A stretch of 64,000 nucleotides of DNA from Platanthera guangdongensis (lineage: Eukaryota > Streptophyta > Magnoliopsida > Asparagales > Orchidaceae), in contig CM077153.1 of assembly GCA_039583875.1 (NCBI GenBank), forward strand, positions 66,286,482-66,350,481, written 5' to 3'. Under the pieces are notes generated by a model. That model saw only the letters and a list, made by a program, of their open reading frames with translations, was not told the origin of the DNA and ran no database searches. Every line of letters starts with the position of its first letter. The stretch's first letter is position 1. Shown piece after piece: positions 1 to 64,000 of the stretch. A program made the translations under genes and the position numbers.

Positions 1-2
1 CT

Positions 3-563
3 CCTCCAGATTTTGATATGATACATGCTGATATACAGTCCATATATAGCCCACCTGGGGGAAAGGACAATGTCATCATAGAGAAGGTGGTTCAGCCAGT
101 ATCTGAGGCTATGCAAGAAGCTTTTCTGAAAGAACAGGAAGCTAGATTGTCTAAGAAATGGTTCAGAGAGCAAGCTGAACGAACACCCGACTTTGAGCAG
201 TGGAGCCCCACTTCAAGAAACATTATCTTAACTGCATGGAAAGCTGCAAAAGATAATATACAAGACAGAAACAAATGGTTTTCTGAACTACAATGGAGAA
301 AGCATGAGACAAGGCAAGAAGCTATAGTGCAATACAGGAGAAAGGCCAAGATGGGAAAGCTACCTCCTACTGCTCAGGAGCCTAGCAAGTACTTTCCCAA
401 GCCTTATCATTATTTTGAGAGGCAAAAGATTAAAGCTGAAGAACAAAAGAAAAAGGATCTGAAAGGTAAGAAACCTGCTGATACTGAAGTTGCTGAAGCC
501 CCTGTACAAGCCAAAGTACAATCAGGAAAAGGAATTGTGATTAAGGAGGCTGATCAGAATTAG
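3..563 (+). pseudogene. C-terminal part of Sirevirus envelope-like (post-pol) protein, element A1
   Basis: Open reading frame entering from the left edge and ending at TAG 561-563, about 186 codons. It aligns along its whole length with the C-terminal part of the A2 ORF at 54312-56153 (-), sharing a PPDFDMI start, an EQWSPTSRN segment and the motif KYFPKPYHYFERQ, then a Lys/Glu-rich tail ending near GKGIVIKEA. In Sireviruses a long ORF lies after pol and is called envelope-like; its function is unproven. No membrane segment is visible in this part. The sequence is highly charged and predicted helical. The ORF is cut by the window edge, so whether the full gene is intact is unknown. Confidence 0.7.
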
Positions 564-823
564 AATAGATTTATCTTAAGTTTACAGTTGTAATAGTTTG
601 ATTTTAAAACACTCTGTAAATTTTTATGATGAATATGACAAAGTATTAGAACAATGAGATGTATTATAAATCTATTTCATAATTGTTCTAAGATGTTATC
701 TGTGTATACATGTTTTGTTTGATACATGTTTATGTTTGCCCTGTTATATAATCCTGCTTTACATCATTTTGTAATTTTTTTATGAATGGTGTATATCATT
801 GACTAAGGGTTATGACTTCTCCA

Positions 824-836
824 AATAGGGGGAGAT
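824..836 (+). promoter_or_regulatory. Polypurine tract of A1
   Basis: AATAGGGGGAGAT immediately precedes the LTR start TGTTGGG at 837. This is the usual Copia plus-strand priming site, and the same tract is seen next to the A2 LTR (53996-54009, minus strand) and in element B (9933-9945). Confidence 0.8.
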
Positions 837-981
837 TGTTGGGTACATTGGTTCTAATGTACCTAATTTGAAGAAGCCTCACCCTACTCAATGATATACA
901 TCAAAATGTATTTGATGTATTTTGAGTTGTCTTGTGCAGGTTAAGTATTTGCAGGAAAGATGAAAAAGTTTCTAAGTCCAT

Positions 982-1862
982 GTGTCGACACCCAGAGGGA
1001 AAGTATCGACACTTAAGAAGACTTGTGTCGACACCCAGGCAAGCAGTGTCGACACTTGGAGTACTTGTGTCGACACCAGGGATGCAGAGTCGACAACAGA
1101 CAGAAAGTGTCGACACAAGGAGCTGTGTCGACACTCAATGAAGAAACGTGCAGTGAAGCAGTGTCGACACTTAGCAGTTGTGTCTACACCCAGAGGAACT
1201 GTGTCTACATCAGAAAGTGTCGACACTTGGAGGCTGTGTCGACACTCAGCAAAAGTCAGCAGAGTCTAAGTATAAGTGTCGACATAATAAAGAATGTGTC
1301 GACACTCAGCAGAAGACTCAACACTTGAAGAAAGTGTCGACACAATGAAGAATGTGTCGATACATAGCAGAAGACTCAACACTTGAAGAAAGTATCGACA
1401 CAAGGAGCTGTGTCGACACTTAGCAAAGTTCAACAAAATTCTAAGTACAAGTGTCGACACTAAGGAAATGTGTAGACACTCAGCCAGAGTCTCGACAGAA
1501 GAAGAATGTGTCGACACATGGAACAGTGTCGACACTCAGCAAGTATCAACACAGAAGGCATGTGTCGACACCAAGAAGATGTGTCGACACTGAACAAGTT
1601 CAACACATGAAGATGTGTCGACACAAAGGTGTTGTGTCGACACTTACAAGAATTCAGCAAAGTGCTGAAGAACAAAGTATTGTGTCGACACTCAATATCA
1701 ATGTCGACACATAATGAAGAAGCTGTGTCGCGAAGTGCATTCTATAACACAAGGAGTTGTGTCGACACCTTGTAGGCTAGTGTCGACACTTATTCAACTT
1801 GTGTCGACACTTAGTCTATAAGTGTCGACACTTAAAGACAGACAGTCTCGACACTTACAGAC
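982..1862 (+). repeat. Cluster of the 10-bp palindrome GTGTCGACAC
   Basis: GTGTCGACAC is its own reverse complement. I count about 24 exact copies and roughly a dozen single-base variants (for example GTATCGACAC, GTGTCTACAC) in about 880 bp, irregularly spaced at 15-45 bp. The cluster ends about 130 bp upstream of the TATA box, so it sits in U3 where enhancer elements are expected. Sirevirus LTRs are known to carry palindromic clusters in this position; the motif here differs from the ones I remember. Confidence 0.9.
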
Positions 1863-1988
1863 AGATACAGTTATTTCAAGAACTGACTGGATGACTTGAC
1901 AGCTGCCATTCCAGCCGGTCTACTGCACCTATCAGAGTTGTCAGAAATCAGTTATGAACCGGACCAGCCGGTTACCATGAAGAAGGCC

Positions 1989-1996
1989 TATAAATA
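1989..1996 (+). promoter_or_regulatory. TATA box of the A1 LTR promoter
   Basis: TATAAATA followed by GG, a strong plant TATA box, 130 bp after the palindrome cluster. Transcription would start about 30 bp downstream. The same box lies at 44631-44638 on the minus strand in A2. Confidence 0.75.
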
Positions 1997-2360
1997 GGCT
2001 TATACTGTCTACAGAAACAGATGATCAACACATCAAGTTATACAAAGAAGATCTAGCTATTCATTGAAGAATCTAGTGAAGATCTAAGTAGTTGGAGAGA
2101 GAGAGCTCCATCCAATAAAGACAGCCGTTGGAACCAGGATGAGAAGAAGGATTTAGATTTTGTTCTGAATCTTAAGTAGCAGAGATCAAGGATCAACTGC
2201 AGAGGAGGTCAATCTTATTGTGTTCTACATTCAAGAAGCTTTGAAGAAAGCCAACTCAGGATTGATCTCAGATGAGTTCTTCCAAGAACTCATCAAGAAA
2301 CTCACAACTCTTCTCTCTTTTCTCTGAGTTGTAGAGTTTACATTTTGTATTCATATTATC

Positions 2361-2617
2361 TTGTAGGATCCTTTGGGATCTGAGTTTGTAAGCCTGTAAT
2401 TATAAAGGCTGAGTGTAGGGCCTGTGTGCCTGAGTGTAGGAGATTTGTATCTCTGAGTGTAGGCCTGTAGTGGCTGAGTGTAGGCCTGCTGTGGCTGAGT
2501 GTAGGCTTTGTGAAAAATCTGAGTGTAGGTCTTTGGAGAAGACTGAGTTGTAGGGCCTTGGGCCTGAGCTGTAGGAACCTGTGTTGGGATTCTGAGTGTA
2601 AGATCTGAGGATCTGAG
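2361..2617 (+). repeat. Array of about 11 small stem-loop units in the A1 LTR leader
   Basis: Units begin TGTAG and end CTGAG, and between these each unit has its own short inverted repeat: GATCC/GGATC, AGCCT/AGGCT, GAGAT/ATCTC, AGTCTT/AAGACT, AGGCC/GGCCT, AGATC/GATCT. A G after the opening AG is usually unpaired. Because the array lies downstream of the TATA box it would be transcribed. Related arrays occur in B, C, S and A2. Two units (starting at 2414 and about 2511) pair only weakly. Confidence 0.75.
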
Positions 2618-2874
2618 ATAGTGGAGGAGTTTGGCCGAATCTAGTACACTACTAGATAGGCGAAGGGGGAAAGTGGATGTACCCAAACCTTGGGGAACCA
2701 CTATAAATCTGTGTGTCTACTGTGTGCTGGATTGATTCTGTGATTGCTACTTGTGTGCTGTGATAAAGTAACTAGAACTCTGTGATATAATCTGAATTCT
2801 GCCTAAAAAGTTAAAAAGATTTACTCACCTATTCACCCCTCCCCCCTCTAGGTGAGTAGGTACAATATCTTTCA

Positions 2875-4669
2875 GACACGGGCATATCCTAGAACCCGTG
2901 CATTGCTCGGGTTGTTTTCGGGAGAAATTGATGGGGGTACACGGCCGGCCACACGGCCGTTTCAGTTGGAACACGGGCGTGTCAGGTCGAACACGGGCTT
3001 GTTCGATGCCCGTGTGTTGTTCCAGGCGAGTCGATTTTGATGGAGAATGAGGCACACGGCCCTGGACATGGGCGTGTGCCAGGCCGTGTGCGGTCCAGAT
3101 TGGGCATTTTAGTCCCGAATCAAAGCCGTTCGTTTCTTTAATTGATGATCCAACGGCTGGGGGTTGTTCCTGAAGGGATATACCTGCGATTGGGCCTTAG
3201 AAACCCTCACTTTTCATGAGTGGTTGTCTTTCTAAATCTTAGAGAGAGAGGAGAGCCAAGGAAGGAAGAAGAAGCGAGATCCGGCCATTGGAGGAGCTTC
3301 GAAGCTCCAAATCGCGAGCCGACTCCGGATCCACGGAGGCAAAGCTAGTGCGGTGCTTTTCATCTGCTTACTTTTCCATGGCGCCATAGAGGAACGCAAG
3401 AGTAACGATTCTCTTCTTGAGCATGCGTAGCTCTCCTTCTTTGCATAGGAAGCCTGCTCTCGCGAGTTTGCGGTGAGTTGGAGGCGTTCCTTCGGGTAGA
3501 TATGTGAAGTCCCCATTGTTTAGAGTCCGTAAGCGAGAACGGACATAGGCATGATGTGTGAAGCCTATCCGGACATGTTGGTCTGGATCGGTGATGTTGC
3601 ATTGCATAATGTCGGAGAAGACTCCGTGCTATTGGTTGTTTTTCGGGTTTTCTACATGGTAGATTGCAACAGGGAACCTTGGGGATTAACCCAAAGGTGC
3701 ACCCGGAAAACTGGGCGGATGCGTGATCTTGCCAACTTGGTGGCTTGAGAGCCAACTTGAACATAACCGGGTTATGTGAAATGTGATGGAAACGGAACTC
3801 GGGAGAAGTTTGACCTGTGCATATGGTTTAAATTACCGTTGCGGGCGCATGTGGTTTAAATTACCGTTGCGTTGTGAGCACGGGTTAGATGGAACCGTAC
3901 CCATTCTATGTCGTTCGGATTAGAGCCATTGGCATAGATGAGAGTCTTCAGCGGTCTATGGTTTTAATTACCGTGACCCATGTCGGGAAGACAAACTGCT
4001 CATTAATTGGCCGTCCAAAGGGATGGTGGTGAGTCGGCAGACTTAGACTGTGTTCACCGAGAATGTGCCCTGAGTGCACGGGGTGTGTGGCCGTACGAGC
4101 CTACGCCTGTGATGCAATGAATATTGATATATTGCTCGCTTATGCTAATGAAATGCAGGGAAGGAGCATCGCCGCCCCGAGATGGGGGCGGGATCGTTAT
4201 AATTTGGTCAGCATTGCTGACCGTTGCCTTGTTTTGCCACCGTGCGGTGGTTTGTTGCTTGTAGGTGCTGCTGGACCAAGCGGTCAATAGCGGGCTAAAG
4301 CCCATTTTGTGAAGCCGGCCCTCGAAGGACTAATTGGACTGTTTACTGTTTTATTTCATGTATGACCGGCCTGCGTGCCATGGTTTGTAAAACATGTAAT
4401 ATGAAGTGAACAATTTTTGTAAGGCCTTAAGGCTTGTACTGGTGTATTTGTAACATTCCTATTTGGTATTAGTGGACATTCAGGCTTTAGTGCTGGGTTC
4501 TTTATTGCAACTTTTTTAAATTGCTTCCGCTAGAATGCTCTGTGTAGGACGTTATGATTAGTTGGATGGTTTCCATGAGTAACCACCCGGTCTGTCTGTG
4601 GCATACGGCGTCGGGCCCCAGCCGGACCTACTGCTATATGCTATGCGACGGATAGGGGGTGTTATAACA
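2875..4669 (+). repeat. Tekay/Del-like Gypsy LTR (Y), 5' part missing
   Basis: Non-coding DNA ending GGGGTGTTATAACA, the usual right terminus of Tekay/Del LTRs. It shares TTGTAAGGCCTTAAGGC (near 4418) and a GGGCCCCAGCCGGACC segment (near 4613) with the LTR of element D (37494-39572) in the same order. The left part (2876-3090) has repeated ACACGGGC and GCCGTGT motifs. A1 appears to have inserted into this LTR, so the LTR start lies left of the window. At the right it abuts Copia pol of element B directly, so it is a solo LTR or the 3' LTR of an element lost to the left. Short ORFs inside have no recognisable product. Confidence 0.65.
2876..3090 (+). repeat. ACACGGGC / GCCCGTGT motif cluster in LTR Y
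   Basis: At least ten copies of ACACGG, CCGTGT or close variants, several arranged head to head, including ACACGGCCGT and ACACGGGCGTGT. The motif is related to the one in the Athila element E (21571-21850 and 28456-28990). Confidence 0.75.
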
Positions 4670-4954
4670 GACACTAGGAGTGGAAATATTTATTGTTTAA
4701 ACTTTCTTTGTCTAGTTACAGACTCTCCTATTTGTCTAGTGGCAAATGAGAAAGTCTCATATTATGTCCAATGGCACAAGAGGCTAGCTCATTTGAATAA
4801 CAAGAATATTGGAAAGTTCTTTAATCAAGAGCTAGTTATGAATGGACCTAATGTAAAGTTCACCAAGGATAGCATTGCTCAGCATGCCAAAAGGGCAAGC
4901 AGACCATAGCTTCCTTCAAGGGCATTGGAACCAAAGACTCTCTGTGGTGTTTAT
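4670..4954 (+). pseudogene. B pol fragment: GAG-pre-integrase domain
   Basis: Encodes the stretch between protease and integrase: NIYCLNFLCL, a PICLVANEKVSYYVQWHKRLAHL segment typical of the Copia GAG-pre-integrase zinc-binding region, then the Cys-rich linker. A one-base loss near 4875 shifts the frame inside that linker. It aligns with 60400-60200 (-) of A2 and 19660-19900 of C. Solo LTR S interrupts it after 4954; coding resumes at 6774. Confidence 0.8.
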
Positions 4955-5198
4955 TGAAAATGTTTTAAGTTGTCTTACCTAAATCACCTAGATGGGGTGA
5001 ATAGGTGAGTTGTGTGCCTTTTTGCAGAATAAAAAAATTTAACGATCTATGCACAGAAAATCAACCAAGCCATCACAGACGACAACAAGAATTATAGTGG
5101 TTCCCCAACCTTGGGTACATATACTTTCCACTCACCGATCTAGCAAAACACTAGACTCGGCTACGCCACTAATCTCAGATTGAAACCAATCCTACACC

Positions 5199-5312
5199 TC
5201 GAGACAACGTTCCTACAACTCAATCCCAAATCTAGATCTACACTTGGAAGATAAAAACTTCCTACAAGAACTCGGAGAAAAAAACTCCTACAACTCGGAT
5301 AAAGATCTCCTA
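5199..5312 (-). repeat. Stem-loop units in the leader of solo LTR S
   Basis: On the minus strand about five units with linker GAGTTGTAGG. Two stems are perfect, GGAAG/CTTCC (5258-5262 with 5246-5250) and GGAG/CTCC (5285-5288 with 5274-5277); others are weaker. The array lies about 370 bp downstream of the TATA box at 5682-5689, matching its place in A1 and B. Confidence 0.65.
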
Positions 5313-5681
5313 CTATAATATAATGAAATAATAAATACAAACAGTGATTTATTCTCAGATCTGAAATCCTTCTGCCTATTCTTCTTTATTTGAGCTTTAC
5401 GACTTTATCAGAATTTGTTGAAGAAGAATCAACAATATCTGTAGATCTAAAATTCTCTGGAGTCACACAATGAAGTAGAAGATCTGTTGTTGAAAAGAAA
5501 CTCAATCTGTGAATCAACTTCTCTGAATCTATCTGAATCGAAAGTGCTTAGGCGATGAAGAAGAAGATTCGCGGCTCTCGATTTAGAAATAAAAAACGGA
5601 TTCTGAAAACTTAGAATTTCTTCTTGCGGCGGCTGAAATTCTTCTTAAAATCTTCTTCGGGTTGGTCAAAAATGACAAGAC

Positions 5682-5689
5682 CTTATATA
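5682..5689 (-). promoter_or_regulatory. TATA box of solo LTR S
   Basis: TATATAAG on the minus strand, about 125 bp downstream of the TTCTCGAGAA cluster. Confidence 0.6.
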
Positions 5690-5811
5690 AGATTACCCTA
5701 ACGGTCATAATCATCATTAATGACATCCACGTGGACCAATCGTGCGTAAATGATGTTTGAAATACATGTCTGTCTGGACTTAGTAATTTTCAGAAAAATC
5801 AGACTGGGTAT

Positions 5812-6445
5812 TCTCGAGAAGAAGGCTTTTACTCGAAAAAAAATGAATTCTATTACTCGAGAACAATAAGGAAATTCTCGAGAAAAATACTTAGAGAAAA
5901 ATGATGTGCAGAAAGAAAATAGCATTCTAGAGAAAGAAGTAAAGTATTCGAGAAAAATATCTTATAGCTCTCGAGAAGAACTATTTTGGTACTCGAGAAT
6001 GAAAGTCTGTCTCGAGAAAAATACTTAGAAAAATATGTGGAGGTGGAAATCTGCAGTGTCGAGAATGATAGAAGTACTCAAGAGAAATGATGTATTGTTC
6101 TCGAGAGGAAACATCCCGGTACTCGAGAATAAATAACTATACCGAGAACAAGAGTCTGGCTCTCGAGAAAAATACTATAGGTCTCGACAAATACCTTCTG
6201 TATCCCGAGAATAAAAGATAATCTTCTCAAGAATAATTTCATTCTTCTCGAGAAAAAGACTTAGAAAAATATTTATCTGGAAAAACAAACATCCCGATAA
6301 GAAATGTCATATTACTCGATAACAAAAGCCTTTCTCGAGAACACAAGAATCTTTCTCGAGAATAACTTCTGTTACTCGAAATGAAGACAAGTCTTACTCG
6401 AGAATAATCATTAGTCCTTGAGTACAAATATAGTACTCGAGAAAA
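5812..6445 (-). repeat. Cluster of the palindrome TTCTCGAGAA in solo LTR S
   Basis: TTCTCGAGAA and shorter forms (CTCGAGAA, ACTCGAGAA) recur more than twenty times in about 630 bp. The 10-bp form is a perfect palindrome with an XhoI-like CTCGAG core. It takes the same U3 position as GTGTCGACAC in A1. Confidence 0.88.
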
Positions 6446-6773
6446 AGACTTAGAATTTTTCTGAAAAACTTAAAATCTTGATTCTTCATAAAAATCAACA
6501 TCCATCTTTTCTCTTGCCCTTAGTGCTTGAAAAGGAAGTATGTCCCAATAGAGAGGCTACACATGAATCAACACCATGGATAACACAATGAGGGATTACA
6601 TTGTATGGTCCTGTGTTTGGAGACTCATTGTAGACTAACATTGGTCTACACTTAGTAATTAAGTCCTGTAAACACCTAACAAAAAGTGCATCAAATACAA
6701 ACTTAATTCATCTTAGTATAAGGGTGATTTCATACAAATCTAGGTTATTGTGGATGCAATACCCAACATTTAT

Positions 6774-9302
6774 ACTACTTGCATATGGACCTATTTGGTC
6801 CTATGCCAGTTCATAGTCTTTGTAAGAAAGTCTACACCCTTGTGGTGGTTGATGACTATTCCATATTTATTTGGGTGTTCTTTCTCAATAAAAAGAATGA
6901 AACCCATGATATCTTCATCAAGTTTTTTAAGCAAATTCAGAATGAGTTTAATAGTTCAGTGATAAAAATCAGAAATGACCATGGAACTGAATTCTAGTCT
7001 AAAAGCATGACAAAGTTCAGTGAAGAGCAAAGGATTCACCAAGATTTTTCTTCTCCAAGAACTTCCCAGCAAAATGGGATTGTTGAGAGGAAAAATAGGA
7101 CTCTCATAGAGGCTGGAAGAATATTATTGAGTGATACCTCTCTCCCAGTATATTTATGGGCTGAGATAGTGAATACTTCATGTCATGTCCTCAACATGGC
7201 CTCTATCACCAAGAGCCACAAGAAGACTCCCTATGAGATCTTGAAGGGCAGAAAACCAAACTTGTGTTATCTTAGAATCTTTGGTAGTAAGTTATATATG
7301 CTTCATAATGGGAAGTCCTATGTGACTAAGTTTGCTGTCAGGTCCTTTGATGAGATTTTTGTTTGGTACATCAATCATAGTAAAGCCTATAGGATCTACC
7401 ACTTGAAAAGCCAAGTTGTATAAGAATCTAAAAATGTAGTCTTTGATGAGTTTACTATGATTAACAGTGAACTGTCAAGCTCTTCTTCTAGTACTGCAGG
7501 TACAGTACACATGATGGACCAACTAATTATCAAAGAAGCTGCTCCAATAGTCCAAGATAAAGCTGATGGAATGGTAATTCCAGCAGAAGGACTGCAAGAC
7601 ACAAGTTAGGTGGATGTTGATAAGAAAGAAGCTACCCTAGTAGCTAATACTGAAGCAATATTTCCACCAGTAGTCAGGCATCTAAGGGATCATCTAAGAC
7701 ACCAGATCATTGGTGATGCCATCCAAGAAGTGGTGACCAGGAGCAGAAGTATTAACACAACACTATACTCAAGCTTCATGTCACAGGTTGAGCCAAAGAA
7801 ATTATAAGAGGCTAACATAGATCAGTTCTGTATTGTAGTTATGCAAGTTGACTGGACCAGTTTAGCAGATGTAAGGTCTGGAAGATGGTTCCCAGACCAC
7901 AAGGACATAATATCATTGGAGTCAATTGGATTTATAGGAATAAACTTGATGAAAATGGCATTATAATCAAGAACAAGGCAATGATAGTAGCTACGGGGTA
8001 CAAGCAAGAGGAAGGTATTGATTTTGATCAAACCTTTGCCCCTGTAGCAAGATTGGAGGCCATCAAACTATTCCTTACATATACTGCACACAAGTGATTC
8101 AAAGTCTTCCAAATGGATGCGAAGTCATCCTTCCTGAATGGTGACTTAAAAGAAGAAGTCTATGTTGAGTATCCTCTAGGTTTTATTATTCCTAACTCAC
8201 CTGATTCTGTTTATAGACTTTGGAAAGCTCTATATGGGCTGAAGCAAGCCCCTAAACCATGGGATGAGACATTGTCTAGCTTCCTTATTGAGAATAAATT
8301 ATCAAGGGGGAAGATAGAAAAGACCTTATTCCTAAGGGAATCTATGAGTAAGATCATCCTAGTCAAGATGTATATGGAGATGACATTATCTTTGGATATA
8401 CTGACGACAACCTTTGCAGGAAGTTTGCCAAACTTATGCAAGGGAAGTTTAAGATGAGCAGTATGGGTGAAATTTAGTTCTTCTTGGGCCTCAAAGTTAG
8501 ACATACTGATGATGGATTGTCTATATCCCAGTCTAACTTCACTAGAAAATTAATCAAGAAGTTTGGTATGGAGAATTCCTCCCCCATGAAAACTCCCATG
8601 AGGTCAAGTATGCCTATAGGTAAAGATGAGGCAGGGAAACTTGTTGATGAAACTTTGTATAGAGGGATAATTGGTTCCCTTCTATATCTAACTGTATGTA
8701 GGACAGACATAACGTATGCTACATGTGTTTGTGCTAGGTATCAGGCTTTCCCTAATGAATCTCACTACTCTGCTGTAATGAGAATTTTGATGTATCTTAA
8801 GGGCAAACCAGATCTTGGCCTATGGTAACCTAGAAATGAGGAGTTTGAGCTAATAGGTTATTCGGATGTAGATTTTTCAGGCTGCAAAGAGGAGAGGAAG
8901 AACACTTCTGGCACCAGTTAGTTCTTGGGAGGAAGACTAGTGTGTTGGAGTAGCAAGAAGGAAACAAATGTTGCAATCTCAACTATATAGTCAATGTACA
9001 TCTCAGCAGGTTGCTACTGTAGATCCGACATCAGCTCCAGGATTATAACCTCCAGATAAGTAGAAGTCCCTTATATTATGATTCTACTAGTGTCATCTCA
9101 ATTACTTGAAATTATGTCTCTCAGCAAAACTAAGCACGTTGAGATTAGATATCATTTCATTAGGGAGCATGTGGAATGTGAAGATATCAACCTTGAGTTT
9201 GTCCCTACAGACAAGCAAGTGGCTGACATCTTCACTAAGCCACCATATGAAGCAAAGTTCAATACCTTCAAGTTTGAGTTGGGTATGTTGAACCTTGTAT
9301 AG
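6774..9302 (+). pseudogene. B pol: integrase, reverse transcriptase and RNase H, degenerate
   Basis: Fragments in order: integrase core (6779-6997, MDLFGPMPVHSL, VVVDDYS, NDHGTEF) ended by TAG; integrase end with QQNGIVERKNRTLIE (7007-7423), so the third acidic residue is present; linker ending SQVEPKK (7610-7807); reverse transcriptase start [19 protein letters not shown] (7885-8097); FQMDAKSSFLNGDLKEEVYVE and YGLKQAPK (8113-8457); thumb region (8484-8828); RNase H and C-terminus with ADIFTKPPYEAKF, ending MLNLV (9078-9302). The catalytic YMDD segment near 8370 is lost by a small deletion, and RNase H is damaged between 8830 and 9080. At least eight stops or frameshifts; no product expected. 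Confidence 0.88.
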
Positions 9303-9945
9303 CTTCAGTTTCACCTCATATTGTTGCAAGTTTTTTTCTTGCAGGTGGAATTGTTCTTCAGTGGAATGAAAACTTTTAAAGTGGTATACCTTCAGTGGTA
9401 TCATGTTCAAGTACTTTCCAAACTGGTATAGACAAGAATGTCTACCAGGAAATATGATAGAGGATGTTGCAGTTGAGGGGGAGCAAGTCTAGCACTTGTA
9501 GAGGAAGATTCGAATGATATCATGTAGAGAAGGAGCAGCACACCTCTAGCACTCATAAGTGGGTCAACTGGTGCAAGAGTTGCTTTTCCATACTCAAAAA
9601 GTTGGAGCAAAAAATCAGTTCCTCCTTGAATATTTTCAGAAGTCAAAAATGGGAGGAGAAGGATATAAGTTAAGGAAAGTGGTATCAGATCTATAAGTGT
9701 ATTAGATACAAGAGTAGGATATGTGAGAAGGATACAAGGGGTATCAAAGTGATCAAGAGGCCAGGCAGCAATAATTAAGGGGGAGCTGGTGTGATGATGT
9801 TCATCCTACAGGCAAGGAAGTTTGGTAACTATAACTTGTTCTCTTGTTATATCTTTTCCAAGTTATTGTTCTATTGCTGCATATGTTAGTGTATGACATT
9901 GACTCATTTGATTGAGGGTTTTGACTTCTTCAAATAGGGAGAGAT
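9303..9945 (+). other. B 3' untranslated region and polypurine tract
   Basis: About 640 bp with no meaningful ORF, no motif cluster and no TATA box. It ends AATAGGGAGAGAT (9933-9945), the polypurine tract next to the 3' LTR. In A2 and C the equivalent place holds a motif cluster and the envelope-like ORF. Confidence 0.7.
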
Positions 9946-10146
9946 TGTTGGGTCCATTGCCCATAATGTCCCAGATTTGAATAAGTCAATCATGTCAATG
10001 ATATACTTAAAGTTGTATTTGATTTATATGTATGTTCATGCATGCAAGTTAGTCCTTGAAACATTGATAGGATAAGTATTCCAAGGGATGTTATAGGTGG
10101 TCACAAAGTAAATATATGGAGAGATAGAAATCTATCTAAGTCTACA

Positions 10147-10764
10147 GGCATTGAGTGAAGTCTGTTCACTCAATGCCAGATGTAAGGGAAGATGCTGGAT
10201 AGGCTGGAAATTGCCTAAGTCTACAGACATTGAGTGAAGACAGTTCACTTAATGCTAGATGCAATAAAGCGCTGAGTTATTTGTAGACAGTCAAAGCCAT
10301 GCATTCAACAAAGCAATTCTGCGGCTACGTCCACAAGCGTTGAGTGATGATAGTTCTCTCAACTCCATCGTCCAGTATAGCTGAGTCTGTCAATGCTAAA
10401 GCAGATGGCGACCAAGTACAAAAGCATTAAGTGATGAATCTTTACTCAACACCCACAACTCCAGATAGCAAAAGCGTTGAGTCTTGCTGCTGCGTCAAAG
10501 CCTAAGAAGAAGACAGAAATCAGCTGAGTCCAGAAGCGTGGAGTGAAGCTATTTCAATCAACACCCAATATAGAAGGCATGCAAAAGGAGACAGCGTTGA
10601 GTGAGGACAATTCACTCAATGCCTTTAGACAGATGAAGAAATGACTAAGTGTAAAAGCGTTGAGTGAATCCATTGCACTCAATGCTCTCAACACCTATGA
10701 TTTAGAATGATTCAGACTATTGACTAAGGGTTTGGGCATTGAGTGAAGCTTGTTCACTCAATGC
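10147..10764 (+). repeat. Cluster of GCRTTGAGTGA hairpins in B LTR
   Basis: About nine units in which GCATTGAGTGAA or GCGTTGAGTGA is followed after 5-9 bases by its inverted copy TTCACTCAATGC. Best units: GGCATTGAGTGAA at 10147-10159 with TTCACTCAATGCC at 10165-10177 (13-bp perfect stem, 5-base loop), and 12 bp at 10736-10747 with 10753-10764. Others carry one to four mismatches. Spacing is about 60-80 bp. It is the U3 equivalent of the palindrome clusters in the other LTRs. Confidence 0.88.
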
Positions 10765-10988
10765 ATTAAATGTCTGGAGTGAATTTGAGAAATTGGCTAA
10801 GTCCATAATCTGATGACGTCAGACAAAATTGACAAAGTCAAACATAATTCAAATTATTTTCGGTGAAGCTACAAAACACGACAAATACTGTCAGAGAGCT
10901 AATGTACGTCTTCTTCCATTAAAGAAAGGTGCATTTGTCTGCTACAGGTGGTCCCCACTACTTCTTGGAGTCGTTAATGTGTGGAAGA

Positions 10989-10996
10989 TATAAAGA
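10989..10996 (+). promoter_or_regulatory. TATA box of the B LTR
   Basis: TATAAAGA in GGAAGATATAAAGAGG, about 225 bp downstream of the hairpin motif cluster and 440 bp upstream of the stem-loop array. Confidence 0.65.
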
Positions 10997-11431
10997 GGAA
11001 ACTATTGTATGTTGAACTCAACTTTTAGGGGTTTGTTTCAAAAAGAAAAAGAGCGGCTGGATTTCATCTTCCTGACCATTGCTGGCGGAAAAAAGCTGGA
11101 AGTCGATTTGCTAAACTAAAAGTTCAGTCAAGTTAGTTGTAGCATTTTCTTAAGCGACAGCAAGTTCAGAAACACTTATGATAAAGAAAGAGAGGAGAGC
11201 CTTCAGTCTTCTGAAGGTTCAGGTTAGTTGTTTGAAGAACTCAAGACCTAGAGATCTTCAGTCTTCTACAGCAAGTTCAGAAATAATTTTTTGAGATACT
11301 TCCAGCAAAGGCAGCCATTTATTAAAGAACACTTTTTGTTATTGTGACGATAAATAGAGGTGAGATAACTCAGCTCTAGTAGTAGACATAGAGAAATTTC
11401 TCTGTGTCAAATTAATTAAAACTATTGTATT

Positions 11432-11840
11432 CCTGTAGGATCCTTTTGGATCTGAGAAGTAGAGCTTTTGAGTCTAAGGAAGGGCAGTTTTGCCTGAGCT
11501 GTAGGAGATTTATACTCTCTGAGTGTAGGATCTAGCTTGGATCTAAGGTAGGTGATCATTTGAACACTGAGCTGTAGGTCTTTTGAGCTTGAGGCAGGAG
11601 AGTCATTGTCTTTGAGTTGTAGGGCACTTGTGCCTGAGTTGTAGGATCCTTTGGATCTGAGGTAGGGCCTTTGTTCCTGAGCTGTAGGTGAGTCTTTCTA
11701 TCTGAGGTAGGATCCTTTGTGTATCTGAGGTAGGGCTGTCCTCCCAGCCTAAGTTGTAGGGCATTTGGGCCTGAGGTAGGTGATCAGTTGATCACTGATT
11801 TGTAGGAGCAAATTTGCTCTGATGTAGGGCTTTGGACTGA
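11432..11840 (+). repeat. Array of about 17 stem-loop units in B LTR leader
   Basis: Each unit reads GTAG, usually an extra G, then a private inverted repeat, then CTGAG. Clear stems include AGATCC/GGATCT (11438 and again 11643), AGGCA/TGCCT (11482 and 11630), AGAGA/TCTCT (11503), AGATC/GATCT (11527), AGTGATCA/TGATCACT (11778-11796) and AGAGCAA/TTGCTCT (11804-11820). Stem sequences differ, yet most close, and a G after AG is bulged in most. Four or five units pair poorly. Lying downstream of the TATA box, the array would be in the leader RNA. Confidence 0.8.
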
Positions 11841-12152
11841 GTTGTAAGCCTTGTAGGAGACAGAGAGATCCTGTAGGATCTGTGGTGTAAGCTATTGGAG
11901 CTGAGTTTTGGAGAAGTGCCTTATCTAATGAGAATTTAGAAAGGTGGGAGGAGAGTGAACATACTCAAAATCTGGGGAACCACTATATATTATGTGTTTG
12001 CCTTCTTGTGTTATTTCTTTATTACTGGTTCTTGAATGCAAATAACTACTAACACACTAAGCAATTACAAAAGAAAATAAAAGAAAGTCACAAGAAACCA
12101 AGAAACCTATTCACCCCCTAGGTTGCTAGCTACCTTAAAACAAAGACTTTCA

Positions 12153-13741
12153 GAACTTAAGAAGCTTATTATGGGTCCCTTAATTTCTCGATACGTATAG
12201 CATACTGATTTGATTGTCGAGAGTATAACATTTATTCGAGGATAGGAGCCAACTTGATTGCTCGAGTCTGGCAGATTCTGGGTATTTTAGAGAGATTGAT
12301 TTTTTTTTCTTCAAAAATCAACCTCATGAATATTTTCAAAATAAAGGAAAAATTCGATCATTTGAATCGAGGTTGGCATTTCTGTACTCCATTCTTGTAT
12401 CGTTCATTTCCTGATATGCTCAAAACACACAAGAGTTACTTTTAAAAATGCTTGATGATTTGCAAAATCCATGTATCGCTTCGAGCTTGAGATTCCATCT
12501 CTATAAATCTCGTCATTATTTATTTGAAAAATAATTCATAAATTATATCTCAATCGCACACTATGATTTCTTCCTAAAAATATTTGAACAAATCAAAAAT
12601 TTAAGCATGACCCTTTTGTTCCAAAAAATTGTAGAACCACCAATTTTTACCCAAAAGTCCCCAATTTTTTATATAACATCAAAGTTGGCCTATTTTGAGT
12701 ATAGAAAGTTTTCCAAAATTTTCCAACCAATTTTGGGTGTTTAATTTGGCCAAATAAATTTTATTTAGGAATTTAAAATACCAAATCAAATTATAAAAAT
12801 TCCAACAAAATTATGGAGATAGCCCTCAATATGGGGAACAACTTTCATGTTCAAACATTTTTCCCTAGAAGCCTAGATTTCTCTCAGAAAAATCATCAAT
12901 TTTCAGTTATAATTTTGGTCTGCATATAGCAATCATTACCCTAAACCCATGGCTGAGATTGAGCCAGATGGTGCACTTTATACTTTTATCTCCCCACAGT
13001 GGATCTGGCGTCGATCTTTCTTGTGGGGGGGGGGGGATTTATAAATCCCTGATCGTCTGGTATCCAGACGTAGATCAGACGGCGGCTGGAGGTTCCCGAC
13101 AACAAAAGCTTATGGGCTTCAACCGTCGCCGCCTGGCAGTCGTCAGGCCACATCACCTCCCCCGGCCAACTTGTCGGGGGCCAGTGATTCATTTAGTGGT
13201 GGTATGGTGGCCAGGCGCTGCCGACCAACGCAGAGAAAACTCAACCCGAAAGAGTATGGCGCGACCAGCTCTTTTCCCGGCGACATCGCACCACCCCGCC
13301 TCTTTGGTGGCTCTCATACCACATCCCCTCTCTTTCCTACCAGCAATGTGGGATTATGTTCCCATAGAGGAGAGTAGTTCCTCTTCCTCCAGCCGTCTAA
13401 GACAGCTGGTATTCATCAGGGATGGAAGTACTGCTATGTGATAGTGATCAATGAGGGTTTATATTTTGTGGAACTTGGCTTGGAACATAGAGAAGGGAGT
13501 GGAGAGACTTTTTGGCCTTTTGGGCTATTTCTAAGGTCTCATTTTCCATGGGGATTTGTTGTCCAAGAGAACACCTAGAAATGGGCCCAAGATGAGCAAA
13601 AGGTGGGGGCTTGGGTTGGAGAAATCCACCTTTGGAAATTTTCCAAAAAGAAGATGGGGGTTGACAAAAGTAAACCCTAGGTTGGGTCCCTCATGTGGGT
13701 AAAAGTAAAAGTTGGTCCAAGTCCTCCTAGGATGAGTCAAT
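12153..13741. other. Unassigned, mostly AT-rich DNA
   Basis: No recognisable gene or element end. 12153-12950 is AT-rich with long runs of A and T. 12960-13440 is locally GC-rich and holds a 160-codon ORF (12959-13441) with no familiar motif, low complexity near its end and biased composition; I do not call it a gene. A 12-base G run and two nested inverted repeats lie at 13025-13082. 13450-13741 resembles nothing I know. It may be an old LTR or host intergenic DNA. Confidence 0.4.
13025..13082. repeat. G12 run followed by two inverted repeats
   Basis: Twelve consecutive G (13025-13036), overlapping the 16-bp palindrome GGGATTTATAAATCCC, then CGTCTGG-TAT-CCAGACG, a 7-bp stem with 3-base loop flanked by GAT and ATC sequences that extend it imperfectly. 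Confidence 0.7.
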
Positions 13742-14040
13742 GTTGGGGTATTGTGCTATAATTGGTGTGTGCACACTTTTCAGTGAACAATAATGTTTGG
13801 TTTGACCACCCAATATCGAAATTGACCGGAACAAACTCCATTGACCTCGTATTGATAATACAAGTCCAATGCCACTGACCGATGTCAAATTAGAGTTTAT
13901 TTACTCAATACTCAAAAAATAATTTCGCTTCAAGATGCCATATAACCTCAAATTTAAATACAATGAGTCCCATCACACGTATTGGCTATACGAGGTCATT
14001 AGAACTGACAAACCATCTTTGTACCTATGAGAGGAAGCTC
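13742..14040. other. Unassigned 300-bp segment next to pol fragment H
   Basis: AT-rich, without ORF. It starts TGTTGGGGTATTGTG, which looks like an LTR start but has no matching end, tract or partner nearby. The alignment of H with Copia pol stops at about 14050, so this is either the point where H was truncated or the start of a different insertion. Confidence 0.3.
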
Positions 14041-15532
14041 AAATGCAAAGTCAATTATAAACCTGTACATGGACTCATCAAAAGATTTCCCCTTTTCATC
14101 CTTACGCAGTGATATAATTGATCCCATGTGAGTTTTTATGGTAGTGGAACTTTCCATATCAAACTTCTTTATTAACTCTATAGTGTACTTGGTCTGGGAG
14201 ATGAAAATTGCATCTTTAGACAATTTCACTTGGAGACCTAAAAAATACTTAAGCTCCCCTATATTTCTCATTTCAAACTACCCTTTTATCAGGTTAGCAA
14301 ACATCTTACAAAGGTTTTCATCAGTAGACCCAAATATATATCATCAACATATATTTGGACTAAGAGACACTTGATCTTTATTTCCCTAAGAAATAACATT
14401 ATCTATCTTCCCCCTCGAGAATTTATTCTTAATGAGGAAGGTAGATAGGGTTTAATACCAAGAGTTAGGGCTTTCTTTAACCTATAGAGTGATTTCCTAA
14501 GAAAAAATACATAATCAGGGTGAGTAGGATTGACAAAACCTGATGGTTGCTCTATATAGACTTCCACTTTGAGGTCACCATTTAGGAAGGATGAATTCAC
14601 ATCCATCTGGTAGACCTTAAATCCCTTATAACATATATAAGTAATAACCTTGTTGCTTCTAGCCATGCTAGTAGAGCAAAGGTTTGGTTAAAGTCAATTC
14701 CTACTTCTTATCTGCATCCTTTTGCAACTAGCCTTGCCTTGTTCTTTACAATTACTCCATTTTCATCCAATTTATTTCTAAAGATCCACTTTTTTCTCAA
14801 ATGATGTTATGTCCTTGAGGTTTTGGAACCAACTTCCATACTTTGCATCTTTTAAATGGATGAAATTCATATTGGATAGACATTATCCAGAAAGGGTCCT
14901 GGTTTGCTTCTTCAAACTTCTTCGGTTCCACCTGCGAGAGGAAGCCCAAATACAAAGCTTCATTATATATCCTACTTATTATTGTGACCCCCTGACTGGC
15001 ATCTCAAATGAATAGATTGTTGGGGTGATCATTTAGATTCCTGGTTGTTGTAGGCATCATTGTTGTAGTTGACTGAGTTCTTGGAATGTCTTCACCTTGC
15101 TGACCCACATCTTCAGCAACCTGAACTACATCTGATGGATGATCTTCCTTAGTTATGATTGTATCACTTGAGGAGATTTTACTTGTACTGGGCTTGTCAT
15201 TTAAGGATAGTTCATTCATGTTTACTTCAGTACCTGCAATAATAGGTGAACTAGACCAGTCCTTGTGTATCATGCTAGTCTCATCAAAAACAACATTGAT
15301 TGACTCTTCAATTACATGAGATTTCTTGTTGAATATTCTGTAGGATCTACTATGTGAGAAATATACAACAAAGATACCTTCATTGCACTTCTCTGCAAAC
15401 ATAGTTAAATAAGATTTTCCATTATTTAAAATGAAACGGTTGCATCCAAAGATTCTAAAATAGGATATAATTAGTGTTCTCCCTTTCAACAGTTCATAGG
15501 GAGTTTTCTTGTAATATTTGGTGATGGAAGCT
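14041..15532 (-). pseudogene. Sirevirus-type pol fragment H
   Basis: Minus-strand remnant in order: end of integrase and linker (15489-15004, KGRTLIISYFRIFGCNRF, VVFDETSMIHKD), reverse transcriptase palm (14666-14403, YQMDVNSSFLNGDLKVEVY, YRLKKA), a degenerate YVDDIY region near 14350, and thumb (14271-14050, GELKYFLGLQVKLSKDAIF, ESMYRFIID). RNase H, LTRs and everything before the integrase end are missing. At least five stops or shifts. Element C inserted at its upstream edge (TSD-like AAGCT at 15528-15532), so the missing part lies beyond C, outside the window. The protein is closest to that of C. Confidence 0.85.
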
Positions 15533-15856
15533 TGTTGGGTATTATATCCCCAATAGCCCTGATTAGAAGAAGTTACCTTTGAACTAAGATGAATTGAGGG
15601 TATATTTGATGTTGTATTTATTTATGTATGTTGCAAGACATTGCAAGTGCTAAGTACAAAGCATTATCAGATTACAATGGGATACCAAACACATGTCTAT
15701 GCAATATAATTCCTCATTGTATAGAACATCGTGTTGACTCCTGTGTAATCTCTCAAATATGGTGTACTTCATCTCAGTGCAATAGAAGAATCAAGTTGTT
15801 GTCTTTGTTGTGCAGAAATTATGAAATTTTCCTAGGTACATTTGTAGAGTAAACAA

Positions 15857-16170
15857 GTGAGTACTCGTTATATTCATCGAGTCTTCACATGTGCACTCGA
15901 GAAATTCGTCAAAAGACTCGGGAGTTCTCAAGAGTTCTCGAAGACCTGATTTTGGATTATTGGCTAAGTTAAAAGCAGTTATATTCACATGAGCACTTGA
16001 CTAATTCGTTGAGAGTACTTGAGTGAACTCAATCAATTCGTCGAGTACTTCTGATAGTTCTCGTGATTTATGATTCAAGTATTCATGAAGTCCAGCAAGT
16101 CTTATTCGTCGAGTGAATTCATTTAATTCATTGTAATATCTCGAGAAGTCTTGTATGGTCTCGACAAATG
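15857..16170 (+). repeat. ATTCGTCGAGT / CTCGAG motif cluster in C LTR
   Basis: About fifteen irregular copies of ATTCGTCGAG, ATTCATCGAG, CTCGAGAA and CTCGACAAATGGACT within 310 bp, ending just before the TATA box. The last form recurs upstream of the envelope-like ORF (35380-35600). Confidence 0.75.
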
Positions 16171-16174
16171 GACT

Positions 16175-16181
16175 TATAAAT
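16175..16181 (+). promoter_or_regulatory. TATA box of C 5' LTR
   Basis: TATAAAT in GACTTATAAATTTTTC, immediately after the motif cluster. Confidence 0.6.
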
Positions 16182-16589
16182 TTTTCATTTTCAAATCCAG
16201 ATGGCTTTCCAAAACTAGATCTAGCGCCAAGTACAATGCACGTGGAGGCTTTTCTAAGTTTTAAATCTAGTCATTAGAGAGGAATCGCTTATATATATTA
16301 AAGGGTTATTTTCCAAAAACCCTAATCGCTCATTGCAATAATTTTTCGGGATTTAAAAAATTATTTAACAAAGAACTCCAACGACGACAAAATTTGCTGA
16401 TCAGCGGTTCCTCCTACAAATAAAGCTTTGATTGATTTATTATTCTCCAGAATACTTCCAGAGATTCAAAGTTAAGATCAGATCGATTGTCAAGCAAGCC
16501 GATCCTTCTTCTTCAAGATTCAAGTTAAGGCTTTCAATCAAGGAAGAAGGGTTGATTTCAAATCTGAAGAAATTGTAAAATCTTTTTAT

Positions 16590-16725
16590 ACCTTGTAGGA
16601 AGTTGTTTGCTTCCATTTTTTTGTAGATCCTAATTTAGAGGATCGAGTGTAGGATATGTTGCTCTCCGAGTTTGTAGGAGTGGGAGACTCTGAGTTTGTA
16701 GGAGTGGGAGACTCCGAGTTATGAG
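16590..16725 (+). repeat. Stem-loop units in C LTR leader
   Basis: Five units with linker GAGTTTGTAG: GGAAG/CTTCC (about 16597-16613), GATCC/GGATC (16626-16644), a weak one, AGAGT/ACTCT with a bulged G, and GGAGT/ACTCC. In the last two neighbours the closing base and the pairing change together. Confidence 0.7.
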
Positions 16726-16852
16726 ATTATTATTAATCTTTGTTTTTGTGAAGTAGTCGAGTCTAGCCCGAAGTGATAGATAGGCGAGGTGGGACAGTGG
16801 ACGTACCCATTTTGGGGAACCACTCTAAATCATTATGTTTGTGTTGTGATTG

Positions 16853-16870
16853 CTCTCTCTCTCTCTCTCT
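16853..16870 (+). repeat. (CT)9 microsatellite
   Basis: Nine CT units followed by GTGTG, near the 3' end of the C LTR. Length is likely to vary. Confidence 0.9.
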
Positions 16871-16971
16871 GTGTGCTTTATTTTGATTAAATTTTTTTTC
16901 ACTATAAGATGCAGAACTCACCTATTCAGCCCCATCTAAGTGATTTAGGTTAACAACTAGATACTTTCAAT

Positions 16972-16983
16972 TGGTATTATAGT
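16972..16983 (+). promoter_or_regulatory. Decayed primer-binding site of C
   Basis: TGGTATTATAGT, 2 bp after the LTR end. It resembles TGGTATCAGAGC, the complement of initiator tRNA-Met used by Copia elements, with several substitutions. Confidence 0.55.
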
Positions 16984-17220
16984 GATGTTCTTTGTTAAAA
17001 GGTTAACACCTTGAATAGATCTTAATTAGGTTATCAAAAGAGAAACAGACAGGTGCAAGGATTTTTCCTCAGTGATGTTGTCAGTGTGCACTAAGGAGAA
17101 CTTCCTTATATAAAAAGAAAGAGTAACGTTTTTATAGAAGCTTCTCATCCCAGAATCTTCAAAAATATTGAAGAAGGCCCTTATATTTCTACGACTCCGT
17201 ATTCCCTTAATCCAAATCTG

Positions 17221-19099
17221 ATGGTTCCCAAAAAGATGTCGGATCTGACCAAAGATGAGATTGCTCTCGTCATTCTGGATAAGAAGGCGAAGAACATCAT
17301 TACTAGTGCGGTGGGCGATTCAACGCTGCAAAATCTAATCCTTTGTATGTCTGCTAAGGAGATGTGAGAATCTCTAATTTTTCTTATGGAAGGAATGGAA
17401 GAAGTTGGGGATGATCGGAGATCTCTACTTAATCAGGAATATGAGTCCTTCATGCAAAATAAGAGGGACACTATTGTTGACTGCTACAAAAAGTTTTTTA
17501 TGATCATCAATGGCCGAAGAAAATATGGTCGTGAATTTACCGATGGCAAGCGTAATGACAAATTCTTGAGATCCCTTACGAAAGAATGGGATACCAAGGT
17601 AGTTGCAATAAGGGAATTTGCTAAAATGGCTACCATGTACCCACAGATATTGTTCGAGAAGCTACTATCCCATGAGACGAAACACAATATTAAAAAGGCA
17701 GAAAAAGAGGGAAACAAGACTTTAGTAAGATAGAAGTCTGTACCAATCACTGTTGAAGGGTTAAGGAAAGGCAGAGTTATGTCACCAGTAAGGACACATG
17801 CATCAAATGAACACGAAGACTCAGAGGGAAGCACCTCCAGTTCTGAAATGATAGATGGAGAGTTTTATTTACTCTCTAGATAGTTTAAGAGGATGCTCGG
17901 GTGAAGAAGACAAATGAGAAATCATCCCTCCTCATTTGATTATAGAAGATCACGTTGTTATGGTGATCATCACAAGAGAAGCCCCACCAATAATGGCAGG
18001 TATAAATCTAAACAAAACAAATACGTTTCTAATGAAATTCTTTGCTATTGTTGCAATAAACCAGGACACATGATCGCTGACTTTCCTCACAAGAATAAGG
18101 AAGTATCAAAGAAAAAAGAAAAAAATATCCTTCAAAGGGAAGAAGAAATAAGAAAAGAGCTTCATCGCGAAGATGTCAAAGACTTTCAGCGATAGCGACT
18201 CAAGTGAGTCAAGCACGAATGAAGAGGCCTATTTTGGGCTTATGAAACATACTGACGAGGATAATTGCGACTCCTTATAAAATGGGAAGGTAAATTCAAA
18301 TACTCTTCTGTCTGATTCCGATGCAAACTCTGACAGTCATGAAGATCACCTCTCTAAGGATGAGTCTGACTTAATGATGCAGTATCGAGCATTACTTAAG
18401 GGATTTGAAAAATGTCGTAAGGTTGTTAAATATTAGGTCAAAGAGATTGTATCTCTCAAGGCATTGGAATCTGAACTAAGGGATGAAATTGAGAGATTGA
18501 CACCCCTTAGAGATGATATCCAATCCATGATAGAGGAACTGGAATGATTTACTGAGTTAGTAAGTCTAAAAGAGAAGGCAATAAATGAATTGGAAGATAA
18601 GTTATTCATTGAAAGGAAGCTTGTAGAAAGCTTCTCGAAACAAATGACTGTTCTTCCTCTCATTGATGAATTTTCGGCCTCTAAGACAGGTGGTGTTGGA
18701 TATAAGGCTCCTAGAAATAAAAGGAGGGATACATATAGTCAATTTGTATTCAAGAAGGTAATGTTTTCAACAAATCAGTATGACTTTGAAACATCCTATG
18801 GTCATTTTTCTAGACCAATGTATGTTGCCTCTAATAAGAAAAACCAAGAATGGAGCCGTCCTAAAAATCTTGGAACAAGTGCTCTCAAGGAACCTTATGA
18901 AGAGATTATTCTGAAGCATTATGGTCCATTCATTCATGTACTGAAGGAGAAGAAAGCACCAGAAGGAAAACAAGTTGCTAAGCAGCCACATGAGACAATA
19001 AAGCCTACCACTTGTTGTTCTCATGAGGCTTCTAAATCTAGATTAGTAGCACTTGCTAGACCCCCCCCCCCCCCCCCCCCCGTTTATATGACGAAGTAG
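17221..19099 (+). pseudogene. C gag, degenerate
   Basis: Starts ATG at 17221 (MVPKKMSDLTKDEIAL). A UBN2-type Copia gag follows (QEYESFMQNKRDTIVDCYKKF, RSLTKEWDTKVVAIREF), interrupted by TGA near 17366 and TAG at 17731 in one reading frame. A zinc knuckle CYCCNKPGHMIADF at about 18045 has lost its last Cys. After a shift, 18430-18660 encodes a coiled-coil-like stretch (LEDKLFIERKLVESF), then a LPLIDEF segment also found in A2 gag (about 61090). A 21-base C run sits at 19061-19081. A second knuckle follows at about 19130 with its first Cys replaced. Not functional. Confidence 0.82.
19061..19081 (+). repeat. C21 homopolymer inside C gag
   Basis: Twenty-one consecutive C, read as a proline run. 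Prone to slippage and to sequencing or assembly error. Confidence 0.9.
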
Positions 19100-20482
19100 G
19101 AGAAGAAGACAAGGAACGAAAATTTGACTATTGGTGTTGTTGCAAAATTGGTCATATCACCATAGATTGTTGGTACAATTCATTTGAAAATAAGACACCC
19201 CGAGTTAACTTTGCTAGGATTACCCCTCATAATGTTAACAATCTCAGTGTTGTCTATCTAACAAAAAACCAAGGACCCAAATCTATTTTAGTTCCTAAGG
19301 ATATTTAATCTGTGAATGCAGGTATGTCCAAAGGCCAATCAAAATCCTATATGGTATTTAGACAATGGATTTTTCGGGCACATGACCAAAACAAGAAGCC
19401 TTCTACAAAATTATACCTCAGTCAAAGACAGCGCAAATGTTATTTTTGGTGGATCTAACAGAGGAATTACAAACGTTTTTGGTATGATTACCAATAGTAT
19501 AGTCTCTTTCACAGACGTGGCTTATGTTAAAGGATTACATCATAATCTCATAATAATAAGTCAATTATGTGACAAAGGGTATATGGTTGAGTTCTACAAG
19601 GACAAGTGTCTGATAAAAACATCTGATAAATCAGAAACTATTTTAACAGGCACTCGAAGTAGAAAATTTTTTTGTCTTAATTTTCTTTGTTTGAAATCTT
19701 CTACACCAGTGTGTTTATTGGCAAAATATAGTGCATCTCTTTATGATCAATGACATAAGAGACTAGCACAAATTAATTTCAAAATAATAAATATGTTATT
19801 TTCTCACAATTTAGTGTGTGATGCACCTGATATTAAGTGCATTAAAGATAGACCTTGTCACCCATGCCAGATGAGTAAGTAGACAAGAGCTACCTTTAAA
19901 AGCATCGTCGGTAAAAATTCTTCCAAATGTTTATATTTGCTTCATATGGACTCATTCGGTCCCATGCCAGTTCGTATTTTAGGAGGTAAAGCTTATACCT
20001 TTGTTATTGTTAATGATTACTCATATTTTGCATGAGTGTTCTTTCTAAAGTATAAGTCAGATACCTTTGACTCTTTCACTCGCTTTGTCAGGTAGATACA
20101 TAATGAATTGAACTGCTCTATGGTCAAAATCAGAAGTGACCATGAAACTGAATTTGAATCTGGTGCCATGACAGAGTTCTGTACAAGCCAATGTATCTTT
20201 CATGAGTTTTCCTCTCTTTATACTCTACAGTAAAATGGAGTTGCTGAGAGAAAGAATAGAACACTCATTGAGGCAATCAGAATAATGACAAATGACTGTT
20301 CATTGCTATAATAATTCTGTCTGAAGCAGTCAATACAACTTGTCACGTGCAAAATAGAGTCTTAATTAATAAGAATCATCGTACGACACCTTATGAACTT
20401 CTGAAGGGCAGGAAACCGACTGTGTCCTACTTTAGAATCGTTGGAAACAAATGCTTCGTACTTAATAATGAAAAGTATTACA

Positions 20483-21070
20483 AAACTAAGTTTAATAAAA
20501 AAATGTTTTGAAAGTATTTTCGTAGGATATAGTAGCCATAGTAAGACATATAAAATTTTTAATAAGAAAACCCTGGTTGTAAAACAATCCATTAATGTCA
20601 TATTTGATAAGACAAGTATGCTTCATAGAAACACTTCTAGTATTTTTGTTGAAGATGCAGGTTCACGGCTAAAAGAGATAGGTTTAGAAGAAGCAGTTAA
20701 AGAAGATGTCGCAAGTTCCATCAAAGTAAATTTTCCAATTTTGGTTGAAGAAGAAGAACATCGGGATGATGAACGTAAACTAAGTTTAGTAAAAAAATGT
20801 TTTGAAGGTATTTTTGTAGAATATAGTAACCATAGTAAGGCATATAGAATTTTCAATAAGAAAACCCTAGTTGTAGAAGAATCCATTAATGTCGTATTTG
20901 ATAAGACAAGTATGCTTCATAGAAACACTTATAGTATTTTTGTTGAAGATGTAGGTTCACGACTAAACGAGATAAGTTTAGAAGAAGCAGTTAAAGATGA
21001 TGTCTCAAGTTCCATCAAAGTAAATTCTCCAATTTTGGTTGAAGAAGACGAGCATCAGGATGAAGAACGT
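20483..21070 (+). repeat. In-frame 294-bp tandem duplication in C pol
   Basis: 20483-20776 and 20777-21070 are two copies, both beginning AAACTAAGTTTA. Each encodes about 98 residues (CFE.IFV.YS.HSK, KKTLVV..SINV.FDKTSMLHRNT, SIKVN.PILVEE). The copies differ at several residues, so the duplication is not recent. The frame is kept. Confidence 0.9.
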
Positions 21071-21277
21071 GCACCAAAAGTAGCACAAACTCCTAGTGGA
21101 ACTGCAAGCAATCTAGTGATCAAACACTCAAGAGATCAACCCACTAATCTGATCATTGGAGATCCTAGTGATGGAATTAGAATAAGAAGAGGTACAACTA
21201 ACGAAACCTTGCAATTAAGTTTTCTTTCTCAGATTAAGCCGAAGAAATTTGAAGAAGCAAATAAGGATGCTTCATGG

Positions 21278-21282
21278 ATCAT
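21278..21282 (+). repeat. Target-site duplication of E, left
   Basis: ATCAT, repeated at 33789-33793 right after the 3' LTR of E. Confidence 0.9.
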
Positions 21283-21570
21283 TGATGAGTGCGATTATGA
21301 TAGGCTTTTTACTATCATAATTGTAATCATGTCTACTATTTTCTACCTATTTTTGTAGTAATTTCGCGAGAATAGTTGAGAAATTGTCTTATCATGAATA
21401 GGAGAGCACAGTTAGGATTTTTGGTTATTCCTTGTATTAAGCTATCTATTTATTCTTTCATTTTTCTAATGCAGGTAATGCCAACTAATGGAACTAAACA
21501 TCTTAGAGCAAACAGAGGAGTTCACGGAGTCAACATGGCTGATGACAGGACAAAAATTGGGCTCATACAG

Positions 21571-21850
21571 GTAGGCACACGCCTGTGTCCATACTCGTGT
21601 CCTATGTGCACTGGAATTGAAGAAAATTGGAAGAAGAAGACAGAGACTCACACGGGTTGGCACACGCCTTTGTGCCTACCCGTGTCCATTCGACCTCGAC
21701 TGCTAACCCACCCGTGTCTGAAGAACATGAAGAACAACATGGTCATGTCAGTACCCGTGTCATCTGACACGGCCGACTACCAAACATGCTTGTTCGTGTG
21801 GAAATGCCCTAGAACCATCAACACGGCTGTGTTGGAACTCGTGTCCGAAC
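21571..21850 (+). repeat. ACACGGG / CCCGTGT motif cluster in E 5' LTR
   Basis: Repeated GGCACACG, CCCGTGTCC, ACACGGGTTGG and ACACGG/CCGTGT pairs, many as inverted partners. In the 3' LTR (32480-32765) the copies are cleaner, including ACACGGCCGTGT, a perfect 12-bp palindrome. It ends about 15 bp before the TATA box. Confidence 0.8.
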
Positions 21851-21866
21851 CTATTTGCTAGGAGAC

Positions 21867-21874
21867 TATAAAAA
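21867..21874 (+). promoter_or_regulatory. TATA box of E 5' LTR
   Basis: TATAAAAA in GGAGACTATAAAAAACATG; conserved in the 3' LTR at 32791-32798. Confidence 0.7.
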
Positions 21875-22891
21875 ACATGTAGAAAATTTAGAAGGGAGTT
21901 TTGGATCATTTTTCATTTGGGAGAACTTCTGGAGCACGAAGTGGAGCATCCAAGAGAAGGAGGATTTGAAGGGTATTTTTGTATGCATTTAATCTTTCAT
22001 TAATCCCTCTTAATCTTTGTTATCTCTTGGTGATTCAACTTTAGTTTTCTTTTATTTTGCATGAACTTTAATTTGGAATAATTTGTTAATCATGTATCGT
22101 ATTGTTTTCATCAAATTTATGGTATTTTATTCGTATGTAGGCTTACAAACAAAGAGTTTTATCCTAATTATGAATTGGTTATTTGTTTTACATGAATTGC
22201 AAATCTCTAGATTGAGAAATTGGATGATTGTGATGACATTTACATATTCATATTTTGGTGTTAGATCTCTTTGTAATTCAAATTCCATGATCGAGAGGTA
22301 TGTCGTTTGGATAATTGGAATATGAATAAATGGATTCATGGTATTTTAGAGATAGGATTTCATGAATTTATGTAGTAGATAGGGTACTTCCATTAATGCA
22401 AATTTGAGTGTTGTAAATTGTTCGAGAGAAAATTTACTAACTTAGGTTTAGACTTTGAATTGCTCGAGAGAGAATTTGATAGATGTTTACCCTTTATAAT
22501 ATAACAAATTTGATAGTCTTATTATTTCATGATTACAAAGAATTGAGTTAATGAATGAGTATGTTCATGTAATTGCTCATAAGCTTTCGGCTTTTTATCA
22601 TCTTTAATCCTTCAATGTTTATTTATCCAAATAGTCATAGTTAGGTTAATTTAGATTAGAAGTCAATTTTAATCATAGGTATGATAATAGAGTGAGGGTG
22701 AGTACGAGTATTTGAAATGGCCCTATGGAATACGACACGAGATGTAGATTTCTCATATACTATGATTGATAGGTACACTTGCCTGAAAGTTAATTCAATC
22801 TAGCTTATGCCCATTTACATAGTTTATACTAGAGTGTAGAATGAATCTGCATCAAGTTATTACTTGTTAGCAAAAGAATGCATCAAGTTTT

Positions 22892-22909
22892 TGGCGTCGT
22901 TGCCGGGGA
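22892..22909 (+). promoter_or_regulatory. Primer-binding site of E, tRNA-Asp
   Basis: TGGCGTCGTTGCCGGGGA differs at one base from the complement of the 3' end of plant tRNA-Asp (GTC). It lies 6 bp after the LTR. Use of tRNA-Asp is typical of Athila-type elements. Confidence 0.85.
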
Positions 22910-23036
22910 ATCGATTTCAATATTTTGAAAGCCTAAACTTTATTAATCTACCAATTTTTGTTCATTAATATATAATTATAAATTAGTTTATGGAATAATT
23001 ATATCGCTTAATCTCTATTTTGTAGTCTGTTAGTCT

Positions 23037-24570
23037 ATGACCAGGGGCAGAAATTCTGGGCTACCACCATTTTATCCTGACCCAGAGCGAATTATTCATA
23101 ACACCAACCAAAGGGACGTGGGAGTTAATACCGCAGACATTTCAAACGAACTATTAGAAGAAGAAATAGTTAACCAAGGAGAGAATCATCTGGAAAATTT
23201 AGACACCATGGCCAATCAGAATGAGAAAACTATGTCTGACTTTGCTATACCTAATCTCCAAGGAACTGGGTCAAGCATCGTTAGACCGCCCAATAGTCAC
23301 AAATAACTTTTAGTTGAAGCCTAATGTTATACAGATGGTTCAACAGTATGTCCAGTATGATGGCCTGCAAGATGAGGATCCTAACAGCCACTTGGCCGGA
23401 TTCCTGGAGATATGTGACACATTCAAGATCAATGGTGTTTCCAACGATGCCATTCGATTGAGATTATTTCCATTCTTGTTAAGGCATAAGGCGAAGCAGT
23501 GGTTGAATTCATTACCTAGAGGGTCGATTACTACTTGGGATATGATGGTTGAGAAGTTTTTGATGAAGTATTTCCCACCGGCAAAGACTGCAAAGCTAAG
23601 GAATGACATCTCTAAGTTTATGCAATTGGAATCTGAATCGTTGTACGACACATGGGAACGATTCAAGGAACGTTTGAGGAGATGTCCCCACCATGCTCTA
23701 CCTTCATGGCTTCAGATTCAGACCTTCTACAATGGTCTCAATACGGCCACTAAACAGATGATTGATGCGGCTAGTGGAGGCACTTTGAATAACAAGACAC
23801 TTGAAGCGGCTCAGCAGATGATAGAAGATATGGCTATGAACAACTATCAATGGACTACCGTAAGACAAAAGCCTAGTAAGCCCGTAGGAATGTATGAAGT
23901 GGATGCTGTCACCTCCTTAGCCATTCAAGTGGAGAAGCTTCACCAAAAGATGGATAATCTTGCCTTAGCATCACCCTCCATGGCACCTCAACAATGGGAC
24001 CCTTCATGTAATGGAATGCCTAGTTGTGAACCTTCAATACAAGAGCATGTTGACTATATGGGCAACAATATTAGACCTCCATTCAACCAAGTAAACAACC
24101 TGTATAGTTCTACATACAATCCTGGATGGAGGAACCACCCCAATTTCTCTTGGGGAGGACAAGGTAATCAAGGGAAGCAACCTATGTTTGGACAACAACA
24201 ACAACCAAAACCAAGGAAGCCTACTTTAGAAGATGTGCTCACTAAGTTCATGCAAACTACCGATGTAGCCTTCCGGAATCAAGAGGGCTCGATTCGGAAT
24301 TTAGAGAATCAGATTAGACTGCTTGCATGGATGGTTTCTGAAAGGCAACAAGGAACACTTCCAGGAAATACTGAGTCAAATCCAAGGGACCATGCGAAAG
24401 CCATTCAATTGAGGAGCGGAAAGGAGTTACAAGACCCAAGGCCTACAAAGGAAGCACCCCAAATGGAGTCTAGCGGCGTAGGACCAAGCAAGATGAACGT
24501 GCAACCGATGGAATATCAACCAGCAGTACCATACCCAGCAAAGCTTAACAAGGAGTGCATGGATGCGTAG
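23037..24570 (+). pseudogene. E gag
   Basis: First ATG at 23037 (MTRGRNSGLPPFYPDPERI), 89 codons, then a frameshift plus a TAG near 23290-23312. The main gag frame runs 23314-24570 with the retrotransposon gag domain (KQWLNSLPRGSITTWD, FPPAKTAKLRNDI, ESESLYDTWERFKERLRRCP, FYNGL) at about residues 10-140. After it come a Gln/Asn/Pro-rich spacer, a helical segment (FMQTTDVAFRNQEGSIRNLE) and the AIQLRSGKEL motif common in this family. No zinc knuckle is visible, as usual for Athila. TAG at 24568-24570 separates it in frame from the protease. Confidence 0.9.
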
Positions 24571-26526
24571 TATGGTAAATTTTTATCTATGTTTAAGCAA
24601 TTACATGTCAATTTAACTTTTTCAAAAATTATTCAAATGCCTAAGTATGCGGAATTTCTTAAGGATTTAATTTATAATAAAAGGAAAATAGTGGAATTAT
24701 CTTTAGTAACACTTAGTGAAGAATGTTCTGCTATTTTGCAAAATAAATTACCACAAAAACTTAAGGATCCCAGTTCGTTTTCAATTCTATGTTTAATCAG
24801 AGATTTGCAAGTAAATAAAGTTTTAGCGGATGTAGGAGCAAGTATAAATTTAATGCCTTATAAACTATATTTGAAACTAGGTCTAGGAGAACTTAGCCCA
24901 ACTAGAATGAGTATTCAACTAGCAGATCGATCGGTTAAGTATCCTAGAGGAATAGTGGAGGATGTATTGGTTAAGGTAGATAAGTTTATATTTTCTGCTG
25001 ATTTTGTTATTCTAGATATGGATGAAAATATCGAAGTACCACTTATATTAGGTCGTCCATTTTTATCCACTTCTAGAGCGCTTATTGATGTTTTTGATGG
25101 TAAATTAGTTTTGCGAGTAGGGGAAGATGAAGTCACTTTTCAAATAGGCAATACTATGAAACAATCTTTAGATAATGATGATTATTGCTATTTTTCTCAT
25201 GGTGTTGATAATTATATGACTTCTATTCATTCCAATTTTTATTATAAATATTCTTTAGAAATTTGCATTACTAACTGTTATCTAGAAGAAAAAAATAAAG
25301 ATATTGTTCAACATTTATTTTTTCTAGATAATAGTTTTGTGATAAAAAGAACGACTGAATATAGTTTGATTACTCAAGGAGATCATGAAACTCTTAAGAA
25401 TAATACTAAGAATCCACCAATTATAGAACTAAAAAAATTACCGGATCATCTTGAGTACGCATTCTTAGGAACTAATTTTTCTTACCCAGTGATTATCTCT
25501 TCTACTCTTTCTAATACTGAAAAAGATAAATTAATAACTGTGCTGAAGAAATGTAAAGGTGCAATAGCATGGCAAATATCCGATATAAAGGGTATTAATC
25601 CTAGTTTTTGCACTCACAAAATCCTTTTGGAAGAAAACTATAAATCTTCTATTCAACCGCAATGTAGGCTAAACCTGAAGATGAAAGAGGTAGTTAAGGC
25701 GGAGATTGTTAAGTTATTAGATGCTAGTATTATATATCCTATTTCAGATAGTTCATGGCTTAGTCCTGTACAAGTCATTCTTAAGAAGGGAGGTTTCACA
25801 GTGGTAGCTAACGATAAGAATGAGTTAATTCCTATGCGAACGATAACAGGTTGGCGTATCTGTATTGACTATAGGAAGTTAAATGATGCCACTAGGAAGG
25901 ACCATTTCCCTCTTCCTTTCATTGACCAAATATTAGAATGTTTGTCAAGACATTCTTATTATTGTTTTCTAGATGGACTTTCTGGATACTTCCAAATTCC
26001 TATTGCACTAGAAGACTAGGAGAAAAAAACATTCACCTGCCCATTTGGTACATTTGCATATAGACGAATGCCTTTCGCGTTATGTAACGCACCCACCACT
26101 TTTCAAAGGTGCATGATAGCCATCTTTAACGAATATGTTGAAGATATCATGGAAGTATTTATGGATGATTTTTCTGTTTTTGGCGACTCGTTTGATCTAT
26201 GTTTGAATAATTTAGAGAAAGTTCTTAGGAGTTGTGAAGAAACTAAGCTAGCGCTTAGTTGGGAGAAGTGTCATTTCATGGTCAAAGAAGGGTTAGTACT
26301 TGGCCATAAAATCTCAATCCAAGGAATTCAAGTAGATAGAGAGAAAATTGAAACCATAGAAAAATTACCACCACCAACCTCCATTATGGAAGTTAGAAGT
26401 TTCTTAGGACATGCAGGATTTTACCGCCGATTTATTAAGGACTTCTCTAAAATAGCTAAACCACTTACCAGGCTGTTAGAAAAAGACACACCTTTCATTT
26501 TTGAACAAGTGTCTACATGCCTTTGA
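24571..26526 (+). pseudogene. E protease and reverse transcriptase
   Basis: Same frame as gag. Protease with active site ADVGASINLMP (about residue 80 of the segment starting 24589) and LGRPFLSTSRALIDV. Reverse transcriptase starts near 25660 (LNLKMKEVVKAEIVKLL), then ICIDYRKLNDATRKDHFPLPFIDQ, TAG at 26017-26019, FAYRRMPFALCNAPTTFQRCM, the catalytic MDDFSVFG (near 26162), LGHKIS and VRSFLGHAGFYRRFIKDFSKI. A one-base change near 26503 shifts the frame at the RT/RNase H junction. Apart from the stop and the shift, the domain keeps its known residues. Confidence 0.92.
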
Positions 26527-26964
26527 GTTCTTAAAAGAGAGATTAATTAATTCTCCTATTATGATCATGGCCCGATTTTAGTCAACCGTTTGAGATCATG
26601 TGTGACGCTAGCAGTTTTGCGGTAGGGGCTGTTTTAGGACAATGCCGACACAAACACTTTCACCCTATATACTATGCTAGCAAAACACTTAATAATGCAT
26701 AGGTGAATTATACAATTACAGAAAGAATTCCTAGCAGTGGTATTCACCTTAGATAAATTTAGATCTTATTTAACGTTGTCTAAAGTGGTAGTATATACCG
26801 ATCACTCTGCCATAAGATATTTATTAGCCAAGGCGGAAGCCAAGCCTCGTTTAATCCGTTGGGTTTTTTTATTACAAGAATTTGATTTAGAAATTAGGGA
26901 TAAATGAGGAGCAGAAAACTTAGCGGCAGACAATCTTTCACATTTAGATAATCCACTACGATCA
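26527..26964 (+). pseudogene. E RNase H, degenerate
   Basis: Pieces in shifted frames: DASSFAVGAVLGQ, HPIYYASKTLNNA (followed by TAG), [52 protein letters not shown] (followed by TGA), ENLAADNLSHL. At least two frameshifts and two stops. Confidence 0.88.
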
Positions 26965-28332
26965 ATGTTAGATGAATCTGAAATTTCTGATACATTTCCT
27001 GAGGAATCGCTATTTGCCGTATCTACAAATATACATCTTGATTATCCATTGTTTGCGGATTATGCAAACTATCTTGTAGCTAAGGTCCTTCCAAAAGAAT
27101 TTTCATATCAGCAAAAAAAGAAATTTTTCTCTGACTTGAAATATTACTTTTGGGAGGACCCCTTTCTTTTTCGGATATTTGCAGATTTTGTTATACGAAG
27201 GTGTGTATTAGTGGAGGAAGGTTGGAAAATTTTGGAACAGTGTCATTCAGGCATTGCCAGTGGTCACTATGGAGCAAATCGCTCGGCAAAAAAGGTTCTT
27301 GATTCCAGTTTTTATTGGCCCCTTCTATTCAGGGATGCCCAAAGGTATGTGCTTTCATGTGATTCTTGTCAGAAAGCAGGTAATATTTCTAAATTACATG
27401 AAATGCCACAAAAATTTATTCTTGAATGTGAAGTATTCGATGTGTGGGGTATTGATTTTATGGGACCATTTCCAGTTTCTTTTGGGAATAAATATATTTT
27501 AGTAGCTGTAGATTATGTATCGAAGTGGGTTGAAGCTCAAGATTTACCTACTAATGATAGTAGGGTAGTAGTCCAATTTTTAAAATCCTTATTTGCACGA
27601 TTTGGCACACCACATGCACTTATTAGCGATAGGGGTTCACATTTCTGTAATTTGCAGCTAGATAAAGTATTGGAAAAATATGGAGTTATACATAGGATAA
27701 CCACTCCTTATCATCCGCAAACTAGTGGTCAAGTTGAAGTTTCCAATAGAGACGTTAAGAGGATCCTAGAAAAATCTATAGAAGGGAATATGAAGCAATG
27801 GTCTAGAAAACTTAACGATTGTTTGTGGGCATATAGGACCGCCTTCAAAACACCTATAGGTACGACCCCTTTTAGATTATTCTATGGTAAATCATGTCAC
27901 CTGCCTATAGAATTAGAACACAAGTTGTATTGGGCAATACGTTCTTTGAATTTTGACACCAATTCTATAGGGGAGAAACGTAAACTTCAACTTAACAAGT
28001 TAGATGAGTGGAGAACCATGGCCTATCAAAACTCCAGGATTTATAAGGAGAAGACCAAGATATTTCATGACTGCCACCTTAGCAAACCCAAGACATTCCA
28101 AAAAGGTGACCAAGTCCTCCTTTTTAATTCCCGTCTTCGTTTATTCCCAGGGAAGTTAAGGTCTAAGTGGTCCGGACCCTTCAAGGTTAAAGAAGTCTTT
28201 CCCTACGGTACCGTCGAACTTACCCACCCTGAGAAGGGAGATTTTAAAGTTAACGGACACCGACAAAAGCCTTATTATGGTGAGCTTCCTAAAGACTTCG
28301 CTCGTCAAGAGACCTGCCTCCATTTAGATTAG
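26965..28332 (+). CDS. E integrase, open but without its upstream part
   Basis: A 455-codon open segment, the least damaged coding stretch of E. HHCC zinc-binding motif (H94, H101, C132, C135 by rough count), catalytic D164 (WGIDFMGPFP), D222 (LISDRGSHF) and E258 (SGQVEVSNRD) are all present. The C-terminal part has FQKGDQVLLFNSRLRLFPGKLRSKWSGPF, the usual GPF module, then VNGHRQKPYYGE. It is really the C-terminal part of the pol polyprotein, and the first Met is not a true start. Integrase joins element DNA into the host chromosome. Confidence 0.9.
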   Translation: MLDESEISDTFPEESLFAVSTNIHLDYPLFADYANYLVAKVLPKEFSYQQKKKFFSDLKYYFWEDPFLFRIFADFVIRRCVLVEEGWKILEQCHSGIASGHYGANRSAKKVLDSSFYWPLLFRDAQRYVLSCDSCQKAGNISKLHEMPQKFILECEVFDVWGIDFMGPFPVSFGNKYILVAVDYVSKWVEAQDLPTNDSRVVVQFLKSLFARFGTPHALISDRGSHFCNLQLDKVLEKYGVIHRITTPYHPQTSGQVEVSNRDVKRILEKSIEGNMKQWSRKLNDCLWAYRTAFKTPIGTTPFRLFYGKSCHLPIELEHKLYWAIRSLNFDTNSIGEKRKLQLNKLDEWRTMAYQNSRIYKEKTKIFHDCHLSKPKTFQKGDQVLLFNSRLRLFPGKLRSKWSGPFKVKEVFPYGTVELTHPEKGDFKVNGHRQKPYYGELPKDFARQETCLHLD

Positions 28333-28455
28333 GATTATGTAAAATATAGTAGTGTTCCTAAGTTATAAAATTTTTAGTATAAATCTAGTTAGGTTTTAAA
28401 AAAAAAATTCTGTAATAAAATTCACCTAGGAAGAATTCGAAAGGCAAAGGAAGAC

Positions 28456-28990
28456 ATGGGTCACCACACACCCGTATGGGTGGCCGTGTGCTCAACACAG
28501 ACTCAAGCCCACCCGTGTCATTTAAAATCTAGAGTAGGAAGGATTCATCCTGAGAAACACACGGGTTCACACCAACCCGTGGGTGTGGTCGTGTCCCTGG
28601 ACATGGGTGGACACCCACCCGTGTGCATGCCTGTGTGCCTCTACACGGGTCATCACCTAGCCGTTTGCTGCGCCATGTTGATGGTCGATGAATTATTTCC
28701 CGAGAAGCGCACGGGGTGACACCTGACCATGTTTGGTATCGTGTCGCCGGTCGACGAATGCTGCCCAACAAAGATACGGGTATCCACCCACCCGTGTCGT
28801 AATCAGTATTGTTTGTTTAATGCGCTGTGCCAGATCAGACATAGGTCAAAACACAGCCGTGTTGTTGACCGTGTCCGCCTGACACAATGCCCTCCCATAA
28901 CTTTAATCACACATTCCGAGGCACCCCATGTTTCACAAGGGTTTAGATTACCTAACACGGGTGCACACACAGCCGTGTGCGCACCCGTGT
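28456..28990 (+). repeat. Second ACACGGG / CCCGTGT cluster, upstream of E envelope-like ORF
   Basis: Fifteen or more copies of ACACGGGT, CACCCGTGT, GGCCGTGT and variants, often paired head to head (for example ATGGGTGGACACCCACCCGT around 28603). This is the motif of the E LTR U3, here in the middle of the element. Confidence 0.8.
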
Positions 28991-29251
28991 TCGTCTCCTT
29001 TAAATGGTGGTCGTATGCTATTCATCTTCATCCCCTTCCCTGGTTCCCCAGCATCAGTTCTGTGCAAGTTTTTGCCTCCAGGTCTGATTGAATTTTTGCC
29101 TTCAACGTGCACGGCTTTGCCTCCTCTACTCGTCTTCTTTCCTCCTAGGCAACATTTTCGTTTCCATTTTTATGCATCCTCTTCTTCATCTCCACTTTTC
29201 TTTCCAAATTCTTCTCCACCAATTTAGTTTTTTTAAAAATAATTCTTTCTA

Positions 29252-29262
29252 TTTTTCCACAG
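29252..29262 (+). promoter_or_regulatory. Possible 3' splice site before E envelope-like ORF
   Basis: TTTTTCCACAG after a pyrimidine-rich run (29244-29259), 3 bp before ATG 29266. Envelope-like ORFs of Athila elements have been proposed to be expressed from spliced RNA. Inference from sequence only. Confidence 0.45.
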
Positions 29263-29265
29263 ATA

Positions 29266-30384
29266 ATGTCTTCTGGAAGAGCACAAGGCGGTCGCTATCA
29301 TCGACCGGAGCTCTAGGCTCTATCTACTGAGAGGCGCGACGCCACTGCGCCGCTGGTGTTCGCAGATCCTGCGCACGTCGCCCGCTACAACCATCTCCAA
29401 TCGAAGAAATTTCAAGACATTCGAATAATTGATTGGAGTGTCCTCGAAGAGATAAATATAGCGGGGATGTCAGGGAATTAATATCTGTAACGGGTTTGGA
29501 GCAATTCTTTGTGATAGAGGAGTTAGGCTTTAAGGAACTCATACTCTAGTTCCTGTCCTCATTTTACTTAAATATTAGGCCTAATCTCACTGATTCTGCT
29601 CACACGCACGTGGGGTAATTTCCTTTCGAGTAGGGGGCACTTTTTACACACTCACCCTACTCCAGTTCACCCAATATTTAGGGGGGTACGAGGACTCATT
29701 CCTCTTCAGTGCCGCCTACCCCAAGCTTCATTTCGACCTCCCCTCTCGCGACCTTGCCGACAACATCTAGACCCGGCTTTCCTTTGATATTAGTATGTAT
29801 GAGGCCAAGAGGTCTAAGGCCTCCCAGTTACATTCTCCCGCCCTCCATTACATTCACCACCTCCTTAGCCACACCTTGAGCGGACGGGGCGAAAGCTCCT
29901 GCGTTGTTAGTCGGCAGGATGTGTTATATCTTTATAGAATGTCGTCTCGTTATCCCCTCTACCTTAGTTTCCTGATCGCCCAATTCATCCTCCATCAGGC
30001 CAACAACTCTCGCATACGGTCTATTTGTGTAGCACTTTACATCACCTGCTTGGTAAAGAACATGGGCATCTTCTCAGCCCTCCCCCCGATGACTGTGGTC
30101 ACTAGGACCGTGCCGATTACGATGGCCAGTCTTCGGTCCCTCCGCCTTATCACCGCCCATTCTGGCAGGGGAGGCATTATTTATTCACTTGCGAGGCGTG
30201 GACCGCACGCGCAGGATGCTGATGACGACGACGTGGATCCGGACCTCGATGAGCCGCTGGTGCCACCGACCCATTATACTCATGCTCAGGGAGAGTCTTC
30301 TGCTGCTCCTCCTCCAGCTCGTTCGCAGTATTTGCGGGAGCTCCGACATTTATTCGAGACCGAGCTCTCGTCATGCTTTTAGCG
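29266..30384 (+). pseudogene. Athila-type ORF1 / envelope-like protein of E, degenerate
   Basis: Starts MSSGRAQGGRYHRPEL. FADPAHVARYNHLQSKKF and RIIDWSVLEE follow in shifted frames, then GLEQFFVIEELGFKEL, the plan of the Athila ORF-1 family protein encoded after integrase. 29795-30382 is open for 195 codons (SGRGESSCVVSRQDVLYLYRM, FILHQANNSRIRSICVALYITCLVKNMGI), then an acidic segment and a Pro/Ala-rich end. At least four stops or shifts. The function of this family is unproven. I see no clear signal peptide or membrane anchor. Confidence 0.7.
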
Positions 30385-31420
30385 TATCGAGGATGTGCAG
30401 GCGCAGACAGAGGACCTCCTCATTCAGATCAGGGACCACCTGGGGATTGCTTCTCGAGCACCGACAACTCCTGGCCAGCCACACTTCCCCGACGACCAGA
30501 CCGACCAGCCGCCTTACTTTTGACTTGTATCTGTGTATTGTAGCATTTCTATTTGCCTATGTATTGTAGTATTTATTTATATCAGTGTATTTCAGATCTT
30601 ATATATGATTTAATGTCAGCTCCTGTTTCCTTCATGTGATCTTTTATTTTCATGATAGCGGTTTTATTTTATTTTATTAGTGAAATTACTCTTTCAGCAC
30701 TTTACATTGCAATGAGGACATTGCAAATTTTCAGTCTGGGGGTGGATGTTCTTCCATTTTAGAATTGCTGTGATAGACATGGTTACAATTGATTATAATT
30801 TTGCTATCATAATACTCAAGTTTGTTATACCCCCATAAAAACAATTTTATTGGTTTTTGCACTCTTTTAAGCTCTCATTATTCATTCATTTGGGATTATA
30901 ACTATCTCATTTAACTTTGCATGCTGATTAAAATGAATTGATATAGACTCATAGAGTGTTCAACTTTGTTGATTCGTAATTAAGTATAGAAATATATTAG
31001 CTAAATTTTCTCTATATAATTTATTTTTAAGATTAACCCTTTATAGCATTAACTATCAATCACTCTGTTTTAGAAAATATAATTATCTATAATAAAGTGA
31101 GTCAATGAGTGTAACATCTTTATAATTTGGTATTAGGGAATTAAAATGAAAATACTCTCTATTTATTCCTAGAACTTACTCTCTAGCGATCCTCAAAACT
31201 TTTGTATAGGTTAATTAGTGAGGGCGGAAATGACTTATGCCTCCTTTTGGATAGCTTGAGCCTTATAATCCCAAAACCTTAAACATTATACCCTTGAACA
31301 CCCAATTTGGACCTAATCCATATCCTTTTGACACTCTACTCTTAAAATTCACCAAAGCCAAATCCCTACCTATTAGCACACCTATCATTGAGACCTTCTT
31401 GGAATGAATTTGTTCATAGT

Positions 31421-31575
31421 GATACGTGTCCTGAGTGCATGTATACTTGCACCCACTTGGAATGATCCCTCCTATGGACCTATGAAAAGAAAATACATAG
31501 TGATATGTGGCCTAAGTGCGTGTATACTTGCACCCACTCGGAATGATCCCTACTATGGCCCCTTGGTTAAAAAAA
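31421..31575 (+). repeat. 81-bp tandem repeat in E 3' region
   Basis: Two copies start GATACGTGTCC (31421) and GATATGTGGCC (31502). Each contains GTGCATGTATACTTGCAC or GTGCGTGTATACTTGCAC, a near-palindrome, and GGAATGATCCCT. Confidence 0.75.
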
Positions 31576-32180
31576 TAAAATAAAAATATAGAGTATCTTT
31601 CAAAAAAATGTGGGAAATATACTAATTACAAAGTCTGGGGGTGCTTTTATAGCACTGATGTATGCTAAGGTATGTACCAATAAAAAGGATCAATTGTGAT
31701 TTAGGTATGAAAGAAAAGAAAACAAAATCCATCAAATTTACCTTTGATTACCTCACCTATAATCTTCTATCCTGAGCCAAAAAGGCTACACCATAATACA
31801 AGTCCTAAGTATCCGACCTCACTAATTCTAACTAGTGTTGTGTAGAGGGTGTGAAAATGGTAAGCTCATGACTATCAATATGGGTACTTATAAGTTTTGA
31901 AATACTAATACATATCTTATTGAGAAAGTTATTTTTTCCTCACATTTGCCATAGATGACTATACCTTTATTTCTAAGAAAGAGTGAAAGATAGTTAAAAG
32001 ATATATTGGAGGAATTTTAAGATAAATCTATATTTAGAAATGTCTGCTAAACTATTTCCTATACGATTACATCATCAAAGTTCTCTTTAAATTCATAACA
32101 ACTAGTGTGCGGAGGTAAAATTATTTATTGGTAACCCAAGTGTTTGAATTAGTTTGCTTAGGGACAAGCAAACATCTAAG

Positions 32181-32192
32181 TCTGGGGGTATT
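32181..32192 (+). promoter_or_regulatory. Polypurine tract of E
   Basis: TCTGGGGGTATT immediately before the 3' LTR. Confidence 0.75.
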
Positions 32193-33788
32193 TGATGAGT
32201 GCGATTATAATAGTATTTTTACTATCATAATTGTAATCATGTCTACTATTTTCTGCCTCTTTTTTGTAGTAATTTCACCAGAATAGTTGAGAAATTGTCT
32301 TATCATGAATATGAGAGCACAATTAGGATTTTTGGTTATTCCTTGTATTAAGCTATCTATTTATTCTTTCATTTTTTCTAATGAAGGTAATGTCAACAAA
32401 TGGAACTAAAAGTCTTGGAGCAAACAAAGGAGTTCACAGAGTCAACATGGCTGATGACAGGACAAAAATTGGGCTCACACGGGTAGGCACATGCCCGTAT
32501 CCATACCCGTGTCCTATGTGCGCTGGAATTGAAAAAAATTGGAAGTAGAAGACAGAGACTCACACGGGTTGGCACACGCCCGTGTTCCTACCCGTGTCTA
32601 TTCGACCTCAACTGCTAACCCACCCATCTCTGAAGAATATGAAGAACAACACGGCTGTGTCAGTACCCGTGTCATCTGACACGGCCCACTACCAGATACG
32701 CCTATTCGTGTGGAACTGCCCTAGAACCGTCAACACGGCCTGACACACGGCCGTGTTGGAACCCGTATCCGAACCTGTTTGCTAGGAGACTATAAAAAAC
32801 CTATAGAAAAATTAGAAGGGGCCTTTGGATCATTTTTCATTGGGGAGAACTTCTGGAGCACGAAGTGGAGAATCCAAGAGAAGGAGGATTTGAAGGGTAT
32901 TTTTGTATGTATTTAATCTTTCATTAATCCCTTTTAATCTTCCCTATCTCTTGGTGATTCAACTTTAGTTATCTTTTATTTTGCATGAACTTTAATTTGG
33001 AATAATTTGTTAATCATGTTTCGTATTGTTTTCATCAAATTTGTGGTATTTTATTCATATGTAGGCTTACAAACAAAGAGTTTTATCCTAATTATGAATT
33101 GGTTATTTGTTTTACATGAATTGCAAATCTCTAGATTGAGAAATTGGATGTTTGTGATGATGTTTATATATTCTTATTTTGGTGTTAGATCTCTTTGTAA
33201 TTCAAATTCCATGATCGAGAGATAGGTGGTTTGGATAATTGGAATACGAATAAATGGATTCATGGTATTTTAGAGATATAGATAGGGTACTTCCATTGAT
33301 GCAAATTTGAGTGTTGTAAATTGTTCGAGAGAAAATTTACTAATTTAGGTTTAGACTTTGAATTGCTCGAGAGAGAATTCGATAGATGTTTACCCTTTAC
33401 AATACAACAAATTTGATAGTCTTATTATTTCATGATTACAAAGAATTGAGTTCATGAATGAGTATGTTCATATAATTGCTCATAAGCTTTCGGCTTTTTA
33501 TCATCTTTAATCCTTCAATGTTTATTTATCCAAATAGTCAAAGTTAGGTTAATTTAGATTAGAAGTCAATTTTAATTATAGGTATGATAATAGAGTGAGG
33601 GTGAGTACGAGTATTTGAAATGGCCCTGTGGAATACGACACGAGATGTAGATTTCTCTTATACTATGATTAATAAGTACACTTGCCTGAAAGTTAATTCA
33701 ATCTAACTAATGCTCATCTATATAGTTTATACTAGAGTGTAGAATGAATTCGCATCAAGTTATTACTTGTTAGCAAAAGAATTCATCA
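32193..33788 (+). repeat. 3' LTR of E, 1596 bp
   Basis: Same ends as 21283-22885. A 21-bp segment near 22347 of the 5' copy is missing near 33280, and the ACACGG cluster has a 12-bp extra piece around 32737. TATA box at 32791-32798. ATCAT follows at 33789-33793. Confidence 0.92.
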
Positions 33789-33793
33789 ATCAT

Positions 33794-35278
33794 CGTAATG
33801 CAATAAGAGCATAATCAGTTTAAAAGATGCAAGGTATGGGAGTTAGTACCAAGGCCCAAAGGTCAAAATATTATAGGAATGAAATGGGTATTCAGAAACA
33901 AGCTGGATGAGAATGGAGTTATCATAAAGACAAAGCCATACTTGTAGCTCAAGGTTACTGACAAGAAGAAGGGATCGACTTCGATAACACTTTTGCACCG
34001 ATGGCCAGACTCAAAACGATCAAATTGTTCCTAGCATATGCTGCTCATAAAGGTTTCAAAATCTATCAAATGGATGTGAAATTAGCCTTCCTTAATGGTA
34101 ATTTAAAGGAAGACGTATACGTGGAACAACCCCCAAGATTTGTCGATTAATCTCCACCTTATTATGTTTATTTTCTACATAAAGTTTTATCTAGATTAAA
34201 ATAAGCGCCTAGAGCGTGGTATGAGATGTTATCTAGCTTTCATCTTGAAAATACGTTTTCAAGAGGAAAGATAGAGAAAACATTATTTCTTAGGGAAGTA
34301 AAATGAAAGATCTTGCTAGTAAAAATATATGTCGATGATATTATTTTTGGATCTACAAATGATCACCTTTGCAAAAAGTTTTGCAACTTGATGCAAGAGA
34401 AATTTGAAATGAGTAGTATGGGTGAGCTGAAGTATTTATTAGGGCTTCAAGTGAAGCAATCTAAAGATGTAATTTTCATTTCTCAGACAAAGTTCACCAA
34501 GGAGTTACTTAAGAAATTAAGAATGGAGAATGCAACCTCTGTGAGGACTCCAATGAGTTCAACTATGTCTCTTGACAAGGATAAGAAAGGGAAACCTTTT
34601 GATGAAACCAAGTATAGAAGCATAATTGGATCCTCGCTCTACCTAACTACCAGTAGACCATATATAAGGTTTTTAACGTGTGTCTGTGCTAGATTTCAGG
34701 TGAACTATAAGGAATCTCATTATGTCGCTGCAAAGAGGACTTTGTGATATCTTAAAGGCATACCGAATCCTGGCTTATGGTACCCAAGGAGAAATGACTG
34801 TGAGCTATTTGGTTTTTAAGATGTTGATTTTGCAGGAAGCAGGGATGACAAGAAAAGCACTTTCAGGATATGCCAATTCCTTGGAAGAAGGCTTATTTCT
34901 TGGAACAGCAAAAAGCAAAAATGTGTAACAATTTCAACTACTCAGTTAGAGTATATCTCTACGGGCAGTTGTTGCGCACAACGTTTGTGGATAAATAATC
35001 AACTAGAAGACTATAACTTGAACATGAAGGAGATTCCAATGTTTTGCGATTCATTAAGCACAATAGCCATAGCTAGCAATCCAGTTTCTCACAGTCGGAT
35101 AAAGCATATCCAAATACGTTATCACTTCATCTGAGAGCATATGGAGAACAAGGATATCAACTGTTACTATGTGTCAATGAATAAGCAAATTGCAGATATT
35201 TTCACGAAGCCGTTTGATGAAGCCAAGTTCACCTTTTTCAAAACTGAAATTGGAATGCTCAACAAAGAATCTTGAAGT
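33794..35278 (+). pseudogene. C pol: reverse transcriptase and RNase H, degenerate
   Basis: Resumes after E with [20 protein letters not shown], then [37 protein letters not shown] and the catalytic [14 protein letters not shown] (34322-34363), which is intact. The frame from 34313 to 34747 is open (GELKYLLGLQVKQSKDVIF, KYRSIIGSSLYLTTSRP). RNase H pieces: DVDFAGSRDDKKST, ISTTQLEYISTGSCCAQ, PVSHSRIKHIQIRYHF. It ends KFTFFKTEIGMLNKES with TGA near 35275. At least seven stops or shifts. Confidence 0.88.
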
Positions 35279-35864
35279 GGTCAAAGAATCTAAAGAAATC
35301 TGCCCAAGTGAAGAAGTTCAAAATCATCAAGTCTTCACCTAAGTTCTCGTGAAATCAATTGAGAGATCTCAAGTTAATTTGACGAATCAATCGAATTTCA
35401 CAAGTATTTTCGACAAATTTCACAAGTGTTTTTGTCAAATTCGTCGAGTATATATGATTCATCTCGATGAATTATACAAGTGATCTCGTGAGACTTCGAC
35501 AAATTGGACTTGTGCATATTTCGATGAATTGGACTTGTGCAAATCACAAGTTATCACTGGAGATTTCGACGAATTGGATTTGTGCCAAATTTTAAATTCT
35601 ATTTCTAATTATTTGATCCGAAGACTTAAGTCGAATTCTCTTAAAAAGGTATATGCCTTTACATTTCTTTCAAGACGTTAATATTATATAAGTGCTTAAT
35701 GGGCATTCACGACATCTCACGGACATTTCACGAGACCTAAACTTTTTTTGTCGAGTCTTCTCTGTCAATTCACCTCCCATCGACTTGCAGAAATCTCTCT
35801 CGGTTCCATCTATTCTTCTCCAGTTTCGCAGAAATCTCCGTCATTCATCTTTGATTTCATAGAA
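35279..35864 (+). promoter_or_regulatory. C spacer before envelope-like ORF: motif cluster and TATA box
   Basis: About 590 bp. 35380-35600 has six to eight copies of TTCGACGAATTGGACTTGTGC-like units and ATTCGTCGAGT, related to the U3 cluster of the C LTR (CGACAAATGGACTTATAAA at 16162). TATATAAG follows at 35685-35692, about 90 bp after the cluster and 170 bp before ATG 35865. The arrangement repeats that of the LTR promoter and is also found in A2. Confidence 0.55.
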
Positions 35865-36375
35865 ATGGCACGTAGAGGTGCAGGAACTCTCCAAGTAGGA
35901 GGAAAACTGATTCGTATAGGATTTGTCAGTGCTTCTGACAAATTCAAAAACATAATCCTTATGCTTGAAACTATCGGTTTATCATTCGTTCTAGAGAAGG
36001 AATGCAGAGTTTTGGACAGAGAGATCCTTGAGTTTTTCAGAAATACAGAGCTAAGGAATGAAGGCCCTCTAATCAAAAGCAGTGTTCGAAACTTCGGGGT
36101 AAGGATGAAGCCAACCTGCTGAAATTTGGAGTCCTATCTCCAAAGGAATTATTCTGGACACCTTCAGTTTGGTTGATTTATCAAATGAGGAATTAATGAA
36201 ATATTACAACAGAGAAGAATGGAATAAGCATGAAGTTTCAAATGTGACGAGGAGGCTCTACTTCAGAAAGCATGGCAGAACCAATCCCGATGCTCCTGCT
36301 CCTTCACCAAGGTATTATCCCAAGCCTAATGCATATTTTGATAGACAGTACGAGAAAAGCAAGGGGCAACCTTAG
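35865..36375 (+). pseudogene. C envelope-like protein, internally deleted
   Basis: ATG 35865 opens 86 codons (MARRGAGTLQVGGKLIRIGF...) that align with the start of the A2 ORF: KNIILMLETIGLSFV against KNVVTLVADLGLDFL, then EILEFF against EVLEFL. After a stop and frame change, 36169-36375 gives EEWNKHE and RYYPKPNAYFDRQ, matching EWRKHE and KYFPKPYHYFERQ near the A2 C-terminus. Some 750 residues of the middle are gone. The segment shows that both families carry the same kind of post-pol gene. Confidence 0.75.
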
Positions 36376-36658
36376 AATTTTTATCTCTCTTATTCTGATA
36401 TGTAGTGAGAATTGTGAATGACCATAAGAAACACTTATATAAATATTGATATTTTGTTGATTGACAACTTTAATTTTATCCTTATTTTTATATAATTTTA
36501 ATTAATTTATTTATTTATAGTTATATTTTGTTAATTATGTTCCTAATTTATTTCTTTTCATATTTCAAGTTAAATTGGGCTGCAAATAATAATTTGAAGC
36601 TGGCGGGATTTATCATCAGAAGATTTTGAGCAAATATGGAAAAAATCTGAAGTACATG
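36376..36658 (+). other. Tail of C, AT-rich
   Basis: Follows the envelope-like ORF as expected for the C 3' untranslated region. No polypurine tract or 3' LTR is seen. The last about 100 bp are part of the 835-bp tandem duplication. Confidence 0.5.
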
Positions 36659-38222
36659 TGTAACACCCCAGTTTTCTAGACTTGAGGCTCTGGGCGTTAC
36701 CGCGCGGCGATAGGTTGCTATCGCCCGGTGGTTGCCTTCTTTCGTCGAGTGGAAGGCGTCGAGTGGAAGGCGTCGAGTGGAAGGCGTCGAGTGGTAGGCA
36801 TTAAGTAGTAGGGGTTGAGTGGTAGCGCGCGGTGTTAGCTAATTACCGCTCGGCGGTAGCCCGGTTCGTTGAGTCTAATTCATCGAGATGAAAGCGTTGA
36901 GTGAGCTACCGTGCAGCAGTATTGCTACCGCCGATGGTAGTACTGCATTATTTTGAGACTGACTGATCGGGAAGTTATCACGGTGTGGTAGGTAGCTACC
37001 ACCTGGCGATAACAGACGTAAGCAGTTTCGTGAGCTGTGGTTTCTGGCCATCTGATTCGCTTGGGATTTTATCCTATGGCACGGAATCCTTCATCCTATA
37101 GGCTTAACTGGGGCTGAAAGGTTGTTTTCCCTCATTTTCTTCTCATTTTTAGTTGGAGTTATGGTTTGAGAGAGAGGGTTTGGAGGAGGAAGAAGAAGTG
37201 CTTTCTCCGTCATTAGCAAAGCACCGAGGCTCTGTTTGTCAATCTGAATCCAGATCAGTGGAGATGACTTGAAGGCACACATTTTCAACCATGAAAATTG
37301 AGGTCTCCATGGCGAGGAAAAGGAGTCATAAGGTAACGAAATTTATCCTCTATGTCTTTAGGATGCATGCATGGCATCCATTTTATTATTTTCATATTTC
37401 AGGTTAAGCTGGGCTACAAATAATAATTTGAAGCTGGCGGGATTTATCATCAGAAGATTTTAAGCAAATATGGAAAAAAATCTGAAGTGCACGTGTAACA
37501 CCCCGATTTTCTAGACTTGAGGCTCTTGGGCGTTACCGCGCGGCGGTAGGTTGCTATCGCTTGGTGGTTGCCTTCTTTCGTCGAGTGGAAGGCATCGAGT
37601 GGAAGGAGATGAGTGATAGGCGTCGAGTAGTATGAGTCGAGTGGTAGCACGCGGCATTAGCTAATTACCGCTCAGCGGTAGCCCGGTTCGTTGAGTCTAA
37701 TTCATCGAGATGAAAGCGTTGAGTGAGCTACCGCGCAGCGGTATTGCTACCGTCGGCGGTAGTGTTACATTATTTTGAGACTGATTGGTCGGGAAGTTAC
37801 CGCGGTGTGGTAGGTAGCTACCGCCTGGAGATAGCAGACGAAAGCAGTTCCGTGGGCTGTGGTTTCTGGGCGTCCGATTTGCTTGGGATTTTATTCTATG
37901 ACACAGAATCCTTCGTCCTATAGGTTAAGTAGGGCTGAAAGGTTGTTTTCCCTCATTATCTTCTCATTTTAGTTGGAATTATGGTTTGAGAGAGAGGGTT
38001 TGGAGGAGGAAGAAAAAGTGCTTTCTCCGTCATTAGCAAAGCACCGAGGCTCTATTTCACGATCTGAAGCCAGATCAGTAGAGAGGACTTCAAGGCACAC
38101 ATTTTCAACCATGCAAATCGAGGTATCCATGGCAAGGAAAAGGAGTCATAAGGTAACGACATTTCTCCTCTCTGTCTTTAGAATGCGTGCATGACATCCA
38201 TTTTAGGCAAGCTTACTTTCGA
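36555..38222 (+). repeat. 835-bp tandem duplication spanning C/D junction
   Basis: 36555-37388 and 37389-38222 are two diverged copies. Each begins TTTTCATATTTCA, runs through about 100 bp of flank (TTATCATCAGAAGATTTT) and then the start of the D LTR (TGTAACACCCC at 36659 and 37494) to CATCCATTTTA. Copy one stops there; copy two continues into the whole LTR. Because flank and LTR start are copied together, it is a segmental duplication and not two insertions. Confidence 0.85.
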
Positions 38223-39572
38223 ACATTTAGGCACCAAATCTCTTAAATGACAAGGGTACAGGTCGACATGGTTCAAAAGGAGCCACCAGGTCATTTGTGT
38301 CCATCCATAACATGATGATGCATTAGAAATCCGCTCCGCCAGTGGATTAGGCATTATGGGTGAATACGAAGTCGCGACCGTTAGTCCGACTCAGTGATGT
38401 TACAAATCGAGCCTTAAGGATTTTACTAGAAATCCATTTGCGCCAAGATGTTGTTTGTGATGTTTTCCCCACATATTTCATGCGAGAACAAATAGTGGAC
38501 TAGGGTGGGAAAGGCTATGTTTGTGGATTGATGTGCAAAGGCAAGACTCTGTCTCTGTGGTTGGCTGGCTAGCCCGTGACATGCAAGTCATGTGTGGAGA
38601 GTGTCCCGGCGAGACAAGTCACATTCTGAGAAACTGATGAGAATGTCAAGCTTTTAATAAACCCGGGCGATGAAGCCCATGATCGGGTGGTGTCAAGCAA
38701 GGCTTCTTAGTATTGGTTTATTTGTGTGATAGAATCTTGACGTGAGAAGTCAGAGTTTGCAAACAAGTCCGGTTTTTGAGACCCACGAGCGGGTGGAGCC
38801 TACGCAATAGTTCTATGTGATGTCTTGAATGTCATTGGGGAAAAATTTAAGTACTCATGTGATGTGATGTGATGATGGGTGATGATGTGTTATATTCAGA
38901 CGTTATATGGTTCCTTGGGTGAAACTTAGCTTTGCATACATACTGCATTGTAGGCCCATTTTTATTAAGTGCTCAACCTAGAAATGTGTTTGGTGTATGT
39001 GACATACCAACCTATATCTTTACTCTCCATGTTTATATACATTTGCATACGAAGTGCTGACCTGCAGGTTTATGGAGTGCCCCGGGATCTGCTAGGGATG
39101 ACCAGGAGGAGATGTGTTGGTTACACAGTTGAGGTCAGCTTTTACTGACCCACGTTACAACAAATTTTTATAGGGCAAGGATCGCAAGTGGGAGCAGGCT
39201 CGCCGGCCAGAAAGTCCTAAGCCTCATGAAGTTGACCCTCTTTTATTTACTTATGATTTATTAAATGCTTTGCTCTGTGAACTGTAATCTAGCAGGCATG
39301 CCGAGGTAGCCTAGGAGTGCTAAAGCACGTTTCTCTGTTTGTTGTTGTTTCAGTTTTTAGACACATGATTGTTGTAAGGCCTTAAGGCCATTTTGATACT
39401 CTTGTGATAGTGGATAGCTATTAGTGGTTATGGGTTTCCACTGTTTTGTGTTCTGAGTTTTGAGATGCGTTGTTCTTTTATACCACTTTATAATGCTAAA
39501 GCTGTAGCGTTTATATGTTGTGGGGCCCCGGCCGGACCAATATTTTATGGTTATTATAGGGGAGGTGTTGCA
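37494..39572 (+). repeat. 5' LTR of D, 2079 bp
   Basis: Starts TGTAACACCCCGATTTT and ends GGGGAGGTGTTGCA, the inverted TGTAACACCCC type of Tekay/Del LTRs. It shares several blocks with LTR Y. Motifs near the start: TACCGCGCGGCGGTAG, GTCGAGTGGAAGGC. No convincing TATA box was found. Confidence 0.78.
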
Positions 39573-39575
39573 ATT

Positions 39576-39587
39576 TGGTATCTGAGG
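39576..39587 (+). promoter_or_regulatory. Primer-binding site of D
   Basis: TGGTATCTGAGG, 3 bp after the LTR, close to the initiator tRNA-Met site TGGTATCAGAGC. Confidence 0.6.
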
Positions 39588-39679
39588 GATGTTAATGTCC
39601 GTGTTAAGGTTTAGTGGTCGATTAAGCATAATCGGATCGCTTAAAGAAGTAATCCATATAGGAGTATCCCAGGACCTTG

Positions 39680-40443
39680 AGAGTCCTAGTGTATAAGTTT
39701 TTCATCCTCCAACGTTCAAGGGAGTCGGCATACTGATTGACGTGGAGAACTAGTTAGCGAGGATTCAGGAACTTCTGAGGGCGACAGAGATGCCTGAGGA
39801 GAAGCAATCTCAATTCGCGACCTTCATTTTAGAAGGTGACATTAAGCTGTGGTGGGTGAGCCGTAGCGGCCGCCAGTTTCTTGGACACACCCCATCTTTG
39901 GAAGAGTTCGGGAATGCCTTCTTAAAGAATTATATCCCTTCGTCGACGAGGTTAGCCCTTCAGAGGCAGTTTCTAGACTCGGTACAGTGTGATAAGACTA
40001 TGCATGAGTACGTACATGAATTTACTCATTTGGGTCTTTAGGCTGGAATGACCATGGCTGATGATGAGCAGAGGGACAACCACTTCTACCAAGGGTTGAT
40101 AGAAAATTTGAGACAACCCCTTATAGCTATAAAGAATGTGGGTTTCAACGAGTTGATTGAGGCTGCCAGGATGTTGGAAAGTGATATGGAGCGAACCCAA
40201 CATTATAAGGGACTCGAGATCAAGCAGGGAGAGAGAAAACCTTCTTAATTGCAGGGGAAGTCTGAAGATAGTAAGTGGAAGAAGAAGCCGCATCCCTTTA
40301 GACCAGGGGAGAAGAGCAGTACAACGTCGGGGGGATCTCGCTTCAAGGCACCACCAGCGTGCTTTAAGTGTGGCAAGTCAAGCCACATAGCTTGATTTTG
40401 AACTGAGGGTGGCGCTGAACAAGAGCCAAGGTAGGAACAGTCA
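39680..40443 (+). pseudogene. D gag
   Basis: Gag domain pieces HPPTFKGVG (near 39705), ILEGDIKLWWVSR, SLEEFGNAFLKNYIPSSTR and MHEYVHEFTHL (39790-40041), then DDEQRDNHFYQGLIENLR (40048-40248), in one frame with TAG at 40039 and TAA at 40246. A zinc knuckle begins CFKCGKSSHIA at about 40360, but TGA falls before its last Cys. Not functional. Confidence 0.85.
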
Positions 40444-41382
40444 GTGCATTTCAGCCCCGGCATCGCAGAGAAAAGGAAAATGGCAGAGTCGAGCACTTCA
40501 TATTTCCAACCTGTGCAGCCAAGGGCTTACAACCTTAGGCAACAGGAAGCGATTGGACAACCCTATGTGGTGATAGGTGTGGTAAAGTTTAAGTTTGTTT
40601 ATTGGCTTTATACTTTCGAGACTTTTATATGTGTTGCATGTGTATTAGGCTTCGTGCTAGTTTTTGGTTACCCTGCTAGGGTATTGTTCGATACGGGAGT
40701 GTCACACTCCTTTATTGTGGAAAGCTTTATCCGGAGAATTGGAGTCGAGCCCTTTTCAGTGAACACAAAGCTTAGGGTTTGCCTGCCCAATGGGTCTTTC
40801 ATGACCATCGGGACGAAAGGGCGCATTGGATGGATGTTAAACGGAGTTGACTTCGTGTTGGTTGAAACATTCCTAATGTTAGCCGAGTTCAATGTGATCT
40901 TGGGGATGGGCTGGCTTGTAGAGCAACGGGACAGTATTGACTATCTATTGAAGGTGGTAACCCTGAGGAGCGATGGAAAGGAGGAAGTTAAGTTTGAGGG
41001 CCTTAGTGGAGTGGCGTGCTCCCTGATTTCATCCACGCATCTGGTGCGGGCAGTTAACCAGGGAGGTGAAACTTTCGTAGCATTGTTGGAAGTTCAACTT
41101 TCCAAGCTATCAATTGGAGAAGTGACGGTAGTAGCAGATTTCGAGGATGTGTTTCCTGAGGAGCTTCCTGGAGCACCTCCTCGACAGGAGATCAATTTCT
41201 CGATTGAATTAGTGTTAGAATCTAGGCCAGTGTCACGTCCTTCTTTTAGGATGGCACCAAAGGACTTGGCTGGGCTCAAAGTACAGTTGCAGGAACTGTT
41301 AGAACAAGGGTATATAAGACCCAACTCTTCTCCATGGAGTGCGCCGGTGTTGTTTGTAAATAAGAAAGGTGATACTATCTAA
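40444..41382 (+). pseudogene. D protease and start of reverse transcriptase
   Basis: 312 open codons in the gag frame. Retropepsin-like domain with VLFDTGVSHSFI (DTG active site, Ala replaced by Val) and FNVILGMGWL. The reverse transcriptase start follows: FEDVFPEELPGAPPR, FRMAPKDLAGLKVQLQELLEQGYIRPNSSPWSAPVLFVNKKGD. The frame then stops at TAA 41380. Confidence 0.88.
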
Positions 41383-42048
41383 TTCCATAGATAGATGACC
41401 TGTTCGACCAGTTGGTCGGGTCAGTGGTGTACTCTAAGTTGGACTTGAAGTCAAGGTACTATTAGTTGCGGAATCGATATGGGGACATACACAAGATAGC
41501 TTTTGGTATGAGGTATGGCGACTTTGAGATCTCGGTGATGTCATTCGGGCTGACAAACGTGTTATTAGTATTCATGGATTTGATTACCGAGTGTTTCAAG
41601 AGTACTTAGACTCGTTTGTGGTGGTCTTCATCGACGATATCTTGGTATACTCCAAATCGGAGGCAGAGCATGAGGCTCATTTGAAAGTATTCTTGCAGAC
41701 TTTGAGAGAGAACCAGCTTTATGCAAAGTTCTCGAAGTGCGAGTTCTGGTTTGAGAAGCTGGCATTTTAGGGCCATGTGATTAGTGGTGATGGGGTGGCA
41801 GTAGATCTAGCAAAAGTTGAGGCTATCAGGATTGTCCAGTTATGTGCACCATGGCGGAAGTCAGGAGTTTCCTTGGACTAGCCGGGTACTAAAGACGGTT
41901 TGTGGAAAACTTTTTGCGGATAGCTCTGCCCCTCACTTCTCTGACTCGTAAGGACAAGAAGTTTTTATGGACTCGGGAGTGCAATCAAGCATTTGATAAA
42001 TTGAAGGAAAATTTGATGTCGACTCCAATCCTAAGTCTCCTTAAAGGG
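41383..42048 (+). pseudogene. D reverse transcriptase, heavily decayed
   Basis: Fragments only: [34 protein letters not shown], a damaged FIDDILVYS segment (near 41630), HVISGDGVAVDLAKVEAI, KFLWTRECNQAFDKLKE-like pieces near 41960. Stops about every 30 codons and several shifts. It ends where the sequence turns into element X. Confidence 0.82.
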
Positions 42049-43070
42049 AACTGACCAAAGGGCTCGCTGTGGAGGTCCCACCACACATCCAGAAGATCTT
42101 AGAGTGCTTCCCCTCCTTAGCCGAAGGCCGAGCTAAGGCTACCTCAGAAAGCGCAAGAAGATCTGAACACTCGTAAGCATGCCTTCTAAGGTGCCCGTTG
42201 GATCATATTTATAGTTTTTTGAAGACGACCTGCAAATAGCCAACCTCCGCTATTTTGACAGCTATGTGCAACCCAACTGGGTTTGCCAACATCGCAACTC
42301 CACTGTTCTAACAAGCTATTCACACCCCTAGCAAGGGCACCCAAGTAATCCTACCTCTGGGCCCCAGTGGGCAGGTTCCAAGGATCTGGAGGTCGGCACG
42401 CCACAACTCTTCACCCCGTTGAGGCGGACGCTTCCTGGCTCCTGCAGATCGGCTTCTCTCCTTGGGCGAGTGCGAGCCAGGCCGTCGCAACCCGCCGACC
42501 CTCACTCTGAGGTGGGTTGGCGGCCAGGTTGCCTATAGGAGAGCAGGATAGCCGGTCTGGGACTATTACTACAAAAGGAATTCCAGAAGAATTGAGTCCA
42601 CCGAGCTTAGTTCTTTGAATCTAGGATTCTAACTCCCGAGGTCAGCTCGAAGAATGCCGAGCTCCGCTCGACTAACGCCGAGCTCCATTTGACAAAAGCT
42701 CCATTCGACGAATGCTGAGCTCCATTCGACGAACATCGATCTCCACCTGAGCTCAGTTTGGCAAAAACCTGACTCCGTTCGATGAACTCAGGGAGGACGC
42801 AGGTCTGGTGGGCCGGCTCGGGCAGCTCGCGTGCCTAGCTTTGGTGGGAGTGGACTAACCGTTCTGACTTCACTCGTATGTTGTTGTGGCGCGGGCATGT
42901 CGCCCTGGTCTGCTCGTTTGTCCTGGTGGACCTACTCGGCGACACTGGGTTATACACAATCCCTGCTCTTTTTGAGCTTGACCAAGTTTGGAAAGAATCA
43001 TCCAACCCACGTGTTCGGTGAGTGCTTTGCTGAGCTGGAAGGAATCTTTTGGTGGGTCCCACCCTCATGC

Positions 43071-43078
43071 TATAAATA
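43071..43078 (+). promoter_or_regulatory. TATA box in X
   Basis: TATAAATA, 66 bp upstream of ATG 43144 and about 270 bp after the GAGCTC motif cluster. A second TATAAATA lies on the minus strand at 42206-42213. Confidence 0.55.
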
Positions 43079-43143
43079 CGCCATCAGACCCTTTGGAAAA
43101 ATCCCGTCTTCTATTAGCCTTCTCTGTGAGCTGAAGCTGCACG

Positions 43144-43410
43144 ATGCCTGTGTCCGAGGAGATACGAGCTCGGCTAGTGGCCGTAAGGGAGGGTACTATG
43201 GCTAATTCTCTCGATGCAGCCCCGTGGTTGGTGTGCGGATCTCCAGCGAATGACCTCCAGGGATCCAGCTCGGCGGCCGGCGCCGAGGTTGCCCATGAGG
43301 TATCGAGCATCCCGCTTGATTCGATGTTTTTGCCTCTAACTTCTGTTTTCGAAGGTGTCGCCTCGCAAGGATGGAGAGGAACGGGGTCATTCCCTCCCGT
43401 TGTCAACTGA
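43144..43410 (+). CDS. Hypothetical 88-codon ORF downstream of the X TATA box
   Basis: I do not recognise it. It starts MPVSEEIRARLVAVREG and is Ser/Ala/Gly-rich afterwards. Its first ATG position after a strong TATA box is its only support. It could be a first exon: AAGGTGTCG near 43353 resembles a 5' splice site, and a 3' splice site candidate lies at 43637. It could equally be chance in GC-rich DNA. Confidence 0.25.
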   Translation: MPVSEEIRARLVAVREGTMANSLDAAPWLVCGSPANDLQGSSSAAGAEVAHEVSSIPLDSMFLPLTSVFEGVASQGWRGTGSFPPVVN

Positions 43411-44039
43411 GCAGGCCGCCAGCCCTTCGGGCCAGAGGCACCCTCCTCCGGGGATTCCACAGTCGCCCATTCCCCCTGGGCTGGGGAAATCCTTCGCATT
43501 TCTTGATGGAGGACTCTTCCAGGGCCGGCTGGGCTCCTCTCGGCCATCAGCTGGTGCGGGCGACATGCTGACACTCGGTGAGCTCGTACTTGGGCCTGCT
43601 TGTTATCGCTTGTTCCCCCTGAGCCCCCCTTTTGCAGGTTTCAACGTGATGTCCTCCTCTGATTTTGAAATGAGCGATGGATATTCGTCTCCTTCTGATA
43701 CAAATCACATTTCAGAGTATCTAGGCGACCCGATGGATGCGGAGGGTATGAAGAGTGAAAGATATTGTACCTAATCACCTAGAGGGGGCGGGGTGAATAG
43801 GTGACTCAAATCTTTTTAACTTTTTAGGCAGAATTCAGTTTATATCACAGAATTATAACTACTTTTGCACAACAATCAATCAGCAATCACAGCAAAACAC
43901 ATACACACAGTGAACACCCAGGTTTATAGTGGTTCCCCAAGGTTTGGGTACATCCACTTTCCCCCTCCGCCTATCTAGTAGTGTACTAGATTCGGCCAAA
44001 CTCCTCCACTATCTCAGATCCTCAAATCTTACACTCAGA

Positions 44040-44262
44040 ACCCCAAAACAGATTCCTACAGCTCAGGCCCAAGGCCCTACAACTCAGTCTTCTCCAAAGA
44101 CCTACACTCAGCTTCTTCACAAAGCCTACACTCAGCCACAGCAGGCCTACACTCAGCCACAATAGGCCTACACTCAGAGATACAAATCTCCTACACTCAG
44201 GCACATAGGCCCTACACTCAGCCTTTATAATTACAGGCTTACAAACTCAGATCCCTAAGGAT
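44040..44262 (-). repeat. Stem-loop array in A2 LTR leader
   Basis: Ten or eleven units corresponding to the A1 array (2361-2617), for example AGATC, AGGCC/GGCCT and AGTCTT/AAGACT units and GAGAT/ATCTC. Present downstream of the TATA box at 44631-44638 on the minus strand. Confidence 0.72.
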
Positions 44263-44630
44263 CCTACAAGAAATATAAAATATAAAGTGTATCTACCTAC
44301 AACTCTGAATAGAGAGATGAGTTGATAGGTTCTTGATGAGTTCTTGGATGAACTCTGCTGAGATCAATCTGTCTTGGCTTTCTTCAAAGCTTCTTGAATG
44401 TAGAACACAATAGGATTGATCTCCTCTGCAGCTGATCCTTGATCTCTGCAACTAAAGATTCAGAACTAGGTCTGAATCCTTCTTCTCAGCCTGGTTCCAA
44501 TAGCTGTCTTCTTGGATGGAGCTCTCTCTCTCCAACTACTTAGATCTTCACTGGATTCTTCAATGAATATCTAGATCTTGTGTGTATTACTTGATGTATT
44601 GATCATCACTTTCTGTTGACAGTATAAGCC

Positions 44631-44638
44631 TATTTATA
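44631..44638 (-). promoter_or_regulatory. TATA box of A2 3' LTR
   Basis: TATAAATA on the minus strand, matching 1989-1996 in A1. Confidence 0.7.
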
Positions 44639-44779
44639 GGCCTTCTTCATGGTAACCGGCTGGTCCGGTTCATAACTGATTTCTGACAACTCTGACAGGT
44701 GCAGTAGACCGGCTGGAATGGCAGCTGTCAAGTCATCCAGTCAGTTCTTGAAAAATCTGTAACTGTCTGAAAGTGTCGA

Positions 44780-45510
44780 GACTGTCTGTCTTTAAGTGTC
44801 GACACTTATAGACTAAGTTTCGACACAAGTTGACAAAGTGTCGACACTAGCCTTCAAGGTGTCGACACAACTCCTTGTGTTATATAATCCACTTCTCGAC
44901 ACAACTTCTTCTTCATGTGTCGACACTGATATTGTGTGTCGACACAACTTCTTGTTCTTCAGCACTTAGTTGAATTCTTGTTAGTGTCGACACAACCCCT
45001 TTGTGTCGACACATCTTCATGTGTTGAACTTGTTCAGTGTCGACACATCTTCTTGGTGTCGACACATGCCTTCTGTGTTGATACTTGCTGAGTGTCGACA
45101 CTGCTCCTTGTGTCGACAGATTCTTCTTCTGTTGAGACTCTGGCTGAGTGTCAACACATCTCCTTAGTGTCGACACTTATACTTAGAATTTTGTTGAACT
45201 TTGCTAAGTGTCGACACAGCTCCTTGTATCGACACTTTCTTCAAGTGTTGAGTCTTCTGCTGAGTGTCGACACATTCTTTCTTGTGTCGACACTTTCTTC
45301 AAGTGTTGAGTCTTCTGCTGAGTGTCGACACATCTTCTTCATTATGTCGACACTTATACTTAGACTCTGCTGACTTTTGCTGAGTGTCGACACAGCCTCC
45401 AAGTGTCGACACTTTCTGATGTAGACACAGTTCTTCTGGGTGTCGACACAACTGATAAGTGTCGACACAGCTTCACTGGACTTTTCTTCATTGAGTGTCG
45501 ACACTTTCTG
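44780..45510 (-). repeat. GTGTCGACAC cluster in A2 LTR
   Basis: More than twenty exact copies and several variants over 730 bp; the remaining five copies lie at 53757-53850 beyond insertion F. Confidence 0.9.
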
Positions 45511-45531
45511 TCTGGTGTCGACTCTGCATCC

Positions 45532-46684
45532 TGTTGGGTTTCTCTATGAGGATGGCACAACGCTTGTGCACGCAGCGGAAAAATAAACATCAAGAAAAAA
45601 ACCCAAAGAGATGTGGATCGGGCCATGAACGTTGAATTAAGAAGTTAGCAAAAACTAGGCAAAAATTACCTCGGTGGCGTTGAGTCACAACTCAACGGAG
45701 ATGCTCCAAACTTTGATTTCTGCTAGTGGCGAGTTCTTCGTGGAATAGTGTCCACGTTTCTGCAGAAGTCCACACGAGCGGGAGAACACCGGTCTTTCTG
45801 TCACACGGAAGATCGGGATGGAGAAGACCGCACCTCTGCTATTCCACGGACTGCTAGGTCCGCGCCAGGAAGAGCAGCACCAGTGACAGTCGCTGGAGAA
45901 GAGGAGGTCGACGGAGCGAACACGGCAGCGGACCTCTTCCGGCGGCGGGAATCGGGATCGGCGGAGCGAACGAGCGAAACTCTTCCGTCGGGTTCGATTC
46001 GCTACAGGAGAAAATTGCGAGAGAGAGAGTTCCCGAAAACCCTAAGTGTCCTATTTATACCAAAGGGATAAATAAACCCAGGAAAATCGCTATCCGCAGA
46101 CCACCCGAAAATAGGGTTCAGAATCGGCGAGTATCAATCGGTGAGAATCGGCGACAATCGGCGAGAATCACTGAGCAGGTTCGGCGAGAATCAGTCGACG
46201 AGTATCATACAGGATCGGCGAGAATCAGAGTATAATACTCGACGATTCTCGCCGATCGTCGAGCCGCGCTCGACGATACACAACGATACTCGACGATCGT
46301 CGAGCCGCGGTCGACGACAATTGTCGAAGTAGTCGATCGTCGAGAATCAACAATTGATTCTCGATGATTCTCGTCGATCGGCGAGAATCAGAGAGACGAT
46401 TCTCGCCGATCGGAGGGAATCAGAAGACGATTCTCGACTAATGTCATCGACCCTCGGACGACAATCCCAACCAGCCATTCAAGGCAACATTTGCCCAACT
46501 CGATGATCCTATAAGGCAACACTTTGCCCATAACCCTATTCAGGTCGGTGATTGGTAACCTTTACCAACACAGTCAGTCATCCAACTTCTCCACATCTCT
46601 TATGTGCGACCCTGCAGGCTCATATCGCGTTGGCAGTGAGATTACATGCTTGATCACTTCCAGATCACAATGGTAACTCCAACA
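45532..46684 (-). repeat. 3' LTR of F, 1153 bp
   Basis: Plus-strand reading TGTTGGGTTTCTC to TAACTCCAACA. Same length as the 5' LTR. Contains the GGCGAGAATC cluster (46110-46445) and, on the minus strand, TATAAATA (46052-46059). Confidence 0.93.
46110..46445 (-). repeat. GGCGAGAATC / CTCGACGAT cluster in F 3' LTR
   Basis: About twelve copies of GGCGAGAATC or its complement GATTCTCGCC and eight of TCGACGAT or TCGTCGAG. Many are head to head, so the region can fold on itself. It lies upstream of the TATA box on the transcribed strand; the 5' LTR has the same cluster at 53185-53510. Confidence 0.82.
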
Positions 46685-47653
46685 GACTCCCACTTGATCT
46701 CGAAAGTATCAAAGCAAAAACCTCACAAACAATGAGCGGCATCTAGCAATGCATCATTGCTCCCCAAGCAATAAGAGTTTATAACTCATAAGCCTTTATG
46801 ACCAATGTATCAGCGTTGTCTTTGTCCCTTTGTCCCTTACATCCGGAAAGAACTAGAGGTATGGACCGTGTCACCCTCGTAATAGCTCAATCCTAGTTTC
46901 TTGATCCAGGACGGACTTCCAGAGAATGGTGAGTCCAATATCACATATTGACTCAACCAAGCATGGCCATGCATTTCTCAGTCCAGTTCCATCAAGGGGC
47001 CCATGGATGCAACTCCTGTCATACAGGAGGACAAATCCCATATCTGCTCACACACAAACACCCAAATGATTCGTAACATGCCCAACAACCACCCTTATCA
47101 TCAACCTTTCTCAAGGAAGACTTTAGATGGCATCAAAGCACGCTCTTCCTCACTTGATGAATGCTGTGACTTCAGGTCAAAGGATCACAACACCATTGTC
47201 AATTGAGACCTACTCGTGACACGATTGGATGACAATCCACAGAGTAGTCTCAGGTTGGGTCTGTCCAGTACAACTTGTTCACTAACAAGTACCCACGTGA
47301 TAACTTGATATCACAATATCATGACCTGTGAGAACCAGTCATCAGTCAACACACGTGCTAGTCTTCATGTACCATTATCACCCTTAGCTTCTATGATGAT
47401 ACTCGACCAGGGACCTTTAAGAATGAAGCTTCAAATAAATCATGGGCTCTCACATTCAAGTCATGTACTTGATGTCCCATGGAAGCGAACATTCTAAGGG
47501 TATCTATTATGTTAACATTTAACTATCATATATAGAAAAATTCATAATAAAAGAATTTTCCATTAATTATAAAAGAAAAACTAGGTACACAGTTCATCAT
47601 ATGAACAAACAGCCAACAAAATACAAGATTACATGCAACCCACAAGATTCTCG
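46685..47653 (-). other. F 3' untranslated region and polypurine tract
   Basis: About 970 bp between pol and the 3' LTR. The tract AAGTGGGAGTC adjoins the LTR (46685-46695 read in reverse). Nothing else recognised. An ORF of 67 codons at 47003 is incidental. Confidence 0.65.
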
Positions 47654-50600
47654 CTAGAGTTGATCATTTAGGTATCGTATACCCATCGATCTAGTTTGAC
47701 CATCATGCTTTCTCTGCGCGAGAGGCTTTGTCAGCGGATCCGCAATATTTTCCTCTGTCGGCACTCTGCAAATGTTTACATCTCCTCGTTCGACAATCTC
47801 ACGAATAAGATGAAAATGCCGGAGTATGTGCTTGGAGCGATGATGAGATCTAGGTTCCTTAGATTGTGCAATTGCACCATTGTTATCACAGTAGAGAACT
47901 ACGGGACCAACAATGTTAGGAACTACATCAAGCTCGCCGATGAATTTCCTAATCCATACAGCCTCCTTCGCCGCATTAGCTGCTGCGATATACTCGACCT
48001 CTGTTGTAGAATCAGCAACTGTCTCTTGCTTGGAACTCTTCCAGCTCACAGCTCCTCCATTCAGGCAAAACACAAAACCTGACTGAGACTTGGAGTCATC
48101 TCGATCAGTTTGGAAGCTAGCATCCGTGTAACCACTTACAACGAGCTCTTCCTCTCCACCATACACCAAGAACACGTCCTTAGTCCTTCTCAAGTACTTC
48201 AGGATATTCTTGACTGCAATCCAGTGACACTCACCGGGGTCTGACTGATACCTGCTAGTCATGCTCAAAGCAAAGGAGACATCGGGTCGAGTACATAACA
48301 TCGCGTACATAATTGATCCAATTGTCGAAGCATATGGAATCAACTTCATGCGGTCCTTATCTTCACAAGACTTTGGACACTGGTCCTTAGAGAGATTCAC
48401 ACCATGAGACATGGGCAAAAATCCTTTCTTGGACTCAAGCATGTTGAACCGCTTCAACACCTTTTTGATGTACGTACTCTGGGTCAAACCCAGCAACTTC
48501 TTCGATCTATCTCTATAGATCTTAATACCGAGTATATAAGTCGCTTCACCCAAATCCTTCATTGAAAAGCAGTTCCCTAGGTTGTTCTTAACAACTTTCA
48601 GGGTAGGAATGTCATTCCCAATCAACAATATGTCATCTACATACAATATCAGGAAGACAACAATGCTCCCACTGATTCGCTTGTAAACACAAGGCTCATC
48701 TTCATTCTTGATGAAACCAAACTCTTTGATTTTCTCATCAAAACGAAGATTCCAACTTCGAGAGGCCTGTTTCAGTCCATAAATGGACTTATTCAGCTTG
48801 CATATTTTAGTGGCTTCATCTGGGGATACAAAACCCTCGGGTTGTGTCATATACACTTCCTCAAGGAGGTTTCCATTAAGGAAAGCCGTTTTGACATCCA
48901 TCTGCCAGATCTCGTAGTCATAATACGCAGTAATAGCAAGCAATATCCTAATGGACTTTACCATGGCAACAGGGGAAAAGGTCTCATCATAGTCAATACC
49001 ATGAATTTGCTTGAAACCCTTAGTCACTAGTCGCCCTTTGAATGTCTGTACATTCCCATCCATGTCGGTCTTCTTCTTGAAGACCCACTTGCACCATATG
49101 GGTCATACCCCTTCAGGTGGTTCCACCAAGTTCCAAACTTGGTTTGCATACATGGAGTCCATTTCGGATTTCATAGCCTCAAGCCATTTGTCGGAGACCG
49201 ATCCATCCATAGCCTCTTGGTAGGTTGCTGGTTCATCATCATGATCCATAAGCAACACATTACCTATTTGAGACACGAGAAATCCATATCTCTCAGGCTC
49301 AAACCTCGGTCTACCAGATCTATGTAGGACTTGTGTTCCCTGAGCAGGTTCTCTAGCTACAACATCTTGTAGTCCTGTCTCAGAATCCAATTCTGGTTCA
49401 TTCACTACATGTGGTTATTGAACTTCTTCAAGCTCTACCTTTTCAGTCTTTCTTGATAAGAACTCTTTCTCCAAGAAGACACCAGTCCTTGCGACAAACA
49501 CTTTGCCCTCAGACGGTAGGTAAAAGTAATACTCTTTCATTTCCTTAGGATATCCCACCAGATAACATTTATCCGATTTGGGTTCCAGCTTGTCAGGCAT
49601 TTGACGTCTCACGTATGCCTCACAACCCCAAATTTTAATGAACGACATACTAGGACGCTTCCCAGTCCATATCTCATATGGTGTCTTCAGAACCGTTTTA
49701 GTTGGAGCGCGATTCAATGTCATTGCAGCAGTCTCTAAAGCAAAACCCCAAAAGGAAACATGCAAGTCTGCATGACTCATCATCGAACGTACCATGTCTA
49801 ATAGAGTACGATTTCTCCTCTCAGACACACCATTATGTTGTGGTGTTCTAGGTGGAGTGAGCTGTGATACAATACCACACTCTTTCAGATGATCACGGAA
49901 CTCATGACTCAGGTATTCGCCACCTTAATCAGATCGGAGTGCTTTAACCCTTTTACCCAACTGGTTTTCTACTTCATTCTTGAACTCTTTGAACTTTTCA
50001 AAGGTCTCGGATTTGCACTTCATAAGATACACATATCCGTATCTACTGAAATCATCAGTAAATGTAACAAAGTAGAAATACCCTCCTCTAGCCATGGAAC
50101 TCATGGGTCCGCATACATCACTATGTACAACACCGAAGAGATCCTCAGCCCTCTCAGTATAACCAGTGAAAGGAGCTTTAGTCATCTTGCCTAACAAACA
50201 AGATTCGCATCGCTCAAATGATTCATAATCAAATGAGTCCAAAAGTCCATCTCTATGGAGCTTGGATATGCGCTTCTCGTTGATATGGCCAAAACGACAA
50301 TGCCAGAGAAAAGTAGGGTTCGAATCATTTGTTCTTAGTCTTTTATTATTTTCTACATTACATATCAGATGGTCCAAGTTCAAAACGTAAAGACCATTAG
50401 ACAATTGGGCTACAGCATAACAAACATCATTCTTAAATATAGAACAACAATTGTTCTTAATTATAAAAGAAAATCCAATCATGTCCAAACATGAAATAGA
50501 TATAATGTTTCTAGTTATCGCCGGAACAAAATAACAGTGATCTAGTTCTATTACAAGCCCACTGGGCAAAGAAAGACGGTAAACTCCTACGGCTACAGCA

Positions 50601-51613
50601 GCAACTCTTGCTCCATTACCGACGCGGAGGTCCACCTCCCCTTTACTCAGCAATCTTCTCCTTCCCAGTTCCTGCACATTTGTACAAATGTGAGAACCAC
50701 ATCTGGTATCCAATACCCAAGATAAAGGAGCAGAAAGGTTTATCTCTATAACGTAGATATTAGAAGCGGAAGTCATACCTCCCCTCAATTTCTGCAGACC
50801 CTCAATATACGAAGGACAGTTCCTCCGCCAATGACCAGCCTTGCCACAGTGGTGGCATTTCCCATCCTTCACCGTGCTCTTCTTTTTCATCAGTGCTGAA
50901 GACTTGGGCTCAAGATATGACTTAGGTCCTACCTTCGTCTTCTTGGAGCCCTTGGCTTTGCCCTTGCCCTTATGCACCATCAGTATGGGGATGGCAGGCT
51001 TGGCCTTCTTCATATTGATTTCGGCAGTTCTCAACATGCCTAGGAGTTCGGGCAGTGTCTTGTCTATCTCGTTCATGTTGTAGTTCAAGACGAACTGCTA
51101 ATAACTGTCCGGCAACGATTGCAGGATCAGATCCGTGGCCAACTCTTGACCAAGAGGAAAACCCAGCCTTTCAAGGTTCTCTATATACCCAATCATCTTG
51201 AGTACGTGAGTCCCTACTGAGTCTCGAACTCCCATCTTGCACTGAAACAATGCTTTCGTGATGTCGAACCTCTATTGACGAGCCTGCCCTTGAAACATTT
51301 TCTTGAGATGCTCGTCAATCTCCTTGCACCCCATGTTCTCATGTTGCTTCTGAAGCTCAGAGTTCATGGTGGCAAGCATAAGGCACTCGACATCCAAAGC
51401 ATCGTCAGTATACTTCTTATAAGTATCTTTCTCAGCACGGGAAGAGTTCCCGGTCGGCACCTCGGGGGCTTCTTCTTCCAAGACATAGAGCTTTCGCTCT
51501 TGCCTGAGAACAATTCTCAGGTTCCTATACCAGTCCATGTAATTTGTCCCACTGAGCTTATCCTTCTCAAGGATGGCTCTCAGAGACAACGTGGAGTGCG
51601 CAACGCTTGCCAT
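47654..51613 (-). pseudogene. F gag-pol, single frame with four in-frame stops
   Basis: 51613-51272 gag start (MASVAHSTLSLRAILEKDKL, LSGTNYMDWYRNLRIVL). TAG at 51272, TAA at 49925, TAA at 49415, TGA at 49103. 51088-49925 has zinc knuckle CHHCGKAGHWRRNC, protease WVLDTRCGSHICT where the usual DTG/DSG reads DTR, GAG-pre-integrase and integrase (HSDVCGPMSS, TDDFSRYGYVYL, ALRSD). 49828-49415 gives SERRNRTLLDM with the third catalytic Glu. 49063-47654 is an open 469-codon reverse transcriptase/RNase H: QMDVKTAFLNGNLLEEVYM, ILYVDDILLIGND, SGYTDASFQTDRDDSKSQSG, KHILRHFHLIREIV. No frameshift seen, which fits recent arrival. Confidence 0.92.
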
Positions 51614-52575
51614 GGAATTCTACAAGAATTTATGCAGAATAAAATCAGTACCTAAATTTCAATTACAATTTATTCTAATTAGGACTTCAATTAAAATACT
51701 CCCACTATTTTATTCGAAATGATAGCCCTCACTAACAATTCGGAGAGTTCATGCGAGCTACTCTCTTAGTGGACAAGATCCGTATTTCACCAACACTATG
51801 AGTCCGCTTTGGCGTTCCTCTCACGATGCGGTTATTTAGGTAGGCAACGCTTGCCAATTGCATCTTCATGCAATTCTTGTATGGTTGGTGAATAACTCCT
51901 TATTCGCATCCATCATATGGTGCATGCCAACCCTATGCCTCTAGGCACTCAACCTTTGAGGTCACCTAGTTAAGCTGGACCCGATGTCGACAGTGGGATA
52001 TCACAATTATCCGCTCGCACCCTTACCAAGATAGATTAATGCACCTTCCTTTGGCAAGCCCACACTTCATCGATCGAGGCAGGAAGAGTGTCATCCATCG
52101 GAAGGCATCCGAACACTTAATATTTGATGAAGGGATTTCAAATATAGGTTAACAATTAACCATGATCAACATTTGATCGACGTGCACATCCAAAGAAAAA
52201 CAATTCTTCTAAAACCACATGCATCTCTTATGTGCACATCCTGACACCATCAACATTTGATAGAAGGAAGGGCTAAATCTGAACATCCGGAAATTTCCAA
52301 ATCCTCAGATTTACATGCATTGGACAAAGGCAAAGACAGCTCAACTTAAAGCAGTAGACAAGCTCATCTCTCTTTGTTGGATTCAAAATCCAAAACAAAA
52401 TCGAGGGATGGTTACTGCTAAGGAGATCACAATTTCTAACACTTAGAAATCCACCGAAATTCCAATCGTTCTTGGCGAGGTACCAAGACTAAATCTAGAC
52501 ATTTAGAACACTTCTAAATCTCTACGTTTACACGCACTGGAATAACACAACTTCCAAAACAACAGTCATGGTCGA
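51614..52575 (-). other. F 5' untranslated leader
   Basis: About 960 bp between primer site and gag start, without a meaningful ORF or motif cluster. Gag start was set at the first Met before ASVAHSTLSL. Confidence 0.6.
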
Positions 52576-52593
52576 AACCTCGCTCTGATACCA
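52576..52593 (-). promoter_or_regulatory. Primer-binding site of F, initiator tRNA-Met
   Basis: On the minus strand TGGTATCAGAGCGAGG, one base after the 5' LTR; the first 12 bases match the complement of initiator tRNA-Met exactly. Confidence 0.88.
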
Positions 52594-52594
52594 C

Positions 52595-53747
52595 TGTTGG
52601 CTTTCTCCTTGAGGATGGCACAACGCTTGTGCACGCAGCGGAAAAATAAACATCAAGAAAAAAACCCAAAGAGATGTGGATCGGGCCATGAACGTTGAAT
52701 TAAGAAGTTAGCAAAAACTAGGCAAAAATTACCTCGGTGGCGTTGAGTCACAACTCAACGGAGATGCTCCAAACTTTGATTTCTGCTGGTGGCGAGTTCT
52801 TCGTGGAATAGTGTCCACGTTTCTGCAGAAGTCCACACGAGCGGGAGAACACCGGTCTTTCCGTCACACGGAAGATCGGGATGGAGAAGACCGCACCTCT
52901 GCTATTCCACGGACTGCTAGGTCCGCGCCAGGAAGAGCAGCACCAGCGACAGTCGCTGGAGAAGAGGAGGTCGACGGAGCGAACACGGCGGCGGAACTCT
53001 TCCGGCGGCGGGAATCGGGATCGGCGGAGCGAACGAGCGGAACTCTTCCGTCGGGTTCGATTCGCTACAGGAGAAAATCGCGAGAGAGAGAGTTCCCGAA
53101 AAGCCTAAGTGTCCTATTTATACCAAAGGGATAAATAAACCTAGGAAAATCGCTATCCGCAGACCACCCGAAAATAGGGTTCAGAATCGGCGAGTATCAA
53201 TCGGTGAGAATCGGCGACAATCGGCGAGAATCACTGAGCAGGTTCGGCGAGAATCAGTCGACGAGTATCATACAGGATCGGCGAGAATCAGAGTACAATA
53301 CTCGACGATTCTCGCCGATCATCGAGCCGCGCTCGACGATACACAGCGATACTCGAAGATCGTCGAGCCGCGGTCGATGACAATTATTGAAGTAGTCGAT
53401 CGTCGAGAATCAACAATTGATTCTTGGCGAGTCTCGTCGATCGGCGAGAATCAGAGAGACGATTCTCGCCGATCGGCGGGAATCAGAAGACGATTCTCGA
53501 CTAATGTCATCGACCCTCGGACGACAATCCCAACCAGCCCTTCAAGGCAACATTTGCCCAACCCGATGATCCTATAAGGCAACACTTTGCCCATAACCCT
53601 ATTCAGGTCGGTGATTGGTAACCTTTACCAACACAGTCAGTCATCCAACTTCTCCACATCTCTTATGTGCGACCCTGCAGGCTCATATCGCGTTGGCAGT
53701 GAGATTACATGCTTGATCACTTCCAGATCACAATGGTAACTCCAACA
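52595..53747 (-). repeat. 5' LTR of F, 1153 bp
   Basis: Plus-strand reading TGTTGGCTTTCTCC to TAACTCCAACA. TATA box TATAAATA on the minus strand at 53115-53122; GGCGAGAATC cluster at 53185-53510. Differs from 45532-46684 at about 25 sites with no length change. Confidence 0.93.
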
Positions 53748-53752
53748 CATCC

Positions 53753-53995
53753 CTGGTGTCGACACAAGTACTCCAAGTGTCGACACTGCATGTCTGGGTG
53801 TCGACACAAATCTTCTTAAGTGTCGACACTTTCCCTCTGGGTGTCGACACATGGACTTAGAATCTTTTTCATCTTTCCTGCAAATACTTAACCTGCACAA
53901 GGCAACTCAAAATACATCAAATACATTTTGATGTATATCATTGAGTAGGGTGAGGCTTCTTCAAATCAGGTACATTAGAACCAATGTACCCAACA
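53753..53995 (-). repeat. 3' LTR of A2, first 243 bp
   Basis: On the minus strand begins TGTTGGGTACATTGGTTCT at 53995, as in A1 (837). It carries the first five copies of GTGTCGACAC and is cut by element F after 53753. Confidence 0.9.
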
Positions 53996-54311
53996 ATCTC
54001 CCCCTATTTGGAGAAGTCATAACCCTTAGTCAATGATATACACCATACAGAATAAAATCATAGCATGATGTAAAGCAGGATTATATAACAGGGCAAACAT
54101 AAACATGTATCAAACAAAACATGTATTCTCAGATATCATCTCAGAACAATTATGAAATAGATTAATCACACATCATATTGTTCTAACAACTTTGTCATAT
54201 ACATTAAACAAAAGTTTACAGAATGTTTAACATCAAAAGATTACATAGTAAACTTAAGATAATGTTATTCTATTTTTGCTCTGCCTCCTTGATCACTATG
54301 CCCTTCCCAGT
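53996..54311 (-). other. A2 3' untranslated region and polypurine tract
   Basis: 315 bp between the envelope-like ORF and the LTR; tract AATAGGGGGAGAT at 53996-54008. Matches 564-836 of A1. The last twelve codons of the ORF as seen in A1 continue into this region beyond the TAG at 54312. Confidence 0.75.
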
Positions 54312-57086
54312 CTATATCTTTGCTTGCACAGGGGCTTCAGCATCTTCAGTATCAGCAGGCTTCTTGCCTTTCAGATCCTTTTTCTTTTGCTCTTCAGCTT
54401 TAATCTTTTGCCTCTCAAAGTAATGATAAGGCTTGGGAAAGTACTTGCTAGGCTCCTGAGCAGTAGGAGGTAGCTTTCCCATCTTGGCCTTTCTTCTATA
54501 TTGCACTATGGCTTCTTGCCTAGTCTCATGCTTCCTCCATTCTAGTTCAGAAAACCATTTGTTTCTATCTTGAATGTTATCTTTGGCAGCCTTCCATGCA
54601 GTTAAGATAATGTTTCTTGAAGTGGGGCTCCACTGCTCAAAATCAGGTCTTTGTTCAGCTTGCTCTCTGAACCTTTTCTTAGACAATCTAGCTTCCTGTT
54701 CTTTCATCAAAGCTTCTTGCCTAGCCTTAGATACTGGCTGAACCACCTTCTCTAGAATAACATTTTGCTTACCCTCAGGTGGGCTATACATTGTCTGGAT
54801 ATCAGCTTGTATCATATCAAAATCTGGAGGAGGGTAGATTACTTGAGCCACTTCAGGTTGCTCCCCTCTTAGATATGCAGGATGTATCCCAGATTCTGCT
54901 ACATTGTCATCATCACATAAAGGAGGATAACCAAGAGTAGCTCTGATAGAATTAGAAATCCACTTGGCATGATCAGAGCTGGCTTTGACTAACACCCTCT
55001 CCCCCTTTATGACTTCTCTTTCCATGTGATCTCTTAGATCATCCTTTTGAAATCTTACTTGGGCATCCAAATAGTTGACTCCATCTTTAAAGAAAGGTTT
55101 CAACCTTTGGAGTTTTTCAGTTATCAACTTCTGAGAGTCTTGAATTGCAGAAGTAACATCATTTAAACTCTTTTGCAATGCTTTATCAAACTCTGCCATA
55201 GTAGTAACATTAGAAGTTGTCAGTCCAGTAGCTATGTTCTTCATCTCAGTGACAATTGCATTGTGTGAAGCAGTCAAATTGTCATTCATTCTGATCTGGT
55301 TCTCAAGAACATACCCTTGCTTCAGTGCAATGTCATCTACTTGAGCTTTTATTTTCTCCTGATGAGTAGCTAAGTAGACTACTGCATTCCCTCCTTTGTG
55401 GAAGCAGTCAATCATCTCATTTTTATTTAGATTCATCTCAAATCTTATGGACTTAATGTCCTGAGCCAGATCAAACTGTAAAGACTTATGTCCCTCATCC
55501 ACATATGTTTTAATGGCTTTCCTGTGCTCATCAAGCTTGATCTGCATAGCAACCATCAGAGCACTGTAATCTACAGTTGGTGCTGGCTGTAGTGTAGGCT
55601 GTTGTGCTATAGTTTGCAGAGCTTTCTTATAAGTCTGACTCCTCCTCTTGAATACTTGAAATTTCCTTTTCTTAGCTCTTGCAGTCTCCTCATCTTCAGA
55701 AGCAGGTGTACTTGCAATTTCTACCCTCTCCTTAGGTAGCTCCTCAACTTCCTTTGGCTTCTCAGGCTCTTGCCCTGCAGGTTCTTCAACAATTACTACT
55801 TGATCCCCCTCAACTGGAGCATTCTCCCCCTCAGCAGCAGCACTTTCCTTCTCAAAGTCAGCTTGGTCCAAATTAAGAAAGAGATCTTCCATTGTAAACT
55901 CTTGTTGAGGTAGTGATGGGGATTCTCTTATCTCATCAGTTACTTGATGTGTGTTCACTTGAGCTGCAACAGATGTGTCCTCCATGACAACATCTGGGGG
56001 TAGACTATCAATCTGTGGTTGCTGATTAACATGATTTAAGGAATCAGACAAATCAGTATCCTCTATAGGAAAATCTAATGCATTAATCTCAGTGATTACC
56101 TCAAGAATAGTGTTTGTAGCTTGTTCACTTTCCAGTGGAGTTGGCTCTTCCACTACTAGAGGCTCCCCCTAGACTGAATCCTGGTGTAAGGGGCTAGCTT
56201 GAGGTAGCTCCCCCTACCTCTCAGCAACTTCTTGTTGAGCTGGAGACTTCCCAGCATCTCCAGTGTCTTCTCCATCAGGAGTGAAGACAACCTGTTCTTC
56301 TGAACTGCTAGATGAATCCTGAGCCACAGGGGCTATCTTCTTCTTCTTTTGAGGAGTTATTTTCTCAGGAGTAGGCATCTCCTTAGTTAAAACTCTGTCC
56401 CATCTGAAGAAGAGTCTCATGTCCATTTTCCTCATATGATTGATCTTAGATCCAGCAGTTTGACTCATTACTTCTGGTATGCTACCAGCCAAGTAAAGAC
56501 TTAATATTCTACCCAAATTGGGTTTCTTCAGACTTTCTTTAATCTTTTCAAAGACAACAATAGACTAATCAGTTTGCAGGGTGAAGATAATCCTTGTCAT
56601 AAGATTGAACATATGGGCTGATACCCTATCATGCCCTCCAGGCTTACTTAAGATCACTTTTCCAATAATTTCAGAAAGAAATTTCCCCTGGCTGTTCATG
56701 CCTTTCCTATTGAATACTGATCCAATTTTCAGCTTGGAATCCAGTCCACACCATGATAAAGCTTCTCTGGTATTAGAAGCAGTAACTTCATCTTCTTCCT
56801 TTGTCCTTGGGAGGTTTAGGATCTTTCTCAAACTTTTAGGTGATACCTTCGCCTTTTCACCATGAACCCTAGACTTTATCTTGAGTCCAGATTCATCTAC
56901 TTTAGCTCCATTCAGGAATTCCAGAACTTCTTTCTTCCAGATCTTTGTGGGCTCTGAGACAAGAAAATCCAACCCCAAGTCTGCAACTAGGGTTACCACA
57001 TTCTTGATCTCCGGGTCTACATCATCAAAAGCATGCCGCACCAGTTCATAGCCTTTGTTCACGTTCTCCTCGATCTTTGGCGCCAT
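54312..57086 (-). pseudogene. Envelope-like (post-pol) protein of Sirevirus A2
   Basis: One frame from ATG 57086 (MAPKIEENVNKGYEL) to TAG 54312, broken by two further TAG codons at 56567-56565 and 56216-56214. About 925 codons as it stands; A1 runs some 12 codons further at the same point, so the last TAG is also probably premature. N-terminal 170 residues resemble the putative plant transposon protein family found beside Sireviruses (LGLDFLVSEPTKIWKKEVLEFL, SGLKIKSRVHGEKAKVSPKSL). The middle is Glu/Pro-rich, then helical with likely coiled coils (TYVDEGHKSLQFDLAQDIKS). The end has EWRKHE and KYFPKPYHYFERQ and a Lys-rich tail. No clear membrane segment. Role unknown. Confidence 0.75.
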
Positions 57087-57184
57087 TAGGGTTTGAAGAA
57101 TTTGAATGGAGAGAAGAGAGGTATCGACACACAAGTTTGGTCTCGAAACTTTAGAGAGCGTGTCGACAGACAATGGATAAATTC

Positions 57185-57192
57185 TATTTATA
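57185..57192 (-). promoter_or_regulatory. TATA box upstream of the A2 envelope-like ORF
   Basis: TATAAATA (followed by GA) on the minus strand, 100 bp before ATG 57086 and 45 bp after the internal palindrome cluster. It is the same box, in the same order relative to the palindromes, as in the LTR. Suggests a separate internal promoter; not proven. Confidence 0.6.
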
Positions 57193-57235
57193 CCTTTCTA
57201 AGATTGAACATGAAATGGCGGGTTAACTAACCTAA

Positions 57236-57567
57236 ATTGTGTCGACACTGTTGAAAAGTGTCGACACAGACTTATAATGTCTCGACACCAATGTGTCGAC
57301 ACAAGTTTAGTCAACAGAATATATGTGTCGACACTTGTTTATGTGTCGACACCACTCAACTCGACATTTAGTCGAGACTTTACTTAGATAATTCTGAGTA
57401 AACTCTAAGTGTCGACACCACCTTGGTTGTGTCGACACTGACCCTGTATGTGTCGACACTAATTTTCTGAAGTGTCGACACCAACTTCCTAGATGTGTCG
57501 ACACCTTTTCCCTAAAGTGTCGACACCAATTTTCTATGTCGACACAGATAACTCTATGTGTCGACAC
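57236..57567 (-). repeat. Internal GTGTCGACAC cluster of A2
   Basis: Twelve exact copies and a few variants in 330 bp between the pol stop (57576) and the TATA box. Outside the repeats I see no similarity to the LTR. An ORF of 86 codons across it is incidental. Confidence 0.9.
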
Positions 57568-57575
57568 TATTTTAC

Positions 57576-60500
57576 TTAGCCATTTCTATAAACATATTCT
57601 AAGTTTATCATACCTAGTTCAATTTTAAACCTATTGAACTTAGTTTCTTCTAAATGCTTGGTATACATATCAGCTAGTTGATTATCTATCTTAACATATT
57701 CTAGTGAAATATCTTCTTTCTCTACATGTTCCCTATGAAAATGATATTTTATTTCAATATGTTTAGTTCTACTATGGGAAACAGGATTATTTGCAATTGA
57801 TATAGCACTAGTAGAATCACAAAACAATGGTGTTCTACTTACCTGAATTCCATAATCCTCAAGCTGATGTTGTATCCATAGAAGTTGAGCACAACAACTT
57901 CCTGCACCCACATATTCTGATTCTGCAGTGGAGATAGCCACACTTGTTTGCTTCTTGCTACTCCATGAAATCAGTCTTCCACCTAGGAATTGACAGGTTC
58001 CAGTTGTGCTTTTTCTGTCTTCTTTGCATCCTGCAAAGTCTGCATCTGAATAACCTGTTAGATCAAAGTCTCCATTCCTAGGGTACCAAAGGCCTAGATA
58101 AGGAGTGCCCTTTAGATATCTCAGTATCCTTTTGACTGCAGTCAAATGAGACTCTTTAGGGCATGCTTGGTACCTAGCACAGACACATGTAGTATACATG
58201 ATATCTGGTCTACTTGCAGTGAAATAGAGTAGGGAGCCAACTATCCCTCTATACAAAGTCTCATCTACAGGTTTCCCTGCATCATCTTTGCTAAGAGACA
58301 TACTTGACCCCATAGGAGTCTTCATGGTACTGGATGAATTCATACCATACTTCCTTATGAGTTATAGGGTGAACTTAGACTGGCATATGGATAAACCATT
58401 CTCAGTCTGTCTAACTTGGAGACCCAAGAAGAACTTAAGTTCCCCCATACTACTCATCTCAAACTGTCCTTGCATTAGTTTTGCAAACTTTTTGCAAAGA
58501 CTACTTTCAGTAGACCCAAATATTATGTCATCTACATATATTTGGACGAGTATTATCTTGCCTCTGGATTCCCTAAGGAATAGAGTCTTGTCTATTTTCC
58601 CCCTTGTGAACTTATTCTCAATGAGGAAACTAGACAGGGTTTCATACCAAGCCCTAGGGGCTTGTTTTAACTCATACAAAGCTTTCCTAAGTCTATAGAC
58701 ATGATTAGGTTGAGTTGAATCAACAAAACCTGATGGCTGTTCCACATAGACTTACTCTTTTAGATTACCATTCAAAAAGGCTGACTTAACATCCATTTGG
58801 TAAACTTTAAATCCTTGAAAGGTTGCATAGACCAGGAACATCCTTATGGCTTCCAGTCTGGCTACTGGAGCAAAGGTTTGATCAAAGTCAATACCTTCTT
58901 CCTGCATATATCCTTTAGCAACCAATCTAGCTTTGTTCTTGACAATTACTCCATGTTCATCCATCTTGTTCCTAAAGATCCACTTGGTCCCAATTATGTT
59001 GTGGTCTTTTGGTTTAGGAACAAGCTCCCAGACTTTGCACCTCTTGAACTGATTCAGCTCTTCTTGCATTGCCTCAATCTAAAGAGGGTCTAGGATGGCT
59101 TCTTCAAACTTCTTTGGCTCAACTTGGGATAGAAAACTGGAGAAGAGCACTGCATTCAGATTTTTGCTCCTTGTTTGTACCCCTTGTCTTAGATCACCAA
59201 TGATTTGATCTGCTGGATGATCTCTAAGATGCTTATTAGCTGGAGGCATCCTGGCTTCAGGTTGAACTTCTTCAGTTCCTTCATCTTGCTGCACTCCTTG
59301 AACTTCTTCTGCATTAGGTACATGTAGTACTCCCCCTGGACAACAGCTACTATCTTCTACCTGCTGTCTTGCAGTAGGACCTTCTTCTATAGTGAGCTTG
59401 TCCATCTTCTCAGTCACACATGTGGAGCTGCAAATACTACTAGACAACTCATTGGTAATAAGTCTAGTTTCATCAAATACTACATGTACAGACTCTTCTA
59501 CAACTTGAGTAGACAAGTTGTAGACTCTATAAGCCTTACTATTGTTGCTGTACCCAACAAAGATACCCTCTTGGGACTTGACAACAAACTTAGTCAAGTA
59601 AGACTTTCCATTGTTAAGTATAAAGCACTTACAACCAAAGATCCTGAAATAGGATAAGTTTGGTTTTCTGCCTTTCACAATCTCATAGGGGGTCTTGTTG
59701 TGGCTTTTAGTAATGGTAGCCTTATTAATTACATGGCATGCAGTATTAACTGCCTCAGCCCAGAAATATTCTGGTAGAGATGTGTCACTTAATAGGGTCC
59801 TACCAACCTCAATCAAGGTTCTATTTTTTCTCTCAGCAATGTCATTTTACTGAGGTGTTCTTGGTGAAGAAAACTCTTGAAATATCCCAAATTCTTCACA
59901 TAGTTTTGCCATACTATCAGACTGAAATTCAGTACCATGGTCACTTCTTATCTTGACCACTATACTGTCTAGTTCATTCTGAATTTGTTTGACAAAGCAA
60001 TAGAAGATACTAGGTGTTTCAGATTTCTGTCTAAGGAAGAACACCCAGGAAAACCTTGAGTAGTCATCTACAACTACAAAGGTATAGACCTTCCTACCTA
60101 GGCTGTGAACTGGCATAGGACCAAAGAGATCCATTTGCAAGAGGTATAAACACCTCACAGCATCTTTGTTTTCAATGCTACTAAAGGTGGATCTAGTCTG
60201 CTTGCCCTTTTGACAAGCTGAGCATATTCCATCTTTAATACACTTAACTTGAGGACCATTCCTCACTAACTCTTTGCTAAAGAGTTGGCCTATTGTCTTG
60301 TATTTGAGATGGGCTAGCCTCTTGTGCCATTTGACAAAATGAGAGACTTTCTCATCAGCTACAAGACACACTGGAGAACCATTGTTCTCACTCATAATGT
60401 CTAGGCAATAGACATTTCTTTTTCTATAACCAGTCAAAATGATCTCTTGATCATTTGATCTCCTGATATGACAACCATTTTTGACAAATGAGATGTCATA

Positions 60501-60767
60501 TCCTAAATCACTCAATTGACTTATACTAATAAGGTTATGTTTCAAACCTTTAACATAAGCCACTTGAGTAATAGTTATATGGGAGCTAGAAATGTTACCA
60601 AAACCCTTGATGATTCCTTTTTCAGAACCACCAAAGGTGACTTTTGGACCATCCTTGATAGGTGTGTAGTCCTTTAGCAATCCCCTTGTTCCAGTCATAT
60701 GTCTGGAATATCCACTGTCCAAGTACCATATTGGGGCATGGGCACTTGGACTCACCTGCAAAACAGA
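57576..60767 (-). pseudogene. A2 pol: protease, integrase, reverse transcriptase, RNase H
   Basis: One frame with in-frame stops at 59849 (TAA), 59081 (TAG), 58754 (TAA) and 58364 (TAA). Protease IWYLDSGYSRHMT near 60720 with DSG intact. GAG-pre-integrase (KRLAHLKYKTIGQLF), integrase (LLQMDLFGPMPVHSL, VVVDDYSRFSW, IRSDHGTEF) and RT ([13 protein letters not shown] start at 59020, [17 protein letters not shown], the catalytic [12 protein letters not shown] near 58540). RNase H (GYSDADFAGCKEDRKSTTG, ISTAESEYVGAGSCCAQ) and end ELGMINLEYVYRNG. Catalytic residues seem intact; only the stops break it. Confidence 0.93.
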
Positions 60768-61272
60768 TTAGTGAACCTTAGAACCCAAAGAATTCTTGGG
60801 TCCTTGGTACTGGTTAGTTTGCTTCCTAACAAAGCTACCTGCAGGTTTTCCAACAGGCAGTTTGCTACTCACTTTGGCAGTTGCATTGTGCCAACAGTCC
60901 ATGGCAAAGTGGCCTACCTTGCCACAGCACCAACACTCAAACCTATTGTACCTTTGCTTAGGTACATTCTTAGCTGTTTTATCTACAGCTGGCTTGTTGA
61001 GAGCTGGGGCTTTGCCCTTGGACTTGGACTGAACAGTCCTAGCTGGTTTAGTAAACCCCAGTCCAGCTTTACCTTTTTGATGAACAAATTCATCAATTAA
61101 GGGTAGAACAGACTTTGGTTTAGAAAACCTAGCAACCAAATCTCTCTCCTTCTGAAGACTAATCTCCAGACTTTTGATTTGATCATTCTTAAATGATATA
61201 GTCCCCATTTGAATCACAATTATGTGCTTCAGTCTGGCTATTTCATTTAGTTTTTGATCAATCATTTTCTGA
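60768..61272 (-). pseudogene. A2 gag, C-terminal part
   Basis: Coiled-coil-like segment (KMIDQKLNEIARLKHI, DQIKSLEISLQKERDLV), LPLIDEF, a basic stretch and zinc knuckle CWCCGKVGHFAMDC (near 60925), all four ligands present. TAA at 60770-60768 separates gag from pol in frame; C has a TAA at the equivalent place (19306), so it may be the natural gag stop. The N-terminal part is cut by element G. Confidence 0.85.
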
Positions 61273-62344
61273 TGTAGGGGTGACCGTGATTCGTGCCCGA
61301 ATACGCTAATGGAAAATATTATCACAAGACATAAAACCAAAGGGGAGGGCTCCGACCAAAAGCGAGCGAAAAGGGGTCTGGTTTGCTCCCAAATCCGAAA
61401 GAGAAAATTGCCGGACTCGATACAACGTCCTTAGGACCTACCTCTCCAACATGCACACAACTCACCGCAAGCCGGACTCGATACAACGTCCTTAAGACCT
61501 ACCTCTCCAACAAGCACACAACTCACCGCACCTACACAAGCATCTATTGTACCAACTTGAGCCGTTTCAACGCAGCAATAATTTATTTTCGGAGCGGCGG
61601 AAAACTTCAATAGGCGGTCGAGTTCGAGTTGTGATTAACTCCCTTGTTAACACCAAAATGTGCCAATCTTGGAGGGCAAGTCAAGGCTAGGTCAAGTCTC
61701 GCTCTCGCAACGGATCTACCCAATCCGGATCACAAGAGGTTCAATAACAACGAAATCGAAATCGGAATTTGCAAGCGACGTATTTAAAAATCACGGAAGA
61801 AACGGTTTGCAAAAACCTCCACAAAATCTAAAGAAAGAATCTCTAAGGGGAAGAAGTTACCCAACCAAGAACAACAATCACACAAGATAAGGTGGGAGAA
61901 TCACTCTCTCCACGGATCCACCGGCTTCACACTGAATGGGCTGCAACCTTCTTCCTTGGAGTCGCACCGAAAGGAAGCCACACCGACGTCGCACCGAAGT
62001 AGGGGAGGAAGCAAGGGGGGGCGGCGGCTTCACACCTTGGTCGGCGGCTATGGAGGAACCTCCTTGGCCGAACTCTCTCAAATGAGTGTTAGGGTTCTTT
62101 TTTAATTCTCTCTAACTTCATTCTCAAAAGGATCTCCTTATATAGGAGTTACAACACACATCTAGCCATCCAACATGGAGATGAAATCTCATCCATCCGG
62201 AAGGCTAAATACACACCAAAATGTTTGCAGAAAATAATTAAAGATTACAAGTCACAAATGAATATAAAATTATTAACAAAGATTGGAATAATTTTATATT
62301 CGCACATAAAATAATAAAGCATGAGAAATTAATTAAAATAGTCT
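61273..62344 (-). repeat. G 3' LTR and 3' untranslated region
   Basis: Left end reads TGTAGGGGTGACCGTG on the plus strand, taken as the LTR terminus because A2 coding alignment ends there (border uncertain by about 5 bp). On the minus strand TATATAAGG lies near 62142. A 61-bp tandem repeat occupies 61410-61531. No clear polypurine tract was seen. Confidence 0.6.
61410..61531 (-). repeat. 61-bp tandem repeat in G LTR
   Basis: Two copies beginning GCCGGACTCGATACAACG at 61410 and 61471, nearly identical (TTAGGACC against TTAAGACC, ACATGC against ACAAGC). Confidence 0.85.
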
Positions 62345-63899
62345 TCAAGTGAGGGTAGCACGCCGCGGGCGGAGGTTGTAGCGGCGTCGTCCGTTAGTGT
62401 CATCACGGCTCCGAAGGTCTTTATGTTGTAGAGCCGCGGCAACTGGATCGTCATCAAGTAGTGGCGGAGGGGCAGCGGCATCAATCCTCCCCCACTCAAA
62501 ATCACGTATCTCCGATGCGTGGTCCGAGAGATAGCGGCAGAGAAGCTCGGCATCCAAACGTTGAAGCTCTGTCGCAAGTACCCATGAATCATCTGAAGGG
62601 GGGCGGTCACGCCAACGGATGAGGAAGCGGTAGGTAGCACCATCAGGAGTGGTAAGTGGCTCAGCAGCAAGTATCATATCTGGAGTGAGAAATGTCTTCG
62701 GAAACCTGGGAAACATGTCAGCAGTAGGGAAAAAAAGAAGGCAACGTACCATCCGATGTTATACCTGCGGGGACCGAAAAAGAGAGATCATCCGAACTAC
62801 CACTCCCCAACCCAGTAGAAATTTTAGTGGAGGGAGAAGACGACAAAGAATTCAACTCATGTGGAGGAGAAACAAACGACGTCAAATCCGAGACATTAAA
62901 AATAGGGGAGATACCCCAATCAGCTGGCAAATCCAACACGAAAGCGTTGTCACCTAGTTTCTTTATAATTCGAAAAGGGCCGGCGCGCTTTGGTGCCAAA
63001 TTTTTAACGGTGCCAGATGGCAAGCGTTCGGGAACTAACCGGACTAGGACCAAATCGCCGACGTTGAAGTGCGACACCCTCCTATGTAGATTAGCGTGCG
63101 TCTGATAAGACTCGTATTGAGCAGTCAAGGTAGCTCGTATACGTGCATGTAGGTCATGAATATGTTGGGCGAAGGATTGTGCAAATTGACTTGTCTTGTA
63201 TGTTGGGGGCAAAGGAACCAAGTCAAGAGGCACAGGGGCCTTGTACCAGTGAACTATCTCATTTGGAGACAGACCAGTGGATCGGTTTTTGGAATTATTA
63301 TAGGCCAACTGGGCATGGGGAAGAAGAAGATCCCACGTACCTTTGTGATCGCTCACTAGGCATCTAAGGAGGCTTCCTAGGCTCTGATTGACTACCTCTG
63401 TTTGCCCATCGGTCTTAGGGTGATAGGCTGAGGAAAACAATAACTTGGTACCCATCAAGACCCAAAGTGTTTTCCAAAAATAGCTCGTATACTTAACATC
63501 TCTATCTGAGACTATTGTCTTCGGCACTCCCCGGTGACTAACTACATCCTTAAAATATAATTTGGCAATGTGAGATGCGTCGTTGGTTCTAGTGCAGGGA
63601 ATAAAATATGCCATTTTAGAGAATCTATCCACCACTACAAAAATAGAATCGTTATGGCGTAAGGTGGTGGGTAGGCCTAAAACAAAATCCATACTCACGT
63701 CTTCCCATGGCGTGGAAGGGATAGGCAGGGGCGTATATAATCCTACGTTGGTCTTGGTGCCCTTGGATACCTGACAGGTACGACAACTACTAACTACCCT
63801 TCCCACCATCGCCTTAAGTTTTGGCCAATAGAATTTCTCCTCAACTAACGTAATGGTCTTATCCCTACCGAAATGACCACTCAACCCTCCACTATGCAA
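62345..63899 (-). pseudogene. G integrase and chromodomain, one frameshift
   Basis: 63899-62718: integrase with zinc-binding region (SGHFGRDKT..YWPKL, SCRTCQ), catalytic Asp in VSMDFVLGLP, Asp in IVSDRDVKY and Glu in TDGQTEVVN, then the basic HANLHRRVSHFNVGDLVLVRL and KRAGPFRIIKKLGDNAFVLDLP module. 62752-62345, in another frame, gives the chromodomain (FLIRWRDRPPSDDSWVLATELQ) and ends at TGA 62345. The two frames meet at a run of seven T near 62730, where one base may have been lost. Chromodomains of this class are thought to guide integration to heterochromatin. Upstream of 63899 further G pol is expected but short. Confidence 0.9.
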
Positions 63900-64000
63900 T
63901 TCCCAGATGATATGAAGGCGTAACGATGACTACGGGATACATAACTTCCCATGTCTAAATAGGTAGCCATCCTTAATGACGAACGCAGATATAATCGTGG
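63900..64000 (-). other. G pol upstream edge
   Basis: About 100 bp to the window edge on the minus strand, expected to continue toward RNase H of G. Too short to judge. Confidence 0.4.

Follow-up and report, generated by a model that had tools for sequence, protein, structure and literature searches.

Hairpin arrays in Sirevirus-type LTRs

We found an array of 18 small hairpin units in the 3' LTR of a broken Copia/Sirevirus element, and the same unit rule in four other LTRs, which confirms the hairpin array described in an earlier note on this DNA. Altogether, 51 units are present in five of the five Sirevirus-type LTRs found in the window (arrays A to E), these five being the LTRs detected by the GGGGAACCAC block, the linker and the polyC signal, so that LTRs lacking these features are missed. 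We propose, with a probability of roughly 0.35, that the array forms part of the 5' leader of Sirevirus genomic RNA, where it would act as a transcribed, multivalent element with linkers bound by Gag. The window is the whole stretch of DNA that was analysed, 64,000 nt of Platanthera guangdongensis (Orchidaceae; GCA_039583875.1, CM077153.1:66,286,482-66,350,481, forward strand). Element A and its LTR, the home of array A, have the following features.

7007-8828 (+): pol fragments of element A, with RVT_2 in ORFs 8113-8457 and 8484-8828 (the latter match under the Pfam cut-off) and SH3_retrovirus in 7007-7423
9936-9947 (+): PPT-like AGGGAGAG plus AT/TG of LTR A, a degenerate Sirevirus PPT junction
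9946-12152 (+): LTR A, 2,207 bp, 3' LTR carrying array A
10989-10995 (+): TATA-like box of LTR A, TATAAAG, 446 bp ahead of array A
11435-11843 (+): array A, 18 contiguous hairpin units of 20-26 nt each, head to tail and gap-free
11844-11910 (+): degenerate tail of array A, including the stem AGATCC-TGTA-GGATCT, excluded from all unit counts
12110-12121 (+): polyC signal TTCACCCCCTAG of LTR A

LTR A ends in ...TTTCA, with the final CA at 12152. It was classified as a 3' LTR because no primer site follows 12152 and Copia RT pieces lie upstream. The pol region of the element is interrupted by LTR D, and pol matches were found on both flanks of this insertion. LTRs are copies of one template, and the content of a 3' LTR is therefore also expected in the 5' LTR and hence in the leader of the genomic RNA. 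The distance from the TATA-like box to the array is 446 bp, for which the earlier note gave about 440 bp. The placement of the array in the leader of the genomic RNA, also claimed before, is reasonable, as the array lies downstream of the TATA-like box and AUG triplets are scarce there.

The units of array A follow the rule GTA[G-G-private stem-loop-stem-C-T]GAG, with small variation between units. The earlier count of about 17 units at 11432-11840 has to be corrected to 18 units at 11435-11843, followed by degenerate ones to about 11910. Likewise, the first G within the bracket, previously regarded as unpaired, forms a G·U pair in all 18 units, its partner being the T in CTGAG or in the corresponding sequence. 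Thirteen of the 18 are closed at pairs 2-4 and five are broken there. Not every stem is private to its unit, as GATCC-type and GGGC stems repeat inside the array. Across the arrays, the linker consists of GAG, 0-3 bases in most units, and then (U)GUA, and most linkers carry TAG or TGA. Linker and two outer pairs hardly vary, in contrast to the remaining stem and the loop. Unit cuts in array A follow the linkers and were listed by hand, two of the linkers having diverged (TAAG/GAAG and GCAG).

Arrays B to E were found with tandem-repeat and self-comparison tables and by searches for the linker and the GGGGAACCAC block.

837-2874 (+): LTR B, 3' LTR, TATA at 1989
827-838 (+): PPT AGGGGGAG AT/TG of LTR B
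2363-2617 (+): array B, 11 units, 10 of them closed at pairs 2-4
2832-2851 (+): polyC signal of LTR B
43756-53995 (-): LTR C, TATA at 44638, split by a nested element at about 45531-53747
54005-53994 (-): PPT of LTR C
44267-44013 (-): array C, 11 units, 11 closed at pairs 2-4
43797-43779 (-): polyC signal of LTR C
4955-6768 (-): LTR D, solo, TATA at 5689, an insertion within pol of element A that has a 5-bp duplication, ATAAA
5313-5174 (-): array D, 6 units, 4 closed at pairs 2-4
5001-4988 (-): polyC signal of LTR D
16595-16718 (+): array E, with 4 of its 5 units closed at pairs 2-4; its 5' LTR ends in CA at 16969 and is followed by ATTGG

In all five LTRs the array starts 305-446 bp downstream of a TATA-like box, all of these boxes being assigned from sequence alone. 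The GGGGAACCAC block occurs five times in the window, always 68-131 nt beyond an array and ahead of a polyC signal, which is degenerate in LTR E (TTCAGCCCCATCTAAG). A hairpin without linker at about 16724-16739 was excluded from array E, and unit E1, whose linker is not GAG, was taken to end on the right at its stem. LTRs B and C are 91.5% identical over 1080-2874, the other three LTRs being less similar. The element nested within LTR C (45531-53747) has 1,154-bp LTRs that are 97.7% identical. Elsewhere in the window, we noted the plant snoRNA snoR71 (RF00097) at 23593-23698 (-), with 45.7 bits against a cut-off of 40, and a 294-bp unit in two tandem copies, about 91% alike, at 20483-21070.

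The motif set of Sireviruses comprises PPTs, a PPT inverted repeat, TATA, the primer junction and the polyC signal, in addition to RM boxes, which are palindromes upstream of TATA (PMC2829016). The PPT AGGGGGAG followed by AT/TG at the 3' LTR is exact in B and C and degenerate (AGGGAGAG) in A, and is inapplicable to the solo LTR D and the 5' LTR E. For the inverted repeat around the PPT, the right arm is expected about 28 bp inside the LTR; the best 16-letter arm was found 29 bp inside, with 14/16 letters in A and 12/16 in the near copies B and C. A polyC integrase signal lies near the 3' end of LTRs A, B, C and D and is degenerate in E. The Sirevirus 5' junction is CA/ATTGG plus TATCAGAGC, and at LTR E, the sole 5' junction, CA/ATTGG is kept and the primer site is degraded. 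Sireviruses are further expected to have a Copia-type pol that clusters with those of other Sireviruses in an RT tree; element A contains RVT_2. Upstream of the TATA box, the U3 of LTR B (837-1985, +) contains 24 copies of the palindrome GTGTCGACAC; their place is taken in LTR A by TTGAGTGAA/TTCACTCAA, with 7 copies, and LTR D has CTCGAG (14, one more downstream of TATA). These U3 palindromes of LTRs A, B and D are RM-like boxes without a CGG-CCG core.

Two further structures follow array A.

11918-11945 (+): single-copy hairpin 3' of array A, GCC..TCTAA / TTAGA..GGT, from alignment and pair counts
11964-11983 (+): short stem CTCA/TGGG, overlapping the conserved GGGGAACCAC

The four TCTA/TAGA pairs of the single-copy hairpin are constant in all five LTRs, and the stem behind it is CCCA/TGGG (CTCA/TGGG in A), then GAACCAC. 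Sliding the hairpin region in register lowered pairing to 23-46%. Over the five sequences, pairing was not above column shuffles (95.7% of 69 cells vs 94.2%; 116/500 reach it), and two pairs had a double change, a number reached by 41/500 shuffles. The structure formed by this hairpin and CCCA/TGGG, drawn from the same five sequences on which it was tested, is no more than suggestive.

Complementarity of the private stems

We compared the two arms of each unit at private pairs 3-6. The 51 units comprise 46 distinct cores (41 in arrays A to D, 46 with E added), and 130 of their 166 pairs were Watson-Crick, with 7 G·T, 2 A·C and 27 other combinations. Swapping right arms between units gave a mean of 47.5 ± 6.3 Watson-Crick pairs and a maximum of 70, so that none of 5000 swaps reached 130; as the units are paralogous, counts over units are not independent. 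For 14 dissimilar representatives, the left arms of which differ by at least two letters, 42 of 53 private pairs were Watson-Crick relative to a swap mean of 15.3 (0/5000). Array E taken alone was matched in its Watson-Crick count by 98/5000 swaps.

The summed hairpin energy of array A was -63.5 kcal/mol. The earlier note had named equal numbers of closed stems in shuffled sequences with the same linkers as a refutation. Shuffled interiors with constant ends kept gave -18.9 ± 5.1 kcal/mol, and 0/1000 reached the observed value. Swapped right halves gave -27.9 ± 7.5 kcal/mol (0/2000). Because neither type of control reached the observed value, the unit-by-unit complementarity of array A goes beyond composition or linkers. 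Arrays B, C and D had summed energies of -47.2, -52.1 and -14.1, again reached by 0/1000 interior shuffles each. Swaps of right halves within an array reached the observed energy in 0/2000 cases each for A, B and C, and in 15/2000 for D.

The pairing is tied to one register. Overall, 72% of the positions paired (131/181), which fell to 28% and 22% after a slide by one base and was 12-34% over slides of 1-4. Each private position shows all four Watson-Crick pair types (arrays A to D, 41 distinct cores), and 16 different three-base private stems occur among the 37 closed of the 46 distinct units. At the bottom pair we counted 35 G·T, 8 G-C, 3 A-T and no A·C in these 46 units.

Sequence constraint and template switching

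The near copies B and C differ at 0/80 linker, 5/118 stem and 5/57 loop positions. For the linkers, about 7 changes would be expected at the flanking rate and about 4 at the U3 rate. By region, differences amounted to 37/369 in the leader before the array, 21/251 after it, 43/888 in U3 and 10/255 in the array.

Compensating stems might also result from mutational upkeep, in which tandem duplication is combined with polymerase or reverse-transcriptase template switching at quasi-palindromes, rewriting one arm from the other. Such switching is reported to create perfect stems in one mutation event and to help maintain them (PMC8794818). Array A does contain an internal duplication (11452-11661 vs 11634-11841, 72%), the divergence of stems and loops between B and C is not very different, and one of two pol stretches had twice the shuffled number of stems of at least 5 bp (32 vs 16.0, 2.0 fold; the other 21 vs 15.5, 1.4 fold). 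But perfect stems of this length exceed shuffles 2.9-8.6 fold in the arrays, compared to 0.6-2.2 fold in the flanking leader. Moreover, switching writes perfect pairs, yet most units have G·T at the stem base, and the fixed register relative to the linkers is left unexplained. We regard mutational upkeep as an unlikely source of the array.

Predicted RNA folding

When the arrays were folded with their flanks and without restriction, private hairpins with P>0.5 were kept in 2/18 (A), 2/11 (B), 5/11 (C), 1/6 (D) and 2/5 (E) units. Limiting the pairing span to 24 nt or less raised these numbers to 9/18, 8/11, 11/11, 2/6 and 3/5. Shuffled interiors at 24 nt had means of 0.3-0.5 and maxima of 2, 2, 1, 2 and 2 for A to E, so that the result for array D merely equals its best shuffled control. 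At spans of up to 40 nt, 6, 5, 7, 1 and 2 hairpins had P>0.5, and at up to 80 nt 3, 5, 3, 1 and 2. Compared with dinucleotide shuffles, folds of the arrays alone had a modest advantage in energy or none (z of -2.4, -2.5, -1.9, -0.5 and -1.1 for A to E). Folding of 11300-11900, which the earlier note had suggested as a check, yielded a z of -3.49 (0/20 shuffles), but the predicted structure is long-range and not a row of hairpins. In the fold of 11300-11985, longer-range pairing likewise displaces most private hairpins and 2/18 keep P>0.5. According to these models, the hairpins would prevail only with local folding, folding during transcription or the help of a protein; alternatively, the constraint may not act on the equilibrium RNA fold.

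Sense folding beats antisense folding in arrays A to D as long as the bottom pair is kept. After removal of this pair, both were about equal in A, B and D, and C alone favours sense (-35.1 vs -26.9). Inside the stems, G·T outnumbers A·C 10 to 3 (46 units). The bottom G·T pair and this excess point weakly to sense RNA, the sample being too small for more. The earlier attribution of the array to selection for RNA structure is thus upheld in part: private complementarity lies far beyond chance, but unrestricted folds drop most of the hairpins, G·T exceeds A·C by just 10:3, and template switching offers an alternative.

AUG content of the leader

We counted ATG over LTRs A, B, D and E, with C excluded for its close similarity to B; in some analyses the slices stop one or several bases away from the LTR ends listed above. 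Observed and expected numbers were 77 vs 62.7 in U3, 4 vs 14.0 between TATA and array, 2 vs 14.8 in the array and 9 vs 19.7 behind it, which adds up to 15 vs 48.5 after TATA over the four LTRs. The control word CAT gave 57 vs 61.9, 16 vs 22.7, 4 vs 3.4 and 7 vs 11.0 for the same regions. As few ATG as in arrays A to E were found in 0, 0, 5, 74 and 243 of 500 shuffles, the values for D and E not being significant. ATG is scarce after TATA and not before it, as would suit a transcribed leader in which upstream AUGs are avoided.

These counts also bear on a translational function. The array could serve as a leader in which weak, self-contained hairpins keep the RNA AUG-poor, easily scanned and free of stable long-range structure, and no linker-reading protein would be needed. 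AUG is indeed scarce in both leader and array, and each hairpin taken singly is weak, with -1 to -9 kcal/mol in most cases. However, AUG scarcity within a repeat amounts to few independent events, long-range structure is predicted for the array anyway, and the absence of linker changes between B and C finds no explanation. We consider a purely translational role rather improbable.

UGUA in the linkers

TGTA is present in 42 of the 51 linkers, and one could assume that the linkers act in 3'-end formation, as UGUA elements upstream of a poly(A) site, with each hairpin looping out RNA so that cleavage factor Im meets a pair of UGUAs. A NUDT21 dimer binds a pair of UGUA motifs in the same RNA if they are separated by 7 nt or more, and in human and mouse the motif is enriched 40-100 bp ahead of cleavage sites (PMC10476966). 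The conserved GGGGAACCAC block downstream of all five arrays would be compatible with such a function. But in LTR A just 10/18 linkers contain TGTA, and such a role leaves the GAG side of the linker unaccounted for. Furthermore, the R region of Sire LTRs, a different clade, was inferred to be very short, with poly(A) near TATA, which would place the array in U5 (PMC3601003). We consider 3'-end formation quite unlikely. A reading of UGUA as Pumilio site was rejected, as the following bases (mostly GG) are unlike the Pumilio consensus.

Proposed function and related sequences

Taken as a whole, the array looks like a docking strip for a protein. If it is a leader element, each unit would fold locally in the cell into a small hairpin closed mostly by G·U and G-C. 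The constant part would be the single-stranded linker between hairpins, GAG-(U)GUA, evenly spaced and open. Stems would be free to change as long as both halves change together, their roles being to space the linkers and to hold them open. The Gag protein of the element itself may bind the repeated linkers together with stem bases and thereby gather, dimerise or package genomic RNA. The choice of Gag as the reader is a guess, made because an array of similar layout in the 3' UTR of alfalfa mosaic virus provides an analogy. A bolder version, which we consider doubtful, assumes a lineage-wide Sirevirus element of 5-18 compensating mini-hairpins with a GAG-(U)GUA linker read by Gag, the private stems of which could pair two genomic RNAs of one family in register and so act as a family label for co-packaging. 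The idea of a label is weakened by the GATCC and GGGC stems that recur within array A.

To our knowledge, little is known about the cis-acting RNA signals of plant Ty1/copia elements. A leader element with compensating stems, if true, would open the study of how Sirevirus RNA is selected, packaged, ended and translated. Being repeated and easily recognised, the array would also flag leaders in genome annotation. Since one array holds many stems, it could serve as a test bed for selection versus template switching as the source of compensating stems. Sireviruses account for a large share of certain plant genomes, for example 21% of maize B73 (PMC10760457).

We also looked for relatives elsewhere. 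Pattern scans gave at least 120 and 94 stretches of viral contigs and 17 stretches of prokaryotic genome contigs, with one match each among the matches listed. In 231 records analysed for density of linker clusters, none was as dense as the + strand of the window; record L219 had 8 in 250 bases and the rest at most 5. Six dense records were inspected and rejected as relatives, as they contain short tandem runs without private-stem units, several of them resembling repetitive coding sequence; record L229 (4) lies outside these six. Protein-guided scans of viral contigs (4, 7 and 4 pattern matches) confirmed no relative. No Rfam family reached its curated score in 10950-12160, the best match having 14.7 bits against a cut-off of 40 (E up to 1); the single match at gathering score in the window lies outside this region. 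Such an array is not described in the open-access titles and beginnings of abstracts searched, and an earlier mention in a 2016 Genome Research paper on maize palindromes is possible. The results section of PMC2829016, as excerpted, mentions no array after TATA.

Comparison with known systems

A similar layout is found in the 3' UTR of alfalfa mosaic virus, in which linear stem-loops flanked by AUGC motifs form several coat-protein sites (PMC9414508). The likeness to our arrays, linear stem-loops with a constant short motif, is one of architecture alone, as the hairpins described here are not the predicted global fold. The viral array differs in being located in the 3' UTR of an RNA virus, in its AUGC motif and in that binding is established by experiment (PMC9414508); a sequence relation is not claimed. 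The bipartite UGUA sites of cleavage factor Im resemble the linkers in that UGUA is repeated at a spacing fit for paired binding (PMC10476966). Hairpin arrays are not described in the excerpt of that paper, and 9/51 linkers here are without UGUA.

The RM boxes and palindrome clusters of maize Sireviruses are similar in that short self-complementary units are arrayed in Sirevirus LTRs (PMC2829016, PMC5311732, PMC10760457). A further explanation would be that the arrays are divergent Sirevirus palindromic motifs that work as regulatory DNA or give rise to small RNAs. Palindromes of maize Sirevirus LTRs are small-RNA hotspots and were called rapidly evolving (PMC5311732), and repeated palindromes also precede TATA here, as seen for the 24 copies in LTR B. 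However, half-sites that vary by unit leave no constant palindrome for a DNA-binding dimer, and a function at the level of DNA or silencing appears very unlikely to us. The differences from RM boxes are threefold. RM boxes are a single repeated palindrome, with more than 85% identity in 10 of the 13 elements in Table 3 of PMC2829016, whereas the stems described here vary by unit. Twelve of these 13 have a CGG-CCG core (PMC2829016); our arrays share a nearly constant linker. Finally, RM boxes are located upstream of TATA (PMC2829016), whereas the hairpin arrays lie downstream of it in each of the five LTRs.
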